64,000 bases of DNA from Longispora fulva (GTDB taxonomy: Bacteria > Actinomycetota > Actinomycetes > Mycobacteriales > Micromonosporaceae). This document shows, in pieces, positions 1-64,000 of the stretch; the stretch's first letter is position 1, and the number at the start of each line of letters is the position of its first letter. The notes beneath the pieces were generated by a model. That model did no database searches. It was not told where the DNA came from and saw only the letters and a list, made by a program, of their open reading frames with translations. The position numbers and the translations under genes are program-made. The DNA lies in NCBI RefSeq assembly GCF_015751905.1, contig NZ_JADOUF010000001.1:7130001-7194000 (forward strand), given 5' to 3'.

Positions 1-317
1 CCCGCGACCGCGACCTTGCCGACCTGTGGGCCGAGATCCGCGACGCAAACCTCCCCGTCGAGTTCCCCGCCAGCCACGGGCCGGTGTACATCTTCCGGGA
101 GTTCGCCGTCCACCCCGACCACCAGAAGCGCGGCTACGGCAAACAGATCCACGACGAACTCCTCCGCACCCGCCCCGAGGCCGCCGCGAACCTCTTGGTC
201 CGCCCAGACAACCCCGCACGCGCCGCCTACACCCGCTGGGGCTGGCTCCAGTTCGGCACCAAGCAGCCGTTCTCCGACTCTCCCGTCATGGACAACATGG
301 TCAAGCCCCTGCCGTAG
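1..317 (+). CDS. GNAT N-acetyltransferase, 5'-truncated by window edge
   Basis: This is the C-terminal part of a GCN5-related acetyltransferase, open from base 3 to the stop at 315-317. The visible end contains the acetyl-CoA binding motif A pattern: FAVHPDHQKRGYGKQIHDEL (R-G-Y-G-K in place of Q/RxxGxG/A). It continues into NPARAAYTRWGWLQFG, the usual motif B with an aromatic residue near the end. Family members transfer acetyl from acetyl-CoA to an amine; the substrate cannot be told from the fragment. The start lies left of the window. Confidence 0.75.
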   Translation, partial: RDRDLADLWAEIRDANLPVEFPASHGPVYIFREFAVHPDHQKRGYGKQIHDELLRTRPEAAANLLVRPDNPARAAYTRWGWLQFGTKQPFSDSPVMDNMVKPLP

Positions 318-336
318 ATCCAGATAGGCTCGGCCC

Positions 337-1056
337 GTGCTGATTGACTCCCTGGACGTCGACCAAGGCAAAGTCGACCTGGACCGGTGGCCGTATACCG
401 TGCCGGCGGTCCGCCAGCTCACGGAGGAGGGGCTGGAGTTCCGCCGGCCGATCACCGTGCTGGTAGGTGCGAACGGGTCGGGGAAGTCGACGGTGTTGGA
501 GGCCATCGCCGAGCGGTATGGCCTGGACGCCTCCGGCGGGCACGGTGGCCGGGCGCGGGCGAACGTGTGGGGTAAGAGCCTGCTCGGGGACGCGATGCGC
601 CTGTACCGGACCCGGGAGGGCAAGGGGTTCCGCGGGGCGGGGGCGAAGGGGTTCTTCCTGCGGGCCGAGACCGCGCACGAGGTGTTGGCGTGGGCGACGG
701 GTCGGGAGATCCCCGGCTACGGGGACAGCCCGTCGTGGGAGGTCAGCCATGGCGAGTCCTACCTACAGGCCATCACTGGCCGTTTCTCGGGAGCGGGCTT
801 GTACCTGCTCGATGAGGCGGAGGGCCCGCTGAGTTTCGAGGCGACGTTGCAGTTGCTGTTCCGGCTGGTGGATCTGGCCGCTGAGGGCGCGCAGGTGATC
901 TATTCGACGCACTCGCCGCTGGTCGCGGCGCTGCCCGGCGCGCAGGTTCTGGAACTCGGCGCGCACGGGATCCGCGATGCGGCGTGGGAGGACCTGGAGA
1001 TGGTCGGCCTGTGGAGGCGGTTCCTGGCCGCGCCGGGCCGGTTCTTCACCGAGTAG
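337..1056 (+). CDS. Small ABC-like AAA family ATPase
   Basis: A 239-residue soluble ATPase with Walker A GANGSGKST (about residues 44-52), an ABC-type signature SHGES (about 138-142), Walker B LYLLDEAE (about 153-160) and an H-loop STHSP (about 187-191). This is the whole core of an SMC/ABC-like predicted ATPase of the COG3910 type, without a membrane domain or a partner. The start is GTG, 19 bases after the acetyltransferase stop, with no clear ribosome site. The 3' end overlaps the convergent kinase-like gene by 11 bases. Cellular role unknown; stand-alone ATPases of this kind are frequent on mobile elements. Confidence 0.75.
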   Translation: MLIDSLDVDQGKVDLDRWPYTVPAVRQLTEEGLEFRRPITVLVGANGSGKSTVLEAIAERYGLDASGGHGGRARANVWGKSLLGDAMRLYRTREGKGFRGAGAKGFFLRAETAHEVLAWATGREIPGYGDSPSWEVSHGESYLQAITGRFSGAGLYLLDEAEGPLSFEATLQLLFRLVDLAAEGAQVIYSTHSPLVAALPGAQVLELGAHGIRDAAWEDLEMVGLWRRFLAAPGRFFTE

Positions 1057-1900
1057 CCAGCCGGCCCGCGACCGTGCTGGCGTGTGCGCGGAGGGCCGGT
1101 TCCAGGTCTGCGTGGTCGCCGTGTTCGATGTGCGATAGCAGCCGGGCGGCTACGAGGAGTTGGGCGACGTCGCCGGTGGGGGTGTCGAGCAGGTCGGCGA
1201 GTTCGAGGTGGACGCGGCCGGCGGTGTCGGGGAGCAGCAGGCTCGTGCACAGCAGGGTGGCCGCGTCGTAGCCGGCGGGTGCGGTGCCGAGGTTGTCCCA
1301 GTCCAGGATCTCCAGCCGGGGGCCGGTGAGGTTGCCCCAGTGCAGGTCACCGTGAGCGGTGGCCCAGTCCAGTTCGCCAGGGTCGACGTCGACGGCGAAG
1401 TACTCGCGCAGGATCGGGCCGATCTCGTCGGGGTGTTGGCGCTGCCGGCGGGTCGGGTATGCCGCGATCGTGTCGAGCGCGGCGCGCAGGTCACCCCACC
1501 AGGCCGCCCCGGTGCGCGCGGGCGCCTCGTGCAGCACCATGTCCGTGGACAGCGCCGGGCCGGTGGCGAGGTCCATCAGATCGGCGCGCAGGCCGATGTC
1601 GGGGTGGTCCGGGTCGGCCCAGGTGTGCCAGGCGTGTACGTGTGGTTTCGGGACGCCGATCTCGTCGGCGAGCTGGTCGCCGTCCCAGGTGTCGGCCACG
1701 CCCCAGCCGGGCAGGTCGTAGCGGAGCTTGAGCCAGCGTCCCGCGCCCTCGGGAGTGAGGGCGCGGGAGCCGATCGCGTGCAGGTGAGCGCCGAACGCCG
1801 GATCCCCGGCCAACTGGACGCCGAGAGCGTCAGCGGCCGATCGCAGGCGCTGGCGGAGCCATTCCCGCTGGTCAGCATCCGGATCCGGTTCGGCGGTCAC
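1046..1900 (-). CDS. Aminoglycoside phosphotransferase (APH)-fold protein
   Basis: A 284-residue protein with the APH/choline-kinase catalytic loop HGDLHWGN (about residues 184-191) and a metal-binding segment LEILDWDNLG about 8 residues later, the equivalent of DFG. Both Brenner-loop aspartates are present, so it should be active. The N-terminal glycine-rich loop is poorly conserved, as usual in this superfamily. Streptomyces genomes have many such proteins and most do not confer drug resistance, so the substrate is open: aminoglycoside, another small molecule or a nucleoside. It converges on the ATPase gene. Confidence 0.7.
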   Translation of the reverse strand: MTAEPDPDADQREWLRQRLRSAADALGVQLAGDPAFGAHLHAIGSRALTPEGAGRWLKLRYDLPGWGVADTWDGDQLADEIGVPKPHVHAWHTWADPDHPDIGLRADLMDLATGPALSTDMVLHEAPARTGAAWWGDLRAALDTIAAYPTRRQRQHPDEIGPILREYFAVDVDPGELDWATAHGDLHWGNLTGPRLEILDWDNLGTAPAGYDAATLLCTSLLLPDTAGRVHLELADLLDTPTGDVAQLLVAARLLSHIEHGDHADLEPALRAHASTVAGRLATR

Positions 1901-1922
1901 CTGGCCACGCTACCCTTCCGGG

Positions 1923-2945
1923 CTAGTTCTTCTTGGTTTTGGGGTTACAGGTGGCCGTCGGGTTGCACTGCTTCGGTGCGCAGTCCGACCGCGGCGAGCA
2001 CGGCGTACCAGGGCCCCGGTAGTTGGGCGGACAGAAGTTGCTGGCGGGGGCGCACTGCTTGGCCGGGTTGCAGCCGGTCATGGGCTGGCACCTCGGGCCG
2101 CACCCGATCGGGTTGCAGTTCGGCCCGCACGTGGGGTTGCAGCCCGTGATCTCCGGTCGGGTGGAGAACGCGGCGTCGAGGTAGGCCCGCCGTTCCGCGA
2201 GTCCTCCGGCGAGGATCGTGCCGAGGTCGTCGGTCAGCACGTTGCCGGCGGGCAGCCAGCGGGAGAACACGCACGGGAACACCGAGCCGTCGGGCAGGAC
2301 CGCGCCGACTCCGGCGGTGCACTGCCCGCACAGCTGGTCGGGCGAGGCTCCCTCGGTGCGGATGCCGCGTCCAACCTGGCGGAGCTGGTCAACGCCGATG
2401 CGGCCTTCCGGCACGCCGAGCCCGGTCAGGTCGTCCACGGCCTGCCGCCAGCGCTGTTCGTCGTCCAGGTCGATCACCCCGACCCGCAAGTTGATGCCCT
2501 CGGTGACGGCGCGGGCGATGTTGTCGCGGGTCCGGCGGTGGCTGCCCCGCCGGTGGGTGATCGCGTCGTGCTGGCCCGGGTCGTCGGAGTAGTAGGAACA
2601 GGCCAGGCTCACCCCGTCGCGGGCGAACAGGTCCCACAACTCCGGGCGGATGATCAGCAGGTTGCTGAACACCTCCACCTCCAAGCCGACGTCGAGGGCG
2701 TGGGCCAGGAGCGTGGGCATGGACGGGTGCAGCGTCGGTTCGCCGCCGATGAGCTGGATCATGCGCACGCCGAGGCCGGCGGCCTGGTCGATCACCCGCA
2801 GCCAGTCCGGTTCGGCCATCATGCCGTGGGTGCCGTTCGGGCCGGAGTCTGCGTAGCAGTGCCCGCAGGTCTCTTGGCACTTGCCGGTGATCTCCAGCCA
2901 CAGGAATTGCAGATCGGTCCGGCTCGCGCCGGTGAAGTCGTTCAC
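1923..2945 (-). CDS. Radical SAM protein with a Cys-x-Pro repeat tail
   Basis: A 340-residue protein starting at GTG 2945, chosen because AAGGAGG lies 7 bases upstream. The radical SAM cluster motif CQETCGHCY (CxxxCxxC) is at about residues 21-29, followed by the SAM-binding GGEP. A second cysteine group (CGQC ... PDGSVFPC, about 215-235) resembles a SPASM/twitch auxiliary-cluster region. The last about 72 residues (1,926-2,141) hold 12 cysteines, every one in a C-x-P triplet (CNP, CGP, CQP, CAP, CSP, CPP). The family does radical chemistry, often on peptides. No separate precursor gene is evident beside it, so the tail may be a substrate, a metal-binding arm or a cluster scaffold. It is divergent from the TPR regulator. 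Confidence 0.75.
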   Translation of the reverse strand: MNDFTGASRTDLQFLWLEITGKCQETCGHCYADSGPNGTHGMMAEPDWLRVIDQAAGLGVRMIQLIGGEPTLHPSMPTLLAHALDVGLEVEVFSNLLIIRPELWDLFARDGVSLACSYYSDDPGQHDAITHRRGSHRRTRDNIARAVTEGINLRVGVIDLDDEQRWRQAVDDLTGLGVPEGRIGVDQLRQVGRGIRTEGASPDQLCGQCTAGVGAVLPDGSVFPCVFSRWLPAGNVLTDDLGTILAGGLAERRAYLDAAFSTRPEITGCNPTCGPNCNPIGCGPRCQPMTGCNPAKQCAPASNFCPPNYRGPGTPCSPRSDCAPKQCNPTATCNPKTKKN

Positions 2946-3061
2946 GATGCCTCCTTGTTCAAGAGCACGTCGGGACGCTCTCCCTCCACCCTGGACCGCA
3001 TCGACGCAGGCCACTACGGTGGGTGTGCGCGTGATTGTCCGGATGAAACGCGGGGGCGGGA

Positions 3062-4627
3062 ATGGCAAAACACGGAGAAAACACGGATTCTCAAGCCCCC
3101 GCTGGACTGAAGACGGAGTTGCAGCGCCTGCGCAAGGCCGGCGCGTCCGATCTCGCGGTCCGGCCCGCCCGGTACCCGTTGCTTGTCGCCGCGCTGGCTC
3201 GCCGCGCCGGCCCGGCTCCGGCGGAGGCAACGGGCCGGTTCGGCTACTTCGCGTCCGCGTTCGCCGCCGTCGTGGCCGAGCTTCCTGAAACGCTCCGCGA
3301 ACCGGCGGCGGTGCTGTTCCACGCGGGCCGGGGCGGTGCGCTCCCGGTGCTCAACGACCGGCGCCGGGCCGCCGACCGTGCCTTCACCGGCAACGGGTAC
3401 TCCCGCAGCCCGGACACGATCCAGCGGTACCTGGAACACGACGCGCTCGACCCGCACCTGCTCACGATCCTGTCCGACTCCGGCACGGACGTCTCCGAGG
3501 TGCCGCCGGAGCCCGTCGACGCCGACGGCTGGACCGAGGACGACGGTTCCGGATCGCTCGCTGACGGGGTGCGGCACGCGGCGGCGACCTGGCGCGGGGA
3601 CCTCCTCGGGCACCGCCCGGCGTCGACCCTGACCGGGCCGCACGCGAGTGCACCGGTCTGGAACTGGGAGAACCCGCCCGATGATCTCGACGTGTCCAGC
3701 ATCGGCCAGCGCCCGGTGAACGCGGAAGACGTCGAACGCCTGGTCCGGGCACGCGGGCTGTACCAGGAGATGTACCGGCGGGTCGGGGGTGTGCCGACCC
3801 GGCCGCGGATCGTCGCGCTCCTCAACGCGCAGGTCGCCCCGCTACTCCGCAGCGCCTACGACGACCCGTTGGGACGCCGCTTGTTCCGTGCCGCCGCCGG
3901 CCTGGCCGCGTTCGCCGGAGTCTGCGCCTACGACGGCGACCTGCAACCGCTCGCGCAGCGGCACCTCCTCGCGGCGCTGCGCCTGGCGAAAGCGTCCGGC
4001 GACCGGGGGCTTGGCGGCTACGTGGTCGCGCTGCTCGCCAACCAGGCCCTGTACCTCGGAGACTGCCGGCTGGTGGTGCAGTACGCCAGCTCCGCGCTGC
4101 GGGCCGCCGGGTCCGGGCTCGCCCCGGCGATGATCACCGACCTGCACGCCCTCGCCGGCAAGGCGTACGCGCGGATGGGCGACGGCCGTCCAGCCCGTGA
4201 GCACCTGGCGCTGTCGGAGGCCGCCGCCAACCGGCTGGACTTCGCCACGGGGCCGGCGGAGTACAGCTACGTCGCCCCGGGCCTGGTGGCGACCCAGGCC
4301 GCCGAGGCACACCGCCGGCTCGGTGACCTGCGCACCGCCCAGGAGTACGCCGAGGAGTCCGTGCGCACCGCCCCGCTCACCCACCTGCGCGGACAGGTCC
4401 ACCGCCACGGCGGCTTGGCCTTGGTCCTCGCCGCCCGGGGCGAGGCCGAGCACGCCGCCCAGGTCGGCGGGCTCATGCTCGACCGGGCCGACGGCATGGA
4501 GTCCGGCAGGATCGCCGACCGCATCGCTACCGTCGCCACCGCGCTCCGCCGCTACCGGACCGAACCGGGCGTGGAAGACTTCCTCCAGCGGGCCCGCGGG
4601 TACACCAAGTCTGACCTGTGGGCATAG
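3062..4627 (+). CDS. TPR-repeat regulator-like protein
   Basis: A 521-residue soluble protein. The C-terminal half (about 230-510) is a run of helical repeats like the TPR sensor part of Streptomyces XRE/TPR regulators: LxxAAxLAxFAGxxAYD, then ALRLAKASGDR and repeats ending near RYRTEPGVEDFL. The N-terminal half has no HTH that I can recognise, so it may act through protein binding rather than DNA. It is divergent from the radical SAM gene and 15 bases ahead of the NUDIX gene, so likely co-transcribed with the latter. Regulator/NUDIX pairs beside radical SAM genes are common in actinomycetes; the signal is unknown. Confidence 0.6.
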   Translation: MAKHGENTDSQAPAGLKTELQRLRKAGASDLAVRPARYPLLVAALARRAGPAPAEATGRFGYFASAFAAVVAELPETLREPAAVLFHAGRGGALPVLNDRRRAADRAFTGNGYSRSPDTIQRYLEHDALDPHLLTILSDSGTDVSEVPPEPVDADGWTEDDGSGSLADGVRHAAATWRGDLLGHRPASTLTGPHASAPVWNWENPPDDLDVSSIGQRPVNAEDVERLVRARGLYQEMYRRVGGVPTRPRIVALLNAQVAPLLRSAYDDPLGRRLFRAAAGLAAFAGVCAYDGDLQPLAQRHLLAALRLAKASGDRGLGGYVVALLANQALYLGDCRLVVQYASSALRAAGSGLAPAMITDLHALAGKAYARMGDGRPAREHLALSEAAANRLDFATGPAEYSYVAPGLVATQAAEAHRRLGDLRTAQEYAEESVRTAPLTHLRGQVHRHGGLALVLAARGEAEHAAQVGGLMLDRADGMESGRIADRIATVATALRRYRTEPGVEDFLQRARGYTKSDLWA

Positions 4628-4642
4628 CGGAAGGCGGAGCCG

Positions 4643-5188
4643 ATGAAGTGGATCAACCACGGCGAGCGGGACCTGTTAAACGACCGGTGGGTTCACGTCA
4701 CCTCCGCTGACGTCGAACTCCCCGACGGCCGCCACCTCGATCACCGGATCATCCGCACCTCAGGGCCCGGCGCCTGCGCTGTCGTCGTCCAGAACCAACA
4801 CGTCCTGTTGATCTGGCGGCACAGGTTCATCACCGACGCCTACGGCTGGGAACTCCCGCACGGCAGCATCCGGGCCGGAGAGGACCCGGCCCACGCAGCC
4901 GCCCGCGAGGCCGAGGAGGAAACCGGCTGGCGGCCAGGGCCGATGCGACACCTGCTGACCGTGCACCCCTCGCCCGGGATCATGACCTCTCAACACCTGG
5001 TGTTCCGCGCCGACAGCGCCGAACACATCGGTCCACCTCGCGACGGCTTCGAGTCCGACCGGGTTGAATGGGTGCTGGTGTCGGAGTTGCAAGGGCTGGT
5101 GGAGAAGGGCCACATCGTGGCCGGCACGAGCCTGGCGGCGCTGATGTACCTGGTTGTGACCGATGCGGCTCGACCCACGAGCCAGTAG
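4643..5188 (+). CDS. NUDIX hydrolase
   Basis: A 181-residue protein with a complete Nudix box at about residues 74-96: G-x5-E-x7-RE-A-x-EE-x-GW (begins GSIRAGE and ends REAEEETGW). Family members hydrolyse nucleoside diphosphates linked to another moiety using the box glutamates and Mg2+. The layout (an N-terminal strand domain, then the box about 75 residues in) fits the ADP-ribose pyrophosphatase type, but the substrate is not certain. GGAAGGCGGAG precedes the ATG. It lies directly behind the TPR gene. Confidence 0.85.
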   Translation: MKWINHGERDLLNDRWVHVTSADVELPDGRHLDHRIIRTSGPGACAVVVQNQHVLLIWRHRFITDAYGWELPHGSIRAGEDPAHAAAREAEEETGWRPGPMRHLLTVHPSPGIMTSQHLVFRADSAEHIGPPRDGFESDRVEWVLVSELQGLVEKGHIVAGTSLAALMYLVVTDAARPTSQ

Positions 5189-5292
5189 AGCACCGTCGCC
5201 TCCAAACCTGCCCTTCTCAATCTTCTGTGTGATGCCACCAGCACCAACGAGTACGCCCAGCCGCTCCAGGCGAGCGGCTTACTCTGTTGTCC

Positions 5293-5652
5293 ATGAAGCC
5301 CGAACCTGGCGACCTCACGCTGGCAGTAGCCCGCCGGCTCGAACTCGACTGGCAATACGTCGAGCACATCGACCCCAGCGACCAGCTCAGGATCGTTGCG
5401 GTCCGTGAAGCAGGCCGTGCCGCCGGGCGCCTACTCGGCGTGCAGGTCGTGACAGGTGAGACCGACCCTGCCGCCCGTGAGGACGAAAAGGTGGTCGTGT
5501 ACGTCGCGGTCACCTCAACCTCAGATCCTCAGGACCAGGAACGGCTGGACCAGCGGATACGTCTCTTCGCCGACACGGTTGCCGAGCTACCCGCACACCG
5601 AGGATGGCCGGGCGAGGGCCTGTCCGTACCCGACGGTCCAGCCCAAACCTAG
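5293..5652 (+). CDS. Hypothetical protein, 119 residues
   Basis: Not recognised. A small, acidic, soluble protein with no membrane segment or cysteine motif. ATG 5293 is preferred to an in-frame TTG two codons earlier; no good ribosome site is seen for either. Codon usage (high third-position GC) supports coding. It follows the NUDIX gene after a 104-base gap that contains a short inverted repeat around AGCCGCT/GAGCGGCT. Confidence 0.5.
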   Translation: MKPEPGDLTLAVARRLELDWQYVEHIDPSDQLRIVAVREAGRAAGRLLGVQVVTGETDPAAREDEKVVVYVAVTSTSDPQDQERLDQRIRLFADTVAELPAHRGWPGEGLSVPDGPAQT

Positions 5653-5859
5653 GCAGCTCGCCGCTGGGGTGACGACCGTCCGGCGGGCGTGGTTCCCCGA
5701 CGTCCCCGGCGGGGCTTCTGCACCCGGAAGCACAAAATCAGGATCGGTGGGACCAGCAGGCAGTCCTGCTCGCCGAGACTCTGAACGACCTGCCCGCACG
5801 CCAGCGCTGACCGGCAACGGGCCGGCGTGACGCCGCGTACCGCGAGCAGGTCGTTGTGA

Positions 5860-6246
5860 TCACTGGCTCTGCAGGGTGATGCCCTGGTCTGCCGCGGCGA
5901 GGAGCAGATCGCGCAGTTCCTGGCCGGTGTCGAGGTTCAGGCGCAGGAAGACCCGGTCGCGGTCGTCGATGCCGGATGTCACCTGCAGACCGGCGGCGGT
6001 CAGCTCCGCGACGAGCTGATCGGCTCGATCGCTCGCCAGCTTGAAAGCCGCCCGCGCATGCTGGCGTGCCGCGTTCTTCGCCAGCCGGCTCCGGTGTGCA
6101 TTGAGGTGCAGGCCGCACATCTGCGCGTCGCGCTGTTCATCCGTCGTCAGTCGCGTTCCGCAGACCCGAGTCGAGCCGACCCCTGCCTTCCCCGGTGGCG
6201 TGACCAGGACCGGGCAGGCTGGTGTGCTCGTCAAATCGTCAGCCAT
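5860..6246 (-). CDS. Hypothetical protein, 128 residues
   Basis: Not recognised. ATG 6246 follows a GAAGGAAGG stretch; the longer open frame upstream has poor codon bias and is unlikely to be translated. The N-terminal part has three cysteines (at PAC, RVCG and MCGLH) that could bind metal. It is followed by a basic helix (NAHRSRLAKNAARQHARAAF) and an alpha/beta C-terminus. A small nucleic-acid-binding role is possible but not shown. Confidence 0.5.
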   Translation of the reverse strand: MADDLTSTPACPVLVTPPGKAGVGSTRVCGTRLTTDEQRDAQMCGLHLNAHRSRLAKNAARQHARAAFKLASDRADQLVAELTAAGLQVTSGIDDRDRVFLRLNLDTGQELRDLLLAAADQGITLQSQ

Positions 6247-6569
6247 CTCTGCGCGCCTTCCTTCGTTCGATCGTGCCATCGTGTCAGGGTCGGCGAGTGG
6301 ACACATGTCCACCGTAGGTGAGCGCCGACAAGCACCTTGGCTTCCGCCGTCTCTAGACGTCGGCCGCACCGTGACCGGCACTGCCCCCGGACACCGTGCT
6401 CCCGCGGATCGAGTGTGCGGTGTCCGGGGTGGCGCCGGGGGCGGCTACACGGTGTTGATGTTCATCGGGCGGGTAGGCGGTGCGGTGGTGGCGGTCGGGG
6501 CGGCCATGGCCTCGGTCAGGCTATGGCCCTCCAGCGGTGCGGCGTCCGGCGTCGCGGCGGCGGTTCGGG
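6247..6569. other. Gap without a convincing gene
   Basis: This 323-base stretch lies between two leftward genes. A leftward open frame (6,445-6,657) overlaps the end of the next gene and shows good codon bias only in its last third, so it may be a frameshifted continuation of that gene. I see no RNA gene or clear terminator. Confidence 0.3.
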
Positions 6570-7397
6570 CTATGCCGGCTGTGGCTGCCTGGCCGGGCGC
6601 GTCCGGTGGGCACGGTTGCCCCGGTGCCCCCAGGTCACCTTCTCCGTCCGCAGGCAATCCCGCAGGTGCCGGTCGGAGCAGCCGATAGCCAGTGCGGCTT
6701 CCACCTGTGTCAGCGTTGGGCGGTCGGCGCGCAGCGCCAAGGCTCGCGCGACGATCTCCGGCGCGGACAACTCCGGCCGCACCGGATCCTCGACCGCGTC
6801 TTCATCTGCCGGATCGCCATCACCGGGTGTTCCGGCAGCCGACGCCGAAGCCGGGGCTTCCGGCAGCGGCGCAGTGGGCGGTTCGGGAGCTTCCGGCAGC
6901 ACAACTACCGCTGCCGGATCGACCTTCGGAGCCGAAACGGACGCTACCGGTGGTGCCGGAACGACAGGGCGCGTGGTCTGGCCTACCGGCACGCCGCCGG
7001 AGCTACCAGCGAGCGCTGCGGTGAGCATGGCGACCACAACGTCGTAAATGGTCTCCATCCGCCACAGGATCACTGAATACAGGCATGACACGACGACCAT
7101 GAGGACGATGCTGCGCTGGATCAGGCCGGATGCGAGCAGGTGGGCCAGGGACTGGGTCGCGGACATCAGCAGCAGCGCGAGCGTCACGTCCAGCTTGTTA
7201 CGGGACTTGAACGCCGCGCTGGTATAGATCAGCAGGAGCAGCGGCGCGAACCAGGCCAAAGGCGGGTAGGTGCCCACCTCGACCATCAGGTGCTGCTCGC
7301 CGGGGGCGGTCAGGGCGGTGGCCGCGACCAGCGCGACCCAGCGGCCGTAGACGATGATCGGGGGCACGGGCAGGGTGCTAGCGTCAGCGGTGCGCAA
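6570..7397 (-). CDS. Membrane protein with C-terminal HTH (DUF2637-like)
   Basis: About 275 residues from TTG 7397, chosen for AGGAG 6 bases upstream; the frame is open further but codon bias fails there. Four hydrophobic segments lie in the first about 120 residues: VALVAATALT, LAWFAPLLLLIYTSAAF, LDVTLALLLMSATQSL and IVLMVVVSCLYSVILW. A long Pro/Ala linker follows. The C-terminus holds a helix-turn-helix-like segment (LTQVEAALAIGCSDRHLRDCLR). This layout resembles DUF2637 'spread' proteins of Streptomyces plasmids, which are linked to intramycelial spreading. Family assignment is tentative. Confidence 0.5.
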   Translation of the reverse strand: MRTADASTLPVPPIIVYGRWVALVAATALTAPGEQHLMVEVGTYPPLAWFAPLLLLIYTSAAFKSRNKLDVTLALLLMSATQSLAHLLASGLIQRSIVLMVVVSCLYSVILWRMETIYDVVVAMLTAALAGSSGGVPVGQTTRPVVPAPPVASVSAPKVDPAAVVVLPEAPEPPTAPLPEAPASASAAGTPGDGDPADEDAVEDPVRPELSAPEIVARALALRADRPTLTQVEAALAIGCSDRHLRDCLRTEKVTWGHRGNRAHRTRPARQPQPA

Positions 7398-7697
7398 CGG
7401 AACTCCTGGGCTAAAGGAGAGTTCTGGGGCGTGGCCTCGGGGTGTTAGCGCACCCCGGGGCGCCCCATTGGGAAGTTCGGTCACTGTACCGCGCCGCATC
7501 CACCGTTCCGGCACACGTTTCCTGAGTGGAGCGTCACATGCCGGATCAACCGTCCGAAGCCGGAACGCCGACACCACAACGGCTCTGCCGGCACCTGCCG
7601 CCGCGGCGTTCCGGAACGCGAACAGCGCCAGCCCGAAACCGGAACACCTTCCGGAAGGGCGCCGCCCTCTCGGGCATCCGGAAGGGATGGGCTCGAC
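7398..7697. repeat. Non-coding region with repeated CCGGAAC sites
   Basis: CCGGAA(C/G) or its complement occurs at 7,505-7,511, 7,560-7,566, 7,608-7,617 (as GTTCCGGAAC, a palindrome), 7,639-7,645, 7,649-7,656 and 7,678-7,684. There is also a hairpin CTCGGGGTG/CACCCCG near 7,435-7,457. It could be a cluster of protein-binding sites upstream of the leftward membrane gene. Confidence 0.4.
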
Positions 7698-8264
7698 CTA
7701 CGCGCGTACCCGCACGAGGCCGTGCAAGCACAGCAGCCCGAACTCCAGGTGCGGGCCGAGCCAGGCCGTCTCGCTACCGCCGTCGTCGTTCGGCGGGGTC
7801 GCGGTCCAGTCCACCAGCGACGCCCACGCCCGCAGCACCGGGGCAACGTCCGGCCCCAGCCACCGGCCGCCCACTCTGCCTCGCGGCGCGTCGTGCCCCG
7901 CCGCGGCGAGCATCGAGATCAGCTCGCCCTCCAGTGCGGCCAGGGCGGCGCGCCGGGTCTCGTGGTCCCGGGAGGCCAGCGCCTCGGCGCGGTCTGCGAA
8001 CCAGCTGGAGATCCCCTCCGCAGTGACCGCACCTGGACCGCCCGGCTCGCCGGCGCCGAGAGCGTAGACCGCCACGGCCACCATTGCGGTCAGGATGTCC
8101 TGGCCCGGGTCGGTGCCGACGAGTTCCCGCCACCGGCCGCGCTCGGCGACCAGTTCGCCAGCCCGCGCGCACGCCACCTGCCACGGGCCGCGGTCGCCGG
8201 CCGCCAGCCTCGTCATCCGGTCGGCGAGCGTTGTCGGTGCGAGTACCGCCGGAGCGTTCGTCAT
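7698..8264 (-). CDS. Hypothetical protein, 188 residues
   Basis: Not recognised. A soluble, mostly alpha-helical protein by composition (many Ala, Leu, Glu), without cysteines in metal-binding spacing, signal peptide or membrane segment. ATG 8264 begins where third-position GC becomes strong. It stands alone between two non-coding regions and is divergent from the rightward leading block that begins at 8,672. Confidence 0.55.
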   Translation of the reverse strand: MTNAPAVLAPTTLADRMTRLAAGDRGPWQVACARAGELVAERGRWRELVGTDPGQDILTAMVAVAVYALGAGEPGGPGAVTAEGISSWFADRAEALASRDHETRRAALAALEGELISMLAAAGHDAPRGRVGGRWLGPDVAPVLRAWASLVDWTATPPNDDGGSETAWLGPHLEFGLLCLHGLVRVRA

Positions 8265-8511
8265 GCCGTGCAGGCTACCGGCCGAAGCCGGCCGCGGGAG
8301 AGCGTGACCATCAAGACCAGGCCGGCGTTGAGCCTCGGGGCGGTCGCGGCTCGTTGTCCGGTGAGCGGTTGCGCAGTCACCGCGACCGCCCGCCTCGCAC
8401 CCAGCCTGCCGTTAGGGCAAGCCGCGGAGTGCCCTGCAGCGGCGTCTCAGCGCGGACTGGATCTGTGGCTTCCTTCGTCCCCGGCAGGCCATTATGCGGC
8501 ACCCGGAGCCA

Positions 8512-8548
8512 CGCGCAACTCCCGGAAAGAACGCCCGGGAGTTGCGCG
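8512..8548. repeat. 14-bp perfect inverted repeat
   Basis: Arms CGCGCAACTCCCGG (8,512-8,525) and CCGGGAGTTGCGCG (8,535-8,548) with a 9-base spacer. It lies in a 407-base non-coding region between divergent genes, 124 bases before the first leading-block gene. There is no T-run, so an operator or cruciform is as likely as a terminator. Confidence 0.7.
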
Positions 8549-8671
8549 CGGCGCCACCGGGTACCGCCTAACGACCTTCTTGCCGGGGTCGGCGGAAGAA
8601 ACGGACGCGGCCAAGTGGCCCCTGTCTCGCACCGGCCCCGCGATCACACCAGCTCTGGGAGGAACCCCGCC

Positions 8672-9055
8672 ATGTCCAGCACCACCCGCACCAGCAAGCT
8701 CACCCCGCACGCCGTCACCGACGAGGACGCGCTGAACCGGATCTGCGCCATCATCAACCGCGACACCACCGCCGCCGACGCCCGCGCCGCCGTCGCCCAG
8801 ATCATCGCCAGCACCGGCCGCCCGGTCCTCCCCGTCTGCCAGATCACCGCCCGGGTCGAGCCCGGCGAGTACGAACTGCCGTGCGCGATCGTGGACACCG
8901 GCGTCCAGGGCGTCACCGTCACCGTCCACCAATCCCTGATCCGCTCCACCGGCATCAACATCGAGATCGACACCGACAGCGACGCAGAGCTGGAGACACT
9001 GACCGTGCAGCTCAACGACGGTTTGATCTTCGGAAAAGAGCAGCACACCAATTGA
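8672..9055 (+). CDS. Hypothetical protein, 127 residues (first gene of leading block)
   Basis: Not recognised. ATG 8672 is preceded by GGGAGGAA at 8,657-8,664. The N-terminal half is helical (EDALNRICAIINRDTTAADARAAVAQII). The C-terminal half is beta-rich and acidic (TDSDAELETLTVQLNDG), which might suggest an SSB- or DNA-mimic-like small protein; that is only a guess. Its stop codon overlaps the -35 box of leader module A. Confidence 0.6.
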   Translation: MSSTTRTSKLTPHAVTDEDALNRICAIINRDTTAADARAAVAQIIASTGRPVLPVCQITARVEPGEYELPCAIVDTGVQGVTVTVHQSLIRSTGINIEIDTDSDAELETLTVQLNDGLIFGKEQHTN

Positions 9056-9132
9056 CTTTCACGCTTAAGTAGGGTATCTTTGAATTGTTCGAGGGAACGG
9101 GACGGCAACCCGCCCCCCGAGCACCAGGAATC
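9052..9132 (+). promoter_or_regulatory. Leader module A (promoter plus hairpin)
   Basis: TTGACT (9,052-9,057), a 17-base spacer and TATCTT (9,075-9,080) form a sigma70-type promoter. The leader has the hairpin CGGG-ACGGCAA-CCCG inside an outer G/C stem, then CAGGAATC. It drives the ParB-like gene. Confidence 0.8.
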
Positions 9133-9157
9133 ACCACCAACTATCGAAGGGACCAGC

Positions 9158-11011
9158 GTGTCCACGATCGCCATCGAGCACGACACCGCCGAGCAGGTCG
9201 ACACCGACCAGCTCGTCACCGACTCCGACGCCCCGGCCGCCGAGCAGGCCGAGGCGCTGCCCGGCCGCTACGAGCTGATCGACGTCAAGAACGTGATTGT
9301 CAACAAGGCCAACATCCGGGAGCAGGCCACCGCCAATGCCGGGATCGTCGCCAACATGAAGGAGGAGGGCGCGGCCGGGCTGATCCAGCCGATCGTCGTG
9401 GTTGAGATCGAGCCCAAGAAGTACTCGCTGATCGCAGGTGAGGGGCGGCTGCTGTCGGCGCGCGACGCCGGGCTGAAGAAGATCCCCGCGATCATCCGCG
9501 AGGATCTGGGGCTGCGCCGCGACCAGATCGCCTCCATGCTCAAGGAGAACGTCCACCGCACCGATCTGACCTCAGCCGAGGTCGCAGCCGGGATCGAGCA
9601 GTTGCAGATCGAGGGCCTGTCCGTCACCGGCATCATGAAGAAGACCGGCATCAAGCGGGCCAAGGTCGCCCAGGCGCTGACGGTGGCCGGGATGGGCGAG
9701 GCGAAGACCGCCGTCGCCGGACTCGACATCCCCCAGGCCGCGACCGCCGCCGCGTTCGCCGACGACCCCAAGGCACTGGCCCGCCTGGTCGAGGCCGCCA
9801 AGGAGGGGCCGGACGCCTTCAAGAAGAAGGTCATCGCCGAGACCCAGACCAAGGAGTCCGCCGCCAAGCTCGCCGCCCGCACCGCCGAGTTGACCGCCGC
9901 CAAGGTCACCCTGCTGGCCAAGCAGCCCGACACCTACAACACCCCCGTCCAGCGGGTGAACGCGCTCGCCCACGACGGCAAGGCCCTCACCGCCGCCGAC
10001 CACGCCACATGCCCCGGTCACGCCGCGTACCTGACCATCAGGTCATGGGACGGGGCGGTGATGGAGGACTACTACTGCACCGACTGGAAGGCCAACAAGC
10101 ACAAGCAGCGCAACCAGCAGGGCGCGTTCTCGGTCACCGGCCCCCTGACTGACAAGGAGAAGGCCGCGCGTAAAGAGGTGCGCGAGAACAACGCCGCGAT
10201 GCGCGTGGCCATCGCGTTCCGCCACGACTGGATCCGCGACAACCTGATGACCCGCAAGACCCTGCCCAAGGGCGCGGCCCTGCTGATCGCGGAACTGATG
10301 GTCACCGAGGCGCACCTGATCGGCCGCTGGATGCGCGACCCCGCCCGCCCCCTGCTCGCGGAGTTCATGGGCCAGGAGACGGGAAGCAAGGTCGAGGTCA
10401 AGGCCACCACCGACGCCCGGTGCCACATCTACAGCCTCGCCGTCATCGCCGCCGCCCACGAGCGCGAACTCGGCCCCCGGAGTTGGGACGGAGCACCCAA
10501 CACCACCGCCGCCCGCTGGCTGACGTTCCTCGGCTCGCTCGGCTACCCGATCGACCCGATCGAACAGAAGATCATCGACAAGGTCACCGCCGACGCCAAG
10601 AAGAAGGCCAAGGCCGAAGCCAAGGCGGCGGCGAAGGCCGAGGCCAAGACCGAGCCCATGCAGGAGTCCGCCGTCCCGGACGTTCCCGCCGAGCCCGAGC
10701 CGCAGGAGCCCGACGCCGACCCGGCCGACCCCAGCGAGGCGACCACCCCGGCCGGGGAGCCGCACGGCTACGCGCTCGGCGGGTACGTCCTGGTCGAGGT
10801 GGACGACGCCTGGCACGTCATCGACCCCGACGGCGACCACATCATGACCAGCACCACCCCCACCGACGCCGCCACGGCCGCCGACTGGGCCACCGCCCGG
10901 CTCGCCGACCTGCGCGGCCTGACCGCCACCTGGTACCCCGACCACACCGCCGACCACGGCCACCACCTGCGCGCCATCACCACCACAACCCCCGAACTCG
11001 TGGCCGCCTGA
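9158..11011 (+). CDS. ParB/RepB-like partition-domain protein
   Basis: 617 residues from GTG 9158 (GAAGGG upstream). About residues 40-115 form a ParB N-terminal nucleotide/parS-clamp domain, seen in ANIREQ..., LIQPIVV and the IAGEGRLLSARDAG box that corresponds to GERR. About 120-180 hold the ParB helix-turn-helix (TDLTSAEVAAGIEQL ... VTGIMKKTG). The long C-terminus is unusual: an Ala/Lys-rich helix near 470-500 and an acidic Pro-rich linker. ParB-like proteins in conjugative elements can act in partition, as nucleases or as leading-region factors. No ParA partner lies next to it. It is followed by two strong hairpins. Confidence 0.8.
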   Translation: MSTIAIEHDTAEQVDTDQLVTDSDAPAAEQAEALPGRYELIDVKNVIVNKANIREQATANAGIVANMKEEGAAGLIQPIVVVEIEPKKYSLIAGEGRLLSARDAGLKKIPAIIREDLGLRRDQIASMLKENVHRTDLTSAEVAAGIEQLQIEGLSVTGIMKKTGIKRAKVAQALTVAGMGEAKTAVAGLDIPQAATAAAFADDPKALARLVEAAKEGPDAFKKKVIAETQTKESAAKLAARTAELTAAKVTLLAKQPDTYNTPVQRVNALAHDGKALTAADHATCPGHAAYLTIRSWDGAVMEDYYCTDWKANKHKQRNQQGAFSVTGPLTDKEKAARKEVRENNAAMRVAIAFRHDWIRDNLMTRKTLPKGAALLIAELMVTEAHLIGRWMRDPARPLLAEFMGQETGSKVEVKATTDARCHIYSLAVIAAAHERELGPRSWDGAPNTTAARWLTFLGSLGYPIDPIEQKIIDKVTADAKKKAKAEAKAAAKAEAKTEPMQESAVPDVPAEPEPQEPDADPADPSEATTPAGEPHGYALGGYVLVEVDDAWHVIDPDGDHIMTSTTPTDAATAADWATARLADLRGLTATWYPDHTADHGHHLRAITTTTPELVAA

Positions 11012-11017
11012 CCCCAG

Positions 11018-11045
11018 GGTGCCGCCCGGCCGACCGGGCGGCACC
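11018..11045. terminator. GC-rich hairpin after the ParB-like gene
   Basis: Perfect 12-bp arms GGTGCCGCCCGG and CCGGGCGGCACC with loop CCGA, 7 bases after the stop codon. No U-tract, as is common for actinobacterial terminators. Confidence 0.65.
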
Positions 11046-11067
11046 ATCCACAAAAGACCACAACCAC

Positions 11068-11104
11068 GCGAGCCCTGCCGGGCGCACCAACCGGCAGGGC
11101 TCGC
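11068..11104. terminator. Second GC-rich hairpin
   Basis: Perfect 14-bp arms GCGAGCCCTGCCGG and CCGGCAGGGCTCGC with a 9-base loop. It stands in tandem with the hairpin at 11,018-11,045. Confidence 0.65.
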
Positions 11105-11230
11105 CTCTTCACTGCCGCCACCAGGGCGACAGGCGAGAAGAGCGAAGATCAAAAGCATGTCCTCGCCGGACGGGCAGGCCAACAGGATGGCCGGGGCACC
11201 TGCCTCAACACCAGGTGATCTGTGGGTCCG

Positions 11231-11395
11231 GTTTCTCCTTGTGCCATCCCGCCGCCTGACCCGGAGGGTCTACCAGACCGCGCGCCCGACCAGAAGGACA
11301 AGCCGCTTCGCGGTCGCCGCAAGCGGCGATCCTTCAGCCCGGACACCCGGCCTGGTAGATCAAAGATCAGACGACGGGATGGCACAAGGCGAAAC
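11231..11395. repeat. 165-bp nested palindromic element
   Basis: Nested inverted repeats. The outer 24-bp arms 11,231-11,254 and 11,372-11,395 differ at 2 positions (core CCTTGTGCCATCCCG). Next come CTGA/TCAG (11,256-11,259 with 11,367-11,370), then GGTCTACCAGACCG with CGGCCTGGTAGATC (11,267-11,280 with 11,348-11,361). Innermost are AAGGA..CCGCTT with AAGCGG..TCCTT (11,294-11,308 with 11,321-11,334). The whole 165 bases can fold into one long branched or bulged stem. It could be a structured RNA, a MITE-like remnant or a DNA cruciform (single-strand origin type). Confidence 0.7.
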
Positions 11396-11461
11396 ACTCA
11401 GGTGAGAGCCAACCCCGACCCGCGCCAGGCCCCGGCCAGCTCACCGCCGACCAAAAAATCT

Positions 11462-11526
11462 TTGACTTTCGCGCATAAGTAGGGTATCTTTAGATGTGTA
11501 AGGGGAACCGGGGCCGACCAGGAATC
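11462..11526 (+). promoter_or_regulatory. Leader module B (shortened hairpin)
   Basis: TTGACT (11,462-11,467), 17 bases, TATCTT (11,475-11,480), then GGGGAACCGGGGCC and CCAGGAATC. The ACGGCAA loop is missing, so this copy is truncated. It drives the SSB operon. Confidence 0.75.
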
Positions 11527-11543
11527 ACACCAAGGAGTACGAC

Positions 11544-11930
11544 GTGAGCGACATCGAAGTCAGGATCACCGGCAACATCGCCAACGAGCCCGACCTACGG
11601 ATCTCCAAGACCGCCAAGTCCGTGATCAAGCTCCGGATCATGGTCAACAAGCGCGTCCCGGACGGCAATGGCGGCTGGAAGGACGGCAAGGCCACCGCCT
11701 ACAACATCACCGCCTGGGACAAGCTCGCCGAGAACATCGCCCTGCGCCTGCGCAAGGGCCAGCGGGTGACCGTCGTCGCCAACGACCTGGAGCCCCGCTA
11801 CTGGGTCGACAAGGAGGGCGTCACGCACGCCGAGATCGAGGTGACCGCCCAGGAGGTCTCGCTGTCGATGAAGTTCAACCAGCGCACCGCCGACGCCCCC
11901 GCCGAGCGCGAGCCCGCCGCCGCGTTCTGA
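11544..11930 (+). CDS. ssb: Single-stranded DNA-binding protein
   Basis: 128 residues from GTG 11544 with AAGGAG upstream. It is an OB-fold SSB: an N-terminal strand VRITGNIANEPDLRI, the central FRLAV-like IKLRIMVNKR, then TAYNITAWDKLAENIALRLRKGQRVTVV matching the 'W...LAENV...KG.RV.V.G' region of SSB. The C-terminus is short and lacks the acidic DDDIPF-type tail of the housekeeping SSB, so partner recruitment may differ. SSBs are typical leading-region genes of conjugative elements, where they coat the incoming strand. Confidence 0.85.
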   Translation: MSDIEVRITGNIANEPDLRISKTAKSVIKLRIMVNKRVPDGNGGWKDGKATAYNITAWDKLAENIALRLRKGQRVTVVANDLEPRYWVDKEGVTHAEIEVTAQEVSLSMKFNQRTADAPAEREPAAAF

Positions 11931-11942
11931 CCCACCCGACCA

Positions 11943-11968
11943 GGGCGGCGGCACTCCTGCCGCCGCCC
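11943..11968. terminator. Hairpin after ssb
   Basis: GGGCGGCGGCA and TGCCGCCGCCC with loop CTCC. It lies between ssb and the next small gene, so it is either an attenuator or an mRNA-stabilising stem. Confidence 0.55.
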
Positions 11969-11986
11969 CACCCCAAGGAGCTTGAC

Positions 11987-12187
11987 GTGTCGCTGTACGA
12001 CGACCAGGACCACAACCCGCCCACCCCCGCCGTCGTCGCCTCCATGCGCGACCTGGCCGAGCGCGAGGAGGCCGCCGCCCGGCTGCGCCGGGCGCACGCC
12101 GCCGGGATCGACCCCGCCGTCTGGATCATGTCCACCGATGCCGAGCTTGACGCGCTGATTGCCGAAGCCGAGCGGGAGGCACAGTGA
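11987..12187 (+). CDS. Small helical protein, 66 residues
   Basis: Not recognised. Starts at GTG 11987 with AAGGAG 8 bases upstream and overlaps the next gene by GTGA. Mostly charged helix (MRDLAEREEAAARLRRAHAAG), ending in an acidic stretch. It is probably co-transcribed with ssb from module B. A role as partner of ssb or of the next gene is possible but unsupported. Confidence 0.6.
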   Translation: MSLYDDQDHNPPTPAVVASMRDLAEREEAAARLRRAHAAGIDPAVWIMSTDAELDALIAEAEREAQ

Positions 12188-12573
12188 AAATCCTTGTCAT
12201 GCGCGGGTACACCGCCGACACCGACTGTCCACTGTGCAGCGGAACGGGGAAGCCCGAGCTGTACACGTGCCCCTGCGTGACCGAGGTCGCCGACATCGTG
12301 ATCCGGCACCGGGCCAGCGGAGCGACCGAACACCACCAGTACACCCGCTGGGGATGTATCGCCCGGCTCTGGAACCCCAGCGGCATCCGCGTGGCAGCTC
12401 TACGCCCGGACGGCCGGGCCATGCTCGCCCACATCCGCATCGACGCCGCACGCAGCTGGCTCGTGCACATCCTGGAACCCGAACGTCAGGCCCCGGTCAT
12501 CGTGACCGGGGACTACCTCGACGCGGAAGAACTCGCGCTGCAAGCCGCCGGTTTGACTTTCCCTCATAAGTAG
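12184..12573 (+). CDS. Small protein with CxxC motifs, 129 residues
   Basis: Not recognised. GTG 12184 overlaps the previous stop. An N-terminal CPLCSGTGKPELYTCPC stretch (about residues 15-31) looks like a zinc knuckle with a DnaJ-like CxxCxGxG half. The rest is alpha/beta with a final helix LDAEELALQAAG. The last codons and stop are read from the promoter of leader module C (the stop lies in the spacer between -35 and -10), so the two are physically fused. Confidence 0.6.
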   Translation: MKILVMRGYTADTDCPLCSGTGKPELYTCPCVTEVADIVIRHRASGATEHHQYTRWGCIARLWNPSGIRVAALRPDGRAMLAHIRIDAARSWLVHILEPERQAPVIVTGDYLDAEELALQAAGLTFPHK

Positions 12574-12630
12574 GGTATCTTTAAATACATCAGGGGGACG
12601 GACGGCAACCCGGAACCCGACCAGGAATCC
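12553..12630 (+). promoter_or_regulatory. Leader module C
   Basis: TTGACT (12,553-12,558), 17-base spacer, TATCTT (12,576-12,581). Hairpin CGG-ACGGCAAC-CCG flanked by GA on both sides, then CCAGGAATCC. It overlaps the 3' end of the preceding gene. Confidence 0.8.
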
Positions 12631-12647
12631 GACGACAAGGACGCAGC

Positions 12648-13067
12648 GTGAACAACGAAACCCCCGCGGTCCACGACTGGGACTCGCCGACCGAGGTCAG
12701 CCCGGTCCCGACCGAACTGGACCCGCCCGGAGCCGCCCTCGCCCGCGACATCGGACACCGGCTGGCCACCCGGATGCGCACCGAGCCCGAGAGCATCACC
12801 GTCGAGACCACGACCTGTGTCTGGGGCACGAACCTCCGATACACCCTGACCTACCCGCGCTACGGTCGACAGCACCCGCACGTGATCACCCTCTACCACT
12901 TCGCCAACTCCACTGTCGGCCCCGACCCGAGGTCCGTCCTGTACGTCGACGGCCACCAGGTCCAGTACGACCACGGGTTTCACCGGCCACTCGCCCAGGT
13001 CATGGCCGAAGTCGCATGGCTCCAGATCCTGGAGACCCGCCGCCAGCGCATCCGCGCCGCAGACTGA
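12648..13067 (+). CDS. Hypothetical protein, 139 residues
   Basis: Not recognised. GTG 12648 with AAGGA about 8 bases upstream, right behind module C. The acidic N-terminus (about 1-30) is followed by a beta-rich middle (TVETTTCVWGTNLRYTLTYPRYG) and a C-terminal amphipathic helix. No metal motif or membrane segment. Its place among ssb and ardC-like genes suggests an establishment or anti-defence role, which is inference from position only. Confidence 0.6.
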   Translation: MNNETPAVHDWDSPTEVSPVPTELDPPGAALARDIGHRLATRMRTEPESITVETTTCVWGTNLRYTLTYPRYGRQHPHVITLYHFANSTVGPDPRSVLYVDGHQVQYDHGFHRPLAQVMAEVAWLQILETRRQRIRAAD

Positions 13068-13074
13068 ACCACCC

Positions 13075-13100
13075 CGGGCGGCGGCACCCGCCGCCGCCCG
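13075..13100. terminator. GC-rich hairpin
   Basis: CGGGCGGCGGC and GCCGCCGCCCG around ACCC, directly after the 12,648 gene. Confidence 0.55.
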
Positions 13101-13156
13101 ACCCTCCCGCAGCCATCAGGGCCAGCGACCCAGCTCAACACCCTAGGAGAATGCAG

Positions 13157-13546
13157 ATGTCCATCTACGTGGCCAACGAGTGGGTCTCACCGTCCGGCGC
13201 GCGCTGGAACTCCGCCCCTGCTGACGCGGTGTGGTGCGCGATGATCATTTTCGAGCGCGCCGACGGAGAGACCGACTACGCCTACGGGTACACCGACAGC
13301 GAGGATGAGCCCGCCGACACCGACGCCCTACTCCCCGAAGGCGCGACCCTCCTGGAGACCGAGGTGAACCGCTGCCGACTCCTGGATGGCGAGACGTGGC
13401 AGTACCTCACCAAGGACGGCCAGGACATCACGAGCGACCCCGTGATGAACATGGATGACGTCGAAGAGAAACGCGTCTGGAACCCCACCGGACTGGTCGC
13501 GGCATGGCGACGCCACGGCGAGACCCGCTGGGAGCGCACCGCGTAG
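13157..13546 (+). CDS. Hypothetical protein, 129 residues
   Basis: Not recognised. ATG 13157 is chosen over ATG 13151 because TAGGAGA then sits at proper spacing. Strongly acidic in the middle (TDSEDEPADTDALLPEGATLLETE) with several tryptophans (NEWVS, ETWQYL, VAAWRR). Acidic, small and leading-region encoded is the profile of DNA-mimic anti-restriction proteins, but no homology is claimed. Confidence 0.6.
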   Translation: MSIYVANEWVSPSGARWNSAPADAVWCAMIIFERADGETDYAYGYTDSEDEPADTDALLPEGATLLETEVNRCRLLDGETWQYLTKDGQDITSDPVMNMDDVEEKRVWNPTGLVAAWRRHGETRWERTA

Positions 13547-13557
13547 GGCAACTCCGT

Positions 13558-13636
13558 TTGACTTTCACATTTAAGTAGGGTATCTTTAGATTGTTCGAGG
13601 GGAACGGGACGGCAACCCGAACCCCGCCAGGAATCC
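13558..13636 (+). promoter_or_regulatory. Leader module D
   Basis: TTGACT (13,558-13,563), 17-base spacer, TATCTT (13,581-13,586). Full hairpin GGGG-AA-CGGG-ACGGCAA-CCCG-AA-CCCC, then GCCAGGAATCC. This is one of the best-formed copies. Confidence 0.85.
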
Positions 13637-13652
13637 ACTAGGGAGCGAACTG

Positions 13653-13916
13653 ATGACCTGGTTTGACGACACGTTCATCGACCCGGACAAGCGCCGTGAG
13701 GCCATCGCGCTGATCAACGAGAAGGGTCAGGATCACCTGAAGTACGCCGGAGGTGATCACGGATTCGGGCTGTTCATGCTCGCGATCGACTACGCGTGCC
13801 GGAAGCGGCTCGGCGTGTCCTGCTTCGACCTCGCGGACTACTGCTACCGCGACGCCTACGACGACGGCCTCACGCCCGTCCAGACCCTCAAGCTCGCGCT
13901 CGCGGCCGAGTTCTAG
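13653..13916 (+). CDS. Hypothetical protein, 87 residues
   Basis: Not recognised. ATG 13653 preceded by TAGGGAG. A small acidic helical protein with aromatic residues (MTWFDD, DLADYCYRDAYDDG). No motif found. It is expressed alone from module D and followed by a hairpin, so it forms a one-gene transcription unit. Confidence 0.6.
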   Translation: MTWFDDTFIDPDKRREAIALINEKGQDHLKYAGGDHGFGLFMLAIDYACRKRLGVSCFDLADYCYRDAYDDGLTPVQTLKLALAAEF

Positions 13917-13926
13917 CCCCGCCTCT

Positions 13927-13956
13927 CCGGTGCCCAGGCTTGGGGCTGGGCACCGG
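13927..13956. terminator. Hairpin after the 13,653 gene
   Basis: CCGGTGCCCAG and CTGGGCACCGG with an 8-base loop, 10 bases after the stop. Confidence 0.6.
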
Positions 13957-14001
13957 ACTGCGGGGGCGAAGCCGAGGGCGCATCGAGTGGCCCGCCAGGA
14001 A

Positions 14002-14080
14002 TTGACTTTCAGGCTCTAGTAGGGTATCTTTAGATTGTTCGAGGGGAACGGGACGGCAACCCGGACCCCGCCCAGGAATC
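14002..14080 (+). promoter_or_regulatory. Leader module E
   Basis: TTGACT (14,002-14,007), 17-base spacer, TATCTT (14,025-14,030). Hairpin GGGG-AA-CGGG-ACGGCAA-CCCG-GA-CCCC, then CCCAGGAATC. Confidence 0.85.
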
Positions 14081-14099
14081 CAAGAAGGAGCGCACCTCC

Positions 14100-14492
14100 G
14101 TGACGCAGCTCGACCTCTCCGCCCTGGCCGGCACCAAGGGCCTCATTACGTACATCTTCAAGTCCGCCACTCTGGGTGACTGCGCCAACGGGGGGATCTC
14201 CTCCCGGTGCGACCAGGTCACGATCGTTGGCGTGGTGGACGGACGCAACCCCGGCAGGCCGACCGTGCATCGGCTGGCCGATGACTCCCAGGTCTTCGCC
14301 CCCGCCGAGGACCGGCCCGCCGTCGTGTTGTTCGCCCGAGCCCGCTACGGCCGGATCCTGGTACCTGCCACCCCCGACCTCCTGTCGCGCTGGATGGCTG
14401 GCGGGACCTACGTCGCCGCCCACGACTCGCGGCTGAGCAACCTGTGGGGCGGGTATCACGCGCTCCCGCTGCACGACCGCACCGAGCACTAG
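14100..14492 (+). CDS. Hypothetical protein, 130 residues
   Basis: Not recognised. GTG 14100 with AAGGAG upstream. Alpha/beta composition, two cysteines (GDCANG, SRCDQ) and a beta-rich core (VTIVGVVDGRNPG, RPAVVLFARARYGRILV). No signal peptide. It is probably transcribed together with the following 155-residue gene, with a strong hairpin between them. Confidence 0.6.
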   Translation: MTQLDLSALAGTKGLITYIFKSATLGDCANGGISSRCDQVTIVGVVDGRNPGRPTVHRLADDSQVFAPAEDRPAVVLFARARYGRILVPATPDLLSRWMAGGTYVAAHDSRLSNLWGGYHALPLHDRTEH

Positions 14493-14499
14493 CACCCCA

Positions 14500-14524
14500 C
14501 CCGGGGCGGCACCGCCGCCCCGGG
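14500..14524. terminator. Hairpin between two small genes
   Basis: CCCGGGGCGGC and GCCGCCCCGGG around ACC. The downstream gene has no module of its own, so this stem may stabilise or attenuate rather than terminate. Confidence 0.5.
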
Positions 14525-14562
14525 CCCCAACCTCGGACACCACCCGAATCAGGAGCACGAAT

Positions 14563-15030
14563 ATGGAGAACAGCCCGATCTACGTCGAGGTCACCCGGCG
14601 ACAGACCATGATCATCCGGGAGATTCGCGACCACGCCGCCCGCTACGCCTATCCCCACAGCGGCGCGGGTCTCAACGACCCCGTCCGCTACCTCGCGGAC
14701 GGCCACATTCCCCACTGCACCCACGAAGAGCGGGAGTTCATCAAGACCTATATCCGCCTGCACCCGGAAGTCATCGACCGCCACCCCCTCACCATCGCCG
14801 AACTCGAACAGCGCGACGCCCGCGACCGTGAGCGCGCCGGACAGGTCGCCGAGCACGCCCGGGAGCTGTTCAACGTCGGCGAGTTCACCGCAGCCCTCTA
14901 CCTGATCGACCGCGCCGAGCACCTGGACCCCGGAAGCTTCGCGCGGTGGGACAGGCTCCGCACGCTGATCTGCACAGCCCGGGAGCTGGACAAGAACTGT
15001 TCCGACAGCTTGATTTTCGCCTCTAAGTAG
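14563..15030 (+). CDS. Hypothetical protein, 155 residues
   Basis: Not recognised. ATG 14563 with AGGAG at good distance. All-helical and charged; the middle has HCTHEEREFIK and a helix LEQRDARDRERAGQVAEHARELF, followed by a TPR-like pair (GEFTAALYLIDRAEHLDPGSF). The last residues are read from the promoter of module F (the stop codon lies in its spacer). Confidence 0.6.
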   Translation: MENSPIYVEVTRRQTMIIREIRDHAARYAYPHSGAGLNDPVRYLADGHIPHCTHEEREFIKTYIRLHPEVIDRHPLTIAELEQRDARDRERAGQVAEHARELFNVGEFTAALYLIDRAEHLDPGSFARWDRLRTLICTARELDKNCSDSLIFASK

Positions 15031-15090
15031 GGTATCTTTGACTGGTCGGGGCGAGGGACGGCGACCCGAGCCCCGACGGCCAGGAATCCC
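15010..15090 (+). promoter_or_regulatory. Leader module F
   Basis: TTGATT (15,010-15,015), 17-base spacer, TATCTT (15,033-15,038). The outer stem is GTCGGGGC/GCCCCGAC, internal loop GA/GA, inner stem GGG/CCC, loop ACGGCGA, then CCAGGAATCC. The outer stem sequence differs from modules D, E and H but still pairs, which is covariation. Confidence 0.85.
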
Positions 15091-15110
15091 AGCGACACCA
15101 AGGAGACGAG

Positions 15111-15392
15111 ATGTCCAAGGACGAAGCGCGGATGCGCAACGGCACCTACGCCGGGCTGTTCTACTCGACCACCGACGGGGCGTGGATGATGGACGCCGGA
15201 TGGCTCCCCGAGGACGTGGAGCCCGTCGCGCTCAGCGAGATCACAGACGCCGCCGACTACAACAGCGCCCGGGAGTGGGGCACCGCCACGCTGGCCGAGA
15301 CCGGTCGGCCCGCAGGCTTCTGGATGCCCGAGTGCCGCAACGGCCAGGCCAACCCCGCCCCGTCGTTCCAGTGGATCGAGGCCCGCGCGTGA
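15111..15392 (+). CDS. Hypothetical protein, 93 residues
   Basis: Not recognised. ATG 15111 with AAGGAGA upstream. Acidic, with several Trp and Tyr (YAGLFYSTTDGAWMMDAGWLP) and one cysteine. The last codon overlaps the next gene (GTGA), so the pair is translationally coupled and driven by module F. Confidence 0.6.
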   Translation: MSKDEARMRNGTYAGLFYSTTDGAWMMDAGWLPEDVEPVALSEITDAADYNSAREWGTATLAETGRPAGFWMPECRNGQANPAPSFQWIEARA

Positions 15393-15937
15393 CGACCCTG
15401 ACCGCCCCGGCGATCACCGAGACCCGCGACAGCTTCCCCAATGCCGAGCGCCCCCGCTACTGGCCGCAGGAGGAAGCCCACTACCGCAGCGCCCTGGAGC
15501 CCGGCGACATCGTCTGTGACGACACCGGTACCCGGTGGCGGATCACCGCCTACGACAACGCCTTCAGTCACCTCACCGCCGGGCGAATCGCCTACCTGGA
15601 GGCGACGCCCGACCGGCACGCCGCAGCGTCCGGCCGCGCGCAGGCCAGCCGCACCGCATGGGAGAACACCTTGACAGCAGCTAACGACGACAGCGCCGAC
15701 CAGTTCCAGGCCGTGGCCCTGGCGTTCGAGCTGGCCGCCATCCTGGAGGACAAGGCCGCCCGACTGGAAGGGCTCGACCCGTCCACGCTGTGGGAAGAGA
15801 TCCTGTGCCTGACCGAAGTCATCCGGGCCGGGGACGACAGCGCCCCCGAGGCGGGGCGCGATCTGGCGGAGAAGGTGTACACCCTCAATGAGTGGATCAT
15901 GACCGACGGGAAGCACCCTCGACAGTGGACGTGGTGA
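15389..15937 (+). CDS. Hypothetical protein, 182 residues
   Basis: Not recognised. GTG 15389 overlaps the stop of the previous gene. The N-terminal half resembles a small beta-barrel-like segment (EPGDIVCDDTGTRWRITAYDN). The C-terminal half is helical and acidic (FELAAILEDKAARLEGLDPSTLWEEILCLTEV). No catalytic motif seen. Coupled to the 93-residue gene. Confidence 0.6.
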   Translation: MTTLTAPAITETRDSFPNAERPRYWPQEEAHYRSALEPGDIVCDDTGTRWRITAYDNAFSHLTAGRIAYLEATPDRHAAASGRAQASRTAWENTLTAANDDSADQFQAVALAFELAAILEDKAARLEGLDPSTLWEEILCLTEVIRAGDDSAPEAGRDLAEKVYTLNEWIMTDGKHPRQWTW

Positions 15938-15948
15938 ACCGATCTCGC

Positions 15949-16027
15949 TTGACTTTCGCGTAGAAGTAGGGTATCTTTAGATCTGCGAGGGGGTCCGGTC
16001 GGCAACCCGGACCCTCGGCCAGGAATC
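15949..16027 (+). promoter_or_regulatory. Leader module G
   Basis: TTGACT (15,949-15,954), 17-base spacer, TATCTT (15,972-15,977). The stem CGAGGG..TCCGG / CCGGACCCTCG carries a two-base bulge; loop TCGGCAA, then CCAGGAATC. The stem differs from the other copies but pairing is kept. Confidence 0.8.
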
Positions 16028-16054
16028 GACACCACGAAGACGGGAACGAGCGAC

Positions 16055-16351
16055 ATGACCAGAGTGACCATCGTTGACGTACGCGGCATGTTCGGCCGCG
16101 CCGCGCGGGCCGCCGCCAGCATCGGGCTGGACACCACCGGCTGGTACCTCGAAGGCGGATCCCAGGTGCAGGGGGTGGCCTGGAGGATGCACACTCACGG
16201 GTCAGCCACGCCCGTGGCGCTGGAGAACGCGAGGATCGGGAGCACAGCGCGGGAGGCGTATGCGGCCTTGCACATGCTGGCGCTCGCCTGGGAGGCGGCG
16301 GGCACGGTCCAGGCCGAGCGCGCCCCCGAGCGCGTGCTGATCGCAGCCTGA
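16055..16351 (+). CDS. Hypothetical protein, 98 residues
   Basis: Not recognised. ATG 16055 behind module G; the ribosome site is weak (GGGAACGAG). An alpha/beta protein beginning MTRVTIVDVRGMFGRAARAAAS and ending in an amphipathic helix. A single-gene unit between module G and a 16-bp palindrome. Confidence 0.55.
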   Translation: MTRVTIVDVRGMFGRAARAAASIGLDTTGWYLEGGSQVQGVAWRMHTHGSATPVALENARIGSTAREAYAALHMLALAWEAAGTVQAERAPERVLIAA

Positions 16352-16354
16352 CCA

Positions 16355-16386
16355 CCTCGGGGGCCGCCGATCGGCGGCCCCCGAGG
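16355..16386. terminator. 16-bp perfect palindrome
   Basis: Arms 16,355-16,370 and 16,371-16,386 (CCTCGGGGGCCGCCGA and its complement) with no spacer, 4 bases after a stop codon. Confidence 0.6.
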
Positions 16387-16401
16387 ATCTGAGTCCAGGG
16401 T

Positions 16402-16480
16402 TTGACTTTCACTGCCAAGTAGGGTATCTTTTAATAGTTCGAGGGGAACGGGACGGCAACCCGGACCCCGCCAGGAATCC
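16402..16480 (+). promoter_or_regulatory. Leader module H
   Basis: TTGACT (16,402-16,407), 17-base spacer, TATCTT (16,425-16,430). Hairpin GGGG-AA-CGGG-ACGGCAA-CCCG-GA-CCCC, then GCCAGGAATCC. It drives the ArdC-like gene. Confidence 0.85.
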
Positions 16481-16496
16481 AAGCAAGGAGAAGACG

Positions 16497-17471
16497 ATGG
16501 CGAAGCAGAAGAAGGCTCCGGCGACCGAGGAGCAGAAAGCCGAGTGGGCCGAGGCGCGCAAGGCGAAGGTCGCGGCTCTCAAGGACCGCAGCGACGAAGC
16601 GGTCGCGGCGCTGGCCGAGCCGAAGGCGTGGGCCGCGATGCTGCACGGCATGGGGTGCTTCGGCCGCCGGTACTCGCTCCGTAACGTCCTGCTGATCATC
16701 ACGCAGCTTCCGGGCGCCACGAACGTCAACGGCTTCTGGACCTGGAAGGCGCAGGGGCGCGACGTGCGCAAGGGCCAGCACGGCGCGGCGATCCTCGCCG
16801 CGATGCGCGGGACGAAGAGCACCGAAGGCGAGGCCCAGGAGCAGGCGAAGCCCGCCGCGGAGCAGGCGACGCCCGCCGAGGGCGCGCAGGGCGAGCGTAA
16901 GGGGGTGCGCGGCTTCAAGCCCGAAACCGTGTTCGACATCAGCCAGACCGCCCCGACCAACCCGGACGCGCCGGACCTCTGCCCGCCGGTGGTCGACGCC
17001 GACCGGGCCGCCATCGTCCACTGGCCCGCGATCGTTGCCCGCATCGCCACCCACGGCTACGACGTCGAGACCTGGACCGAGGGTGACGACGAGGAGGACG
17101 GCGACCAGGGCGACGGCTACGAGATCGACACCGACAGCCGCACCGTGCGGCTCACCACCAACGGCGACCTCGCCGACGCGCGCCAGGCCGTGCACGCGCT
17201 GGCCTGCCTGGAACTCGGCCAGCTCGACACCGGCGAGGGCTACGAGGCAGCGGTGGTCGACTCGGTCGCCCACATCGTCATGAGCGGACTCAAGCTCACC
17301 GCCGACGCCCCGGACCCCGAGGACTTCGACGCGATCGGCGAAGCCCTCAGCGACACCGACCCGGAAACGATCATCGAAGCCGTGGAGACCGTCGCCCAGG
17401 CCGCGCGGGACATCCTCGACGCCATCGACCCGATGCCCGAGCCCGCCGCCCGGCCCACCCGCAAGAGCTGA
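16497..17471 (+). CDS. ArdC-like antirestriction protein
   Basis: 324 residues, ATG 16497 with AAGGAG. The region around 60-105 (SLRNVLLIITQLP, then VNGFWTWKAQGRDVRKGQHG and AAI) is the ssDNA-binding domain of ArdC: 'N.lLI..Q.P.AT.V.GF..W...GR.V.KG..G'. ArdC proteins protect incoming DNA from type I restriction and some Cas nucleases. The C-terminal metallopeptidase-like half of ArdC is present in outline, but the HExxH zinc site is not visible (VHALACLELG stands there), so any protease activity is doubtful. It is the most telling leading-region marker here with ssb. Confidence 0.7.
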   Translation: MAKQKKAPATEEQKAEWAEARKAKVAALKDRSDEAVAALAEPKAWAAMLHGMGCFGRRYSLRNVLLIITQLPGATNVNGFWTWKAQGRDVRKGQHGAAILAAMRGTKSTEGEAQEQAKPAAEQATPAEGAQGERKGVRGFKPETVFDISQTAPTNPDAPDLCPPVVDADRAAIVHWPAIVARIATHGYDVETWTEGDDEEDGDQGDGYEIDTDSRTVRLTTNGDLADARQAVHALACLELGQLDTGEGYEAAVVDSVAHIVMSGLKLTADAPDPEDFDAIGEALSDTDPETIIEAVETVAQAARDILDAIDPMPEPAARPTRKS

Positions 17472-17477
17472 CACCCC

Positions 17478-17503
17478 GGGTGCCCGGCCACGGCCGGGCA
17501 CCC
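17478..17503. terminator. Hairpin after the ArdC-like gene
   Basis: GGGTGCCCGGCC and GGCCGGGCACCC with a 2-base loop, 7 bases after the stop. Confidence 0.6.
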
Positions 17504-17556
17504 ACCAGCCAAGCCCCACCCATCCCGCAGCTCAGCACCCGTACCGAGGAGTCCCG

Positions 17557-17877
17557 ATGTTGTCCCCCCACCGTTCCGGCAGCACCGTCCGCTACCACGG
17601 CAGCCTCACCGACCAGCACGGCCCGTACCTGATCGACGGCTCTTGCGACTGCGCGGACTGCGACGAACGGTGGGAGATCGTGTACGCCAACTGGCGCTAC
17701 TACGGAGGCGACGAGCCGACCACCACCTACCGGCTCGTCAACTACCGCACCGGTGCCGCCCTGGAGTGCGTCAACCACCACTCCGTCACCCCGGTCGAGC
17801 GGGACCAGGTCGCCGCGGAGGTGTGGCCCCGGGAGTACCTGAACCACCGACGTGCCGCCGCGCCCGCGCACTCATGA
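17557..17877 (+). CDS. Cysteine-containing small protein, 106 residues
   Basis: Not recognised. ATG 17557 with CGAGGAG upstream. A CDCADCDERWEIVYANW segment (about residues 30-46) has three closely spaced cysteines and may bind zinc with ECVNHH further on. It has no own leader module and probably reads through from module H. Confidence 0.55.
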   Translation: MLSPHRSGSTVRYHGSLTDQHGPYLIDGSCDCADCDERWEIVYANWRYYGGDEPTTTYRLVNYRTGAALECVNHHSVTPVERDQVAAEVWPREYLNHRRAAAPAHS

Positions 17878-18062
17878 CGCCGCCCCGGTCCGGCCCCCGT
17901 GGTCCGGCCTGGGGAGCCCGTCACGCTGACCGGCCCGGCTGCGCATCGAGCGCGCCGGACCGGGCGAGGGGCGCTCCGCGCCGCCCCCTCGCCCTCCCCG
18001 GGCATCCCGTCCCCGCCCACCGGATCCACCTCACGGACACCCCAGAGAAAGGCCAACCGACT

Positions 18063-18509
18063 GTGAACCCCACCGACCGGAAGACCGACGCCGCGATGGC
18101 CGCCCTCCTGCGGACCATCGCGCCCAACACCACCTCGCGCCACCTGCTCTACCCGATCACCACCGACCGCACCGGGCAGCTCACCGCCGAGCCCCGCCCC
18201 CTCGGCGGACCGCGCGACACCACTCCGCTCTCGCTACTCCTCGGCGGTCTGCGGATCGGCCTCACCCGCTTCCCGTCCGCCGCGGCCGGCATCGACGGCT
18301 ACGCCGTCGCCCGCGCAGGCGCCTCCAGCGTCAGAGCTGCCGACCGCAGCGGCCGACTCCACATCGCCCGCTACACACGCGGCGTGAACGAGCCGGAGGT
18401 GGAGCACCACGGCGACCCCCAGGGCCTCCGCCGCCTCCCGTGGGAGAGAGCACTTGTCGCACTCGCCCAGGCCCTCCCCGCCCCCATCGGTGTTTACTTT
18501 CGAGAATAA
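18063..18509 (+). CDS. Hypothetical protein, 148 residues
   Basis: Not recognised. GTG 18063 with AGAAAGG upstream; the longer open frame before it lacks codon bias. Basic overall, with helical ends. Its stop codon lies inside the promoter of module I (between its -35 and -10). A 185-base stretch before it shows nothing recognisable. Confidence 0.5.
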   Translation: MNPTDRKTDAAMAALLRTIAPNTTSRHLLYPITTDRTGQLTAEPRPLGGPRDTTPLSLLLGGLRIGLTRFPSAAAGIDGYAVARAGASSVRAADRSGRLHIARYTRGVNEPEVEHHGDPQGLRRLPWERALVALAQALPAPIGVYFRE

Positions 18510-18590
18510 GTAGGGTATCTTTAAATGGTGAGGGCGGGGATCCCCCCGAATCCGGGACCGGATCCCCGCTCCAGTCCAGCCAGGCAAGAC
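18493..18590 (+). promoter_or_regulatory. Leader module I (divergent hairpin)
   Basis: TTTACT (18,493-18,498), 17-base spacer, TATCTT (18,516-18,521). The stem GCGGGGATCC/GGATCCCCGC encloses a different loop that contains CCC-CGAATCC-GGG; the ACGGCAA loop is absent and the tail reads CAGGCAAG. The promoter is conserved while the leader has changed. Confidence 0.7.
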
Positions 18591-18600
18591 GGAGGAACTG

Positions 18601-18942
18601 ATGACCACCTGGAAAATCCTCAAGCAGGACGCGCTGCCGGACGGCCGCCTGGTCGAGCTCCGCTATCGCGAGTTCGGCGCCGGCCGCACCAAGGTCCGCA
18701 AGTGGGAGATCTACGTCGGCAACTTCCGCGTCGACTACGCGGTCAACGAGACCGATGCCGAGCACAACTACCACCTCGCGCTGAGCGGGAGCCGCCTCAA
18801 CGGCCGCAGCGAACCCGTCCTGACCAGCTGCCCCGACGAGTGCCCCGAATGCGGCATCGATCTCAAGGGCGACGGATACCCGCTCAACCACAAGACCGAC
18901 GAGGGCAACTTGTGCCTGTTCGCTTGGGTCAACTGGATCTGA
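18601..18942 (+). CDS. Small protein with CxxxCxxC, 113 residues
   Basis: Not recognised. ATG 18601 with GGAGGAA. The N-terminal two thirds are beta-rich (VELRYREFGAGRTKVRKWEIYVGN). A CPDECPECGIDL segment (about 79-90) plus a later cysteine suggests a zinc-binding knuckle. A single-gene unit between module I and a hairpin. Confidence 0.6.
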   Translation: MTTWKILKQDALPDGRLVELRYREFGAGRTKVRKWEIYVGNFRVDYAVNETDAEHNYHLALSGSRLNGRSEPVLTSCPDECPECGIDLKGDGYPLNHKTDEGNLCLFAWVNWI

Positions 18943-18961
18943 GTGGTTGCACCAGGCTCAC

Positions 18962-18990
18962 GGTGGGGCCCGGCGAGCGCGGGCCCCACC
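18962..18990. terminator. Hairpin after the 18,601 gene
   Basis: GGTGGGGCCCG and CGGGCCCCACC with a 7-base loop, 20 bases after the stop. Confidence 0.6.
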
Positions 18991-19007
18991 TTCCCGACGC
19001 AAGGTGC

Positions 19008-19087
19008 GTCAGCTTCTCTGAGATAAAGGGTATCTATAAATCGCTGGAGTGAGGGACGGCAACCCGAACCCCGGCCACCAGGAATCA
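19008..19087 (+). promoter_or_regulatory. Leader module J (weak -35)
   Basis: The -10 is TATCTA (19,031-19,036), but 17 bases upstream GTCAGC replaces TTGACT. The hairpin is kept: outer CTGGAGT/ACCCCGG, internal GA/GA, GGG-ACGGCAA-CCC, then CCAGGAATC. It precedes the methylase-like gene. Confidence 0.7.
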
Positions 19088-19105
19088 CACCGAAGGAGTA
19101 CCACC

Positions 19106-19984
19106 GTGTCCACTTCCCGCCGCCGACCCATCGGCAACCCCCGCGACCACGCCCAGCGCATCGCCGAAGCAGTCGCCGAGACCTGGGGACGCTCCGCCAG
19201 CGGAGGCAGCGACCTGGAGATCCCCGTCGGAGTCGTCGCGGCCCTCGCGCTCGGCTGCCAGCGACTCGACTCCGACGGCCCCGCCCCCACCGATCTGCTT
19301 CTCGCGGCCACCCGGGAGGACTTCATCCAAGTGCTGCGCGACCTGTGGATCATGTTCGCCGTCACCCGCCCCGACCTGTCGCCCAACATCGGCATCGCCA
19401 GAAACTGGCTGTTCGAGGACCGCAGCGCCCACCAGCTCGGCGCCGCTCACGACGTCGGCCGCGCCGCCCTGCGCGCCGGCCTCCTCGACCTGCTCACCGA
19501 CCCCGAGCACCGCCGCGGCGTCGACCTCCTCGGGCCCCTGCTCATGACAATGCGCCCCGCAAGCGCCATCTCCGGCCGGGGCCAGTTCTACACCCCGCCC
19601 GAGGTGTCCCAGGTGATGGCCAACATGCTCGGAGTCCAGCCCGGCACCACGGTCAACGAACCGTCCGCCGGAACCGGCGGCATGCTGTGCGCCGCCGCCC
19701 TGCATCTGCGCGCCAACGGCCACGACCCCGCCACCGTCACCTGGTACGCCAACGACATTGACCCGTTGGCCGTGGCCGCTCTCGCGATCAACGCCCACCT
19801 CTGGGACCTCGGGCCCCGCGTGTTGTTCGCCACCGCGAACACGCTCAGCGAACCCGACTGGATCCCCCGGGCACTCGCCGCCCGCGACGCCGCACTCTTC
19901 GAGATCAAGGCCGTCCGCATGATGGCCACGTTGCGCCACCTCACCACCCCAACCGACGACAGCCCCGAGCAGATCGCAGCCTGA
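19106..19984 (+). CDS. N6-adenine methylase-like protein lacking motif IV
   Basis: 292 residues from GTG 19106 (AAGGAG upstream). The C-terminal half has HsdM-like methylase motifs: GQFYTPPEV (motif X region, about 152-160), VNEPSAGTGGM (motif I, SAM binding) and YANDIDPLAV (motif II). The catalytic motif IV (NPPY/F) expected about 50-60 residues further is not there; the protein ends soon after with an acidic tail. It may therefore bind SAM and DNA without methylating, or need a partner. The N-terminal half is helical and unassigned. Confidence 0.7.
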   Translation: MSTSRRRPIGNPRDHAQRIAEAVAETWGRSASGGSDLEIPVGVVAALALGCQRLDSDGPAPTDLLLAATREDFIQVLRDLWIMFAVTRPDLSPNIGIARNWLFEDRSAHQLGAAHDVGRAALRAGLLDLLTDPEHRRGVDLLGPLLMTMRPASAISGRGQFYTPPEVSQVMANMLGVQPGTTVNEPSAGTGGMLCAAALHLRANGHDPATVTWYANDIDPLAVAALAINAHLWDLGPRVLFATANTLSEPDWIPRALAARDAALFEIKAVRMMATLRHLTTPTDDSPEQIAA

Positions 19985-19990
19985 CCAGCC

Positions 19991-20017
19991 CCGGGGCCTG
20001 GACCATCCAGGCCCCGG
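19991..20017. terminator. Hairpin after the methylase-like gene
   Basis: CCGGGGCCTGG and CCAGGCCCCGG around ACCAT. Confidence 0.6.
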
Positions 20018-20040
20018 CCGACCCGCACCCCACACACTTC

Positions 20041-20067
20041 GCCCCGGCCGACGCCGTCGGCCGGGGC
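20041..20067. terminator. Second hairpin after the methylase-like gene
   Basis: GCCCCGGCCGAC and GTCGGCCGGGGC around GCC. It sits just before an AGGAGG sequence. Confidence 0.55.
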
Positions 20068-20304
20068 ACACCAGGAGGGCCCACCATGATCACCCCGACC
20101 GACGCCGGTCACAGTGAGACGCTGTCGCGTGGACCCCGGCCACGCTCACCCGGTAAAGTCACAGGCGACTCCAGCACGTTCGCGGCCCCGGTCGCCTTCG
20201 TTGGTGGATTCCTGGAAGGCGGCCGGGACGTTGCCGGCCCACAGCGGCAACGCGGTGGGTTTCGTTCCGGCCGCCGCTTACATCAGGCCCCGGGGGTGTA
20301 CGGC

Positions 20305-20982
20305 ATGCAGACGCGAACGGTCAACGGCCACCAGGCCACCGACCGCGACGGCGCCGCCGAACTCCTCGACCGCTCCCGCCGCTGGATCGACCTCAGCGCC
20401 AGCCCGAAGAAGCGGCCTGAGACCGGCTTCCCTGAACCGTGCGGAAAAGAAGACGGCCGCGACTGGTACCCGGTCGCTGACCTCACCGCCTACCGGGCCA
20501 AGCTCGACACCCCGAAAGAGAAAAACACGCCAGCGCGAGCTCCGCGCTCCGGCGACCCCAACGAACTGATCCCCGCGGTCGTATTCCGGGAATGGCTCGG
20601 AATCGAGCAAGGCACCTGGAAGCGCTACGTCAAGGACAGCGAAGCCGAGTGGGACGCCGGTCACGACGGGTACCTTCCGCTGTACGACGACAAGCAGCCC
20701 GGCAAGCGCGGCTGGATCTACTACTGGAAGCGCCACCGGGCCAACGAGTGGATCGACAGCCGGCCCGGCAAGGAAGGGGCGACCGGCCGCCCGGTCGGGG
20801 CGACCAAGGCCGCCGCGACCGCGACGCTCGCTGACGCCGAAGCGGCTGTGCGTGCAGCAGCCGACCGCGGCGAGGCGATGTCCGGCACGAAACTCGCCGA
20901 AGCGCTCGGTGTCCCGCTCAACCGCGCCTACGTCCTGCTCCGCCAGATCCGGGCCGCCGACACCGACGTCTCCGCCAGCTGA
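20305..20982 (+). CDS. HTH-type DNA-binding protein
   Basis: 225 residues from ATG 20305. The frame is open from ATG 20086, which has a perfect AGGAGG, but third-position GC is poor until about 20,300 and inverted repeats lie there (GTTGCCG/CGGCAAC near 20,230-20,252). I therefore prefer the later start; a 298-residue product is the alternative. The N-terminal part (DRDGAAELLDRSRRWIDL) looks like a DNA-binding-domain helix pair, and the C-terminus (GTKLAEALGVPLNRAYVLLRQI) like a winged helix. It could be a replication or transfer regulator next to oriT. Confidence 0.5.
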   Translation: MQTRTVNGHQATDRDGAAELLDRSRRWIDLSASPKKRPETGFPEPCGKEDGRDWYPVADLTAYRAKLDTPKEKNTPARAPRSGDPNELIPAVVFREWLGIEQGTWKRYVKDSEAEWDAGHDGYLPLYDDKQPGKRGWIYYWKRHRANEWIDSRPGKEGATGRPVGATKAAATATLADAEAAVRAAADRGEAMSGTKLAEALGVPLNRAYVLLRQIRAADTDVSAS

Positions 20983-21007
20983 CCGTCATACCGAAGTCCG
21001 GGACCAC

Positions 21008-21041
21008 CAGGGCGCCGCTGTCACTCGACCGCGGCGCCCTG
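21008..21041. terminator. Bidirectional hairpin between convergent genes
   Basis: CAGGGCGCCGC and GCGGCGCCCTG with a 12-base loop, between the rightward HTH gene and the leftward coiled-coil gene (it overlaps the end of the latter). Confidence 0.6.
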
Positions 21042-21545
21042 ACTCTGTCCCCAGCTGGTGAGTCCTACCTGAGGCGCGTGCACCTCGACCACCACGTCCT
21101 CCGCCGGCGCCGGGCCGCGTTGTTCCGGAACACGCCTAGCCGGCTTGGCACGCTTGCGTGGCGCCCGCACCGGCAGCGCGTACTGCAGGTCCAGCAGCGT
21201 CGGCTCGGTCCACGCAGCCGCCGCGGCGTCGAACGCCTCCGCGTACGCCGCTTCCGCCTCCCCGGCCTGCCGCTGCGCATCCTCCTCCAGCAGCGCGCCC
21301 TGACGTCGCGCTTCCGCGACCAGGGCGGCGCCCCGCTGGCGTGCTTCCTCGACCAGCTCACGGGTCCGCACCGCCGCCGCGTCCAGGGCGCTGGCCGCGT
21401 CGTTGCGGGCCACCGCGGCGAGCCGCAGGCTCCCGATCAGCGGAATCCGGTTCTCCATCAGCTGCAGAGCTTCACGCTCGGCGTCTCTGGCCTCCTTGCG
21501 TTGCTGTCCGGCTGTCAGCCGCCGGGTCGCTGAATTCTGTGCCAT
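21021..21545 (-). CDS. Coiled-coil protein near oriT, 174 residues
   Basis: Not recognised at family level. ATG 21545 is taken as start; the frame extends further without codon bias. Residues about 10-110 are a long charged Ala/Arg/Glu helix (QQRKEARDAEREALQLMEN, EEARQRGAALVAEARRQGA), probably a coiled coil, followed by a basic segment (RAPRKRAKPARRVPEQ). It is the only leftward gene between 8.6 and 25.9 kb and flanks the putative oriT, so a relaxosome role is plausible but unproven. Confidence 0.55.
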   Translation of the reverse strand: MAQNSATRRLTAGQQRKEARDAEREALQLMENRIPLIGSLRLAAVARNDAASALDAAAVRTRELVEEARQRGAALVAEARRQGALLEEDAQRQAGEAEAAYAEAFDAAAAAWTEPTLLDLQYALPVRAPRKRAKPARRVPEQRGPAPAEDVVVEVHAPQVGLTSWGQSQGAAVE

Positions 21546-21596
21546 GACCCGACGATAAGCCGCACACGGCCAAGGGCGCCGCATTCGCGGGAGCAA

Positions 21597-21764
21597 GATA
21601 TCCCATTCCTAAGTAAAGCTCTGGCAGCTTCGCCGCCTGCGCTTTAACTTTGGCAATGGAAATTCATCCGACCGGGCGCGGTCGGATCAGAAATGCAACA
21701 CCGAAATGCCAAAGCAATTGCATCACCCGTGAAACACCTTAGTACAAAACAATAGGGGGACCAG
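21597..21764. other. Candidate origin of transfer (oriT)
   Basis: An AT-richer intergenic patch between the coiled-coil gene and mobC. It has nested inverted repeats: CTTTGGCA (21,648-21,655) with TGCCAAAG (21,707-21,714), enclosing ATCCGACC (21,666-21,673) with GGTCGGAT (21,680-21,687). GCAATTGC follows at 21,714-21,721. MOB-type oriTs usually lie directly upstream of mobC/relaxase genes and contain such repeats. The nick site cannot be placed. Confidence 0.5.
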
Positions 21765-22211
21765 GTGGCCGACCAGCCCGAGGAGGACGCGCCGAACAAC
21801 CACGCCATCTACTTGCGGCACCGCCGACACCGCCCGCCCGGCAAGGGCCGCATGCACGATCCGGGCGGGCGAACCGTGAACCTGGCGCTCGACGGCAAGG
21901 AGTACGCGGCGGTATTGGCAGCCGCCAAACGAGCCAAACTCCGGCCCACGAGCTGGGTCGCGGCCGTCGCGGTCTCCTTCGCCCAGGACACCACGCCGCC
22001 CATGCCGTCGCCGGGCAAGGACCTGCTCGGCGAACTCAACCAGGCCAGGACGCAACTCGGCCGGTACGGCAACAACGTCAACCAGGCCGTCAAGCAACTG
22101 CACGCCACCGGCGAGGCCCCGCCCTGGCTAACCGACGCCGTCCGCACGTGCCAGAACACGATCGCGCTCATCGACCAGCTCGTGGACGAACTGCGCAGGC
22201 GAGTGCGATGA
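21765..22211 (+). CDS. MobC-like relaxosome accessory protein
   Basis: 148 residues from GTG 21765. After a basic N-terminus, residues about 35-75 form a ribbon-helix-helix-like DNA-binding part (RTVNLALDGKEYAAVLAAA). The MobC signature follows: LNQARTQLGRYGNNVNQAVK (compare 'L..iG.NlNQ.ar'). MobC proteins help melt oriT and load the relaxase. The stop overlaps the relaxase ATG (ATGA), so the pair is coupled. It lies directly downstream of the oriT candidate. Confidence 0.75.
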   Translation: MADQPEEDAPNNHAIYLRHRRHRPPGKGRMHDPGGRTVNLALDGKEYAAVLAAAKRAKLRPTSWVAAVAVSFAQDTTPPMPSPGKDLLGELNQARTQLGRYGNNVNQAVKQLHATGEAPPWLTDAVRTCQNTIALIDQLVDELRRRVR

Positions 22212-23791
22212 TCGGCCGCGTTCTGCAGAGCGGACAGCGCGTCGGCGGTCTCCTCGGCTACCTCTACGGCCCCGGCCGCCACCACGAGCACACCGACCCG
22301 CACATCGTCGCGTCGTGGACCAGGGAGACCGTCACCCTGGACCCGCCCCTCAACCAGGCGACCGGACGGCGCGACTTCCGCAACCTCGTGAGTCTCCTGC
22401 ACGCCCCGGTCGACGCGATGCCCGCAGAGTTCCGGCCCGCCGACCCCGTCTACCACGTCGCGGTCCGCAACCGGGCCGATGACCGGATCCTGTCCGACGC
22501 CGAGTGGCAAGACGTCGCCGAGCAGATCATGCACGACACCGGCCTGGCGCGCCGCGACGACCCGGACGGCGTCCGGTGGATCGCGGTCCGCCACGCCCCA
22601 GACCACATCCACATCGTCGCCACCCTCGCCCGCGCCGACAACCGCATCGCCCGGCACGAGAACGACTGGCTGCTGATGCGCAACACCTGCAAGGTGTTCG
22701 AGCGCCGCTACGGGCTGGTCGAGACCGCCTCCGCCGACCGCACCGCCGCCCGCCGCCCCACCCGCGCCGAGACCGAGAAGGCCCGACGAGCAGGCCGCCA
22801 CGAGACGGCCCGCGAACGGCTCCGCCGCGAAGTCCGGGTCGCCCTCGCCGCGGCGACCAACGAAGCGGAGTTCTTCGCGAACCTGCGCACCGCCGGCGTC
22901 ATGGTGCGGCTCCGTCACTCCAGCACCAACCCGCTGGAGGTCACCGGCTACTCGGTCGGCCTCCCCGACACCCAAGCAGCCAAGGGCGGCACCATCTGGT
23001 ACGGCGGCGGCAAACTCGCAGCCGACCTCACCCTGCCCAAGATCCGCCACCGCTGGAACCCCGAACCGGAGGCACCGGCCCCGGCGGATCCGAAGCCCGC
23101 CGACCCCGGACCGGCTCCGGCGCCGCAGCCCACCGAAGCCCCGACGCCGCCACCGGCAGCAGAGCCCGAACCACAGCAGGCGCCGTCTCGCCCACAGCGG
23201 CCACGGCTCAGCCCCGCCGAACGCCGCCAGATCTTCGACCAGGCGGTGCGCGCCGTCATCGGGGCCGCCGCCGACATCCGCCGCCTGCAGGGCACCGACC
23301 CGGCCGCCGCCGCGGCCATCGCCTACGCGGCCTCGGACACCCTCACCACCGCCGCCCGGATCCTGGAGGGACGCCGGGGCGGACCGCTCAGCCACGCCGC
23401 CGACGCCCTCGATCACGCCACCCGCCCCCGCAACGGCCACCCGGAGCCGATCCCGCCCAGGGCCGCGCCCCGCACCCAGTACCTGCGTTCATCCACCCGG
23501 CTATTGGCCGCCGTCCGCCGGGTCAACCCCGACGACAAGGGGCTGCAGGTCGCCGAACTCATGACCCAACTCGCCTCGCTGTCCGACACCGTGGCCGACC
23601 TGCGCGCCAGCCAACGCCGGCTCGCCCAGGCCAATGCCGCCCGCCGGGCCGCCGAGCTCCTGCGCGAGCAGGCCGCCCGCTACCCGGCCCCCACCATCGC
23701 CCCCACCCGCCCGGACCGGCCGACCCGCCGGCCGACCCCACCCCGCCGACCCACGCCCCGACCCGGGCCAGGGCCGGCACCGAGCCCGTAG
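22208..23791 (+). CDS. MobA/VirD2-type relaxase
   Basis: 527 residues from ATG 22208. The N-terminal about 180 residues are a relaxase domain with the histidine triad RHAPDHIHIVATLAR (about 139-153) and an upstream LLGYLYGPG. Candidate catalytic tyrosines lie near the N-terminus (LGYLYG). Relaxases nick oriT, stay bound to the 5' end and pilot the strand. The rest is a Pro/Ala-rich linker (about 280-345), a helical region and a Pro/Arg-rich tail, probably the T4SS recruitment signal. Coupled to mobC. A spurious 999-codon frame runs across it. Confidence 0.8.
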   Translation: MIGRVLQSGQRVGGLLGYLYGPGRHHEHTDPHIVASWTRETVTLDPPLNQATGRRDFRNLVSLLHAPVDAMPAEFRPADPVYHVAVRNRADDRILSDAEWQDVAEQIMHDTGLARRDDPDGVRWIAVRHAPDHIHIVATLARADNRIARHENDWLLMRNTCKVFERRYGLVETASADRTAARRPTRAETEKARRAGRHETARERLRREVRVALAAATNEAEFFANLRTAGVMVRLRHSSTNPLEVTGYSVGLPDTQAAKGGTIWYGGGKLAADLTLPKIRHRWNPEPEAPAPADPKPADPGPAPAPQPTEAPTPPPAAEPEPQQAPSRPQRPRLSPAERRQIFDQAVRAVIGAAADIRRLQGTDPAAAAAIAYAASDTLTTAARILEGRRGGPLSHAADALDHATRPRNGHPEPIPPRAAPRTQYLRSSTRLLAAVRRVNPDDKGLQVAELMTQLASLSDTVADLRASQRRLAQANAARRAAELLREQAARYPAPTIAPTRPDRPTRRPTPPRRPTPRPGPGPAPSP

Positions 23792-23806
23792 AACAAGGAG
23801 TAGGCG

Positions 23807-25186
23807 ATGACCCAGCCCATCCGCGGAGTACACGACGAATACGGCGACCCGCTACAGGAAGCCTCTCGTGCCCCGATCAGCAACGCCGTCGTCGCGACGT
23901 CGTTCCTCGAAGCCCTCGCCCGCTGGCAGCACAGCCGCGCCCAGGACAAGGCCGAGCAAGCCGAGCGCGCCGCAGCCAACGACCGCAAGACCGCAGAACA
24001 AGACCGCAAGTTCGTAGCCGACCTCGCCCGGTCCAACTCCGTCCGCGAGGCCGCCGGCAGGCTCGTCTACGAGCGCGCCTTCGAGCCCGGTTTCATGCAG
24101 CAGGCCGACCTGCGCACGCTCGGCGAGACATGGGCCGCCGCCGAAGCCCAGCACCGGTACAACCCGCGTGCCCGCGAAGCCATGGAGCGCGTCGAGGACC
24201 GGCTGTTCGACGCGATCCCCGCGCACATGGTGCAGTACGACGTCTGGATCGACCAGGGCGTGCCGCCCCGCGACGCGATGGCCCGGGTGTTCGCGCGCGT
24301 CGACAATGTCACCCCGCCGCCAGCGGAGACGGCGCGTCCGACCCGCGACCGCGCTGGAGCGCTCGAAGGCCCGCAGCCGGAGATCCAGCCCATCGCCACC
24401 CCCGACACCCCGGCCGCCGGTGCCCGGGAGGACCGGGGTGCCGTCGTTCTCGTCGGCGGCGTCTCGGACCACCTGATCCGGCCGCCGGTCGAGCCCGACG
24501 AACTCGCGCGGCTGCGCGCAGAGGTCGTCTCACTGCACCGCATCGACCGGTACCTGGAGGCGACCTCTGGCCCCGAAGGCATCAGCCCGCAGCTCCAGCA
24601 GCGCCAGCAACTGGTCCACGACAACCTCAAGCTCCAGATCAGCCGGCTGGAAGTCCTCCTCGCCCCAGCCCCGGAGACCGTGACACTCGACCAGCTCCGC
24701 GAGGAAGCCAAGCGGCTCACCATGATGGTGAACCTCCGCCAGGACTACCTCAACGAGATGGTCACCGAGTACGTCACCCGCCCCGATGTGGCACCCAGCT
24801 ACATCGAATTCCTCGGCCGCAAAGTCGACCAGCACTCAGCGAACCTCCGCACGATCGAAGGCGAACTGCTCGCCGAACCCCACCCCGGCAGGGCGGACAA
24901 CGAGCGCAAGAAAGCCGCGTACGATATGACCACGCCCGACCTCGCGGCGACATCTACAGTGGACGAGCACGCCCAGGGCGTCATCGACGCCCGCCGGCAC
25001 CTCGGCGTCGCCGAGCAGGACACCGCAGCACCCCGCAGCGCCCCGCAGCTGGCGATGGAGTCGTTCCCGACCCCGGCCGCCGCCGATGTGGCCGCGGCCA
25101 AGGCCAAGCCGACTGGCCCGGCGCCCCGGCCCCGCAAGGCCGCTGCCCCGGCGCCCCGACCCGCAACACCGAACACGGGGGGATGA
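23807..25186 (+). CDS. Coiled-coil mobilisation-region protein, 459 residues
   Basis: Not recognised. ATG 23807 with AAGGAG, 16 bases after the relaxase. Helical segments at about 40-75 (QDKAEQAERAAANDRKTAEQ) and 235-330 (ELARLRAEVVSLHRIDRYLE, LKLQISRLEVLL) suggest coiled coils; the C-terminus is low-complexity Ala/Pro/Lys. It may be a relaxosome or coupling adaptor since it follows the relaxase in the same transcript. No catalytic motif. Confidence 0.6.
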   Translation: MTQPIRGVHDEYGDPLQEASRAPISNAVVATSFLEALARWQHSRAQDKAEQAERAAANDRKTAEQDRKFVADLARSNSVREAAGRLVYERAFEPGFMQQADLRTLGETWAAAEAQHRYNPRAREAMERVEDRLFDAIPAHMVQYDVWIDQGVPPRDAMARVFARVDNVTPPPAETARPTRDRAGALEGPQPEIQPIATPDTPAAGAREDRGAVVLVGGVSDHLIRPPVEPDELARLRAEVVSLHRIDRYLEATSGPEGISPQLQQRQQLVHDNLKLQISRLEVLLAPAPETVTLDQLREEAKRLTMMVNLRQDYLNEMVTEYVTRPDVAPSYIEFLGRKVDQHSANLRTIEGELLAEPHPGRADNERKKAAYDMTTPDLAATSTVDEHAQGVIDARRHLGVAEQDTAAPRSAPQLAMESFPTPAAADVAAAKAKPTGPAPRPRKAAAPAPRPATPNTGG

Positions 25187-25503
25187 CCTCGATGCTGACC
25201 GTGCACCGCGACGACCCAGAGGGCGCGACGTACTCCGAGGTCAAATGCGATCTCGAACTCACCGACGACTGCCACTACACGCTCGAAATCGATGGCGAGC
25301 CCGGCCAGACCGAAGAGCAGGTCGCCGCCGTGGCGGCCTCCGAACACGGCTGGGTGTTCAACGTCCGGCAGCACAAGTGGGCGTGCCCGCCCTGTGCCGC
25401 CCGAGACCAGCAGCGCCGCCGCGCCTCCACTCTCGCCAGCGAGGCGTACCCCCGCGCGATCAGCGACGACGTCATCGAAGCCGCCGCCCGCGCAGAGAAG
25501 TAA
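25183..25503 (+). CDS. Small protein with CxxC, 106 residues
   Basis: Not recognised. ATG 25183 overlaps the previous stop (ATGA) and has a GGGGGG stretch before it; ATG 25192 is the alternative. Beta-rich N-terminus (TYSEVKCDLELTDDCHYTLEID), then WACPPCAARDQQRR (about 67-80), a CxxC zinc knuckle. Last gene of the mobC-relaxase transcript. Confidence 0.6.
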   Translation: MTSMLTVHRDDPEGATYSEVKCDLELTDDCHYTLEIDGEPGQTEEQVAAVAASEHGWVFNVRQHKWACPPCAARDQQRRRASTLASEAYPRAISDDVIEAAARAEK

Positions 25504-25646
25504 CCCGCGCCACTAACCGGAAATATTGTTGATCAAACCGTGGCCCGTTGGCACACTTGATCTACAACGCGAGGTGAAAACCCGCCCGATCGGCCCACTT
25601 CCCCCGTGGTGTGTCGCGCGGGCGGCGTTGCGAACAGTTCCACATG

Positions 25647-25682
25647 CGTCGAGCCCCGCCGGTTGTCCGGTGGGGCTCGACG
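25647..25682. terminator. 16-bp hairpin
   Basis: CGTCGAGCCCCGCCGG pairs with CCGGTGGGGCTCGACG (one G-U) around TTGT. It probably ends the mobilisation transcript. Confidence 0.65.
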
Positions 25683-25703
25683 TGTCTCTGGGCGAGTCGA
25701 GCT

Positions 25704-25732
25704 TGACATGTACGTACAGGTGTTCGATAGCC
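25704..25732 (+). promoter_or_regulatory. Likely promoter of a leaderless small gene
   Basis: TTGACA (25,704-25,709), 17-base spacer, GATAGC (25,727-25,732). This places the transcription start at about the GTG at 25,741. Confidence 0.5.
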
Positions 25733-25740
25733 TGGTCGAC

Positions 25741-25932
25741 GTGCCAGTCCAGTTGACCCGCATTGACGGGCGATCCAGTTTCGTATCGGTACCGCCCTCT
25801 CCCTGCCCGGAGTGTCGCGTCATCCTGGCGTGTGAGGACGCCCGAGTGGAGTGGGAACGGCACGGCACAGAACTGCGGGCCATCTGGATCTGTACCTGCG
25901 GAGCACGCCTGCCCGAGGTTTACGGCCAGTAG
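25741..25932 (+). CDS. Small zinc-ribbon-like protein, 63 residues
   Basis: Not recognised. The frame is open from 25,606, but a promoter at 25,704-25,732 and a hairpin before it make a leaderless GTG start at 25,741 most likely. Two cysteine pairs, CPECRV and ICTCGARLPEV, about 28 residues apart, form a probable zinc ribbon. It faces the DnaA-box region. Confidence 0.5.
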   Translation: MPVQLTRIDGRSSFVSVPPSPCPECRVILACEDARVEWERHGTELRAIWICTCGARLPEVYGQ

Positions 25933-26194
25933 ACAACGCGCCTACCAACGCCTCGTTATCCACAGCACCCGAGTTATCCACAGGGCCCCCACGCGCCCGG
26001 GTGCGGGCTGCGAGGGTGTTCGTGCGGGGCGAGGTCACCGCACGAACGCCGGCCACGGCCGCGGCAGGTGGGGCGGTCACGTTCGGCAGGCCACTCGCCG
26101 GAAGGGGCGCGGCATCCAGCCGCGCCCCTTCCGTTCAGCACCAGCTCCTTAGCCGCCGCGCCCGACCGTGGACTCCGGGCAGGACGGGCCGTAG
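25933..26194. other. Candidate replication origin with DnaA boxes
   Basis: Two perfect TTATCCACA boxes (25,956-25,964 and 25,974-25,982) lie 18 bases apart in the same orientation. They are followed by an inverted repeat GTTCGTGCGG/CCGCACGAAC (26,018-26,027 and 26,038-26,047). No gene occupies the stretch. With DnaB and SSB encoded on the element, an autonomous origin is plausible. Confidence 0.5.
26100..26132. terminator. Bidirectional 14-bp hairpin
   Basis: GGAAGGGGCGCGGC and GCCGCGCCCCTTCC around ATCCA, between the rightward zinc-ribbon gene and the end of the leftward T4SS operon. Confidence 0.7.
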
Positions 26195-26551
26195 CTAGTG
26201 CTTCGCCTCCCGTCGGAACGCTCGCACGTCGAGCGTCCCCGCCGCGAGGAAGCCGACACCAAGGGCGGGCGGAAGCCAGGGGCCGACCACCGCCCATCCT
26301 TCGTGATCTGGGGTGAGCACGAGGGCCAGGAGCGTCAACGCGGCGACGATGACGACCGCCCCGCCCCGCCAGACCTCCCGGGACCGCAGTTCCAGTCGGC
26401 GTACCTCTTCGGGCACTGCGGTCCCGCGCAGCGCGGCGTGCCCCTTGGCCAGGGAGACCACGGCGCCGATGAACAGATGCACGATGACGTTGGTCAAGCA
26501 CGTGATCACCGTGAGCAGGACCAGGGCCGCTGGCCAGTTGTAGGGCGTCAC
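26195..26551 (-). CDS. Small membrane protein, 118 residues
   Basis: Not recognised. Three or four hydrophobic segments: WPAALVLLTVITCLTNVIVHLF near the start, AVVIVAALTLLALVL and WLPPALGVGFLAAGTL. Starts at ATG 26551 and overlaps the preceding gene by 4 bases. Last gene of the leftward operon that begins with the coupling protein; a structural T4SS membrane component is possible. Confidence 0.55.
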   Translation of the reverse strand: MTPYNWPAALVLLTVITCLTNVIVHLFIGAVVSLAKGHAALRGTAVPEEVRRLELRSREVWRGGAVVIVAALTLLALVLTPDHEGWAVVGPWLPPALGVGFLAAGTLDVRAFRREAKH

Positions 26552-26784
26552 GACCGGTCATCCCACCAGGTGCAGCGCCAGGCCCGGACCGCGAACAGCG
26601 CGGCCCCCGCCAGGAAGAACCCCGTCGCCGCGCCGGCTAGCCACAGCAGGACGCCCCTGGCCGGGCCGGTGTCGGCGGGCAGGATCGAGGCGAGCGTGCC
26701 CCAGCCGACGGCGAACAGCACGCCCGCGGTGAGGTACAGCCCGAAGTGGGTCAGCTCCCGGGAGAGGTTCGGGTCGCCGGCCAT
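26548..26784 (-). CDS. Small membrane protein, 78 residues
   Basis: Not recognised. ATG 26784 overlaps the upstream stop (TGATG) and the stop overlaps the next ATG. Two membrane segments (FGLYLTAGVLFAVGWGTLASIL and GVLLWLAGAATGFFLAGAALF) and a basic end with one cysteine. It belongs to a tightly coupled string of five genes behind the asparagine synthase. Confidence 0.55.
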   Translation of the reverse strand: MAGDPNLSRELTHFGLYLTAGVLFAVGWGTLASILPADTGPARGVLLWLAGAATGFFLAGAALFAVRAWRCTWWDDRS

Positions 26785-27293
26785 CAGACGCCGTCCCGGG
26801 CGTTGTCGCGGGCGCGGGCCCGCCCGACGAGCAGGCACAGGCCGACCGCGACCACCACGAGTGTGACCACGAGCGCCAGCGCCCGCCAGGCGGCCAGGGG
26901 CCGGGTCCAGCTGATCGTGACCGCCAGCCCGCATCCGGTCTGGCCGGGTGGGCACTCGATCGGCTCGAAGTGCAGGAAGTACTGGCCCTTGTCCAGACAG
27001 ACCTGGTCGCCGCACTGCCGGGGCGCCCAGCCCTCATCCTTCGCGCGCTGCACGGCGTCGGCGACCGTGGGCGGCTCGTGCAGCCGCCACGTGATCGAGG
27101 TGTGCCGGGCACCGGCCGGGCCGTCGACGGTGGGCGCGGAGACGTCCCACTCAGGCGGGGCGAGGTCGGTCATCTCGGCCACGGCCTGCTCGCGCAGGTC
27201 CGTGTCCGTTCGCGGTTTGATCAGCGCGCCCACGCAGCCGAGGATCAGCACGATGATCGCGGCGGCCAGGACGCGGCGGGCGGTTCGGCTCAT
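26784..27293 (-). CDS. Membrane-anchored protein, paralogue 1 of a tandem pair
   Basis: 169 residues. An N-terminal membrane segment (about 8-25, VLAAAIIVLILGCVGALI), an outer domain of about 100 residues and a second membrane segment near the end (about 140-160). The outer domain has CGDQVC ... YFLHFEPIEC ... GCGLAVTISWTRP. The neighbour at 27,290-27,832 has the same plan and cysteine pattern (CGPPLSC ... YRLTVESPC ... ACRLRVAISWSDP), so they are duplicates. Two disulfides outside the membrane are likely. Function unknown; they may bind each other or the T4SS. Confidence 0.6.
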   Translation of the reverse strand: MSRTARRVLAAAIIVLILGCVGALIKPRTDTDLREQAVAEMTDLAPPEWDVSAPTVDGPAGARHTSITWRLHEPPTVADAVQRAKDEGWAPRQCGDQVCLDKGQYFLHFEPIECPPGQTGCGLAVTISWTRPLAAWRALALVVTLVVVAVGLCLLVGRARARDNARDGV

Positions 27294-27832
27294 GCTCTGC
27301 TCCTGCTCGGGATGACGGCGGGCCGGACGGCACCGCCGGAGGACGAGATTGAGGTCGACGCGGGCGGAGGCCGGCGGCGCAGGCGTGCCCACCGGCCACC
27401 GGCGGCCACCAGCAGGACGGCCACGGTCGCGGGGAACGCCAGCGCGTCGCGGATCCACGGATCCGACCAGCTGATGGCCACCCGCAACCGGCACGCACGC
27501 AGGCCGGGCCGGCAGGGTGATTCGACGGTCAGCCGGTAACCGGCCTTGACCCAGCACGACAACGGCGGCCCGCACGGCTGGGCTGTCCATCCGTTCGCGC
27601 GAGCCCGCGCCGTCAGCACCGTGTCGGTCGCAGCCGGCTGGTCGAGCCGCCAGCCGATGAGGGTGTCCACGCCATCGGCGACCGCTACACCCCAGTCGGC
27701 CGGTACCAGCTCGCGCAGTTGCCGTTCGGCGGCGTGCCGGGTGGCCCGTCGGTCCAGAGCCGGCACGGCGAGGGCGGCCACCGCGATCAGCGCCGCGGCG
27801 ACCACCATCCACACCACGGCTGCCCGCCTCAC
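27290..27832 (-). CDS. Membrane-anchored protein, paralogue 2 of a tandem pair
   Basis: 180 residues from GTG 27832, which overlaps the preceding stop (GTGA); the longer open frame before it is the neighbour's shadow. Same plan as the adjacent paralogue: N-terminal membrane segment (AVVWMVVAAALIAVAALAV), outer domain with two cysteine pairs and a 'NGWTAQPCGPP' region matching 'EGWAPRQCGDQ', a second membrane segment (FPATVAVLLVAAG), then a basic Pro/Ser-rich tail. Confidence 0.6.
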   Translation of the reverse strand: MRRAAVVWMVVAAALIAVAALAVPALDRRATRHAAERQLRELVPADWGVAVADGVDTLIGWRLDQPAATDTVLTARARANGWTAQPCGPPLSCWVKAGYRLTVESPCRPGLRACRLRVAISWSDPWIRDALAFPATVAVLLVAAGGRWARLRRRPPPASTSISSSGGAVRPAVIPSRSRA

Positions 27833-28083
27833 CGCGGCCCGCCAGGCTGGTACCGGACCCACAGGTCCAGCCGGGGACCGAGCAGGCTCACCCCTGCCGT
27901 CTGGCGGGTCATGAACTCCGCGGCGGGCAGCGCCGGGATCTGGTCGTGGACGATCGCGGCCAGCAGGCCCGGCCAGACCTGATCTGCGGGCAGCCGCACC
28001 CACTGGCCTGGCCACCGTCGCGCCCGCTCGGCGGCGGTGGCCAGGTCGGGAGTCCGCACGGTCGGGGCCCACCGGCGGTTCAC
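27829..28083 (-). CDS. Hypothetical protein, 84 residues
   Basis: Not recognised. GTG 28083 overlaps the asparagine synthase stop (GTGA), and the stop overlaps the next start. Rich in Trp, Pro and Arg (NRRWAPTVRTPDLATAAERARRW, RLDLWVRYQPGG). It lies between the asparagine synthase and the paralogous membrane pair and is surely co-translated with them. Confidence 0.5.
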   Translation of the reverse strand: MNRRWAPTVRTPDLATAAERARRWPGQWVRLPADQVWPGLLAAIVHDQIPALPAAEFMTRQTAGVSLLGPRLDLWVRYQPGGPR

Positions 28084-29885
28084 AGCAGCCTGACCGGGTG
28101 CTGCGAAAACCACATCCCGCACTCGATCACGAAGCAGATGTGCAGGCTGGAGGTCCAGTCTGACCGATCCGACTCCGCCCGCTTCACCACCCACGCGACC
28201 GTGTCCCGGTCGAGCAGAGTCCACACCGGAGACGACGACTCGGCCAGCAGGTCCCGGGCCGCGCCCCACAAGTACCGCTGGAACTCGATCGACGCGGCCA
28301 CCGGGAAGCCGGACTTGCGCCGCCACGCAACCTTCTCCGGCAGCAAGCCCTCCACCGCCCGGCGCAGCAGACCTTTCTCCATGCCGGCCTGCCTGCGCCA
28401 CTCGATCGGGATGCTGCGCGCGTACTCCACCAGCGGCAGGTGCAGGAACGGCACCCTGGCCTCCACACCCACCGACATCGCGAGGCGGTCTTTGCGCCGG
28501 AGCAGGAACTGCAGGTAGTACTCGTCGGTGAGGTGGTAGATCTCCCGCAGCCGCCGGGCCGGGCCACGTTCCCCGCGCAGATGCGGCACCTCGTCCAGGG
28601 CCTCCTGGTAGCGCTGCCGGCGGTAGGCGCCGGGCTGCACGGCCTCCGTGACGTCCTTGCGCAGCAGGTAGTCCATCGGGCGGTAGGACCGCGTCCAGGG
28701 GAAGGTGTCCGGCTCGGCACCGCTGAGTTGGTGCCAGGCGTAGCCGCCGGCCAGCTCGTCGGCGCCCTCGCCGGACAGCACCACCGGCGTGTGGGGACCG
28801 AGGTGTTCCAGCAGCAGCCGCAGTGGCACGTTGATCGGCCCGTACCCGGGCAGGTCCATGGCCTGCACGGTCGCGGCGTGCCCGGCGATCAGGTCCGTCA
28901 CCGTGACGTAATGCGTGGTGTGCCTGGAGCCGATGTGTTCGGCGACCAGCTCGGCGTACGGGGTGTCCCGGTCGACGTGGAGGGCGGAGGAGGCGTAATT
29001 GCCGCCGCCGTCGTAGTCCACCGCCCAGGTCGGCAGCCCGTCGACGTCGAGCAGCGCGGCGATCGAGCTGGAGTCCAGCCCGCCGGACAGTAGCGCCCCG
29101 ACCGGCCGATCCGCCCCGCTCTGCGCGGCGACCGCTTCCTCCAGCAGGCCGCGGAGCGTGTCGACGGTGGTCGTCACGTCGTCGGGATGCTCGTGCGGGG
29201 TCCACCGCCAGTACTGCCGGACCTTGGCGTGACGTCCGGTGACGGTGACGATCGTGCCGGGCCGTACATCCTGCAGCCCGGCGAACACGGCGTGACCCGG
29301 GCTCGTGTTCGGGGCCAGGGCGAACAGCTCCGCGATCCCGGTACGGTCCAGGGCCGCCTCCACCCGCGGGTGCTGCAGCACCGCCTTGGCTTCCGAGCCG
29401 AACACCGTGCCCCCGTCGCCGGTCCTCGCGTACAGCAGGGGCTTGATCCCGAGGTGGTCACGGACCAGGAACAGCGACCTCACCGCCTCGTCCCAGACGG
29501 CGAAGGCGAACATGCCCACCAGGCGCTCGGGCGCGGCCGGACCCCACTCGATCCACGCCCGCAGCACCACCTCCGTGTCGGACCGGGACGTGAACCGATG
29601 GCCGAGTTGCTGCAGCTGCCGTCGCAGCTGGCGGTGGTTGTACACCTCGCCGGAATAGACCACCGCGACCAGCCCGCCGGCCCGGCCGACGGCCGTCATC
29701 GGCTGGGCGCCCCCGGCGGCGTCCAGCACCGCCAGCCGGGTGTGGCCGAGCGCGATCTCCTCGCCGATCAGCACGTCGTCTGCGTCCGGGCCGCGCGGCA
29801 GGAGCGCGTTGGTCATCGCCCGGATAACCTCGGGTTCGTTCTTCGGGCTGATCGCCCAGCTCGTGTAGCCGGTGATGCCGCACAT
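28080..29885 (-). CDS. Asparagine synthase (glutamine-hydrolysing)
   Basis: 601 residues from ATG 29885 (GGGAGA upstream). It begins MCGITGY, so after Met removal Cys1 is the Ntn nucleophile of the glutaminase domain (about 1-200; LPRGPDAD and SDTEVVLRAW are typical). The synthase domain has the ATP pyrophosphatase loop LLSGGLDSSSIAALL (about 240-254) and VVLSGEGADELAGGY. It is complete and should be active as an ATP-dependent amide former. AsnB relatives amidate aspartate, but some (LtsA of Corynebacterium) amidate peptidoglycan. Its place in the coupling-protein operon suggests an envelope substrate, which is inference. Confidence 0.85.
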   Translation of the reverse strand: MCGITGYTSWAISPKNEPEVIRAMTNALLPRGPDADDVLIGEEIALGHTRLAVLDAAGGAQPMTAVGRAGGLVAVVYSGEVYNHRQLRRQLQQLGHRFTSRSDTEVVLRAWIEWGPAAPERLVGMFAFAVWDEAVRSLFLVRDHLGIKPLLYARTGDGGTVFGSEAKAVLQHPRVEAALDRTGIAELFALAPNTSPGHAVFAGLQDVRPGTIVTVTGRHAKVRQYWRWTPHEHPDDVTTTVDTLRGLLEEAVAAQSGADRPVGALLSGGLDSSSIAALLDVDGLPTWAVDYDGGGNYASSALHVDRDTPYAELVAEHIGSRHTTHYVTVTDLIAGHAATVQAMDLPGYGPINVPLRLLLEHLGPHTPVVLSGEGADELAGGYAWHQLSGAEPDTFPWTRSYRPMDYLLRKDVTEAVQPGAYRRQRYQEALDEVPHLRGERGPARRLREIYHLTDEYYLQFLLRRKDRLAMSVGVEARVPFLHLPLVEYARSIPIEWRRQAGMEKGLLRRAVEGLLPEKVAWRRKSGFPVAASIEFQRYLWGAARDLLAESSSPVWTLLDRDTVAWVVKRAESDRSDWTSSLHICFVIECGMWFSQHPVRLL

Positions 29886-29989
29886 CGTGTTCTCCCTCAG
29901 CGTGGTCGTGGTTGTCGGGAACGGTTGCGATGCCTGTCGGCGGTCGCCGGCAGGCGGGATCAGCGGGGGCGAGCTCGGAGCGCGAGGCG

Positions 29990-30508
29990 CTATGGCGTCG
30001 GTGGGTTGGCCCGGGGCGGATCCCACCAGCCGTCGGGCGCCGGGCGGGTGATCAGGTCGGTGGTGGGGATGTGCCGGTCGGGGGTGCAGGCGGCGAACGG
30101 CCCGGCCTGCCCCATCAGCAGCGGCTGGTGATGGTCGAGCCGTTCCCGGCACCACAGCTCGATCCCCAGCGGCTGGGTGCGCAGGTGCTCCCAGCTGCGC
30201 CACAGCGATTCCAGGCGCACGATCGCCTCGGGGTGGTCCCACCAGGCCGCGCACCACCGGTACGCGCCGCCGTGCTGCCGGGCATAGATCAGGGAGAAGT
30301 GCTCGACCACCCAGGACTCCAGATCCGGGTACCGCAGTTCGACCTCGGCCGGCGTCTTCGCCTCGGCGGGCTGCGCACCGGAGTTGGAGATCAGGGTTTC
30401 GAGTTCTTCGACTGTTCCTTCCAGGGTGTACAGCCGGGCGTCGGCGGTGTCGTAGTCCAGGCGCAGCTGAGCGACCTCGGCGGTCAGGATCTCCTCGGGG
30501 TCGGCCAT
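29990..30508 (-). CDS. DUF4913-type protein
   Basis: 172 residues. An N-terminal coiled coil (about 8-40, EVAQLRLDYDTADARLYTLE) is followed by a Trp-rich domain: WVVEHFSLIYARQHGGAYRW, then CAAWWDHPEAIVRLESLWRSWE, then GPFAAC and a final DGWWDPP. This matches the DUF4913 pattern common on actinobacterial conjugative elements. Two bases separate it from the coupling protein, so the two are co-expressed; an adaptor between coupling protein and relaxosome is a reasonable guess. Confidence 0.65.
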   Translation of the reverse strand: MADPEEILTAEVAQLRLDYDTADARLYTLEGTVEELETLISNSGAQPAEAKTPAEVELRYPDLESWVVEHFSLIYARQHGGAYRWCAAWWDHPEAIVRLESLWRSWEHLRTQPLGIELWCRERLDHHQPLLMGQAGPFAACTPDRHIPTTDLITRPAPDGWWDPPRANPPTP

Positions 30509-30510
30509 GG

Positions 30511-32301
30511 TCAGTCCTGCGGGAAGGCGAGCTGGGCCCGCTCCTTGAGGTCGGAGGTCGCCGCGGCGACGTCGGCGGTGATCTGCTGGGCGTTCGGCCC
30601 GGTCTGCCAGGGCAGCAGCTTGAGCTTCGCCGCCATGCAGCCGGTCGCCAGCAGCAGGCTGGTGAACGTCTCCAGCTCGCGGATCTGCGCGGGCGTCAGC
30701 TTGCGTTCCTTGCGCAGCGACACCGATTCGGTGACCTCGCCGCGCTGCCCCCGCGACAGTGAGGCCACGGTGACGTCATGGTCGCCGATCAGCCGGGAGA
30801 CGGTCTCGCCGAACCGCTCGTCGTCGGTGCCGGCCCCGACCAGTTTGATCGTCGCGGCCGACCACAGCGCCTTCATCCCCGTCTCGCCCCACACGCCGAC
30901 GCCTTGGGCGTAGTTCTGCAGCACGCAGATCGGGATGATGCCCCGGCCGCCGAGGTGGGAGTACTGCGCGGGAAGGTCGGCGATCTTGCAGATGTTCCCG
31001 GCCTCATCGAGGACCAGGACGATCGGAACCGACAACCGTCCGCCCTGGACCTCGGCGTGCCGGGTCGCGGTGCGCATCACCGCGTCGGTGAGCGCGGCGA
31101 CCAGCGGCGCGGCCGAGCCCCCGGAGTCCTTGCTGAGCAGGTACAGGGTGTCGTGCGGGCTGGTGACGAATTTCCACGGGTTGAACTGGGGGATGTTGCC
31201 CCGCCGCGGCGGCGTCACCCAGGCCATGATCGCCGGGTTGCGCAGGCACCGGGCGCCGATGCGGGCGGTGCCGTAGATCCCGGTCTTGGTCTCCCAGGCC
31301 AGGTGCTGCGTGCCGCGCAGACCGGCGGCGACCGCCCCGAACTCGGGCCTGGCCTCCAGGATCTCCACCGGCTCGGGGGTGTCGTCGGTCAGCCACTGGT
31401 AGACGTCCGCGAGGGTCTTGCCGGACAGGGCGGCGGCGAGGATCAGCGCGGACAGCAGCTCCGAGGCGCCGGGCCCCCAGATGTCGCGGCTCTTCTCGTC
31501 GTTGACGGTCAGGACGAAGTGACTGGCGAGTCGTTCGGCGTCCTCGACGGTGCTGATGCCCTGCAGCGGGTTCCACCACCAGGTCCGCGGCATGAACGCC
31601 ACCGCCTGCGGGTCGAACACCCACACCGTCGAGTCGGGCCGCCGTCCCCGGGCCGCCATCGTCGTCAGCAGCAGGTCGGAACGGTTGGACGTGGCGACGA
31701 CCGGCCCGGGTGCGGCCAGCACGATCGGCGTGGCCAGCGACGTCGTCTTACCCGTCCGCGGACCCATGAACACCAGGCACGCATCTTCCCAGCTCGCGCG
31801 GATCGGCACCCCGAACCGGGACAGGGCACCGAGCAGGATCCCGGTGTCATCGGCCTTGAGCTCCTTGGCGGGTACTGCGGCGAGGTCCGGGCGCAGCCGC
31901 CGGGCGGAGGCCGCCGACCCGGCGGGCGTGAGCCGGGCGATGTCCCGGGGCCGGGCCAGCGCGGCTTCCCCATCACCAGGGGTCGGAAGGCGGCGGGCGA
32001 TCTGCCGCCACACCACCACGACGATCGTGATCAGCGCGGTGAGCAGCACCGCGCCGACGGCGACCACCAGTGGCACCGGCACCCCGGGCCACAGCGTGGC
32101 GGTGTGCCCGGCGATCAGGTCGGCGAGGAACGCCTTCCCGAACTCCGGCCCCGTCGACCAGCCGTGCCCGGACAGCACGGCCGCGATCCGGCCCGCGAGC
32201 CACACCAGCCCGCCGAGCCCGACCGCGCCGCCGACCGCGCCCATGATCAGCCACGGGGTCAAGGGGCCTCGCGGGGCGGCGGTCGGCCGTACCGCCCTCA
32301 C
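30511..32301 (-). CDS. VirD4/TraG-type coupling protein
   Basis: 596 residues from GTG 32301. Two N-terminal membrane segments (about 17-40 and 78-98). Walker A is GPRTGKTTS (about 180-188) and Walker B IVLVLDEAGN (about 408-417), followed by a TraM-binding-type region (QYSHLGGRGIIPICVLQNYAQ). T4CPs pull the relaxase-DNA complex to the channel by ATP hydrolysis. It heads the operon down to 26,195 and has its own operator-like region upstream (32,423-32,480). Confidence 0.85.
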   Translation of the reverse strand: MRAVRPTAAPRGPLTPWLIMGAVGGAVGLGGLVWLAGRIAAVLSGHGWSTGPEFGKAFLADLIAGHTATLWPGVPVPLVVAVGAVLLTALITIVVVVWRQIARRLPTPGDGEAALARPRDIARLTPAGSAASARRLRPDLAAVPAKELKADDTGILLGALSRFGVPIRASWEDACLVFMGPRTGKTTSLATPIVLAAPGPVVATSNRSDLLLTTMAARGRRPDSTVWVFDPQAVAFMPRTWWWNPLQGISTVEDAERLASHFVLTVNDEKSRDIWGPGASELLSALILAAALSGKTLADVYQWLTDDTPEPVEILEARPEFGAVAAGLRGTQHLAWETKTGIYGTARIGARCLRNPAIMAWVTPPRRGNIPQFNPWKFVTSPHDTLYLLSKDSGGSAAPLVAALTDAVMRTATRHAEVQGGRLSVPIVLVLDEAGNICKIADLPAQYSHLGGRGIIPICVLQNYAQGVGVWGETGMKALWSAATIKLVGAGTDDERFGETVSRLIGDHDVTVASLSRGQRGEVTESVSLRKERKLTPAQIRELETFTSLLLATGCMAAKLKLLPWQTGPNAQQITADVAAATSDLKERAQLAFPQD

Positions 32302-32422
32302 TGCGAGCCCACTTCGGGCACGGCGGCATCGCTGCCGGGCTGCGGCTCTTCACCGAGAAGGACGCGGGGTCTGGGTGCTGAATTGATCACCCGATCGACG
32401 CTTCCTGCCCAAGATCAGCCCC

Positions 32423-32480
32423 GGTAGGCGTCACGGTGGGTCAGGGTGAGATAGACCCTGCCCCGGTCAGGTGATATTCG
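32423..32480 (-). promoter_or_regulatory. Conserved operator-like sequence, copy 1
   Basis: Shares GGTAGxxGTCACGGTGGGTC and a downstream GGTCAxGTGATAT with copies at 41,606 and 45,500. The next 45 bases toward the gene (including TTGATCACCCG and GCCCAAGATC) also match copy 2. About 120 bases upstream of the coupling-protein start. Confidence 0.6.
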
Positions 32481-32510
32481 TGACGGACGATGCGTCCTGT
32501 GGCGGGTACG

Positions 32511-32544
32511 GCTTCGGCCCGCCGGAGGACCGGCGGGCCGAAGC
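32511..32544. terminator. 15-bp hairpin, duplicated at 41,693
   Basis: GCTTCGGCCCGCCGG and CCGGCGGGCCGAAGC around AGGA. It ends the long T4SS operon at 32,637 and is nearly identical to the hairpin at 41,693-41,728. The rest of 32,302-32,636 has no gene. Confidence 0.75.
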
Positions 32545-32636
32545 TATGCGTTCTTCAGGACGTCAGTTCGCGGCGCGTACCCCACCGGACTGCGATACGG
32601 CGGCCCCGGGTGTCGGCGCCGTCGACGACCCCGCGC

Positions 32637-34094
32637 TCATCCGGTGCTCGCTTGCAGGAGTCGCACGGCGGCATCGGTGTCGTACAGCCACGACTCGTCA
32701 TCGACCAGGGAAAGCTCCACGGGGATGCCGATCCGCTCGCCGGTTTTGATCAGGTACTTGCCCCTGCCGGGATGCACCGCACCGGGCAGCCACGTCTCGG
32801 GTGCCGCCCACGACCGGACCAGCCCCGCCTCGGGGTCCGTTAGCAGCATGATCTCCCGGATGCGCTCGACCTCCTTGGCCGGCAATCCAGCCATGATGAC
32901 GATCGCTGCCCGTTCGATGAACCCCTTCGCTTTCGCCTTGTCCTCGTCGCGGCCGAGGGCTTCCAGGTCGATGACCGAGTGCGTCGACATCAGGCTGGCC
33001 ATCCCGAGGTGCCGGTTCAACCTGGTGAGCGCGTCGGCGAGCTCGACCAGGCCCGGGGCGCCCCGGATCACCCGCCACAGCTCATCCAGGATGGCAAGGA
33101 AGGTCCGCTGCGGGGCCAGGCCCTGTTCGGCGAGCGCGGCGGCGGCGTCCACGCACGCGTACCCATAGGCCCAGCAGCACAACATCGCCGCGGCGACCAG
33201 GGTGTCCCCGGCCCCGGCCAGGGCGGAGATGTCCATCGACACCGCCGGCGCGTCCAAGTTCACGGCCGTGGTGGTCGGCCCGTCGAACAGCCCCTTCAGC
33301 GAGCCGTCGCACAGCAGGGTCAGCGTGAAGACCATGTCCCGCGCGCTGTCCATGTAGGACTCGGCGTTGTCGGTCCATGCCGCGTCGAGGAGTTCGGCGG
33401 GGCACTCGCGGATCAGGGCCAGCACGTCCGGGATGGTCGGGTCGCGGTCGAGCTTGCTGGTCAGGATGTCCAGCGCCCGGCCGAGGATGACGTGCTCGAC
33501 GTTCTTCACCGGGCCGCCGCGGACCAGGGTGCACAGCGCGATCAACAGGTCGAGGCGGCGGCCACGGATCTCCAGCCGGAGCCGTTCGGCCTCGCGGCCG
33601 GTCATCCGGGCCATCGCCTGGCCCAGCGGCCCGGCGTCGAGCGGGTTGATGGTGTCGAGCCCCCTGCCGACGCGGATCACCTGGCCGCCTAGGTACTCCA
33701 CGAGCCGGGTGTACTCGCCCTTCGTGTCGCCCAGGATCAGCGCCCGGGTGCCGAATGACGTCATCCCCATGACCAGCCGCTTGGTGATCGCGCTCTTGCC
33801 GGAGCCGGGCTGGCCGACCAGGAAGATGCCCGGGTTGGTGGTCAGGCCCGCGCGCATCCAGGCCAGCGGGTCCATGCACACGACCTCGCCCCACAGCATG
33901 TGCCGGCCGATGGGCACGCCGGTGACGGGCGACCCGCTCCCGGCGACGTACGGAAACAACCCGCAGACCTGCGTGGTGGTGCCCTGATAGGACATGCCGG
34001 TCGGAATGTTCGCGGCGCGGCCGAGCCCCCGGCCCCGCCAGCCCCAGGCCGGGGCCAGCGGAACGGCCGGAGTGCGTGGTGCCTTGCGGGTCAT
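32637..34094 (-). CDS. VirB4-type T4SS ATPase
   Basis: 485 residues from ATG 34094, overlapping the SCO6880-like stop (ATGA). Walker A VGQPGSGKSA (about 89-98) and Walker B FLAILDELWR (about 347-356), with a C-terminal ATPase core (HLGMASLMSTHSVIDLEAL). VirB4 energises pilus or channel assembly. The usual N-terminal VirB4 domain is lacking and is probably supplied by the gene just upstream. Last gene of the operon beginning at 41,439. Confidence 0.8.
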   Translation of the reverse strand: MTRKAPRTPAVPLAPAWGWRGRGLGRAANIPTGMSYQGTTTQVCGLFPYVAGSGSPVTGVPIGRHMLWGEVVCMDPLAWMRAGLTTNPGIFLVGQPGSGKSAITKRLVMGMTSFGTRALILGDTKGEYTRLVEYLGGQVIRVGRGLDTINPLDAGPLGQAMARMTGREAERLRLEIRGRRLDLLIALCTLVRGGPVKNVEHVILGRALDILTSKLDRDPTIPDVLALIRECPAELLDAAWTDNAESYMDSARDMVFTLTLLCDGSLKGLFDGPTTTAVNLDAPAVSMDISALAGAGDTLVAAAMLCCWAYGYACVDAAAALAEQGLAPQRTFLAILDELWRVIRGAPGLVELADALTRLNRHLGMASLMSTHSVIDLEALGRDEDKAKAKGFIERAAIVIMAGLPAKEVERIREIMLLTDPEAGLVRSWAAPETWLPGAVHPGRGKYLIKTGERIGIPVELSLVDDESWLYDTDAAVRLLQASTG

Positions 34095-35578
34095 CGCGGC
34101 CACCTCCTTGCCAGGTCGGCGGGGTTGATGCCCAGCGGCAGGGTGACGGCGAACCCGGCGGCCTGCGCCCGCCACGCCCGCCTAAGCCGGATCTTGGCCG
34201 TCTCCACGCGGGCTTCGATGTCGGCGACGGCGGCGTGCAGGTCATCGGGGTCGAGGACCGTCACGGTGCAGAACATGTTCACGTCGGTCATGCCGGCGCC
34301 GGCCGCCTCCTCGTGGGCGGACTGTTCGGCGCGCTGGCGGTCGGCGATCTCCCGGGCGGTCGCGTCCCGGCCTGCCCGGCGTGCGACCTCCGCGCGGAAA
34401 TGCGCCGCGTTGACCTCGGACTCCAACTGCCGGGCGGCCTCGGCGGCGGTGGACGGCACGTACTGCAGCGTCACCCGCTTGGGGAACCGGCCCGGTGAGA
34501 CCAGACGGGCGAGAACATCGGAGTTCACGGCCTGGCGTGGCGCCTCGTGCCAGGCCCAGGACACCGACACCCCGGAGTCGTGCTCGTAGCGGTCGTGGTG
34601 CTCCTGTGCAGCTACCGGCCCCGCATCAGCCCATGTCAGCAGCGCGGCCGGATCCGGCGACGCCAGTGCCCGGCTGATCGCCCCGCGCTCGGCCGGGTCG
34701 AAGGCCGTGCGGACCATCCCGACGAGCTCCGGGGCGCTGGCCCGACCGAGGACGGTCACCCCGCACGCGCCCAGCGAGCTGGTCAGCCCGTGCAGGGTGC
34801 GGGAGAACTCAGCCAGGGCATCGGGCAGTTCCTTCGGCCGAGCCGGCGAACTCGCCGGGTCGAAGGTGATCGAGACCCGGGTGTCCACCTGCGCCGCGGC
34901 GGCCGGCGACTGGCGGACCAGCTCACCCATCAGCCGCCGGGCGTTCTCCGGTGCGTCCGGATCCATCCGGGCCGCGACGTAGTCGGCGAGGGTGGATCCC
35001 GGGTCGGGGGCTGTGTCGATGGTGACGGTGACCCAGCGGATCGCTGACGCGTGCCCGAGGCTGGCGACCCAGGAACCCCAGTTCGCCACCCAGGCGTCAG
35101 CGTCGCCACGGTCAGCCAGCCACGTCGAGGACGAAGCGCAGCGCACCGTCGCGGTCAGCATCCCCGACCTCTGGTCCCACACCACGCCGTACTGCCCGCC
35201 CAGACCGTCTTCGGCCGACAGCAGCGACAGCGGGGCCAGGGCGCCGGGCAGGTCGAAGGCATGGTCGTGGGCGACCATCACCCCGCCGCGCCAGCTGGTG
35301 TGACCCCGCAGCCGGGTCCACCGCCACCGGATCCTCTCCTGTACCGCGTGAGACAGCGGAACACCGTCCCAGCGCACGATCGTGACCACGGCGACGATCA
35401 ACGCCGGGCCAAGCATCCACAGCGCGGCCTTCAGCGACAGCGACGCCGTGCCCAGGACCGCCACGGCCGTGCCGAGCACGACGATCGAGGCCACCGGCCC
35501 GAGGCCGAACATGCCGATCCCGCGCGCCCGGCGCCACCCGCCGTATGTACGAACCTGCTCCGCAGTTGGCGCGGTCAC
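34091..35578 (-). CDS. SCO6880-type T4SS protein (VirB4 N-terminal partner)
   Basis: 495 residues. Two N-terminal membrane segments (about 22-42 and 50-66), then a large soluble alpha/beta domain and a helical Glu/Arg-rich stretch (about 390-430, REIADRQRAEQSAHEEAAGAG). Actinobacterial conjugation loci often carry such a protein just before the ATPase half. It overlaps both neighbours by 4 bases, which supports a two-subunit VirB4. Confidence 0.7.
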   Translation of the reverse strand: MTAPTAEQVRTYGGWRRARGIGMFGLGPVASIVVLGTAVAVLGTASLSLKAALWMLGPALIVAVVTIVRWDGVPLSHAVQERIRWRWTRLRGHTSWRGGVMVAHDHAFDLPGALAPLSLLSAEDGLGGQYGVVWDQRSGMLTATVRCASSSTWLADRGDADAWVANWGSWVASLGHASAIRWVTVTIDTAPDPGSTLADYVAARMDPDAPENARRLMGELVRQSPAAAAQVDTRVSITFDPASSPARPKELPDALAEFSRTLHGLTSSLGACGVTVLGRASAPELVGMVRTAFDPAERGAISRALASPDPAALLTWADAGPVAAQEHHDRYEHDSGVSVSWAWHEAPRQAVNSDVLARLVSPGRFPKRVTLQYVPSTAAEAARQLESEVNAAHFRAEVARRAGRDATAREIADRQRAEQSAHEEAAGAGMTDVNMFCTVTVLDPDDLHAAVADIEARVETAKIRLRRAWRAQAAGFAVTLPLGINPADLARRWPR

Positions 35579-36870
35579 TTGTCTCCCCCCTTAGTAGCTG
35601 CGTTGGTGGTGGCGTCCGCTGCGGACTTCGCCCCGCTCGCCAGGGCCTGCCCCGCGGCCACCGCGACACCCGCAGGACCCGCCGCGGCAGTACCGCCCCC
35701 GACCTTGCCCGCGGCTGCGGCATTCGCGCCCGGTGCGCTGAGCCCGCCCGGCTTGGCGGCAGGACCGCCCGGCGCTTGGGCTGCCGGAGCCGATGCCGCA
35801 GGCTTGCCGGGTGCGGCACCCTGCTTCGGTGGCTGCGGGGACTGCGGATTCGTGCTGCCGCCAACGTCGCCGGATCCGGTACCAGGTTTCGCGCCCGACG
35901 GCATACTGCGCTGCATCCAGCGCGCATGGTCAACCGGAGAAGAACCTCCACCTCCACCGCCGCCAGCTCCGCCGCCGCCGCCGAGCCAGGACGCGGCGTG
36001 CATCGCGCCTCCGGCGGCGGCCAACCCCGTGGCCAGGCCGCCGCCGGATGACTCGATCGCCCCGGGTGCCCAGGTGAAGAACTTCATCAGCGCGGGCATC
36101 GCGATGATGGCCAGCAGCAGCACCGCCAGGCCCATGAACTGGACCCGGGTGTCCTTCCCGCTGCCGATCATCACGAAGCCGACCTTGTAGACGAGCGCTG
36201 CAGCGGGCTTCCAACAGATCAGCGCCACACCCCAGCCGATGATCTTCCTCAGCCACGGGCGGGTCGCCGTGGTGAACTGTCCGGAGGCGGCGAGCACGAT
36301 CACGCCGCTCAGGATGATCACGGAGCCCTCGCGGAACATCAACAGGAACGTCTGCACGATCGCGGCGAGGATGACGATGATGCCCAGGATGATCGTCAAC
36401 CCCGGGTTGGAGACGTAGGCCATCGTCAGCGCATTCGTCAGGCGCTTGCCGAACATGTCCCCGTCCGGGGAGGACAACACCCAGGTGCTGAAGGCGTCGC
36501 CGGCCTTCAGCGCGGTGGCGGGACCGAAGACTCCGATGGCCGACCACAGCGCGACGTGCCACATGCCCCGGCCGATGTCGATCAGCGGGGCGGGCTTACG
36601 GGACAGGGCCATTCTCGTGCCCTGCCAGATGATGCCGGAGAACGCGACGATGAACGCGATGGGCAGGACCAGGCCGCGGATCTTCATCACGACGCTGTCC
36701 TCGCCCTCCAGGTTGATCGAGGGCACCGACAGCCACCAGGTCAGCATGGTCTTGATGACCGAGCCGGCGGCATCGGCCATCGCCTTGGCCAGGCCGTTGA
36801 CCCCGGCACCGAACACGTCAGTGGGGCCGGGCAGGCATCCCAGAGGATCTTCGAATGGGTCGCAGGCCAT
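35575..36870 (-). CDS. VirB6/TrbL-like polytopic membrane protein
   Basis: 431 residues, ATG 36870 with GAGGAGGTG. About seven membrane segments in residues 60-275 (LVLPIAFIVAFSGIIW, LTIILGIIVILAAIVQTFLLMF, VIILSGVIVLAASG, FMGLAVLLLAIIAMPALM). Then a Gly/Ala/Pro-rich low-complexity C-terminal half with a run of glycines. VirB6-like proteins line the inner-membrane part of the channel. The stop overlaps the next start. Confidence 0.75.
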   Translation of the reverse strand: MACDPFEDPLGCLPGPTDVFGAGVNGLAKAMADAAGSVIKTMLTWWLSVPSINLEGEDSVVMKIRGLVLPIAFIVAFSGIIWQGTRMALSRKPAPLIDIGRGMWHVALWSAIGVFGPATALKAGDAFSTWVLSSPDGDMFGKRLTNALTMAYVSNPGLTIILGIIVILAAIVQTFLLMFREGSVIILSGVIVLAASGQFTTATRPWLRKIIGWGVALICWKPAAALVYKVGFVMIGSGKDTRVQFMGLAVLLLAIIAMPALMKFFTWAPGAIESSGGGLATGLAAAGGAMHAASWLGGGGGAGGGGGGGSSPVDHARWMQRSMPSGAKPGTGSGDVGGSTNPQSPQPPKQGAAPGKPAASAPAAQAPGGPAAKPGGLSAPGANAAAAGKVGGGTAAAGPAGVAVAAGQALASGAKSAADATTNAATKGGDK

Positions 36871-36876
36871 GAGATG

Positions 36877-37563
36877 TCACCTCCTCGGTGGGAATGTCGT
36901 GTACCCGGCGGCACTGGTCACCGACGCGGCGGCGGTCTCCCACAGCCCGTTCGGCGGAGCGACCAGCCGCCAGTCGTTGTTGATCCATTGCACCTGCAGG
37001 CGGAAGTCGACCAGCGCGGGCGTTCCGGCCCGCGCCGGGCCGGTGAGCAGCAGCCGCAGGTAGGCCGTCTCGGGCGTGTAGGTCTCCACCCGGTAGCCGG
37101 TCAGCGTCGCCGCCGCCGCGCCGGTGGTGGTGGTCTGCTCGGTGGCGGCGAGCAGGGCGGCCTGATCCACGCCGGTGACCTGGTCGTTGATGGTCGGCCG
37201 GTAGATCTCGGGTCCGGCGGTGGCCACGCACCGGGCCATGATGTGCACACCGGCCAGCAGCGCGCCGGTCGGCGTGTGCGCGAAGCCCAGCGCCCGGCCG
37301 TCACGTTCGTTGCCTGGCCCCGATTTCGCGGACACCGGCAGTGCGACACCGTGCATGTCCGTCCAGCGCACATCCGACAGGTCCACCGTCGCGGCGGTCA
37401 CCGCCGGAGCCGGCGACGCCGACATGGTGGCCGCGCCGGTCGGTGCGGGCGACCCGTTCGGGGTGGCGGTGCGGTTCGGCGCGTACAACGCCAGCCCGAC
37501 ACAGCCGAGCACCAGGACGGCGACGCCACCGAACAGCAACACCTTGCGGGAGGCAGAGTTCAT
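36877..37563 (-). CDS. VirB8/TcpC-like bitopic protein
   Basis: 228 residues. One membrane segment (about 8-27, VLLFGGVAVLVLGCVGLALY), then a Pro/Ala/Thr linker and an outer domain (about 60-228) that could be NTF2-like (ATLTGYRVETYTPETAYLRL, VDFRLQVQWINNDWRLVAPP). The pattern 'v..W...DWRL' near the end is typical of the VirB8/TcpC-type domains of Gram-positive T4SS. Assignment rests on pattern and position. Confidence 0.6.
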   Translation of the reverse strand: MNSASRKVLLFGGVAVLVLGCVGLALYAPNRTATPNGSPAPTGAATMSASPAPAVTAATVDLSDVRWTDMHGVALPVSAKSGPGNERDGRALGFAHTPTGALLAGVHIMARCVATAGPEIYRPTINDQVTGVDQAALLAATEQTTTTGAAAATLTGYRVETYTPETAYLRLLLTGPARAGTPALVDFRLQVQWINNDWRLVAPPNGLWETAAASVTSAAGYTTFPPRR

Positions 37564-37573
37564 CTCTGTGTCC

Positions 37574-37867
37574 TTACTGGAGGATGAGGGCCGCGAGTCC
37601 GGCCCCGGCTGAGGCTAGCGACAGGCCGCCAATGATCCACGGGATTCCCGACGCGCCGTCGGCTGCCATCGCCGATCGGTTCCGTCGACCGGCGATCATC
37701 ATCACCGCCGAGATCGTGAACCCGACGCCGCCAGCCAGGAGCGCACCCCACTTCATCCAGCTCAGGAACAACTCGGCCGGCTTCTCCAGCCCCGGCGGAG
37801 GTGCGGGCGGCGGGTTGAGCGGGTTGGGTTCGAGGGCGAGGTACTGCAGGACTGTGTCGCGAATCAT
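37574..37867 (-). CDS. VirB2/pilin-like small membrane protein
   Basis: 97 residues with a Pro-rich N-terminus (about 15-27) and two membrane segments (FLSWMKWGALLAGGVGFTISAVMMIAG and GIPWIIGGLSLASAGAGLAALIL). This is the size and topology of VirB2/TrbC-like or PrgI-like subunits of Gram-positive T4SS. ATG 37867 overlaps the upstream stop. Confidence 0.55.
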   Translation of the reverse strand: MIRDTVLQYLALEPNPLNPPPAPPPGLEKPAELFLSWMKWGALLAGGVGFTISAVMMIAGRRNRSAMAADGASGIPWIIGGLSLASAGAGLAALILQ

Positions 37868-38367
37868 GACGGGATGCCTCCTTCGGGGGCTGCGAGCGCC
37901 GCGCGGATGCGCGCGAGCGCGGAGGTGACCGCCCGGGGAATCCGGGCAGACAGCGGGTCATCGAGGTAGCGCCACCGGCCCACGAACGGCACCCGCACGA
38001 CCGCGGGCACCAGTGGCCCGAGCGTCACCAGGCGCCGGGTCGCCGTCATCGGTTCAGGCCACGGGCCGTCACCGACCACGACCAGAGCCAGCGCGGCGAG
38101 GCTGGGCTGCGCGCGCAGCGCGGCGAGGACGCTGACCGCAGCCCGGGAGCCATACGGCGTCCCCCGGGCCACCAGCAGCAGCCGCGCCTGCGGCGGAGGC
38201 GCCCAGCCTGTGGGCAGGTCCGGGAGTTCGAGTAGCCGCGCCAGGGTGCTCGCTCCAGCACCGCCGTGGCAGCCGTGAACGATCGGGCCCGATGGCGGGC
38301 CCGCCGGAAAGAACGTCACCGGGGAATGGGGAGCGGCGAAAGCCATGCCTTTGTCCTTTGTGGTCAC
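37864..38367 (-). CDS. Small P-loop-like protein of the T4SS operon
   Basis: 167 residues from GTG 38367, which overlaps the preceding stop (GTGA); ATG 38346 is the alternative. HGCHGGAGASTLARLLEL (about 32-49) resembles a degenerate ParA/MinD Walker A; then RLLLVARGTPYGSRAA and LALVVVGDG follow like the core of a P-loop fold. It is common between the hydrolase and pilin-like genes in actinobacterial conjugation loci. Function unknown. Confidence 0.55.
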   Translation of the reverse strand: MTTKDKGMAFAAPHSPVTFFPAGPPSGPIVHGCHGGAGASTLARLLELPDLPTGWAPPPQARLLLVARGTPYGSRAAVSVLAALRAQPSLAALALVVVGDGPWPEPMTATRRLVTLGPLVPAVVRVPFVGRWRYLDDPLSARIPRAVTSALARIRAALAAPEGGIPS

Positions 38368-39401
38368 TGGGCGTTGAGGTGATAGGGCGTCATGGAGTAG
38401 CCCGGAAAGTAGGGGTATGGGATGACGCGGTGCTTCGTGCCGCCGTCTCCGGCCTGCTCGAAGCCGACATAGGACCGGTGCGCGGCATCCGCCCAGCGCT
38501 CGAACAGCACGACGTGCCCCGCCGGCCCCGACGCCGGATTGATCAACATGTCGCCGGGCTGCAGCGCGGAGGCCGGGATCGGGGTGGAGCGCGCGGCCAG
38601 GCCGCCGGTGTCCAGGCCCGGCCCCGGGAGGCCGAGGGCCATGCTGACGTAGCCGGAGCAGTCGCGCCGGTAGCCGCCGAAGTAGGTCGACGGGTCGCTG
38701 GACGACAGGTACGGGACCGGCCCGCCCTGCCAGGCCGTCAGCCAGGTCGCCGCCCGCGCGAGCGAAGCCGTGGACGGGCTCGCGGCGTACTTGGGCAGCT
38801 TCTCCCTAATCAGGCGCGGATACTCGTGCGCCTGCCCGGCCGGCGGGACACCGTGGTTGGCCGAGACGCAGCCGCGCCCGCAGTTGTAACCGGCCAGCGC
38901 GATGTCGATCAGGTCGCCGGACAGCGAACGGTCGGCCAGGCCGCGGCGGGCGAACTCGACCAGGTCACACATCAACTTGCCCTGCGCCACGATCCCGTCC
39001 GCCGGGTCGAGGGGGTGATTGACGCCGTTGCCGTTGGCGTCAGCACCCCAGGTGGCGTAGGTGCCGAGCTGGAACTGCGCGACCCCGTAGGCGTCGCCGC
39101 CGCGTTCCGGCGGATTGTGGGCCACGGCATCCACGCGCCAGCCGGACTCCTGCTCGTCTTGGGCTGCGATCAGCGCGGGCGTGATGTCCTTGCAGGTCGT
39201 GCCGGCCCGAACCACCCACGCGACCAGGTCGGGCGGAACCGGGGCGTCAGCGCGCAGCGGCCCGCCGACCGTCCCCCAGGCCGACCCGGTACCCGCGTCG
39301 GCGGGATCGCCGGCCCCGAGGAACAGCACCATCACCAGCAGCGGCAGCACGAGGAACAGGGCGAGGATCCCGGCGACGGCGCCGGTCGCGGACTTGTTCA
39401 T
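38364..39401 (-). CDS. Two-domain cell-wall hydrolase (lytic transglycosylase + NlpC/P60)
   Basis: 345 residues, ATG 39401 overlapping the permease stop. N-terminal membrane anchor (about 10-30). An SLT-like domain (about 65-185) has the likely catalytic Glu in QDEQESGWRVDAV and GGDAYGVAQFQLGTYATWG. An NlpC/P60 domain (about 235-345) has RDCSGYVSMALGL (Cys) and GHVVLFERW (His). Such bifunctional enzymes (VirB1/TcpG/TcpI type) open peptidoglycan for the channel. Confidence 0.85.
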   Translation of the reverse strand: MNKSATGAVAGILALFLVLPLLVMVLFLGAGDPADAGTGSAWGTVGGPLRADAPVPPDLVAWVVRAGTTCKDITPALIAAQDEQESGWRVDAVAHNPPERGGDAYGVAQFQLGTYATWGADANGNGVNHPLDPADGIVAQGKLMCDLVEFARRGLADRSLSGDLIDIALAGYNCGRGCVSANHGVPPAGQAHEYPRLIREKLPKYAASPSTASLARAATWLTAWQGGPVPYLSSSDPSTYFGGYRRDCSGYVSMALGLPGPGLDTGGLAARSTPIPASALQPGDMLINPASGPAGHVVLFERWADAAHRSYVGFEQAGDGGTKHRVIPYPYFPGYSMTPYHLNAQ

Positions 39402-40393
39402 CGCACACCCACCCGCCGGTCGGCGCCGACGTCCAGCGCCGCCGGAGAGTCCGGGGCCGGGATGTGCCGGCGCCGGGCGGCCAGGGTGGCGGCGATGGTG
39501 GCGAACACGGAGGAGGCCAGCACGGCGACCGACGCTTGTGCTGCGGCCACCGGAACCAGCGCCGCCCAGCGCGGATCGGCGCTGGCGACCAGCTGCGGCA
39601 GCGCGCCGGAGTTGGCCGCGCACGCTCCGGCCGCCCAGCCGATCGCGGACGGGCGGTGCAGAAGCTTGCCCCAGGACAGCGCGACGATGCCGCCGGAGAT
39701 CGCGCCGAAGGCGACCGCCAGGACGATGCCCGCCGGAGCCTGGCGCACCAGTGCGGACAGCGGGATGCTCCAGCCCAGCCCGAAAGACAGCACCGGCAGC
39801 AGCGGCGCGAGCAGCCCGCGCAGCGGGGCCCGAATAGCCGGGGCCACGTTGCCGGCGACGAGACCGACCAGCAGGGGCAGGACCGAGTCCAGCAGCAGCC
39901 GCCAGGACACCGCGCCCGCGCTGCCCCGCCACGCAGCGATCACGAGCAGCGGGATCAGCGGCCCGGAGCTGAGCGCGGCGGCCAGGCATCCGGCGGCCAC
40001 GTCATCGGGCCCGCCGTACTTGCGGGCAATCGCCGCCCACATCGCGTACGAGTTCGACAGCCCGACCGCCAGCAACGTCAACAGCGGCACCCCGGCGATG
40101 CCGGAGTCGCCGAACGTCCAGCCGTAGGCCAGGATCATCGCGGCCGGCAGGATGGTCGTGCCCGCGAGCACCAGGGCGCTGCGCCCGGTGAGCCCGGCCA
40201 GCTCGCGGACCGAGATCTGCGCACCGACCGCGATGAGCAGCACCGCGATGCACGGGGTGGCCGCCTGGGTGAGCGCCGAGGTGATCGGCCCGAGAGCGTG
40301 CCGGTCGCACGCGGCCGACAGCACCGCCCCGGCCAGCAGTGGGACCAGGATGATCAGGCCCGGGATCCGGCCGAGCCGGGACACGGCGATCAT
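39398..40393 (-). CDS. KdgT-like (2-keto-3-deoxygluconate permease family) membrane protein
   Basis: 331 residues and about ten membrane segments. The start RIPGLIILVPLLAGAV and the following AATPCIAVLLIAVGAQI match the KdgT pattern RIPGGMMLVPLLLGA ... PILAVWFFCMGASI. The end ALVPVAAAQASVAVLASSVF matches APVAPAATALVATSVI. It overlaps both neighbours by 4 bases, so it is an integral part of the T4SS operon. A sugar-acid permease has no known job in conjugation; it may be repurposed as a channel or export component. Confidence 0.65.
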   Translation of the reverse strand: MIAVSRLGRIPGLIILVPLLAGAVLSAACDRHALGPITSALTQAATPCIAVLLIAVGAQISVRELAGLTGRSALVLAGTTILPAAMILAYGWTFGDSGIAGVPLLTLLAVGLSNSYAMWAAIARKYGGPDDVAAGCLAAALSSGPLIPLLVIAAWRGSAGAVSWRLLLDSVLPLLVGLVAGNVAPAIRAPLRGLLAPLLPVLSFGLGWSIPLSALVRQAPAGIVLAVAFGAISGGIVALSWGKLLHRPSAIGWAAGACAANSGALPQLVASADPRWAALVPVAAAQASVAVLASSVFATIAATLAARRRHIPAPDSPAALDVGADRRVGVR

Positions 40394-41439
40394 GTCGCCA
40401 CCCCGGTCACGTCAGCGCCGTCGCCGTCGTCGCTGGGCTGCCAGATCGGCGGCTCCAGCACGGCGGGGCAGCGTGCGAGCACGGCCGCGGCGACCTGGAC
40501 CAGCGCGCCGGTTGTGCGCCGCCGCAGCGCCGACAGGTCGATCGGTTCCGGGTGCGCGAGGTGCGGGTCGTACGGGATGCGCAGCACCTCGGTTCCCCCG
40601 GCGCGCATCGCGCGGGTGATGGCCAGGGCCTCGCGGTCGACGCGCGGCGAGGTAGTCATCACGACGACGAGGGCGGTCGCGGTGACCTCGCCGAATCCTG
40701 CGTCGGCCAGCCGGACCAGCAGGTGCTGGACGTGGCGGAGGGAGTCGGCGGTGGCGCGGGCGACCAGGACCGGCGCGGTCGCCGACCACAGCGCGGCCCG
40801 TGCCCACTCGACGTCGGCGGTGGGCAGGTCCAGCAGGGTCGCGGAGTACCAGCGCCGGGCGCGGGCGATCACCGGCGCCAGGGCGTGGAAGGACGGCGTC
40901 GCGGCCAGCTCGCGCTCGCCGAGCAGCACGTCCAGGCCGCCGGATGCGCGCTGCACCAGGGGAATGAAGTCCTCGGGCGTGGTGAGCTGGTCGGCCTGCT
41001 CGGCGGCGTCGGTGGTGGTGGCCTGCGAGTGGAGGGTGACCCGGTGCGCCAGGCCGCCCCACGGCCGCATCGTCGCGTCGACGGCCAGGACCGGGCGGGG
41101 CGCGGCGGTGGCCAGCAGCCCGCCGAGTGCGGCGGTGAGGGTGGAACGGCCGGTGCCGCCATCGGTGCCCGACACGCAGATCAGCGCGCCGTTGGGCATC
41201 AGACCGGCGGCGCGGCCGAAGACGGTGTGCACGCCCGCCATGCGGCGCAGTGCGCGCGGGATCGGCCGGCTGGCCAGCGGCGGGAGAGCGGCGTCGGACC
41301 CGTGCTCGGGGGCGAGCACGTCCACCGGCGGGGTCGCCACGTCCCACAGCGGGCTGGCGGGGAGGTTCGCGCCGGCCGGGCCGGGCATCGTCTGAGGGAC
41401 GCCCGACCCGGCCTTCTGGGTGATCGGTCCCCGGCTCAT
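40390..41439 (-). CDS. MinD/ParA-like ATPase
   Basis: 349 residues from ATG 41439. The deviant Walker A is GTDGGTGRSTLTAAL (about 95-109), with VLAVDATMRPWGGLAHR as the switch region. The N-terminal about 90 residues are Pro/Ala-rich. MinD-like proteins occur at the head of actinobacterial secretion loci (type VII and conjugative) and may position the machine. First gene of the nine-gene operon down to 32,637. Confidence 0.75.
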   Translation of the reverse strand: MSRGPITQKAGSGVPQTMPGPAGANLPASPLWDVATPPVDVLAPEHGSDAALPPLASRPIPRALRRMAGVHTVFGRAAGLMPNGALICVSGTDGGTGRSTLTAALGGLLATAAPRPVLAVDATMRPWGGLAHRVTLHSQATTTDAAEQADQLTTPEDFIPLVQRASGGLDVLLGERELAATPSFHALAPVIARARRWYSATLLDLPTADVEWARAALWSATAPVLVARATADSLRHVQHLLVRLADAGFGEVTATALVVVMTTSPRVDREALAITRAMRAGGTEVLRIPYDPHLAHPEPIDLSALRRRTTGALVQVAAAVLARCPAVLEPPIWQPSDDGDGADVTGVAT

Positions 41440-41605
41440 CGCAACCCACCTGCCACCACGCGGCGGCCCGCGGCCATCACTGGCTGCGGCCAGCCTGCGG
41501 CCGGACTCGCCCCCCGGCGTCCGGGCCGGTGGTGAACGAGATGGGTACGGGGTCTGCGCGCCGGATTGATCACCCGGTCGACGCTGCCCGCCCAAGATCG
41601 CCGCT

Positions 41606-41664
41606 GGTAGAGGTCACGGTGGGTCAGGGTGGGGCACGCGCCCCTGTGACCTGCGGATATGCAT
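41606..41664 (-). promoter_or_regulatory. Conserved operator-like sequence, copy 2
   Basis: GGTAGAGGTCACGGTGGGTC ... CTGTGACCTGCGGATAT; AGGTCAC and GTGACCT form an inverted repeat about 26 bases apart. It lies 167 bases upstream of the MinD-like start, and the 45 bases on its gene side match copy 1. Confidence 0.65.
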
Positions 41665-41692
41665 AGTTCCCGTTGGGGCTGGAGGTGGATAC

Positions 41693-41728
41693 GACTTCGG
41701 CCCGCCGGAGGACCGGCGGGCCGAAGTC
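41693..41728. terminator. 16-bp hairpin, twin of 32,511
   Basis: GACTTCGGCCCGCCGG and CCGGCGGGCCGAAGTC around AGGA. It ends the leftward secreted-protein operon (41,745-45,275). Confidence 0.75.
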
Positions 41729-41744
41729 GAGGGTGTTGCTGCTG

Positions 41745-42551
41745 TCAGCCGGCGACCGGCACGTCACCAGGCTGCGGGGTTCCGACCGGCGGAGCGGGCG
41801 GAGTGGCCCCGGTGGTCGGCGCGGTCGGCGTCGGGCTCGGCGTGCCGGACGGGGCCGGGCTCGCCGTCGGCGAAGGGCTTCCGGTCGGTGACGGGGAGCC
41901 AGTGGGCTTGCCGGTCGGGGTCGGGCTGGGGCTGCCGGTCGGGTTCGGCGACGGGCTCCCGGTCGGGGAGCTGGTCGGCGTCGGTCCCGGGGTCGGCGCG
42001 GTGCCCGGCGCGCAGGTCGCCGAGGCGAGGCTGATGGTCTGCGCCTCGGTACCGGTCCCGGCCTTGATGGTGATCACCATCGCGGTGACCGTGCTCGACC
42101 CGTCCGCGTTCTTGCTGACCACGTTGTAGGCGACCGAGCCCTTCGTGCCCAGCTTCCCGGCCGGGGTACCCGAGACGGTGGAGGTCACCACGCCGTTGTC
42201 GCAGGACGCCGACGCCGACGACGCGGTGGCCAGGCCGCCGAGCGCGGAGAAACCGCTCACGGTGGCGCTGGACTTGCCGCCGCCGGCCTTCACCGTCGCC
42301 GAGGCGAGGGTGATCGTGCCGTCGGAGGAGCGCGCACCACCCGAGTTCGTCTTGACCGCCCCGTCGGTGCTCGACACCGCAGGCGTCGCCCCGATCGGGG
42401 CCGATCCGCTGGCGGAGACGCCGAACGCGGAGTCGTGGTAGCTGCCCGCGGCGGTCGCCGGGCCGCTGGCGAACAGGGCGGCCAGGCCGCCGGTGGCCAC
42501 TGCGGCGGAGATACCGGCTGCGGCGAGGTTCTTCATGGTCTTGATCTGCAC
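41745..42551 (-). CDS. Secreted protein with Pro/Ser/Thr repeat tail
   Basis: 268 residues. Signal peptide (about 1-35, [21 protein letters not shown]). A middle domain (about 36-180) is rich in small residues with two cysteines and the pattern [17 protein letters not shown], like 'choice-of-anchor P' proteins. The tail (about 185-268) is an imperfect repeat of SPSPTGSP-type units, probably a wall-spanning or glycosylated stalk. No LPXTG. Possibly a surface adhesin or aggregation factor for mating. Confidence 0.65.
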
Positions 42552-42567
42552 GGAATGTCCTCTGTGT

Positions 42568-43419
42568 CTAGTCGATGATGACGAGCGTGCCCAAGGGCGC
42601 GCTGAGTAGTGCTTTCATGGCGGCGTCGGGGATGCGCACGCAGCCGTGGCTGGCCCGGGTGCCCATCACGGACTCCGTCGGCCAGGTGTGCAGCGCCACG
42701 GTTGCGACGCCTCCGGCGAACTCGGTCAGCACGTCGCTGTGCGCGCCGAGCGGGAGGATGACGGGGCTGTAGCTCTGCTTCGGGTCCGTGATCGCCGCGA
42801 GCACGAAGGTTCGGCCGCGCGGGGTCGGGGTGGAGTCCTTACCGGGCGAGATCGGCCAGGTGCCGAACGGCTGGCCGTCGCGGATCACCTCGACGGTGAG
42901 CGCGTCCAGGTGCACGCGGACGAGGTACGGGGTGCGGGCGACCTGGACATCGGAGGCGGTAACCCAGCCGGTGGAGCCGTTGGGACGGCTGGGCAACAGC
43001 ACCCGGATCCAGCCGAGTTGTTCGGTCACGATCGGCAGCCAGGTGTCGTTCGCGGCCTGCTTGTCTGGGAGCCGGCCGATGGGCGGCCCGCCCGGGGCGG
43101 CGTACACCGGGATCGGTTCCCGGTTGTGCACGACCCCGCCGCCGGTGACCGCCTGGCTGTCGGTGTCCGGCGGAGCGCCCGGCACGGTAGTCCAGGTCGT
43201 GATCTCCACCAGGGCCGCCAGCTCCTGTGCGGTGACCGGTCGGGCCGGTATCGGAGCCGGCCCGGACTCCGCCGCTGCCTGCGCGATGGCCGGGGCCGGG
43301 GCGACCTTCGCCGGCCGAGCCGGCGGGGTCACCTGGTCGAACACCAGCGCACCGGCGACGAACAGCACCGGGACGAGCCCGCAGGCGACGTACCCGACGA
43401 TCTCGCGGATCCGGTGCAT
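42568..43419 (-). CDS. L,D-transpeptidase (YkuD domain)
   Basis: 283 residues from ATG 43419. N-terminal membrane segment (about 8-27), an SH3-like region (about 90-150) and a YkuD domain to the end with the catalytic [12 protein letters not shown] (Cys about 263) preceded by ALHTWPTE. These enzymes make 3-3 crosslinks in peptidoglycan, which fits a cell-wall role next to the transfer machine. It lies between the protease and the repeat-tail protein. Confidence 0.8.
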
Positions 43420-43454
43420 CTCTGTCTCCTGTGCGCTGGTGTCCACGTCGGCGG

Positions 43455-45275
43455 CTACTTCGTGATGTCGGTCAGGAACTTCGGGCCCGGGGTGCCGAGC
43501 CCGGTCACGTTGTCCCAGCCGGCCGCCGTCTTGAGGGTCTGCCCGCCGTTGTCGGCGTCGAGCAGGTAGTTGCCGGCGGGAACGTCGCTGGAGTACTGCG
43601 GCGTCCAGATCCCGGCCCCGACGTGCCCGACGTCGGCCGTCAGGCCCTTGCCGGCTCCGGCGTAGAGCACCGGGGCCAGGAAGCCGACCACGGTGTCCGG
43701 CCCGGCCTTGGCCTGGGCCACGGCGACGAGGCTCGCGATGATCGGGCTGGCCAGCGAGGTGCCGCCCATCGAGGTGACGATGTACTGGCCGTTGATGGTG
43801 ACGCCCATCAGCGGACCGGTGTACGGGTCGGCGAGCGCAGCGATGTCGGGCACCTGCCTCTTGGTGCCGGGGATCGCGTTCTGCCAGGTGGGCTTGTCGA
43901 ACCTCTGGGAAGAGCCGCCGCCAGCGCCCATCAGGAAGGACGGGCTCATGGGCTTCCACACGCCGCCGGACAGGCCGCGCACGCTGGTCTCCCAGCCGGT
44001 CTGGAACACCACCTTGTTGCCCGCGCCGATTCCGGCGGTGGTGCCGCCTACGGCCGTGACCCACGGGGAGCTGGCGGGGTAGGACGCGGTCGGGCCCTTC
44101 GTGTTGGGCAGCGCGGTCGTGTCTCCGTCGTCACCGGAGGAGAAGTACTGCCCGATGCCCAGCGCCGCGGAGCGGGCGAGGGTGTTGTTGAACGCGGTGA
44201 TGAACTGGTCATCGCCCGGCTCGCCGTGCGTGGTCCAGCTGTTGGAGATGAGCGTGGTGGGGATGCTCGGGTCGGCGATGACCTTCGCGACGGTCGACTC
44301 CAGCGCGGTGCAGTCCGGTGCCGCCACGGTGACGATCGTGGCGTCCGGGGCGATCATGTGTGCCGACTGGATGTCCAGGGCCTGCTCCATCAGCCAGCCC
44401 TCGGGGTCGCAACCCTTGTCGCCCGTGCTGGGCTCGTAGATCTTCGAGACGAGCTGACCCGGCTTGAACGCCGGAGCCCCGGTCAGGGTCGCCGCCCGCT
44501 GCGCGTCGGCGACGAAGTTGGGATTGTGGAAGGCGCCGAGCACGACGATCGTCTGGCCCGCGCCCCGGTCGGCGTCGGTCAGGCCGTACAGCGCCCGGGT
44601 CTGCGCGTAGCTGTACCCGCAGATCGGGTTGCTCTGCATGCCCGCCGGGTACGCCTGCGGCACAGTGGTGTTGTTCGCCTGCGCCCAGTAGCCCGCGCAG
44701 GTCTGACCGGCGGCGGCAGCGGCAGGCAGTACGGCGGGGCGGCGGTTGAGCGGGTAGGACACCTGCTCGGACAGGCCGGTGACAGCCGTGATGTCGCGGG
44801 CGACCTGTGCCGGGATCTTCGGGCGGGCCGTCACCGCCCGGACCTGGGTGCCCCGGACCGTGGTCTTGACCACGGCGGTGGAAAACGCCGACCTCGCGGT
44901 ACGGACGTTGCCGGTCACGGTGAGCCGGGTACCGGAGGCATCCAGCGTGCCGGAGGTGAATCCGTTCTTCGCGGCCCAGTCCTTGACCCGGGTCACGCGG
45001 TCGGCCGGCGCGGCGAAGCGCTGCCGGAGCTGGTCGCGGGTGAGGTGCTGGCCGTAGACGGGCGAGCCGGGCGTGGAGACGGCCGTGGCGTAGTCGGTCA
45101 GGGCCTGGTCGTCCGCGGAGGCCAGGGTCAGCGTGACCGACATCGGAGTGGAGTCGGCGAGAAGGTTGGTACCGACGGGAATCTTCGGGGTGGCAGCGGC
45201 CGGAGCCGCCAGGGCGAGCACCGCGATGGCGGCCAGGCCGCCGGCGAGCGCGGTCCGCTGGAACTTCATGGGCAT
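43455..45275 (-). CDS. S53 (sedolisin) family serine peptidase
   Basis: 606 residues. Signal peptide (about 1-28), a pro-kumamolisin activation domain (about 35-180), then the peptidase domain. The catalytic Glu and Asp are in GWLMEQALDIQSAH, the oxyanion Asp in YFSSGDDGD and the nucleophile Ser in GGTSLASP. Sedolisins are secreted acidic peptidases. In this setting it may process surface or mating proteins; no target is known. It is the first gene of a three-gene operon with copy 3 of the operator upstream. Confidence 0.85.
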   Translation of the reverse strand: MPMKFQRTALAGGLAAIAVLALAAPAAATPKIPVGTNLLADSTPMSVTLTLASADDQALTDYATAVSTPGSPVYGQHLTRDQLRQRFAAPADRVTRVKDWAAKNGFTSGTLDASGTRLTVTGNVRTARSAFSTAVVKTTVRGTQVRAVTARPKIPAQVARDITAVTGLSEQVSYPLNRRPAVLPAAAAAGQTCAGYWAQANNTTVPQAYPAGMQSNPICGYSYAQTRALYGLTDADRGAGQTIVVLGAFHNPNFVADAQRAATLTGAPAFKPGQLVSKIYEPSTGDKGCDPEGWLMEQALDIQSAHMIAPDATIVTVAAPDCTALESTVAKVIADPSIPTTLISNSWTTHGEPGDDQFITAFNNTLARSAALGIGQYFSSGDDGDTTALPNTKGPTASYPASSPWVTAVGGTTAGIGAGNKVVFQTGWETSVRGLSGGVWKPMSPSFLMGAGGGSSQRFDKPTWQNAIPGTKRQVPDIAALADPYTGPLMGVTINGQYIVTSMGGTSLASPIIASLVAVAQAKAGPDTVVGFLAPVLYAGAGKGLTADVGHVGAGIWTPQYSSDVPAGNYLLDADNGGQTLKTAAGWDNVTGLGTPGPKFLTDITK

Positions 45276-45499
45276 GGTCGTCCTCGTGTCGAAGGGAAGG
45301 AAGGTCAGAACGGGAGCCGGGAACGCCCGGCATACGCACTCGGGCAGCTCGCGATCGGCGAGAGGAGAGTTGGCGTACGGCGTCGCGCGGGAGAGAGAAA
45401 GTCGAGTCGGCGCGGACGCCGCTGCCGATCAGCGCAGCGTGTGGTGGCGTGCTCCCCGTTCATCACGCCCACCACGCTGCGGTTTCCGATACCGCAGCC

Positions 45500-45558
45500 G
45501 GTAGAGGTCACAGTGGGTCAGACCGAGTCAGACCTGCCGGTGACCTGCGGGAATACGG
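45500..45558 (-). promoter_or_regulatory. Conserved operator-like sequence, copy 3
   Basis: GGTAGAGGTCACAGTGGGTC ... GGTGACCTGCGGGAATA, matching copies 1 and 2. It lies 225 bases upstream of the S53 peptidase. The surrounding 45,276-45,593 holds no gene; a small hairpin GCTGCGGT/ACCGCAGC is at 45,476-45,498. Confidence 0.65.
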
Positions 45559-45593
45559 CGACCTCGATCAGCTGACTCCGGCCGCCGGGTGCT

Positions 45594-45920
45594 TCAGGAA
45601 CGCAGCGGCGCGAACGGCCGGTAGACGTACTCGTAGGCGGGCAGGTGCAGGTCCGCCACGTCGATGCACAGCGTCGCGCACAGCAGTCCGCGATTGAATC
45701 CGTCGGGGACGTGCAGGTCACGCTCCCATTTGGACACCATGCCGCGCAGGTTGCCGACCTCCGGGGCCGGGAAGCCGTTGGCCTGGGCCAACCGGGTCAT
45801 CTCCTTGGCCAGGCGCCACTGGGACCAGCCCAGCCCGAGCCGGGTACGGCGTACCACCGCTCCGCACGTGACGGCGGTGTTGTCCGCCGAGCGGGTGGTC
45901 AGCGGTGTGGGGGCGTTCAA
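45594..45920 (-). CDS. XRE-like HTH regulator, 108 residues
   Basis: Starts at TTG 45920 with GGAGG 6 bases upstream. The HTH region is about 20-70: VVRRTRLGLGWSQWRLAKEM, then a loop and NLRGMVSKWERDLHVPDG, ending in a short aromatic C-terminus. It is the last gene of the leftward replication operon and lies just upstream of operator copy 3, so it is a candidate regulator of the transfer operons. Confidence 0.65.
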   Translation of the reverse strand: MNAPTPLTTRSADNTAVTCGAVVRRTRLGLGWSQWRLAKEMTRLAQANGFPAPEVGNLRGMVSKWERDLHVPDGFNRGLLCATLCIDVADLHLPAYEYVYRPFAPLRS

Positions 45921-45956
45921 CGAGTCCTCCTTCGTCGGTGGGGTGTTCGGGTGGGG

Positions 45957-46817
45957 CTACCGGACCAGGCGCAAGGCGGCAGGAGCCGGGGATCTGTGCC
46001 GTGGGCTGGTTGCTGGGAGCGCGCAGTCCGCGCAGTGCCCGGTGCCGTCGGGATCGCGGAATTGGTGCGTCGGGCCCTCGTAGGCCGCGGCGGCGCTGGC
46101 CTCGCGGATCCGGTGGCCGAAGCTCGCGACGTCGCCGTTGGCGATGATCGTCCGAACGAAGCCGAGCTCCGAGCGGGGCCGGCACTCCTCCCGGATCAGC
46201 TGGAGGACCCGGGAGGCTTCGTCCTCGGCGACGTCGAGGGCTCGGGCGATCAGCCCGACGGCCGTCGTCGGCTGGCTCGGGATCAGAGAGAGATTTTCTC
46301 TCTCTCTAAGAACTGGGGCGCGCTGTGCGCCACGAGTGGCGTTCTGTGCACCCTGAACGGTGCTCTGCGCACCGTGATTGGCGTCCTGTGCACCGTGAAC
46401 AGGGTGCACAGGACCCCGCTCGTGGCGCATGGTGCGCCCCCAGCGGTGTTCTGTGCCCCGCTCGGCCGGGGGTTCCGGTACGTCTTCGCCAGCCCCCGCG
46501 CTGTCGAAGCCGGGCACGTCGGTCCCTTCGGGCACCTGCAGCACGTAGGCGATCACCAGGCCGCGCGCACGTGCGGCACGCCGGTCCGGGTGCTGCCGGG
46601 TCAGCCAGCCGTCGTCATCGAGGGCGGCCAGGTGCCTGCGGACCGTCGAGCGGTTCAGCCCGGTGTCCTCGGCGAGTTCCGTCACAGACGGGCTGTCCGC
46701 GGCGGCGAGCACCAACGTGTCGTCTTCGCAGTACGTCAGCAGGGTCAGCATCAGGTGCCGGGCAACAGCGGGCAGCTCGGAGCCGCGGAGGGCCGCTTTG
46801 AGGCGCTGGTGGGTCAT
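45957..46817 (-). CDS. Winged-helix protein with GAQ heptad repeats
   Basis: 286 residues. The N-terminal winged helix (about 40-95; SVTELAEDTGLNRSTVRRHL, ALDDDGWLTRQ) is of the kind found in plasmid replication and helicase-loader proteins. The middle has four 7-residue repeats starting GAQ (DNA repeat 46,323-46,406). The C-terminus has CADC before a basic end. It follows dnaB with 25 bases between, so a helicase-loading or replication control role is plausible. Confidence 0.6.
   Translation of the reverse strand: MTHQRLKAALRGSELPAVARHLMLTLLTYCEDDTLVLAAADSPSVTELAEDTGLNRSTVRRHLAALDDDGWLTRQHPDRRAARARGLVIAYVLQVPEGTDVPGFDSAGAGEDVPEPPAERGTEHRWGRTMRHERGPVHPVHGAQDANHGAQSTVQGAQNATRGAQRAPVLRERENLSLIPSQPTTAVGLIARALDVAEDEASRVLQLIREECRPRSELGFVRTIIANGDVASFGHRIREASAAAAYEGPTHQFRDPDGTGHCADCALPATSPRHRSPAPAALRLVR
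46323..46406 (-). repeat. Four 21-bp tandem repeats inside a gene
   Basis: Units begin CTGTGCRCC (plus strand) every 21 bases and encode GAQDANH, GAQSTVQ, GAQNATR and GAQRAPV. Similar GAQ repeats occur in other actinobacterial HTH proteins of mobile elements as far as I know. Confidence 0.7.
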
Positions 46818-46842
46818 GAGCGTGGTGCCTTCCGGGTGCTGT

Positions 46843-48192
46843 TCATCGAGACGCCGGGGCCATGTCTACGAACCGGGAGAACCCGAGTTGCGCGGCGACC
46901 GTGACGACGCCGCAGTTCCCGCCCCGGTGCTTGGCCAATATGAAGTCGGCCTCGCCGGGCCGGTGTGACTCCGGGTCGTAGTAGTCGGGCCGGTGCAGCA
47001 GGATCGCCGCGTCGCAGTCCTGCTCCAGGGCACCGCTCTCGCGGAGGTCGCCAAGCTGGGGAACGCGGTCGGTGCGCTGCTCCGGGCCGCGGTTGAGCTG
47101 AGCGGCGGCGACCACCGGGCACGCCATCTCCTTGGCCAGGAGCTTCAGCCCCCGGGAGATCTCGGCCACCTCGCGCTCGCGGGATTCCCGGCGAGGACCG
47201 GAGGTACCCATCAGCTGCAGATAGTCGATGACGATCAGCGCGAGACCGTGCCGGCGGGCCAGCCGCCTTGCGCGAGTGCGGATGTCCAGCAGCGTCAGGT
47301 CCGGGTCATCGATGACGAACATCGGCGCGTCATCCACCCGTCCGCCGACCTGCGTGATCCGGCTCCACTCGCCGTCGGTGAGCTTGCCGGTCAGGAGCCT
47401 GTCCGTCGGCACGCCGGACTCGGCCGACAGCAGCCGGGTCATGATCTCCTGCTTCGACATCTCCAGTGAGAAGACCAGCACCGGCTTGCGCTGGTTGATC
47501 GCGACCGAACGCGCCAGCGAGACGACCGCCACGCTCTTGCCCATCCCGGGCCTGCCCGCGATCAGCCACACGTGCCCGTCCTGCAGGCCATGAGTGAGAC
47601 GGTCCAGATCCGCCAGCCCGGTGGACAGGCCGACCAGTCCGGTACGGCGCCCGGCCGCCTCGATCGCGTCGAACGTCGGGCCGATCAGCTCGCTGAGCCG
47701 CTGCGCGTCCGTGCTCACCCGCTGATCCACCGCACCGTAAAGTGCTTCGGTGGCCTGGTCAGCGAGCACGTCCGCTTCGACCTGCGGGTTGTAGCCGAGA
47801 CCGACGATCCGCGTTCCGGCCTCGATGAGCCGACGCCGCTCGGCGAGCTCGGCGACCAGCCGCGCATACCAGGGTGCGTTCGCCGCAGTCGGCACCGACG
47901 CCACCAGCGTGTGCAGGTACGGAATCCCGCCGACGCGCTCCAACTCGCCCTGCGCCAGCAGGTGCGCGCCAACCGCGACGGGATCGGTCGGCTCGCCGAG
48001 AGCGGACCGGGTCAGGACAGCGGCGAAGATTGTGCTGTGCTTCGGGTTGTAGAAGTCGGCCGCGCTCACGATGTCGGTGACATCCAGAATCGCGTTAGGC
48101 GACAACAACAGCGCCCCCAGGACGATCTGCTCGGCGTCCTTGTTGTTCGGCGGCGTGCGGTCGAAGCCGTTGAATTCGTTGAACTCGCTCAT
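46843..48192 (-). CDS. dnaB: Replicative DNA helicase (DnaB family)
   Basis: 449 residues. An N-terminal DnaB domain (NNKDAEQIVLGALLLSPNAI, about 16-35), then the RecA-like core with Walker A AGRPGMGKSV (about 212-221), the SLEMSK motif, IDYLQLM (about 320-326) and the arginine-finger region DLRESGALEQDCD. It unwinds DNA at the fork. An element-encoded copy suggests autonomous or plasmid-like replication of the excised circle. Its ATG overlaps the stop of a 17-codon leader frame. Confidence 0.9.
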   Translation of the reverse strand: MSEFNEFNGFDRTPPNNKDAEQIVLGALLLSPNAILDVTDIVSAADFYNPKHSTIFAAVLTRSALGEPTDPVAVGAHLLAQGELERVGGIPYLHTLVASVPTAANAPWYARLVAELAERRRLIEAGTRIVGLGYNPQVEADVLADQATEALYGAVDQRVSTDAQRLSELIGPTFDAIEAAGRRTGLVGLSTGLADLDRLTHGLQDGHVWLIAGRPGMGKSVAVVSLARSVAINQRKPVLVFSLEMSKQEIMTRLLSAESGVPTDRLLTGKLTDGEWSRITQVGGRVDDAPMFVIDDPDLTLLDIRTRARRLARRHGLALIVIDYLQLMGTSGPRRESREREVAEISRGLKLLAKEMACPVVAAAQLNRGPEQRTDRVPQLGDLRESGALEQDCDAAILLHRPDYYDPESHRPGEADFILAKHRGGNCGVVTVAAQLGFSRFVDMAPASR

Positions 48193-48245
48193 CAGCTGAT
48201 CACCGCCTGAGGGGATCGTGCTGACGAGCAGGTGCGGGGGCGCAC
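48192..48245 (-). CDS. Possible 17-residue leader peptide coupled to dnaB
   Basis: GTG 48245 is preceded by a perfect AGGAGG 5 bases upstream. The frame reads V-R-P-R-T-C-S-S-A-R-S-P-Q-A-V-I-S and stops with TGA overlapping the dnaB ATG (TGATG). dnaB itself has no other ribosome site, so its translation may depend on this frame. Confidence 0.5.
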   Translation of the reverse strand: MRPRTCSSARSPQAVIS

Positions 48246-48306
48246 GGTTTCCTCCTATATGGATGACGTTCGGGTAGATGGCTTCGCCACGTGTCGGCGG
48301 GCCGCC

Positions 48307-48576
48307 TCAGGCGAGATCCCCAGATGTCGAGTTCTTCGGGCAAACGACCTGGTGAGCGACGTGAACCGCAGTGCCATCCTTGGCTGCAGCGGCCAGGTCG
48401 CCGCCGGTCAATGCCCGTGCCCGGGGTACCTGACCAGCACGAGGTGAGATCGTGACGGTGCCCGCTGGATCGGGATTGACCTCCACCGCCAGGAGTTCAC
48501 CAGCCGTGTTCTCCGCCCAGACAACCGGTGCCCGACAGCGCGGGCAGTATCCAGGCACGATGCCCGTCGCGCTCAC
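48307..48576 (-). CDS. Small zinc-ribbon-like protein, 89 residues
   Basis: Not recognised. GTG 48576 overlaps the preceding stop. YCPRCRAPVVWAEN near the N-terminus (about 10-23) and a later HQVVCPKN give three cysteines in metal-binding arrangement. Part of the coupled operon leading to dnaB. Confidence 0.55.
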   Translation of the reverse strand: MSATGIVPGYCPRCRAPVVWAENTAGELLAVEVNPDPAGTVTISPRAGQVPRARALTGGDLAAAAKDGTAVHVAHQVVCPKNSTSGDLA

Positions 48577-48857
48577 GTCGGAACCTCGATCCGATCGGCT
48601 GCCTCGGTGCAGATCTTGATCCGCATTCCGAGCAGCCAGCCCTCGAAGTTCCTGTAGATCACACCGTCGGACTCGCCCGTCCACTCCTCGACAGCCACAC
48701 CTGTGAGAGCGGCTACCAGTGGATGCGTCCTGCGCCGGACAACTCCCTGCATGAGAACCGAGACCGTGCGGTCGTCTCCGAACCGCAGCCGGCCTTGCTC
48801 GACCGCCCAGGCCAGGCATCGCAGCCCGGCGACCACGCCGCTCGGATCGCTGTTCAC
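48573..48857 (-). CDS. Hypothetical protein, 94 residues
   Basis: Not recognised. GTG 48857 overlaps the previous stop (GTGA), and its own stop overlaps the next start. Helical N-terminus (GVVAGLRCLAWAVEQGRLRF) and a mixed C-terminal half. No motif. In a string of coupled small genes ahead of dnaB. Confidence 0.55.
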   Translation of the reverse strand: MNSDPSGVVAGLRCLAWAVEQGRLRFGDDRTVSVLMQGVVRRRTHPLVAALTGVAVEEWTGESDGVIYRNFEGWLLGMRIKICTEAADRIEVPT

Positions 48858-49111
48858 GATGCGTTCTCCGACGGCGCGCTGGCGCGATCGAGCGTGACGG
48901 GCACCCCGATGTCGTTCTGGTGACTGCACATCTCGCAGGTCACCTGCCCCTTCGACAGCACCACGGCGTGGGCGTCGCACAGGTCGAAGATCGGGTAGTG
49001 GCCGTTCGGGCAGTGTCCGGCGATCGTGGTCGTGGCGCGGACGCCGCAGTCGACGTCGGCGGCGGGGACAAGTTCGGCGCCTTCACATCGCAGGTGGCGA
49101 GGCTTGGTCAT
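48854..49111 (-). CDS. Small cysteine-rich protein, 85 residues
   Basis: Not recognised. ATG 49111 with GGAGA upstream. Cysteines at RCEG, DCGV, GHCPNGHY, LCDAH and CEMCSH; the arrangement CxxxxH ... CDxH ... CxxC suggests one or two zinc sites. Coupled to the following gene. Confidence 0.55.
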   Translation of the reverse strand: MTKPRHLRCEGAELVPAADVDCGVRATTTIAGHCPNGHYPIFDLCDAHAVVLSKGQVTCEMCSHQNDIGVPVTLDRASAPSENAS

Positions 49112-49185
49112 CAGTAGTTCTCCATCACGAGACAGGATTGAGAGGTTGGGGGCCGCGGACGCGTGGCGTTCCCGCAGGAGGTGAG

Positions 49186-49431
49186 CTAGGAGTTGCGGAG
49201 CAACACGTAGCCCGAGGCCGTGGGCCGGAAGCGCTCCAGTGCAATTCGGGTACGTCGGCCCCGTGAATCGCGTCGGCCCTCGCCGTCGAACTGGGGGTTT
49301 GTGGCGTTCGTCAGGACTGTGCAGATCGCCATGCCGTGCATGAGGTGGTCGACGCGGACGGTGCGACCGGCACTGCGCGGATCGTTGTCCGCCCAGACTT
49401 GCCCGACCCGCACTTCGATCGTTTCGTGCAT
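49186..49431 (-). CDS. Hypothetical protein, 81 residues
   Basis: Not recognised. ATG 49431 with GGAGTAGTG; the longer open frame before it lacks codon bias. Begins with a beta-rich stretch (TIEVRVGQVWADNDPRSAGRTVRVD), as in small phage/ICE proteins of the 'W.D.d.R..gR...V' type. It lies between the zinc-binding gene and the two HTH genes. Confidence 0.5.
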   Translation of the reverse strand: MHETIEVRVGQVWADNDPRSAGRTVRVDHLMHGMAICTVLTNATNPQFDGEGRRDSRGRRTRIALERFRPTASGYVLLRNS

Positions 49432-49575
49432 CACTACTCCAATGTCGGCCAGAACGAGACCAATGTGGATGAAGCGCCCAAGGCAAGGCAGAAAGCGCCC
49501 CTTGAAACGCGGAGAATTGGTGCTGCGCGGTCGGCGGGCGGCATGCCCGCAGCTCGTCACGCGACAGCGCGAGGA

Positions 49576-49827
49576 TCAGGTGCTGGACCGCCGTTGACGC
49601 TGAACCCGGGCCTTATCGGCTTCGCGCTTCGCCACTGCGGCCGGCACTACCGTTGAACGTGCCACCAGCGCGCGGGCCTGTTCCAGGGTGAAGCTGCGCT
49701 TACCGCCGAGGTGCACGTGCTCGACACGCTCGGCGCGACACTCGTCCGCCAGCCATCGAGCGGATACGCCGAGCTGCTTCGCGATTACCTCGACTGGCCA
49801 TGTCTTGGGCATCTCGGGCGCGGTCAC
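49576..49827 (-). CDS. Excisionase-like small HTH protein, 83 residues
   Basis: GTG 49827 overlaps the stop of the previous gene. An MerR/Xis-like winged-helix start (WPVEVIAKQLGVSARWLADECRAERVEHVHLGGKRSF) is followed by a basic helical tail (KREADKARVQRQRR). Size and HTH fit an excisionase or early regulator. It is 4.6 kb from the integrase, farther than usual for xis. Confidence 0.55.
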   Translation of the reverse strand: MTAPEMPKTWPVEVIAKQLGVSARWLADECRAERVEHVHLGGKRSFTLEQARALVARSTVVPAAVAKREADKARVQRQRRSST

Positions 49828-50042
49828 TGCGGACCTCCGTCGACGTGGAACAGGCTGTCGAAGCTGGCGTCGAGCGAACCGAGGATCGCGCCGATCGATT
49901 CGTTGCTGGGGCTCTTGCCCCGAAGGAGCCGGTGCAGGGTGACCCGGGAGACGCCGCACTGCTGCGCCTGCATGGTCACAGTTCGCCATCCGCGCGCCCT
50001 GCACGCTCCGCGGAATCGGTCGGAGTTGAGACGTACCCCCAT
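49824..50042 (-). CDS. Cro/CI-like HTH protein, 72 residues
   Basis: ATG 50042. The HTH region (about 25-55) reads TMQAQQCGVSRVTLHRLLRGKS. First gene of the leftward operon leading to dnaB and divergent from an XRE gene across an AT-richer control region, as in a phage-type switch. Confidence 0.65.
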   Translation of the reverse strand: MGVRLNSDRFRGACRARGWRTVTMQAQQCGVSRVTLHRLLRGKSPSNESIGAILGSLDASFDSLFHVDGGPQ

Positions 50043-50257
50043 CTAGTACCACCCCCGTGGTGAGCTTCAAGATTCACTCACGACACTAATCGGAGGTCAC
50101 GACGTGCATCAACAGCAGTTTCAAGGTAGCTTCACCGGTGACACAAGATTGGTGTCGCAGGTGAAACAGTTTATGCACTCGAAACTACATAAAATGCACC
50201 ACACATCAGTGATGCAGCTCACAAGAAAATGCCATTGACCACAAAGGACTGTGCCTC
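50043..50257. promoter_or_regulatory. Divergent control region between two HTH genes
   Basis: 215 bases, markedly AT-richer than the surroundings. It contains GACAC-AAGATTG-GTGTC (50,139-50,155), repeated TTCA/GTGA segments and several CATAAAATG-like stretches. It probably holds both promoters and repressor sites. Confidence 0.5.
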
Positions 50258-50629
50258 ATGGGTTCGACCGACTCCGCAGAGGAATCTGCATTCTGGGTCT
50301 ACTTCAGGGCCGAACTGGACAGGCGCAAGATGACGATGACCGAGCTTGCTCGGCTCGCGGGCGTCAAGGTCCAGGCGATATACAAGTGGCGGACAGCTAG
50401 ACCGACTTCGGAGAGCTGTCGCAAGATAGCCGCAGCCCTCGGCGAGGACCCCGAGCATCTGCTGATGCTCGCGGGGCACCTGGACCAGCGGGACGAGGGC
50501 TCCGCTCCGTCTGAGATCGATGTGGAGGCCGCCATCTGGGCGTCGGATAGCTTCACTCGCGCCCAGAAGGAGGTGCTTGTGGCGACGGCCAAGGAATTCA
50601 GGCGCGCCAACGGCAGCGGCGCGAACTGA
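50258..50629 (+). CDS. XRE-family HTH regulator, 123 residues
   Basis: ATG 50258. N-terminal HTH (about 18-70: RRKMTMTELARLAGVKVQAI, then SESCRKIAAALGEDPEHLL), typical of XRE repressors, followed by a helical acidic C-terminus. Divergent from the replication operon, which it probably controls together with the 72-residue HTH protein. Confidence 0.75.
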   Translation: MGSTDSAEESAFWVYFRAELDRRKMTMTELARLAGVKVQAIYKWRTARPTSESCRKIAAALGEDPEHLLMLAGHLDQRDEGSAPSEIDVEAAIWASDSFTRAQKEVLVATAKEFRRANGSGAN

Positions 50630-50715
50630 TCGAGAAGCCACCCGACCGCTGCCGGCCCGTGTTGGTACACCAGGGCTGAGGCGCGACGGTGAACCCGAGA
50701 ACTCGGGACGCAGGA

Positions 50716-51312
50716 TCAGAACGTCAGGATCCCCGCGATGGCGGCGAGGCCGCCGCCGAGGATGGTTCCAGCGGCGACCTGCCAGACAGTGTGTTTGCCC
50801 AAGCGGACCCGGGACCAGCCGACGATCGGTGCCGCCAGGAGGATCACGGCCAGCCAGGGGCCTAAAGCTATGACGAGGCTGACCGTCACGCTGGCGGCGA
50901 GGCTTGTGTGAGACGAGATCGGCCACCACAGGTCGATGATCGCCATCGGCAAGACGGTGAGCGCCAGCGCGGTCTGGAGCACCAGGAGTTCTCTGGGCGC
51001 GCCGAGCCCGGCTAGGACAGCGCGGCCTGCGAGAACGGCGACGAACGCGACAAGCAGCGGCACTGCCCGCAGTGCCGCTGCCGGCAAGGGACGCGCGGTG
51101 AAGTGCCCGCGCACGAGTGCCAGGGCGAAGGCGGGCGGGCCGAGTGCCCCGAAGCACACCGCGATGACACCCCACAGCAGGCCCTGTCCGACGTCAGGGG
51201 CCGCCGCCGCGGCGAGCACGACTTGCCCGGCGGTCAGCACCACCGGCGGGGCGAGCAGCGTGCTGACGCGCGTGGCGGTGGGGTGCGGTGGGGCGGTGGT
51301 CGCACCCGTCAT
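50716..51312 (-). CDS. PAP2-like membrane phosphatase
   Basis: 198 residues, five to six membrane segments. Partial PAP2 motifs: ISSHTSLAASV in place of PSGHxxxA (about 129-139), and GWSRVRLGKHTVWQVAAG matching SR-x5-H-x3-(D)V with Gln instead of Asp. The first motif (KxxxxxxRP) is not seen. Activity on lipid phosphates is uncertain. Start overlaps the upstream stop. Confidence 0.6.
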   Translation of the reverse strand: MTGATTAPPHPTATRVSTLLAPPVVLTAGQVVLAAAAAPDVGQGLLWGVIAVCFGALGPPAFALALVRGHFTARPLPAAALRAVPLLVAFVAVLAGRAVLAGLGAPRELLVLQTALALTVLPMAIIDLWWPISSHTSLAASVTVSLVIALGPWLAVILLAAPIVGWSRVRLGKHTVWQVAAGTILGGGLAAIAGILTF

Positions 51313-52517
51313 CCGAGGGTGCTTTCAAGGTTGGCGCGGACTCCGCCGAGAGTGTTGGACCCGGATCGGTACGCGCGGACAACCGGGTGGCGCCGGAAGT
51401 GCCGGGCGATGGCGAGGAGCCATTGGAGTTGTTCGTCGCCGGTCGCGCCGGTCCCGTAGGGGAAGTCGGCGGTCCGCTCCGGCGCGGTCCCGCTTTCGTG
51501 GGCGTGGAGTGCGGCAGCGACGCGCATTGCGGTTCCCAGCGCCTGCTGGCCACTGCTGCGGTCGATGCCGTGCAGGGTGCCGATTTCCTCGGCGACGTCG
51601 GCGGCGTAGTACGGAGTCAGGCGCTGCATCCCGTCAGGGATCTCGATGACGAGCCGGTCAAGCAGCCGGGCCAGATCGCGAGCGGGCCGGGCCGCGTACG
51701 GCGTCTTGGCGAGAAGGATCGAGGGGTTCGCCGCATACAGGTCACGCCACAGCGGATACAACGTCCGGTACTGACGGAAACAACGAATCGCAGGGCCCCA
51801 GGCGGGCAGGGTCAACCCGACGATCATGAGAAGCGCGCCGGGCGCGCAGATCGCGGGAGTGATGTATTCGTTGCGCGCGAGTGGTCCGGGCAGACCGTCG
51901 CCCATGACCTCGGCGGCGACGTAGGCCACCTTGTACAGGCAGTACGTCAACCCGAGGCAGGCGCCCGCGGCCACCATGCGCAGGCCACGCCGCAGCATCA
52001 CGTCTTGCACGAAGCCGGCATAGCGGCGGGACTGCCAGGCGATCATGCCCAGTGCCGCAGCGAAGCCCGTGAGGAACGTCATCAGGTACTGCGCAGCCCA
52101 GGGTGCCGCAGCGTAGCGCTCGGACCAGTGGGACGTCTCGACGTCGGCGCCGATGAGCGCGTAGAAGACGCCCATCGTGATGAAGAGGACGGTATAGAAG
52201 GCGACCACGAGGAGGGCACGCTTGCGGGCAGCGGCACGCTCGTGCGCCCAGTAGGTGAGCATCAGACCGATGGACGCGGCGAACACGATGACGCACATGT
52301 GGCTAATCGGGCGCATCAGGTTGGGCACGCCGAGCGCCCTGTTGAGGGGCGTAGCCACCGCCGGGGTTGACGTGGCCAGACCCGCTCCAAGGAAGGCCAG
52401 ACCAACCGCCAGGGCCTTGGTGGCAGCGGGGTTGGTCGCGGTGCGGACGCCACGGACCGTGTAGATGGCGGCGAACCACGACACGGCCGCGCAGAACAGG
52501 AAGAGGACGCTTTTCAT
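51309..52517 (-). CDS. MAB_1171c-type putative transporter/sensor
   Basis: 402 residues. Seven or eight membrane segments in the first about 235 residues, then a soluble domain beginning RTLYPLWRDLYAANPS and RLLDRLVIEIPDGMQRLTPYY, the hallmark of the MAB_1171c/DUF6545 family. These genes very often follow XRE and ImmA/IrrE genes in actinomycetes. ATG 52517 overlaps the ImmA stop (TGATG). It may sense or pass a signal to the protease. Confidence 0.75.
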   Translation of the reverse strand: MKSVLFLFCAAVSWFAAIYTVRGVRTATNPAATKALAVGLAFLGAGLATSTPAVATPLNRALGVPNLMRPISHMCVIVFAASIGLMLTYWAHERAAARKRALLVVAFYTVLFITMGVFYALIGADVETSHWSERYAAAPWAAQYLMTFLTGFAAALGMIAWQSRRYAGFVQDVMLRRGLRMVAAGACLGLTYCLYKVAYVAAEVMGDGLPGPLARNEYITPAICAPGALLMIVGLTLPAWGPAIRCFRQYRTLYPLWRDLYAANPSILLAKTPYAARPARDLARLLDRLVIEIPDGMQRLTPYYAADVAEEIGTLHGIDRSSGQQALGTAMRVAAALHAHESGTAPERTADFPYGTGATGDEQLQWLLAIARHFRRHPVVRAYRSGSNTLGGVRANLESTLG

Positions 52518-53074
52518 CAGAACTGTTGCTTTCGATCGGGGCGGCCGAGTGAGCCGTGTAGGCGAGCGATGATGCCAGCTTGTTCGGGAGTCGTCGCGGG
52601 TTTTTCGGACTCAGCCTCTAGCTCCGTGACCAGGTCGCCGAGCACATGCGCCAGTGTCTCGGCCCGGCGCTCGATGGGCACGTCGTATCCGTGGCGGCCC
52701 AGGGCGAACTCGATGGTCTCGGGGTCGATGTCAAGAAATGCTTTGACCCATTCGAGAAGGTCCGGTTCGACTGCGGCGTGTTCGGCCTGGTCGAAGTCGA
52801 ACCACCAGTGCCCGATCTCGTGGAACAGGACGTGGCGGCGCTGGTAGCCGCCTCCGATGTTGCTCGGCAGCAGCAGTCGGTCACCCTGCCCTGTGCCCAG
52901 GTACATGCCGCATGGGGCGCCGCCGGTGGGCGTGTAGAAGCCCAAGGTGATAGGCCGACCGCGCAGCCGGGACAGATTGGCGATGAAGGCTTCCTCGTCC
53001 CAGGGGACAGGGATGAGGTGCCGGAACTGCTTCGCGGCGTCCTCGCACAGGTCCCGGAATTCCTCGAAGGTCAT
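52517..53074 (-). CDS. ImmA/IrrE-type metallopeptidase
   Basis: 185 residues. The zinc motif HEIGHWWFD (about 85-93) follows RRHVLFHE, typical for ImmA/IrrE (HExxH). In ICEBs1 and PprI/IrrE systems this protease cleaves or acts on an XRE-type repressor and so induces excision or a stress response. Here it lies directly behind an XRE gene (3-base gap), so it very likely targets that repressor. Confidence 0.8.
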   Translation of the reverse strand: MTFEEFRDLCEDAAKQFRHLIPVPWDEEAFIANLSRLRGRPITLGFYTPTGGAPCGMYLGTGQGDRLLLPSNIGGGYQRRHVLFHEIGHWWFDFDQAEHAAVEPDLLEWVKAFLDIDPETIEFALGRHGYDVPIERRAETLAHVLGDLVTELEAESEKPATTPEQAGIIARLHGSLGRPDRKQQF

Positions 53075-53077
53075 GTT

Positions 53078-53635
53078 CTACTCCGGTGGTCGCCGCTCGG
53101 CTGCCTTGCCGAGACCGTCGACCACCCTAAGCACCGTCTCGGTGTCGGAGGGGTCGAGCTTGCTCATGCCCTGCAGTACCTTCAGGAACGCTTCGTAGCC
53201 CTCGCGGGTCGAGGATGCCCCCCGAGCGCCGATGCGCTCGATGCCCAGCCGCCGCATTTCCAACAGGATCTCCACCTGGACGGCTTGGTCTGGATGGGCT
53301 GCGGCGTAGGTGCGCAACGCCGTCTCCTTGTCCGGGGCTTTCGGGTCCAGCGGCGGTAGGTCATACAGCAAGAACCCGCGGGCGACGCCGAAGAAGTCCT
53401 CCAGCTGCTCGGCGCTGGCGACGGTCGGCGTTCCGCCCGCGAGGATCGTGGAAATGGTCGTATGGGAAATTTTCCCGCCTTGTCCGCGAATCTGAGTAGC
53501 CACGTAGTTCGCGGTCACTCGGGTGCCGTGACGGCGGGCATGCTGATCCATCAGCACCCTCAGCTTCTCGGCCGGCGTGGTCGGGCGAGCGGGGTCCTGC
53601 GGCATCTCAGCGGCGGTGCCGTTCGGGCTTGTCAT
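53078..53635 (-). CDS. XRE-family repressor (ImmR-like position)
   Basis: 185 residues from ATG 53635 (AAGGA upstream). The HTH region (about 30-85) reads GTRVTANYVATQIRGQGGKI, then SHTTISTILAGGTPTVASAEQLEDFF. The C-terminal part is helical. It heads the four-gene cassette with ImmA, the MAB_1171c protein and PAP2. Two inverted-repeat operators lie just upstream, so it probably represses itself. Confidence 0.75.
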   Translation of the reverse strand: MTSPNGTAAEMPQDPARPTTPAEKLRVLMDQHARRHGTRVTANYVATQIRGQGGKISHTTISTILAGGTPTVASAEQLEDFFGVARGFLLYDLPPLDPKAPDKETALRTYAAAHPDQAVQVEILLEMRRLGIERIGARGASSTREGYEAFLKVLQGMSKLDPSDTETVLRVVDGLGKAAERRPPE

Positions 53636-53686
53636 GGAGCGGTCCTTGGCGGGGAGCGGGGACATCGGCCAGGTCGGGATCATCGT

Positions 53687-53777
53687 ACTTGCAAGGGGCT
53701 TGGCAAGTTGCGCGGGATGAGTTTAAGCCCCCCTGGCAACTCCTGCAAGATCTCTTTAAGGGTTCTTGCAGGAGTTG
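53687..53777 (-). promoter_or_regulatory. Operator-like inverted repeats upstream of the XRE repressor
   Basis: Site 1: ACTTGC/GCAAGT (53,687-53,692 and 53,703-53,708). Site 2: CAACTCCTGCAAGA (53,737-53,750) with TCTTGCAGGAGTTG (53,764-53,777), 14 bp perfect with 13-base spacing. All share a GCAAG half-site. Confidence 0.65.
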
Positions 53778-54027
53778 AACGCGGCAACGCGAATCGGGGG
53801 TCAGGGAGAGGGGTGCGCACCCAGTTGCACCTCTCCCTGGGGGTCGACCGCAGCGCGATGCCGCGGCAGCCGCACGACGCGAATCTGGAACACAGGTGGC
53901 CAGATGGGCGCCGTTGCATCCAGGTGCGAGGCAGACGCTGCGCACCGGGCAGCCCTTGTCGGGGCACTCCAGTTCACGGAGCCCCGGTAGTCTGCCCGCA
54001 CATGCGTACGAACATGGGGGAACTTTG

Positions 54028-54309
54028 ATGGCTAGCGTCTTTCGCCGCCGCGCGCTGATCGCCGGCGGCCTGCTTCTGTGGAGTGCACTGCTCGCCGACT
54101 GTGTCTTGTCGATCGAAGGGATCATTCCATCCCTCCCAGTGGGCCTGCTGATCGTCCTGAGCGTGGCCGCAGCGATGATGTGCCTGGTGGGAGTGATCGC
54201 GGGCACCGGCATTCCTGCCCAGCACGCCTTCATCCTCGGGATGCGGTTCCGCGCCCAGCAGGACGAGGCCCAGGGGCAGCAGAAGCGAGAAGCTGACCCT
54301 CAGCCCTAG
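54028..54309 (+). CDS. Small membrane protein, 93 residues
   Basis: Not recognised. ATG 54028 with GGGGGAA upstream. Two membrane segments (ALIAGGLLLWSALLADCVL and VGLLIVLSVAAAMMCLVGVIAGTGI) and a polar Gln/Glu-rich tail. Rightward, between the repressor control region and the integrase terminator. A superinfection or entry-exclusion role is conceivable but not supported by sequence. Confidence 0.5.
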   Translation: MASVFRRRALIAGGLLLWSALLADCVLSIEGIIPSLPVGLLIVLSVAAAMMCLVGVIAGTGIPAQHAFILGMRFRAQQDEAQGQQKREADPQP

Positions 54310-54347
54310 ACGCCCCTGGATACCTGTGATCAACGGCACGCACTCGG

Positions 54348-54377
54348 CCGCCCCGCCCGCGAACGCGGGCGGGGCGG
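54348..54377. terminator. 14-bp hairpin between convergent genes
   Basis: CCGCCCCGCCCGCG and CGCGGGCGGGGCGG around AA. It serves the small membrane gene and the leftward integrase. Confidence 0.7.
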
Positions 54378-54492
54378 TTCTCATTCAGATGGAGCGGGGC
54401 TCGGGAGCCACCCTCGACCAGTTACAGAGAGTAGCTATCCCGGGGGTTTCGGCGGCGTTGGTCGAACGCGCAGCTTCTTCCTTGTGCTCGCG

Positions 54493-55767
54493 TTATGCCG
54501 CCCGTCCGAGTTCGCCATTCAAGGTATCCGGGTAAATTCTTGTCACGGACCCCATCGTTTCGTCGCGCGCATTCTTAGCGGCAGTTTTCTGCCGCTCTGC
54601 CGCCGCCATCTCGTCAAGCTCATCGAGTTTGTCGGTGTCTCCATCGGGCCTGCGGTGACCGTAGATGTTGAACGTAGTCTGGATCGAAGCATGACCAAGT
54701 CGCCGCATGATTGCGAAGAAGTCCCAGGCCGCTTCGATGAGCCATCCGACGTGACTATGCCGCAAGTCATGCGGGCGCGGGCGGCTGTGTAGGCGCGACT
54801 CGCACAGGCAAGTCGAAACCGCGAGGATGGGGATGGCTCCAGACTTGTCAGCCTTCGGTGGGTGCGAGGCGCACCGGCTCGCCTTGGCGATGGCGGGCCA
54901 CCAAATGCGCCGCCGGAAGTTCCTGAGGTCCCACTTGTGTCCTCGCGCGGTCCCGAAAACGTATGCGTCCTTCCGCTTCCCCTTTACTCGTGCCGCCAGA
55001 ATCTTGGCGAGCTTGCGGGAAATGAAGATCGTACGATCGGCATCGTCGGTCTTGGTGCCGCGGACGTGGATGTAGGGCTTGTTCCGTTCGAGGAACAGGT
55101 CCGAGACCTTCAGCTCCAGGATCTCCCCTGGGCGCATGCCCGTGCCGCAGCCCGTGTCCACGAAGTCTTCCCAGCTCGGAGGCATCGAAGCCCTGACCAG
55201 GTCGGCCTCAAAGTGGGTGAGGAAGATCGAGTCATACTTCTTGATCTTGGGAAGCTCCGTCTTGCCGCCGACCGGCTTGGCTGCTGGATTCACGGCCATG
55301 TACTTCTCTGTGACCGCGAAGCCAAAAAGTACGTGAGCTACCGCATGGGCCTTTCGGATGTAGGCCGGCTTGCAGCCCTTGTCGACCAGCGAGGTGATGA
55401 ACGTGAGGTACCGGGGCCGGTCCACCTCTGCGCACCGCAAGCCATCGAATGCCGGAGCGATCATGTTCCGCCCCAGCCGGACATACTCTTTCCGAGTGCT
55501 GTCGGCGATATCCCGGCCCTTGAAGGCATCAACCACGATGTCCTTCACGAACGGGCTTATGACCCCCACAGTCTCGGGCTCTTCTTCGATGCCGAGGACG
55601 ACCCGGTAGACCTCGTCCTTGGTGATTAGATGATTGCGCGCTTCGGCCAATTTCTTCGCCGCATCTGCGTCTGTCTCATTGCTGAAGGTGCACGTCTCCC
55701 AGTCTGCCTTTCGACTCGGACGCCAGCGCACTTGGAAGGAGTTCCCCCGCGGGGCCATGCTCGCCAT
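54493..55767 (-). CDS. int: Tyrosine integrase of the element
   Basis: 424 residues from ATG 55767; a GTG at 55806 is possible. N-terminal SAM-like core-binding domain (about 75-165), then the catalytic domain with Arg in GTGMRPGEILELK, the box HDLRHSHVGWLI and the second part RLGHASIQTTFNIYGH with the Tyr nucleophile. Codon usage is less GC-biased than in neighbours. It lies 150 bases from attR and reads toward the element, so it is the element's own recombinase. No xis gene is directly beside it. Confidence 0.85.
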   Translation of the reverse strand: MASMAPRGNSFQVRWRPSRKADWETCTFSNETDADAAKKLAEARNHLITKDEVYRVVLGIEEEPETVGVISPFVKDIVVDAFKGRDIADSTRKEYVRLGRNMIAPAFDGLRCAEVDRPRYLTFITSLVDKGCKPAYIRKAHAVAHVLFGFAVTEKYMAVNPAAKPVGGKTELPKIKKYDSIFLTHFEADLVRASMPPSWEDFVDTGCGTGMRPGEILELKVSDLFLERNKPYIHVRGTKTDDADRTIFISRKLAKILAARVKGKRKDAYVFGTARGHKWDLRNFRRRIWWPAIAKASRCASHPPKADKSGAIPILAVSTCLCESRLHSRPRPHDLRHSHVGWLIEAAWDFFAIMRRLGHASIQTTFNIYGHRRPDGDTDKLDELDEMAAAERQKTAAKNARDETMGSVTRIYPDTLNGELGRAA

Positions 55768-55916
55768 GGCTTCGACGCTAGGACCTCCGGGGCTCCGTGT
55801 ACACATGGGAACACCAACCCCGCACCCAGGCGGAACGACACGTAAAAACCCGCACTCTCACGTAGCCCCTGACCTCCCCATATTGAAGAAACCCCAGGTC
55901 GACGGAGAGTAGCTAA
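55768..55916. other. Integrase leader and presumed attP arm region
   Basis: Short non-coding stretch between the integrase start and attR. It should hold integrase arm-binding sites, but I see no clear repeats. Confidence 0.3.
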
Positions 55917-55965
55917 CTGCACTGGCAGTGTGGGGGTCAGGGGTTCGAGTCCCCTCAGCTCCACC
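55917..55965 (+). other. attR: 3' fragment of tRNA-Ala(GGC)
   Basis: Positions 55,917-55,963 fit tRNA residues 27-73: anticodon stem CTGCA/TGTGG, loop CTGGCAG with anticodon GGC (55,924-55,926), T arm AGGGG-TTCGAGT-CCCCT, acceptor strand CAGCTCC plus A73. U70 would pair with G3, the alanine identity pair. The 5' half is absent (no D arm upstream), so this is the duplicated attachment core; the full gene should be at the left end, outside the window. Confidence 0.8.
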
Positions 55966-55973
55966 CCTTATTG

Positions 55974-56010
55974 AAGCTGGGGAAACGTATATCGTTTCCC
56001 CAGCTTTTTT
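55974..56010 (+). terminator. Rho-independent terminator of the original tRNA gene
   Basis: AAGCTGGGGAAAC and GTTTCCCCAGCTT around GTATATC, followed by TTTT. It remains behind the att core on the chromosome side. Confidence 0.85.
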
Positions 56011-56292
56011 GTGTCCGCCTTCGCGCGTGACCCGCTTCCCGCCTTTGTGGATGGTGTGCTCGCCCGCCGCCACGTTCGGCCCGTGTACGCAAGGGCCACG
56101 GCGCCACGTCCGTTTAGCCATATCGCGATCGTCTACCAGGCAGTAACGTGACCCCTCGCACATGCATCACGGGGAGTAATGCGCATGTCGGGTCCATGGG
56201 TGAACTCTGCCTGGCCATCGATCACTCCCCGTACGCGAAGCACCACGGTGGTGCCAGCGCAACGTGCCGGAACGAGTGAACGGGGATCCCGA
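56011..56292. other. Chromosomal intergenic region right of attR
   Basis: No convincing gene; open frames over the tRNA fragment and here are spurious. It may contain the promoter of the large secreted protein. Confidence 0.4.
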
Positions 56293-59200
56293 ATGCGTAG
56301 AAAAGTGCCATTAAGGGCTAGCCTGCTGGCGCGCGGACTGCTGACCGCGACCGCCTTGGCGACTGCGGCGTCGATGGCGATGTCGACAGCGGGATACGCC
56401 GCGCCGGCGCTGGCGTCAGCGGTGCCTCCTGTCGATCCGAGCCCGTCCGCGGCGCTCGTGCAGAAGGCGCGCTACGAGTTCGGGGCTACCCCGTCCGACG
56501 GCAAGCTCATGAACGACCTCGGCCAAACCTACGACGCCACCGTGCGCAACGGCGCGACCACGGACGTCGGCAGCGGTTCGGACAGCTGGGCCTCGCCCGG
56601 CGCGCCCTGGTACACCTTGGTCCTCGACGGGACCGACGACCACGTGTCCAGCACCGCGACCGTGGCCACCGACTCCTCGTTCACCGTCGCCGCGTGGGTG
56701 AAGGTCACCAAGATCGGCGCGAACTACGCCGTGGTCTCCCAGGACGGCACCCGGGTGTCGGGCTACTACCTCAAGGTGAACGCGTCCGGAAAGTGGCAGT
56801 TCAGTATTCCGAGGTCGGACTCCGAGACCGCCGCCTGGGACACCGTGACCGGCCCGGCGGCGGTCGTCAACGAGTGGACCCACCTGACCGGCGTGTACGA
56901 CGCGGCCGGGCAACTCCGCCTCTACGTTAACGGCTTCCAGGCCGGCACCGCGGCGCACACCGCGACCTGGAAGGCCACCGGTGACACCCAGATCGGGCGC
57001 TCGCTCTGGGTCGGGGCTCCCGGCGACTACCTGCCGGGCAATGTGGACGAGGTACGGCTCTGGCAGGGCGTGCTGCCCGACATCGCCATCGCCCAGCTCG
57101 TCGTGTCCGCGGATACAGCGCGTGCCGACCGCTGCAAGGTCGGCCACTGGCTGCACGCGGGTGGCCCGCAGGTCAAGGCCGTCGCGGGCGCGGCGCTCGC
57201 CGGCACGGACGTCGACACCCGGCGGGTCCTCGCCGGCTTCGGCTGGGGATTCTCCCCGCTGGAGAAGGCCGCTGACGCCGACGACGTCGCGCTCCGTGCG
57301 GTCGACACCGCGCAGAACGACAGGTACACGGCGTGGCACAACACGCTGGCTTCGTACAAGCTCCCGGCCGGGTCGGACAGCACCGGGTTCGATGTGGCTC
57401 CCCAGTACGGCGCGGAGATGCGCAAGTTCCTCTTCGACCGCCAGGACCGGACCTTCCGCCACTACTTCGACGAGCCGCCGGCGCCGAAGCCGACCCCGGC
57501 GGCGCTCGACAGGGCGCTGGCGATCCGTGCGGCGCGCGAGGCGGCCGGCGACCAGACGATCTCGTGGCTGTACCCCGAGTGGCGCGTGCGGGCGTGGTCG
57601 GCGAACGACATCGCGAAGTTCATCCAGTTCGGCGGGCTGCCCTCGGTCGCGCCGGCGACGGACTCCGTCGAGTACCGGATGGAGGTCGAGGATCTCAAGA
57701 TCAAGTGGGCCGGGTGCGACAGCACCGACCCGGCGGACCCCGCGGGCGTCCTCGCCAGCGTCACCGCGACCGGCCACGTCGAGTGGCAGGCCGAGTTGGC
57801 CGCCCAGGCCCCGCAGCGCGCGACCATCGTCGCCGCGGAGATCCAGGCCGCGAAGGACACCCGGACCGCCTCGGCCGCCATGGTCGAGGCCCAGGGGCAG
57901 GCCTGGATCGCCGGTCAGCTCCTGAAGTGGCAGAAGTACTGGCAGGGCGTATCGCAGACCAGCTTGCTCTACCCGAAGCCGGCGGAGTTCACGAAGGCGA
58001 ACTCCGACCTGGCCGCGGCGCGCGCAGCCGTCGCCGCTCAGCTCACGATCGCGCAGAACGCCGCGGCGTCCGCGAAGACCCAGGCCGACAAGGTCGCCGC
58101 CGCGCAGGCCCAGGCGGCCACCGTGGCCACCACCAACGGCACCCCCGTCGGCCGGGGTCTGACCTACGCTCGGCAGACCGCGCAGGTCACCAAGGCTTCG
58201 GCGGCGGCAGCCCTGGCCGGTTCCAAGGCCGTCGAGGCCACCCTCAACGCGGTGAAGGCCACCAACGCCGACAGTGCGGCGTTGCAGGCTCTGGCGCAGA
58301 CCCAGGCGCACGCGCTCCAGGCGGAGTACCAGCGGGCCGCGGCCGTCGAGGCCGCCAGCCAGGCGCACGCCGCAGCCGTGGCGGCCGCCGGTCAGGCCAC
58401 CCAGGCAGCGGCGGCCGCGGCGAAGGCCAAGGCGGACCGGGCGACGGCCGAGCAGGCCGAACGTACCGCGACCACCGCTGCGGCCGACGCGAAGGCCAAG
58501 CGGGGTGTCGCGGAGGCGGAGCGGGCCACCGCGGCCGCGGCCAGGGCCAAGGCGGAGGCGGAGCGTACGAAGGCCGCCCAGTTCGAGGCCCAGGCGCAGA
58601 CCCAGCAGGGAATCGCGGCGTCGGCGCGGGGGGCCGCGTCCACCGCCGCCGGGACCGCGGCGCAGAAGCGGAGCGAGGCCGAAGCGGCGGAGACCCGGGC
58701 CGGCGCGGCACGGGACGCCGCGGTGACCGCCGAGGAACGCCGGGACGCGCTGGAGTCGCGAGCCAGGGCGTACGAGGCAGCGGCGGCCGCAGCTGAGGGA
58801 ACCTCCGCCGCCGGGGCCGCCCGGACCGCGGCCACCGAGGCGCGGACCGCCGCCACCGAGGCCGGCACGGCGGCGGACGCCGCGCGCTCCGCGGCGACGG
58901 CGGCCGGCAACGCCGCGGTCAGCGCGCGTGCGGCGGCGACCCAGGCGACGGGTGCTTCCGAGCGGGCACGTGCCGCGGCGAACGCGGCCGACGCCGATGC
59001 GGCGACCGCCTGGTCGGCGTCCTCCACCGCCCACGCGGCGGCCGCCGACGCGATCGTCGCCGCCGACCAGGCCGCGGCGAACGTCAAGGCGGCGCAGGCC
59101 CTGGCCGACGCGGCGCTGACCCAGGCCGCGAAGGCGAAGGCTGACGCGGCGACGGCGAGGGTCGAGGCGGACAAGGCGCTGGTGGACAGCGCCCGCGTGG

Positions 59201-60855
59201 CCGGCCAGGCGTTCGCGGCGACCCAGTCGGCGATCGCGGCGCGGGACGCCGCGATGCAGGCGACGGCACCGGCCAACGAGGCGATCGCGCTGGGTACCCC
59301 GTTCCGGACGGCGGACGCCTCGGCGGGCATGGCCGTGCTGGTCGGGCAGTCGGCGTTGACCGTGGCACAGCAGCAGGCGGCCGTGGGCCAGGTGCGGGCC
59401 GACGAGGCCGCACGAGCCGCTGCGGCGGCACAGTTGGCCGCGACCCAGGCGGTCGGCGACGCGAAGGTCGCGGCACAGGCGGCCGCGAGCGCTGCCGCCG
59501 ACGCGGCCAGCGCGGCGACGTCCGTGGAACAGGCTCGCGGGTCGGCGACCCAGGCGGCGACCGACGCCGCCGCGACCCAGAGGGCTGCCGAGAACACGGC
59601 CAACCTGTGGGGCCAGACGCAACTGGACGCCTGGGCGGCCGGCAGCGCGGCGTACGCGGCGGCGAGTGACGCGAGCAGTGCTCGGAGTTCGGCGACGGCA
59701 GCCGAGCGGGACGCGGCCGGCGCACGTACGGCGGCGAACACCGCGGAAGGCGACGCGAGCGCGGCCAGGGCGTCGGCGACGGCGGCCGAGACCGACGCGA
59801 CCGCGGCTGAGGCGGCCGCGGCCAACGCGCAGGCGCTCGCCCAGCAGGCGCAGGAGGCGGCCAGTCGGGCCGAGGCGGCACAGCGGGTGGCCTCGGACAC
59901 GACGAAGCAGTCGGCGAGCGGCCCGTTGCACATGAAGGACGTGGTCACGGACTACTCGGACGTCCAGCACACGATCACGGGTGACGCGTACATGTGCTCG
60001 TTCACCGGGCCGATCGACGACCCCCGGTCGGCGTGTGACGTTCCGATCGTCCACCACTTCCACGGCGTCGCCCACTTCTACCTGATGACGTGCAACCTCA
60101 AAATCCCCGACCCCACTCCGCAGAACTGCTACAACCACTACTCCCGCACGTTCATCGCCGACCAGAGGATCGACCAGGACATCGCGGACACGATCCACAT
60201 CACGGGTCGGGCGATGTTCGACCAGGCGCTGGAGAACGCGAAACAACTGTTCATCGGGGACCTGATCAAGTGCATCGACGGAAAGCTGCTCAACTGCGCG
60301 ATCTTCGCCGCGCTGCTCGTGGTCCCGCCGGGGCTGAAGGCCGCGGCTGAGGCGCTCGAGGTTTTCCGGCTGGCCACGATCACCGGGGTGGGTCTGGACG
60401 ACGCGTACGCGGTGCTCAAGCTCTCGCAGCTGTCGCCGGCGGCATTGGCCGAGTTGGACGCGCTCAGAGCCGCGTCCAAGGCTCGGATCATCGCGGCGCT
60501 GTTCGCCGAACTGACCGCGAACGGCGTGAAGTTCTCCGCGGAGAACATCGTCGCGATCGGGCGGAACCTCGAAGGGAAGATCGTGTTTCTGGAGACGGGG
60601 AGCTCGAGGGCCGGCCTCACGCACATTCTGGAGGAGCACGAGGCGGACTTCGCCCGGGTCGGCATTCCGCGCGACGAGGTCGCGAACTTCGTCCTCCGGG
60701 CGTGCACCGAAGGTAAACTCGTCGGATATCAGGACCCGAAGCAAACCCGAGGGATCTACGAGTACATGTACAAGGGACTGACCTACCGGGTCGCGGTCAC
60801 GGTCGGGGACAACGGCTTCATTGTCGGAGCCAACCCGACGGGTTCCGGGGTATGA
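56293..60855 (+). CDS. LamG-domain polymorphic toxin with long Ala-rich stalk
   Basis: 1,520 residues from ATG 56293 (in-frame ATGs at 56,179 and 56,185 are possible). Signal peptide (about 1-41); LamG-like domain (about 60-265: FTVAAWVKVTK, WTHLTGVYDAAGQLRLYVNG); a domain with LAGFGWGFSPLEKAAD; then some 750 residues of almost pure Ala/Glu/Arg/Gln helix, a coiled-coil stalk. The C-terminal about 115 residues (THILEEHEADFARVGI ... GLTYRVAVTVGDNGFIVGANP) look like a BECR-type (barnase/EndoU/colicin E5) RNase toxin. The next gene overlaps by 4 bases and is the likely immunity gene. Confidence 0.7.
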   Translation: MRRKVPLRASLLARGLLTATALATAASMAMSTAGYAAPALASAVPPVDPSPSAALVQKARYEFGATPSDGKLMNDLGQTYDATVRNGATTDVGSGSDSWASPGAPWYTLVLDGTDDHVSSTATVATDSSFTVAAWVKVTKIGANYAVVSQDGTRVSGYYLKVNASGKWQFSIPRSDSETAAWDTVTGPAAVVNEWTHLTGVYDAAGQLRLYVNGFQAGTAAHTATWKATGDTQIGRSLWVGAPGDYLPGNVDEVRLWQGVLPDIAIAQLVVSADTARADRCKVGHWLHAGGPQVKAVAGAALAGTDVDTRRVLAGFGWGFSPLEKAADADDVALRAVDTAQNDRYTAWHNTLASYKLPAGSDSTGFDVAPQYGAEMRKFLFDRQDRTFRHYFDEPPAPKPTPAALDRALAIRAAREAAGDQTISWLYPEWRVRAWSANDIAKFIQFGGLPSVAPATDSVEYRMEVEDLKIKWAGCDSTDPADPAGVLASVTATGHVEWQAELAAQAPQRATIVAAEIQAAKDTRTASAAMVEAQGQAWIAGQLLKWQKYWQGVSQTSLLYPKPAEFTKANSDLAAARAAVAAQLTIAQNAAASAKTQADKVAAAQAQAATVATTNGTPVGRGLTYARQTAQVTKASAAAALAGSKAVEATLNAVKATNADSAALQALAQTQAHALQAEYQRAAAVEAASQAHAAAVAAAGQATQAAAAAAKAKADRATAEQAERTATTAAADAKAKRGVAEAERATAAAARAKAEAERTKAAQFEAQAQTQQGIAASARGAASTAAGTAAQKRSEAEAAETRAGAARDAAVTAEERRDALESRARAYEAAAAAAEGTSAAGAARTAATEARTAATEAGTAADAARSAATAAGNAAVSARAAATQATGASERARAAANAADADAATAWSASSTAHAAAADAIVAADQAAANVKAAQALADAALTQAAKAKADAATARVEADKALVDSARVAGQAFAATQSAIAARDAAMQATAPANEAIALGTPFRTADASAGMAVLVGQSALTVAQQQAAVGQVRADEAARAAAAAQLAATQAVGDAKVAAQAAASAAADAASAATSVEQARGSATQAATDAAATQRAAENTANLWGQTQLDAWAAGSAAYAAASDASSARSSATAAERDAAGARTAANTAEGDASAARASATAAETDATAAEAAAANAQALAQQAQEAASRAEAAQRVASDTTKQSASGPLHMKDVVTDYSDVQHTITGDAYMCSFTGPIDDPRSACDVPIVHHFHGVAHFYLMTCNLKIPDPTPQNCYNHYSRTFIADQRIDQDIADTIHITGRAMFDQALENAKQLFIGDLIKCIDGKLLNCAIFAALLVVPPGLKAAAEALEVFRLATITGVGLDDAYAVLKLSQLSPAALAELDALRAASKARIIAALFAELTANGVKFSAENIVAIGRNLEGKIVFLETGSSRAGLTHILEEHEADFARVGIPRDEVANFVLRACTEGKLVGYQDPKQTRGIYEYMYKGLTYRVAVTVGDNGFIVGANPTGSGV

Positions 60856-61190
60856 CAGCCGAGCCGCGCTCCGTCCGCGTGATGGCGGACTACGACTGCG
60901 ACCCGCTCTGGCTGATCGGCGAGGGTTTTTACGCGAACGTCTCGCCGGCCGATCCGCGCCTGAGTCTGACGGCTGACCTGGCCGAAAGCCTGCGGGTCTG
61001 GGCCGAGGAGTACACCGGAACTCTGAACCGGAGCGATCCGATTGCGTCCGGCTTCCCCACGCCGGAGGCCGAGCGCGAGTTCGCGGCCCGGGGCGAGGAA
61101 CTCGCCCGTCGGGTCCGGGCGGAGCTGTCCGCCGAGTGGACGGTGTTCTACTTCGACGAGTCGGTGCGCGAGCACCGGGAGATCGGGTAG
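60852..61190 (+). CDS. Probable immunity protein
   Basis: 112 residues; ATG 60852 overlaps the toxin stop (ATGA). Acidic and soluble (MADYDCDPLWLIGEGFYANV, WAEEYTGTLNRSDPIASGF). Position and size are those of immunity genes in polymorphic toxin loci; I do not recognise the family by sequence. Confidence 0.65.
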   Translation: MTAEPRSVRVMADYDCDPLWLIGEGFYANVSPADPRLSLTADLAESLRVWAEEYTGTLNRSDPIASGFPTPEAEREFAARGEELARRVRAELSAEWTVFYFDESVREHREIG

Positions 61191-61201
61191 GCGCGTAGTG
61201 C

Positions 61202-61242
61202 CGGCGCGGCCCGACGTGACACTTTCACGTCGGGCCGCGCCG
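61202..61242. terminator. 18-bp bidirectional hairpin
   Basis: CGGCGCGGCCCGACGTGA and TCACGTCGGGCCGCGCCG around CACTT, between the convergent immunity and HAD genes; it overlaps the end of the latter. Confidence 0.75.
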
Positions 61243-61941
61243 TGGGAGCACCGCCCTGCGGACCGAGGCCAGATCGCCGAGGTCGGGGAGCACCGCGTCC
61301 GCGCCCGCCGCCTCCAACAGTTCGACGCTGCTTCTCCCCGTCGCCACCCCCACCGCGCGGACTCCCACCTCCAGCGCCGCCGCCACGTCGTGCGGCGTGT
61401 CACCGACCACCACCACCTGTTCGGGCGCGAACTGCCGGCGGTGCTTGCGACCGGCCCGGTCCATGGCCGCGTGGATCAGGGGTGCGCGTTCGTAGCCGTC
61501 GGGGCCGTAGCCGCCGATCGTGAGGTCCAGGTCCGTGCCGAGGCCGAACACCTCGAGTTTGGCGCGGGCCATCGCCGGCACGTTGCCGGTGACGACGGAC
61601 TGCAGGGTGCCGGCCTCGGCGAGTACCCGGAGAGTGTCCGCTGCGCCCGGCAGCGCACGGCCGTGGGCGGCCATCTCGTCCCGGTGGGTCTCCGCGGCCA
61701 CGCTCAGTGCGGTGAAGAACAGTTCGCAGATTTCCTCGGTACCAGTGAGCCCGTGCATGTCGAGCGTGTCCAGGACGATCCGGCGTTCGGTGCGGCCGGC
61801 CATGTCGGCGACCTCGCGGAGGGGCTGGCCGGTGATCCGGAGGAAGACGTCGGCGTAGATGCGGTGGCTGACGCCGGGGATGCTGACGAGGGTGTGGTCG
61901 ATGTCCCAGAGGACGAGCGTGGGCCCGGGTGCGGTCGTCAC
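61225..61941 (-). CDS. HAD-family phosphatase
   Basis: 238 residues. Motif I LWDIDHTLV (about 11-19; the nucleophile is the first Asp), motif II SVVTGN, a Lys in RAKLEVFGLG and motif IV VVGDTPHDVAAA. The cap is helical (about 20-95), as in phosphoglycolate phosphatase-like subfamily I enzymes. Substrate unknown. Chromosomal side of attR. Confidence 0.8.
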   Translation of the reverse strand: MTTAPGPTLVLWDIDHTLVSIPGVSHRIYADVFLRITGQPLREVADMAGRTERRIVLDTLDMHGLTGTEEICELFFTALSVAAETHRDEMAAHGRALPGAADTLRVLAEAGTLQSVVTGNVPAMARAKLEVFGLGTDLDLTIGGYGPDGYERAPLIHAAMDRAGRKHRRQFAPEQVVVVGDTPHDVAAALEVGVRAVGVATGRSSVELLEAAGADAVLPDLGDLASVRRAVLPRRGPT

Positions 61942-62176
61942 CCGGCCATCGTCGCACGGGGATCCTCCCCGGGAAACGGCCCGCGCCCCGGTCGCTCAGC
62001 GGATCAGGTGGCGTGGAAACGGGCCGCTCAGCCGGCCGGGAAGGGGCGGCGCGGTCACCCCGCGCACCGAAACGGGGCTGCCGGGAAGGGGTCCTGCTCG
62101 CTAGGCTTCCGTGCTGCCGCCCGGACGGGCGAAGAGCCGAACGCCGTCCCGCCATTCCGAACGAAGGTAAGCCCCC

Positions 62177-62800
62177 ATGCAACCCACCCCGAGCGTTGAC
62201 CCCGACGCGTCCGACCTCCGGCCGCCCGGCCCCGACGAATGCCGGTTCTGCGGGGCGCGGCCCGCGGCGAAGGTCACCTTCCGTGGCCACCAGGGCATGA
62301 TCCTGATCATGCGGTTCCTGCACACCGACGGGCCGTTCTGTCGGGACTGCGGCCTGGCCGTGTTCCGCAGCATGACCGCCAAGACGTTGTACCAGGGCTG
62401 GTGGGGATACGCCTCGTTCCTGATCACCCCGGGGATCGTGCTGCTCAACCTGTTCCGCCGGTCCAGGGTGGCCCGGCTGGAGGAGCCGTACGCGACCCCC
62501 GGGCTGATCACACCCCAGTCGCGGCCGCTCGACCCGGGCAAGCCGCTGTACCAGCGGCCCGCGATCCTCGGGCTGCTGCTCCCGGTGGCGCTGGTCGCCG
62601 CGTTCGTCGCTGTGGTGGCGTCCGACAGCCAGACCGGGGAGTGCGTCCGGGTGTCCGGCAGCCGGGGGACGGTCGTGTCGTGTTCGCAGTCGCACCAGCA
62701 GAAGGTGATCGCGACCGTCGAGCGGGACAGCGACTGTCCGGCCGACGCCGAGGGCTACATGGAGTACAACGGCAAGGTGCTCTGCACCAGGGCGGACTAG
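62177..62800 (+). CDS. Zinc-ribbon membrane protein
   Basis: 207 residues. N-terminal CRFCGARP and FCRDCG (about 22-56) form a treble-clef-like zinc site. A membrane segment follows (YASFLITPGIVLLNLF), then a second (ILGLLLPVALVAAFVAVVA) and an outer part with CVRVSG ... VVSCSQSHQQKVIATVERDSDC, as in LppU-type actinobacterial proteins. Function unknown. Its 3' end overlaps the convergent lipoprotein by 4 bases. Confidence 0.65.
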   Translation: MQPTPSVDPDASDLRPPGPDECRFCGARPAAKVTFRGHQGMILIMRFLHTDGPFCRDCGLAVFRSMTAKTLYQGWWGYASFLITPGIVLLNLFRRSRVARLEEPYATPGLITPQSRPLDPGKPLYQRPAILGLLLPVALVAAFVAVVASDSQTGECVRVSGSRGTVVSCSQSHQQKVIATVERDSDCPADAEGYMEYNGKVLCTRAD

Positions 62801-63318
62801 AGCTTCCAGTAGCCCATGTCGCGGGCGCCCAGGGCGTCGTGCACGGCGATCCGGGCGCCCTTCGCGTAGCCCTTCGGCACATCGAACACGACAGTGCCGG
62901 AGGCCTGTTGCCCGGCCGTCAGGTCGACGGCCTCCAGCGCGGGGGCGAACATCGAGACGGTCGGGGTGCCCTTCGTGCCGTCCTGGGCCACGAACCCGAA
63001 GCTGAACGGGTTCGCGTGGTAGGTCCCCGTCGTGCACTCGATCAGGATGTCGGCGACGATGTACTCGCCCTTCGGGTTGTCGTACCCGGTGCTGCCGGTG
63101 GTCATGGTCTTCGCCGTGCGGACCGTGACCGTGATCGCCGACCGGTCGCCCAGCAGGGTCGAGTCCAGGGCCAGCGGCTGGGACACCGGCACGGTGGCGG
63201 TCTGGTCGGCGGTGGCGCGCGGGACCGGGGTCAACGAGGACCCGCCGGTGCAGGCGGGAGCGGCGAACAGGACGCAGGCGCCGAGCGCGCCGCTGGTGAG
63301 ATTCCGGATGAGGGGCAC
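62797..63318 (-). CDS. DUF4352-like lipoprotein
   Basis: 173 residues. Lipoprotein signal with lipobox FAAPAC (Cys about 23). The domain from about 50 on (ITVTVRTAKTMTTG, GEYIVADILIEC, GTVVFDVPKG) has the strand pattern of DUF4352 immunoglobulin-like extracellular domains. Role unknown. Confidence 0.7.
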   Translation of the reverse strand: MPLIRNLTSGALGACVLFAAPACTGGSSLTPVPRATADQTATVPVSQPLALDSTLLGDRSAITVTVRTAKTMTTGSTGYDNPKGEYIVADILIECTTGTYHANPFSFGFVAQDGTKGTPTVSMFAPALEAVDLTAGQQASGTVVFDVPKGYAKGARIAVHDALGARDMGYWKL

Positions 63319-63392
63319 ACGCCATTGTGGATGAATCGCGTGCCGGAACGGAAATAGTGGATCGCCACTGACGAATTCCTAACGAAAGGGCC

Positions 63393-63453
63393 GCACATTT
63401 CCGCCTCCGAATGGTGTGCCCCTCGAACATGTCGAGGGGCACATTTCCGCCTC
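63393..63453. repeat. 15-bp direct repeat flanking a hairpin
   Basis: GCACATTTCCGCCTC occurs at 63,393-63,407 and 63,439-63,453. Between and overlapping lies a 12-bp hairpin (TGTGCCCCTCGA/TCGAGGGGCACA, 63,415-63,443), which is the likely terminator of the peroxidase gene. Confidence 0.65.
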
Positions 63454-64000
63454 AGTTCAACAGGAACACATTGGGGCGCAGGCTCGACAACGGGATATCG
63501 GTGTTGCGCGCGATCACCTGGGCCAGACTCACGTGGTAGTCGAGGCCGAACACGTCGTGCAGGAACGGCAGTGACGGGTCGGTGTCGTAGAAGAACCTGT
63601 CGCCGTCGCGGAGCGCCGTGAACTGCTTCTTCCAGATCGCCAACTGCAACTCCCCGAATTCGGTGCCGGGGACGTGCGGCTCGGCGACCATGCCCACGAA
63701 CGCGTCCACGTCGTTCACGCTGGAGTAGGACGCGCGCAGCCGGGCGGCCAGCGGGCAGCGCCGGACGGCGGAGGTCGCGCCGTTCTCCGAGCCCACCGGC
63801 ACCGGGTTGCCGGCGTTGTCGAACAGTGCCGTGAAGTCCAGGCAGTTCGGGTCGTTGTTCTCGTTGCCGGGGGTCAGCAGCGGGTCGGCCGGGAACTGGT
63901 CGGACGCCTCGCCCGTGATGCCGGCGAACGTGGTCCGGGCCGGCAGACCGTAGGCCTTGCGGAGCTGGTTGTAACTCGGCATCCCGTGGTCGCGGCCACG
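63452..64000 (-). CDS. Animal-type haem peroxidase, 3' part
   Basis: The C-terminal about 182 residues, open to the window edge. It begins with RGRDHGMPSYNQLRKAYGL, the animal haem peroxidase signature near the proximal helix end, and ends with LAQVIARNTDIPLSSLRPNVFLLN (compare 'rF.dvi.rnT....lq.NvF'). The N-terminal haem-binding histidines lie outside the window. Bacterial members oxidise halides or small organics. Confidence 0.8.
   Translation of the reverse strand, partial: RGRDHGMPSYNQLRKAYGLPARTTFAGITGEASDQFPADPLLTPGNENNDPNCLDFTALFDNAGNPVPVGSENGATSAVRRCPLAARLRASYSSVNDVDAFVGMVAEPHVPGTEFGELQLAIWKKQFTALRDGDRFFYDTDPSLPFLHDVFGLDYHVSLAQVIARNTDIPLSSLRPNVFLLN

Follow-up and report, generated by a model that had tools for sequence, protein, structure and literature searches.

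Ten genes in the apparent leading region of a conjugative element of Longispora fulva are each preceded by the same kind of unit, a promoter followed by a leader that in most copies can form a short hairpin, and in the Streptomyces relatives of this unit the stem pairing of the sense RNA is under selection. The shared leader suggests a so far undescribed mechanism, acting through RNA, by which the genes that let a mobile element settle in are switched on jointly. The reading towards which we lean, and which we hold to be somewhat probable, is that the promoter and an RNA leader recognised in trans co-ordinate the establishment regulon of the element, the partner and the transient timing being the parts that we infer.

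In the window, that is, the whole 64-kb stretch of DNA analysed, the pattern TTGACT (with at most one mismatch), 17 bases and TATCTT has nine matches, all on the forward strand and none on the reverse, precisely where the first-pass annotation had placed its repeated core (modules 1 to 9 in Table 1); the tenth copy that it listed has a degenerate -35 and TATCTA rather than TATCTT, and near-consensus hexamers with the 17-base spacer are thus found in nine of the ten. The 14-mer AGTAGGGTATCTTT occurs nine times exactly, and still nine times when up to three mismatches are allowed, for which 0.34 would be expected and the maximum across 100 shuffles was 2. In the whole genome (8,676,660 bases) it has nine matches with at most one mismatch, all of them within the block, with none on the other strand, and the exact 14-mer is present in none of 150 relatives.

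Behind the promoter, a hairpin of the type claimed for eight copies is present in eight of the ten, the exceptions being 11462, which retains a collapsed remnant, and 18493, which has a different and longer hairpin; at 12553 the minimum-energy structure differs from the shared one. The 7-base ACGGCRA loop that had been described holds for seven of these eight hairpins (ACGGCAA in six, ACGGCGA at 15010) and fails at 15949, where the loop region is the 8-nt TCGGCAAC. The CCAGGAATC box is found in nine copies, including 11462 but not 18493, and ends 17-27 bases 5′ of the start codon. The hairpin starts about 10 bases past the -10, the Shine-Dalgarno sequence lies downstream and outside it, and no terminator was seen behind it by eye.

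Table 1. Promoter-leader modules and neighbouring features in the window.
Feature	Position	Strand	Description
Module 1	9052..9132	+	TTGACT-17-TATCTT, ACGGCAA-loop hairpin, CCAGGAATC box; precedes ParB-like gene 9158-11011
Module 2	11462..11526	+	Promoter, CCAGGAATC box, collapsed hairpin; precedes SSB gene 11544-11930
Module 3	12553..12629	+	Promoter, hairpin (differs from MFE fold), box; precedes ORF 12648-13067
Module 4	13558..13635	+	Promoter, GGGG-AA-CGGG/CCCG-AA-CCCC hairpin, box; precedes ORF 13653-13916
Module 5	14002..14080	+	Promoter, hairpin, box; precedes ORF 14100-14492
Module 6	15010..15088	+	TTGATT promoter, hairpin GTCGGGGC-GA-GGG/CCC-GA-GCCCCGAC, ACGGCGA loop, box; precedes ORF 15111-15392
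Module 7	15949..16027	+	Promoter, bulged hairpin with 8-nt loop TCGGCAAC, box; precedes ORF 16055-16351
Module 8	16402..16479	+	Promoter, hairpin, box; precedes ArdC-like gene 16497-17471
Module 9	18493..18600	+	TTTACT promoter, different longer hairpin, no box; precedes ORF 18601-18942
Module 10	19008..19086	+	Degenerate promoter (TATCTA -10), GA/GA internal-loop hairpin, box; precedes N6-methylase-like gene 19106-19984
Protein with HTH-like segments	20296..20982	+	Leading block; weak Pfam match, low-confidence model; candidate trans-acting regulator
Gap preceding mobC	20983..21764		Candidate oriT region, from gene order
MobC-like gene	21765-22211	+	All modules point towards it
MobA/VirD2-type relaxase gene	22208-23791	+	All modules point towards it
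T4SS coupling protein, TraG/VirD4 type	30511..32262	-	Marks the element as conjugative

The genes of the block, called with a home-made script, include ParB_N, SSB, ArdcN (above cut-off) and N6_Mtase, followed by MobC and the relaxase, with VirD4 also in the element, and the ORF behind module 4 matches DUF5419 slightly under the cut-off. By this order the block resembles the leading region of a conjugative element with a T4SS, and its ten promoter-bearing genes would probably enter a new host first. The position of oriT and the polarity of transfer are likewise inferred from gene order alone, which is compatible with the transferred strand being the template strand.

The first-pass annotation had also claimed that the structure is under selection, which does not follow from the window copies alone (arm swapping among the eight, p = 0.17, not significant; covariation score of the window copies with that of locus L047, matched by 51 of 500 shuffles) and is borne out through the Streptomyces relatives. 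In 24 pooled copies from the plasmid NZ_CP108490.1 and Streptomyces sp. WZ.A104, a set without the diverged NZ_CP108490.1 copies (L161 1452 and 32802) and two ambiguous basal pairs, 138 double-change cell pairs were counted over eight pairs against 41.8 on permutation (0 of 5,000), and G-U was seen 14 times in these copies against 2 for A-C. In 21 distinct arm pairs from seven further Streptomyces plasmids, native arms gave -19.23 kcal/mol and swapped arms -16.76 (0 of 20,000), the corresponding values on the antisense strand being -18.55 and -17.79 (825 of 20,000). The preference for G-U over A-C, together with this co-adaptation of the arms, indicates that selection maintains the sense RNA. 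Folding-energy z-scores were weak (means of -0.77 sense and -0.28 antisense in 36 copies, a set that omits window copies 11462 and 18493), and in a per-pair shuffle of 19 Streptomyces rows the score was reached by 11 of 500 and the number of double-change pairs by 175 of 500. A lack of significant covariation together with a lack of copies in relatives, or else a match to an Rfam family, had been named as fatal to the idea; with statistics other than R-scape, neither was the outcome.

Modules of the same architecture are found in other actinobacteria. Catenuloplanes japonicus carries five with promoter and one without on NZ_JNXY01000004 and one on another contig (31.5 bits, model R1), copies are also present in Asanoa, and Streptomyces sp. 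WZ.A104 has four. In Streptomyces plasmids there are 37 module places in 11 records (the sequences fetched being those other than NZ_CP108077.1 and NZ_CP108641.1); the stems differ from those of the window, the modules precede leading-region genes, and one plasmid has about 20. On NZ_CP108490.1 a regular expression found 18 in one 40-kb stretch and 4 further upstream, and a scan of 186.4 kb for promoter plus hairpin gave 19 on the forward strand and 0 on the reverse, with none between positions 86600 and 186400 (99.8 kb). In 16 copies of this plasmid the spacer is far less conserved than the block running from the -10 through the hairpin. The box is CCAGGAAUC in the window and CCACCAAC or CACGAACC in Streptomyces; among the 25 copies kept by the expression for the seven-plasmid set (five S. 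niveus copies, with 18 bases, misfit its spacing), inner stem and loop GGGAACGGCACCC are identical in 21 and the box CCACCAAC in 23.

Kinship between these subfamilies rests on shared architecture rather than on model score: R2, the window-type model, did not recover the copies of Catenuloplanes C4 and WZ.A104 (best 8.8 bits), and R3, the Streptomyces-type model, recovered no window copy at E <= 0.01. Among 300 family genomes R2 matched 78 at E <= 0.05, including the window's own and that of Catenuloplanes, the majority probably by chance; in the 29 of its loci inspected (L132-L160), where only some of those on the reverse strand were turned round, a promoter was seen at L132, already in the model, and at L135 when reversed, a copy that two other scans picked up as well. 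Among 394 class genomes R3 matched six at E <= 0.01, one being a four-copy cluster on a 42,834-base contig; the other five were single matches that appeared unrelated. Promoter and hairpin directly precede the ParB-like gene in five of seven elements compared, and the hairpin alone does so in one. In 27 loci of ParB relatives (L040-L064, L077, L115; models R1 and mostly R2) the module is known only from L041/L051 (one element), L047, L057 and L059, and none was seen with the closest ParB relative (G124, 41%). The module of L059 came to light from upstream repeats and had been missed by the models.

The remark of the first-pass annotation that it knew of no named RNA family with this shape agrees with Rfam 15, in which the window, L161, L059 and L041 had no match at the gathering score; at loose thresholds two below-gathering matches overlap a module. 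Our literature search found no description of the motif. The strict window pattern was found in no genome contig, one window and one Catenuloplanes module had no match in plasmids, and one Streptomyces module had none in phages. Viral contigs gave eight stretches with the window promoter pattern but no repeated module in the DNA covered, which were taken as chance, and repeated upstream modules of Cellulomonas, Cellulosimicrobium, Antribacter and Actinomycetospora, unrelated in sequence, were not counted in the family.

If these observations are put together, each copy would serve as a single unit within an establishment regulon of the leading region, in which a vegetative-sigma promoter (with a 17-base spacer in the window) would drive a 5′ untranslated leader, transcription presumably starting before the hairpin. 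The first ~45 bases of the leader would fold as RNA (outer stem, small and mostly purine internal loop, GGG/CCC inner stem, GGC[AG] loop), and the box would follow as a single strand. A factor acting in trans, most likely one that the element encodes, would recognise the leader, and SSB, anti-restriction and further early genes would thereby be expressed together and briefly after entry. Of the three suggestions made at the outset, a binding site with co-ordinated early expression fits best, the link to early genes after transfer drawing its support mainly from related elements, whereas a small-molecule switch is unlikely because the hairpin is single and short, inspection by eye showed no terminator behind it, and the genes are many and unrelated. 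A more specific and unlikely version is a plasmid-entry RNA regulon, in which the leader (up to about 20 copies per element) would bind a protein encoded by the element and made more or less available by the entry of single-stranded plasmid DNA. Such a protein might be an HTH protein of the leading region or one that binds single strands, titrated away by the entering strand, and all establishment genes would be turned on and then off post-transcriptionally.

No universal single named partner emerges, because tblastn (E 1e-4) found neither an SSB nor a ParB-like protein in the small Streptomyces plasmids, some of them partly fetched, and no SSB at L051 or L059; on the first of these results SSB was set aside as a universal partner. 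The HTH protein of the leading region (Table 1) is a candidate for recognition of the leader or for parallel control at the DNA level. An HTH protein occurs in 12 of 18 module-bearing loci. Its family was found in 9 of 11 tested records or loci of Streptomyces, and the window, L047 and L176 have a distant homologue (hhalign 87.8%, from a single comparison). The family was found neither in four leading regions whose modules are of other types (L018, L019, L052, L115) nor in the partial loci L051, L057, L059, L162 (of doubtful membership), L177 and L178. BLASTP detected no resemblance between the HTH protein of the window and those of Streptomyces, and the predicted structure of the window protein is of low confidence (pLDDT 60.3, pTM 0.36).

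The same protein would also suit control at transcription alone, as in regulons of the p576/Reg type, which we regard as rather unlikely: an element-encoded DNA-binding repressor would silence the copies in the donor, the copies would fire on entry as naked DNA until the repressor accumulates, and the hairpin would be a side feature. The recurrence of an HTH protein in leading regions, the precedent of EGeRS2 of p576 (PMC8708921, in its available parts) and the spacer next to the -10, which the window copies (AAGTAGGG), Catenuloplanes and the small Streptomyces plasmids each conserve as they might an operator, all agree with it; but on NZ_CP108490.1 conservation is far lower in the spacer and the DNA upstream than in the hairpin, and co-adapted arms with a sense-strand wobble bias would be unexpected of a DNA operator. 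It is improbable that the hairpin is generic, stabilising the mRNA or aiding translation with no specific partner, since a stabiliser needs neither a near-constant loop nor a near-constant unpaired box, even if the hairpin presumably lies near the 5′ end with the Shine-Dalgarno sequence outside it. The setting, with SSB and anti-restriction genes oriented towards the relaxase, would suit an Frpo-type promoter, in which the transferred strand folds and so rebuilds the -35 and -10, but this is very improbable and is not supported by the predicted folds. Pairing of the -10 on the presumed transferred strand was 0.25 for the 24 copies from Streptomyces and 0.38 in the eight window copies, against 0.57 in 60 random stretches of the block; that of the window -35 was 0.41 against 0.57. 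This comparison is weak evidence, since for Streptomyces the -35 indices were misplaced and those of the -10 shifted by one base, and the consensus fold of the transferred strand was nearly empty; no inverted copy able to supply a complementary strand was found.

Under the favoured reading of a leader recognised in trans, a sequence common to ten to twenty genes marks a presumed establishment regulon, among whose products are dozens of small proteins, as yet unnamed, with a possible role against host defence; the plasmid-entry version, if true, would be an RNA counterpart of the Frpo promoters. How the leading region comes to be switched on transiently once conjugation has taken place has been described for Frpo plasmids and for p576, and is left open for pLS20 in PMC8708921; for actinobacteria, our literature search found no account of such a brief switching-on.

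In arrangement the modules resemble the establishment-gene regulatory sequences EGeRS1 and EGeRS2 of the Bacillus pLS20-family plasmids (PMC8708921, same parts), where a conserved regulatory unit recurs ahead of several establishment operons, that of ardC among them; EGeRS2 carries strong promoters and EGeRS1 is predicted to fold. However, EGeRS1 spans 400-600 bp with multiple inverted repeats and the tested copy showed no promoter, whereas the window unit has about 80 bases and a promoter-like core. EGeRS2, under Reg control, has the dual heptamers of an RHH repressor just upstream of the -35, in contrast to the short RNA hairpin, box and HTH-type candidate found here; no conserved block upstream of the -35 appears in the 10 window copies or in 16 of NZ_CP108490.1. 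The SAS/ESAS of Cluster K mycobacteriophages, in the sections of PMC3203893 at hand, are also short repeats (11-19) that precede unrelated genes in a mobile element of actinobacteria, but SAS occupies the ribosome-binding site, upstream of which the window unit lies, and ESAS has little support for RNA pairing, whereas here the arms co-adapt in the Streptomyces relatives. STAXI, compared by description (PMC2864571, in part), is a structured motif that neighbours SSB, integrase and antirestriction genes, described as tandem pseudoknots, in contrast to a single hairpin per gene. Finally, Frpo/ssi, as excerpted in PMC9849209 and PMC11541004, is likewise a leading-region site before SSB and anti-restriction genes, but here the promoter apparently lies outside the fold and the strand preserved is that of the mRNA sense.

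The promoter array proposed by the first-pass annotation was recovered in the window, where nine cores of the claimed form (TTGACT-like -35, 17 bases, TATCTT -10) lie at precisely the coordinates assigned to them, every one on the plus strand, the tenth copy of the module being degenerate, as had been said, and the leader hairpin claimed for eight copies being present in eight. The box CCAGGAATC is present in nine copies and ends 17–27 bases 5′ of the start codon; the interval contains a Shine-Dalgarno-like sequence distinct from the box. With three mismatches allowed, the 14-mer AGTAGGGTATCTTT has nine occurrences in the window where 0.34 would be expected, and with at most one mismatch it has no occurrence outside this block across the 8.68-Mb chromosome. 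The genes 3′ of the modules code for ParB_N, SSB, ArdC-like and N6 methylase-like proteins, one of each, together with small unknown ones, and are followed by MobC, by the MobA/VirD2-type relaxase towards whose gene every module points, and, farther along, by a VirD4-type coupling protein. Gene order and orientation are those of a leading region, in which a candidate oriT would occupy the gap before mobC.

Coordinates of features in the window and in the loci compared
Record or locus	Position	Feature	Remark
Window	11238-11390	Large inverted repeat, imperfect, spanning about 150 bases in the interval from the ParB-like gene to the SSB gene	May be a single-strand origin or form some other ssDNA structure; weak Rfam match, below gathering
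Window	20296-20982	Gene of a protein with HTH-like segments	
Window	20983-21764	Gap before mobC	Candidate oriT
Window	21008; 21028	Inverted repeat in this gap	CAGGGCGCCGCTGT at 21008, near complement at 21028
Window		TTTGGCA...TGCCAAA inverted repeat in this gap	Spotted by eye; closer to mobC
Window	28080-29885	Asparagine-synthase gene, minus strand	Adjoins the coupling-protein gene
L041 (Catenuloplanes element)	3302	Extra hairpin before the ParB-like gene	No recognisable promoter
L184 (NZ_CP108490.1)	17208-18110	Mom-family protein (DNA modification) amid module copies	Agrees with the anti-restriction content of this plasmid
L018	19731-24489	Unrelated upstream modules	
L019	18200-23939	Unrelated upstream modules	
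L052		Unrelated upstream modules	
L115		Unrelated upstream modules	

ParB matches were found in Catenuloplanes japonicus (NZ_JNXY01000004) and Asanoa siamensis (NZ_BONE01000119), of the same family as the window genome, which we take to be Micromonosporaceae. Near the ParB-like relative of Catenuloplanes japonicus, five copies are composed of a TGGACA-like -35, 17 bases, TATATT and a GGCAA-loop hairpin, followed in most of them by a CAGGAA-like box, and single copies occur in Asanoa and in one further genome of the family. Among the 27 loci searched near ParB relatives most have no such module; those that carry it are L041 and L051 (one Catenuloplanes element), L047, L057 and L059. Streptomyces sp. 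WZ.A104 has four copies. In NZ_CP108490.1, a plasmid of Streptomyces sp. NBC_01244, a regular expression found 18 copies in one 40-kb stretch, all on the plus strand and none on the minus, and four additional copies lie upstream, one immediately 5′ of a ParB-like gene; the stretch codes for DUF932, ArdA and SSB proteins and continues into the gene of a MobF relaxase. A tighter scan, for the promoter with a GGC[AG]-loop hairpin, gave 19 matches on the plus strand and none on the minus in the 186.4 kb covered, the last 99.8 kb containing none, and in 59.9 kb lying beyond the module blocks of two other plasmids (L179, L180, L181) it gave two, both on the minus strand and taken as chance. A smaller module type was found at 37 places in 11 Streptomyces records, NZ_CP108490.1 among them, and stands also 5′ of mobC and a mobilisation gene, for example in NZ_CP109448.1 and NZ_CP108636.1. 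A single origin for the subfamilies is likely, but unproven by score, since neither the window-type nor the Streptomyces-type covariance model recovers the other's subfamily.

The claim that the structure is under selection proved correct for the Streptomyces sets, but is under-supported by the window copies from which it was drawn. Pairing is retained in most of these; the covariation score of the eight, taken with the L047 copy, was matched in 51 of 500 shuffles, the folding z-score, which averages -0.77 across 36 copies from seven families, is weak, and arm permutation, with p = 0.00015 for 20 Streptomyces copies and 0.05 for Catenuloplanes, is not significant for the eight window copies (p = 0.17). 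An alignment of 24 copies, drawn from NBC_01244 and WZ.A104, with eight pairs counted and entire 3′ halves permuted as the null, showed 138 double changes that keep pairing against 41.8 expected, and 182 paired cells against 175.4 (0/5,000 permutations in each case); an earlier 19-row alignment, shuffled pair by pair, gave a weaker result, the score being matched in 11 of 500 shuffles and the count of doubly changed pairs in 175 of 500. Native arms also beat swapped arms by 2.5 kcal/mol (0/20,000) among 21 distinct arm pairs from seven other Streptomyces plasmids, where stems are exchanged, such as GGAG/CTCC for GGGG/CCCC, and loop and box are almost invariant; on the antisense strand the advantage is 0.8 kcal/mol (825/20,000). 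Over the 36 copies, mean arm folding was -16.0 kcal/mol for native arms, -15.4 for same-family and -13.0 for cross-family chimeras, and the permutation of all (0/20,000), because it mixes families, is evidence for family-specific arms and not for change within a family; the antisense gap is smaller in this set (-16.0 vs -14.2 kcal/mol).

A G-U pair of the sense RNA is an A-C on the opposite strand. Of 192 cells at the eight pairs of the 24 copies, 168 are Watson-Crick, 14 G-U, 2 A-C and 8 other, and the excess of G-U over A-C means that the form preserved in the Streptomyces leaders is the sense RNA.

Elements of Cellulomonas, Cellulosimicrobium, Antribacter and Actinomycetospora (L018, L019, L052 and L115) have, in their leading regions, repeated upstream modules of their own, unrelated in sequence, and actinobacteria may have multiple types of establishment-gene leader. 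Searches of open-access full text turned up no account of a leader like this one from actinobacterial elements.

The mRNA made from the promoter would carry, in its leader, an element-specific recognition site. The near-constancy of loop and box suggests a partner for the leader, probably an element-encoded one, given that the motif is confined to these elements; in NBC_01244 the promoter spacer varies, the segment from the -10 through the hairpin is conserved, and the box less strictly so. Of 11 Streptomyces records or loci tested, 9 encode a protein with HTH segments in their leading block (L161, L163, L164, L174, L185–L189). This protein was not found in L059 or L162, both partial loci, and is distantly related to one in the window, L047 and L176, as detected in one hhalign comparison (87.8% over 176 columns) and showing no similarity by BLASTP. 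It was present in 12 of the 18 module-bearing loci tested, and was not found in four leading regions whose modules are of another type. As for known systems, in the Frpo mechanism the transferred strand itself folds into a single-stranded-DNA promoter, which is unlikely here because the T-strand is predicted not to form such a fold. The HTH protein, for its part, may act on promoter DNA instead of the leader, and for this reason a DNA-level transcriptional regulon of the p576/Reg type retains some plausibility, although we think it rather improbable beside a leader recognized as RNA.
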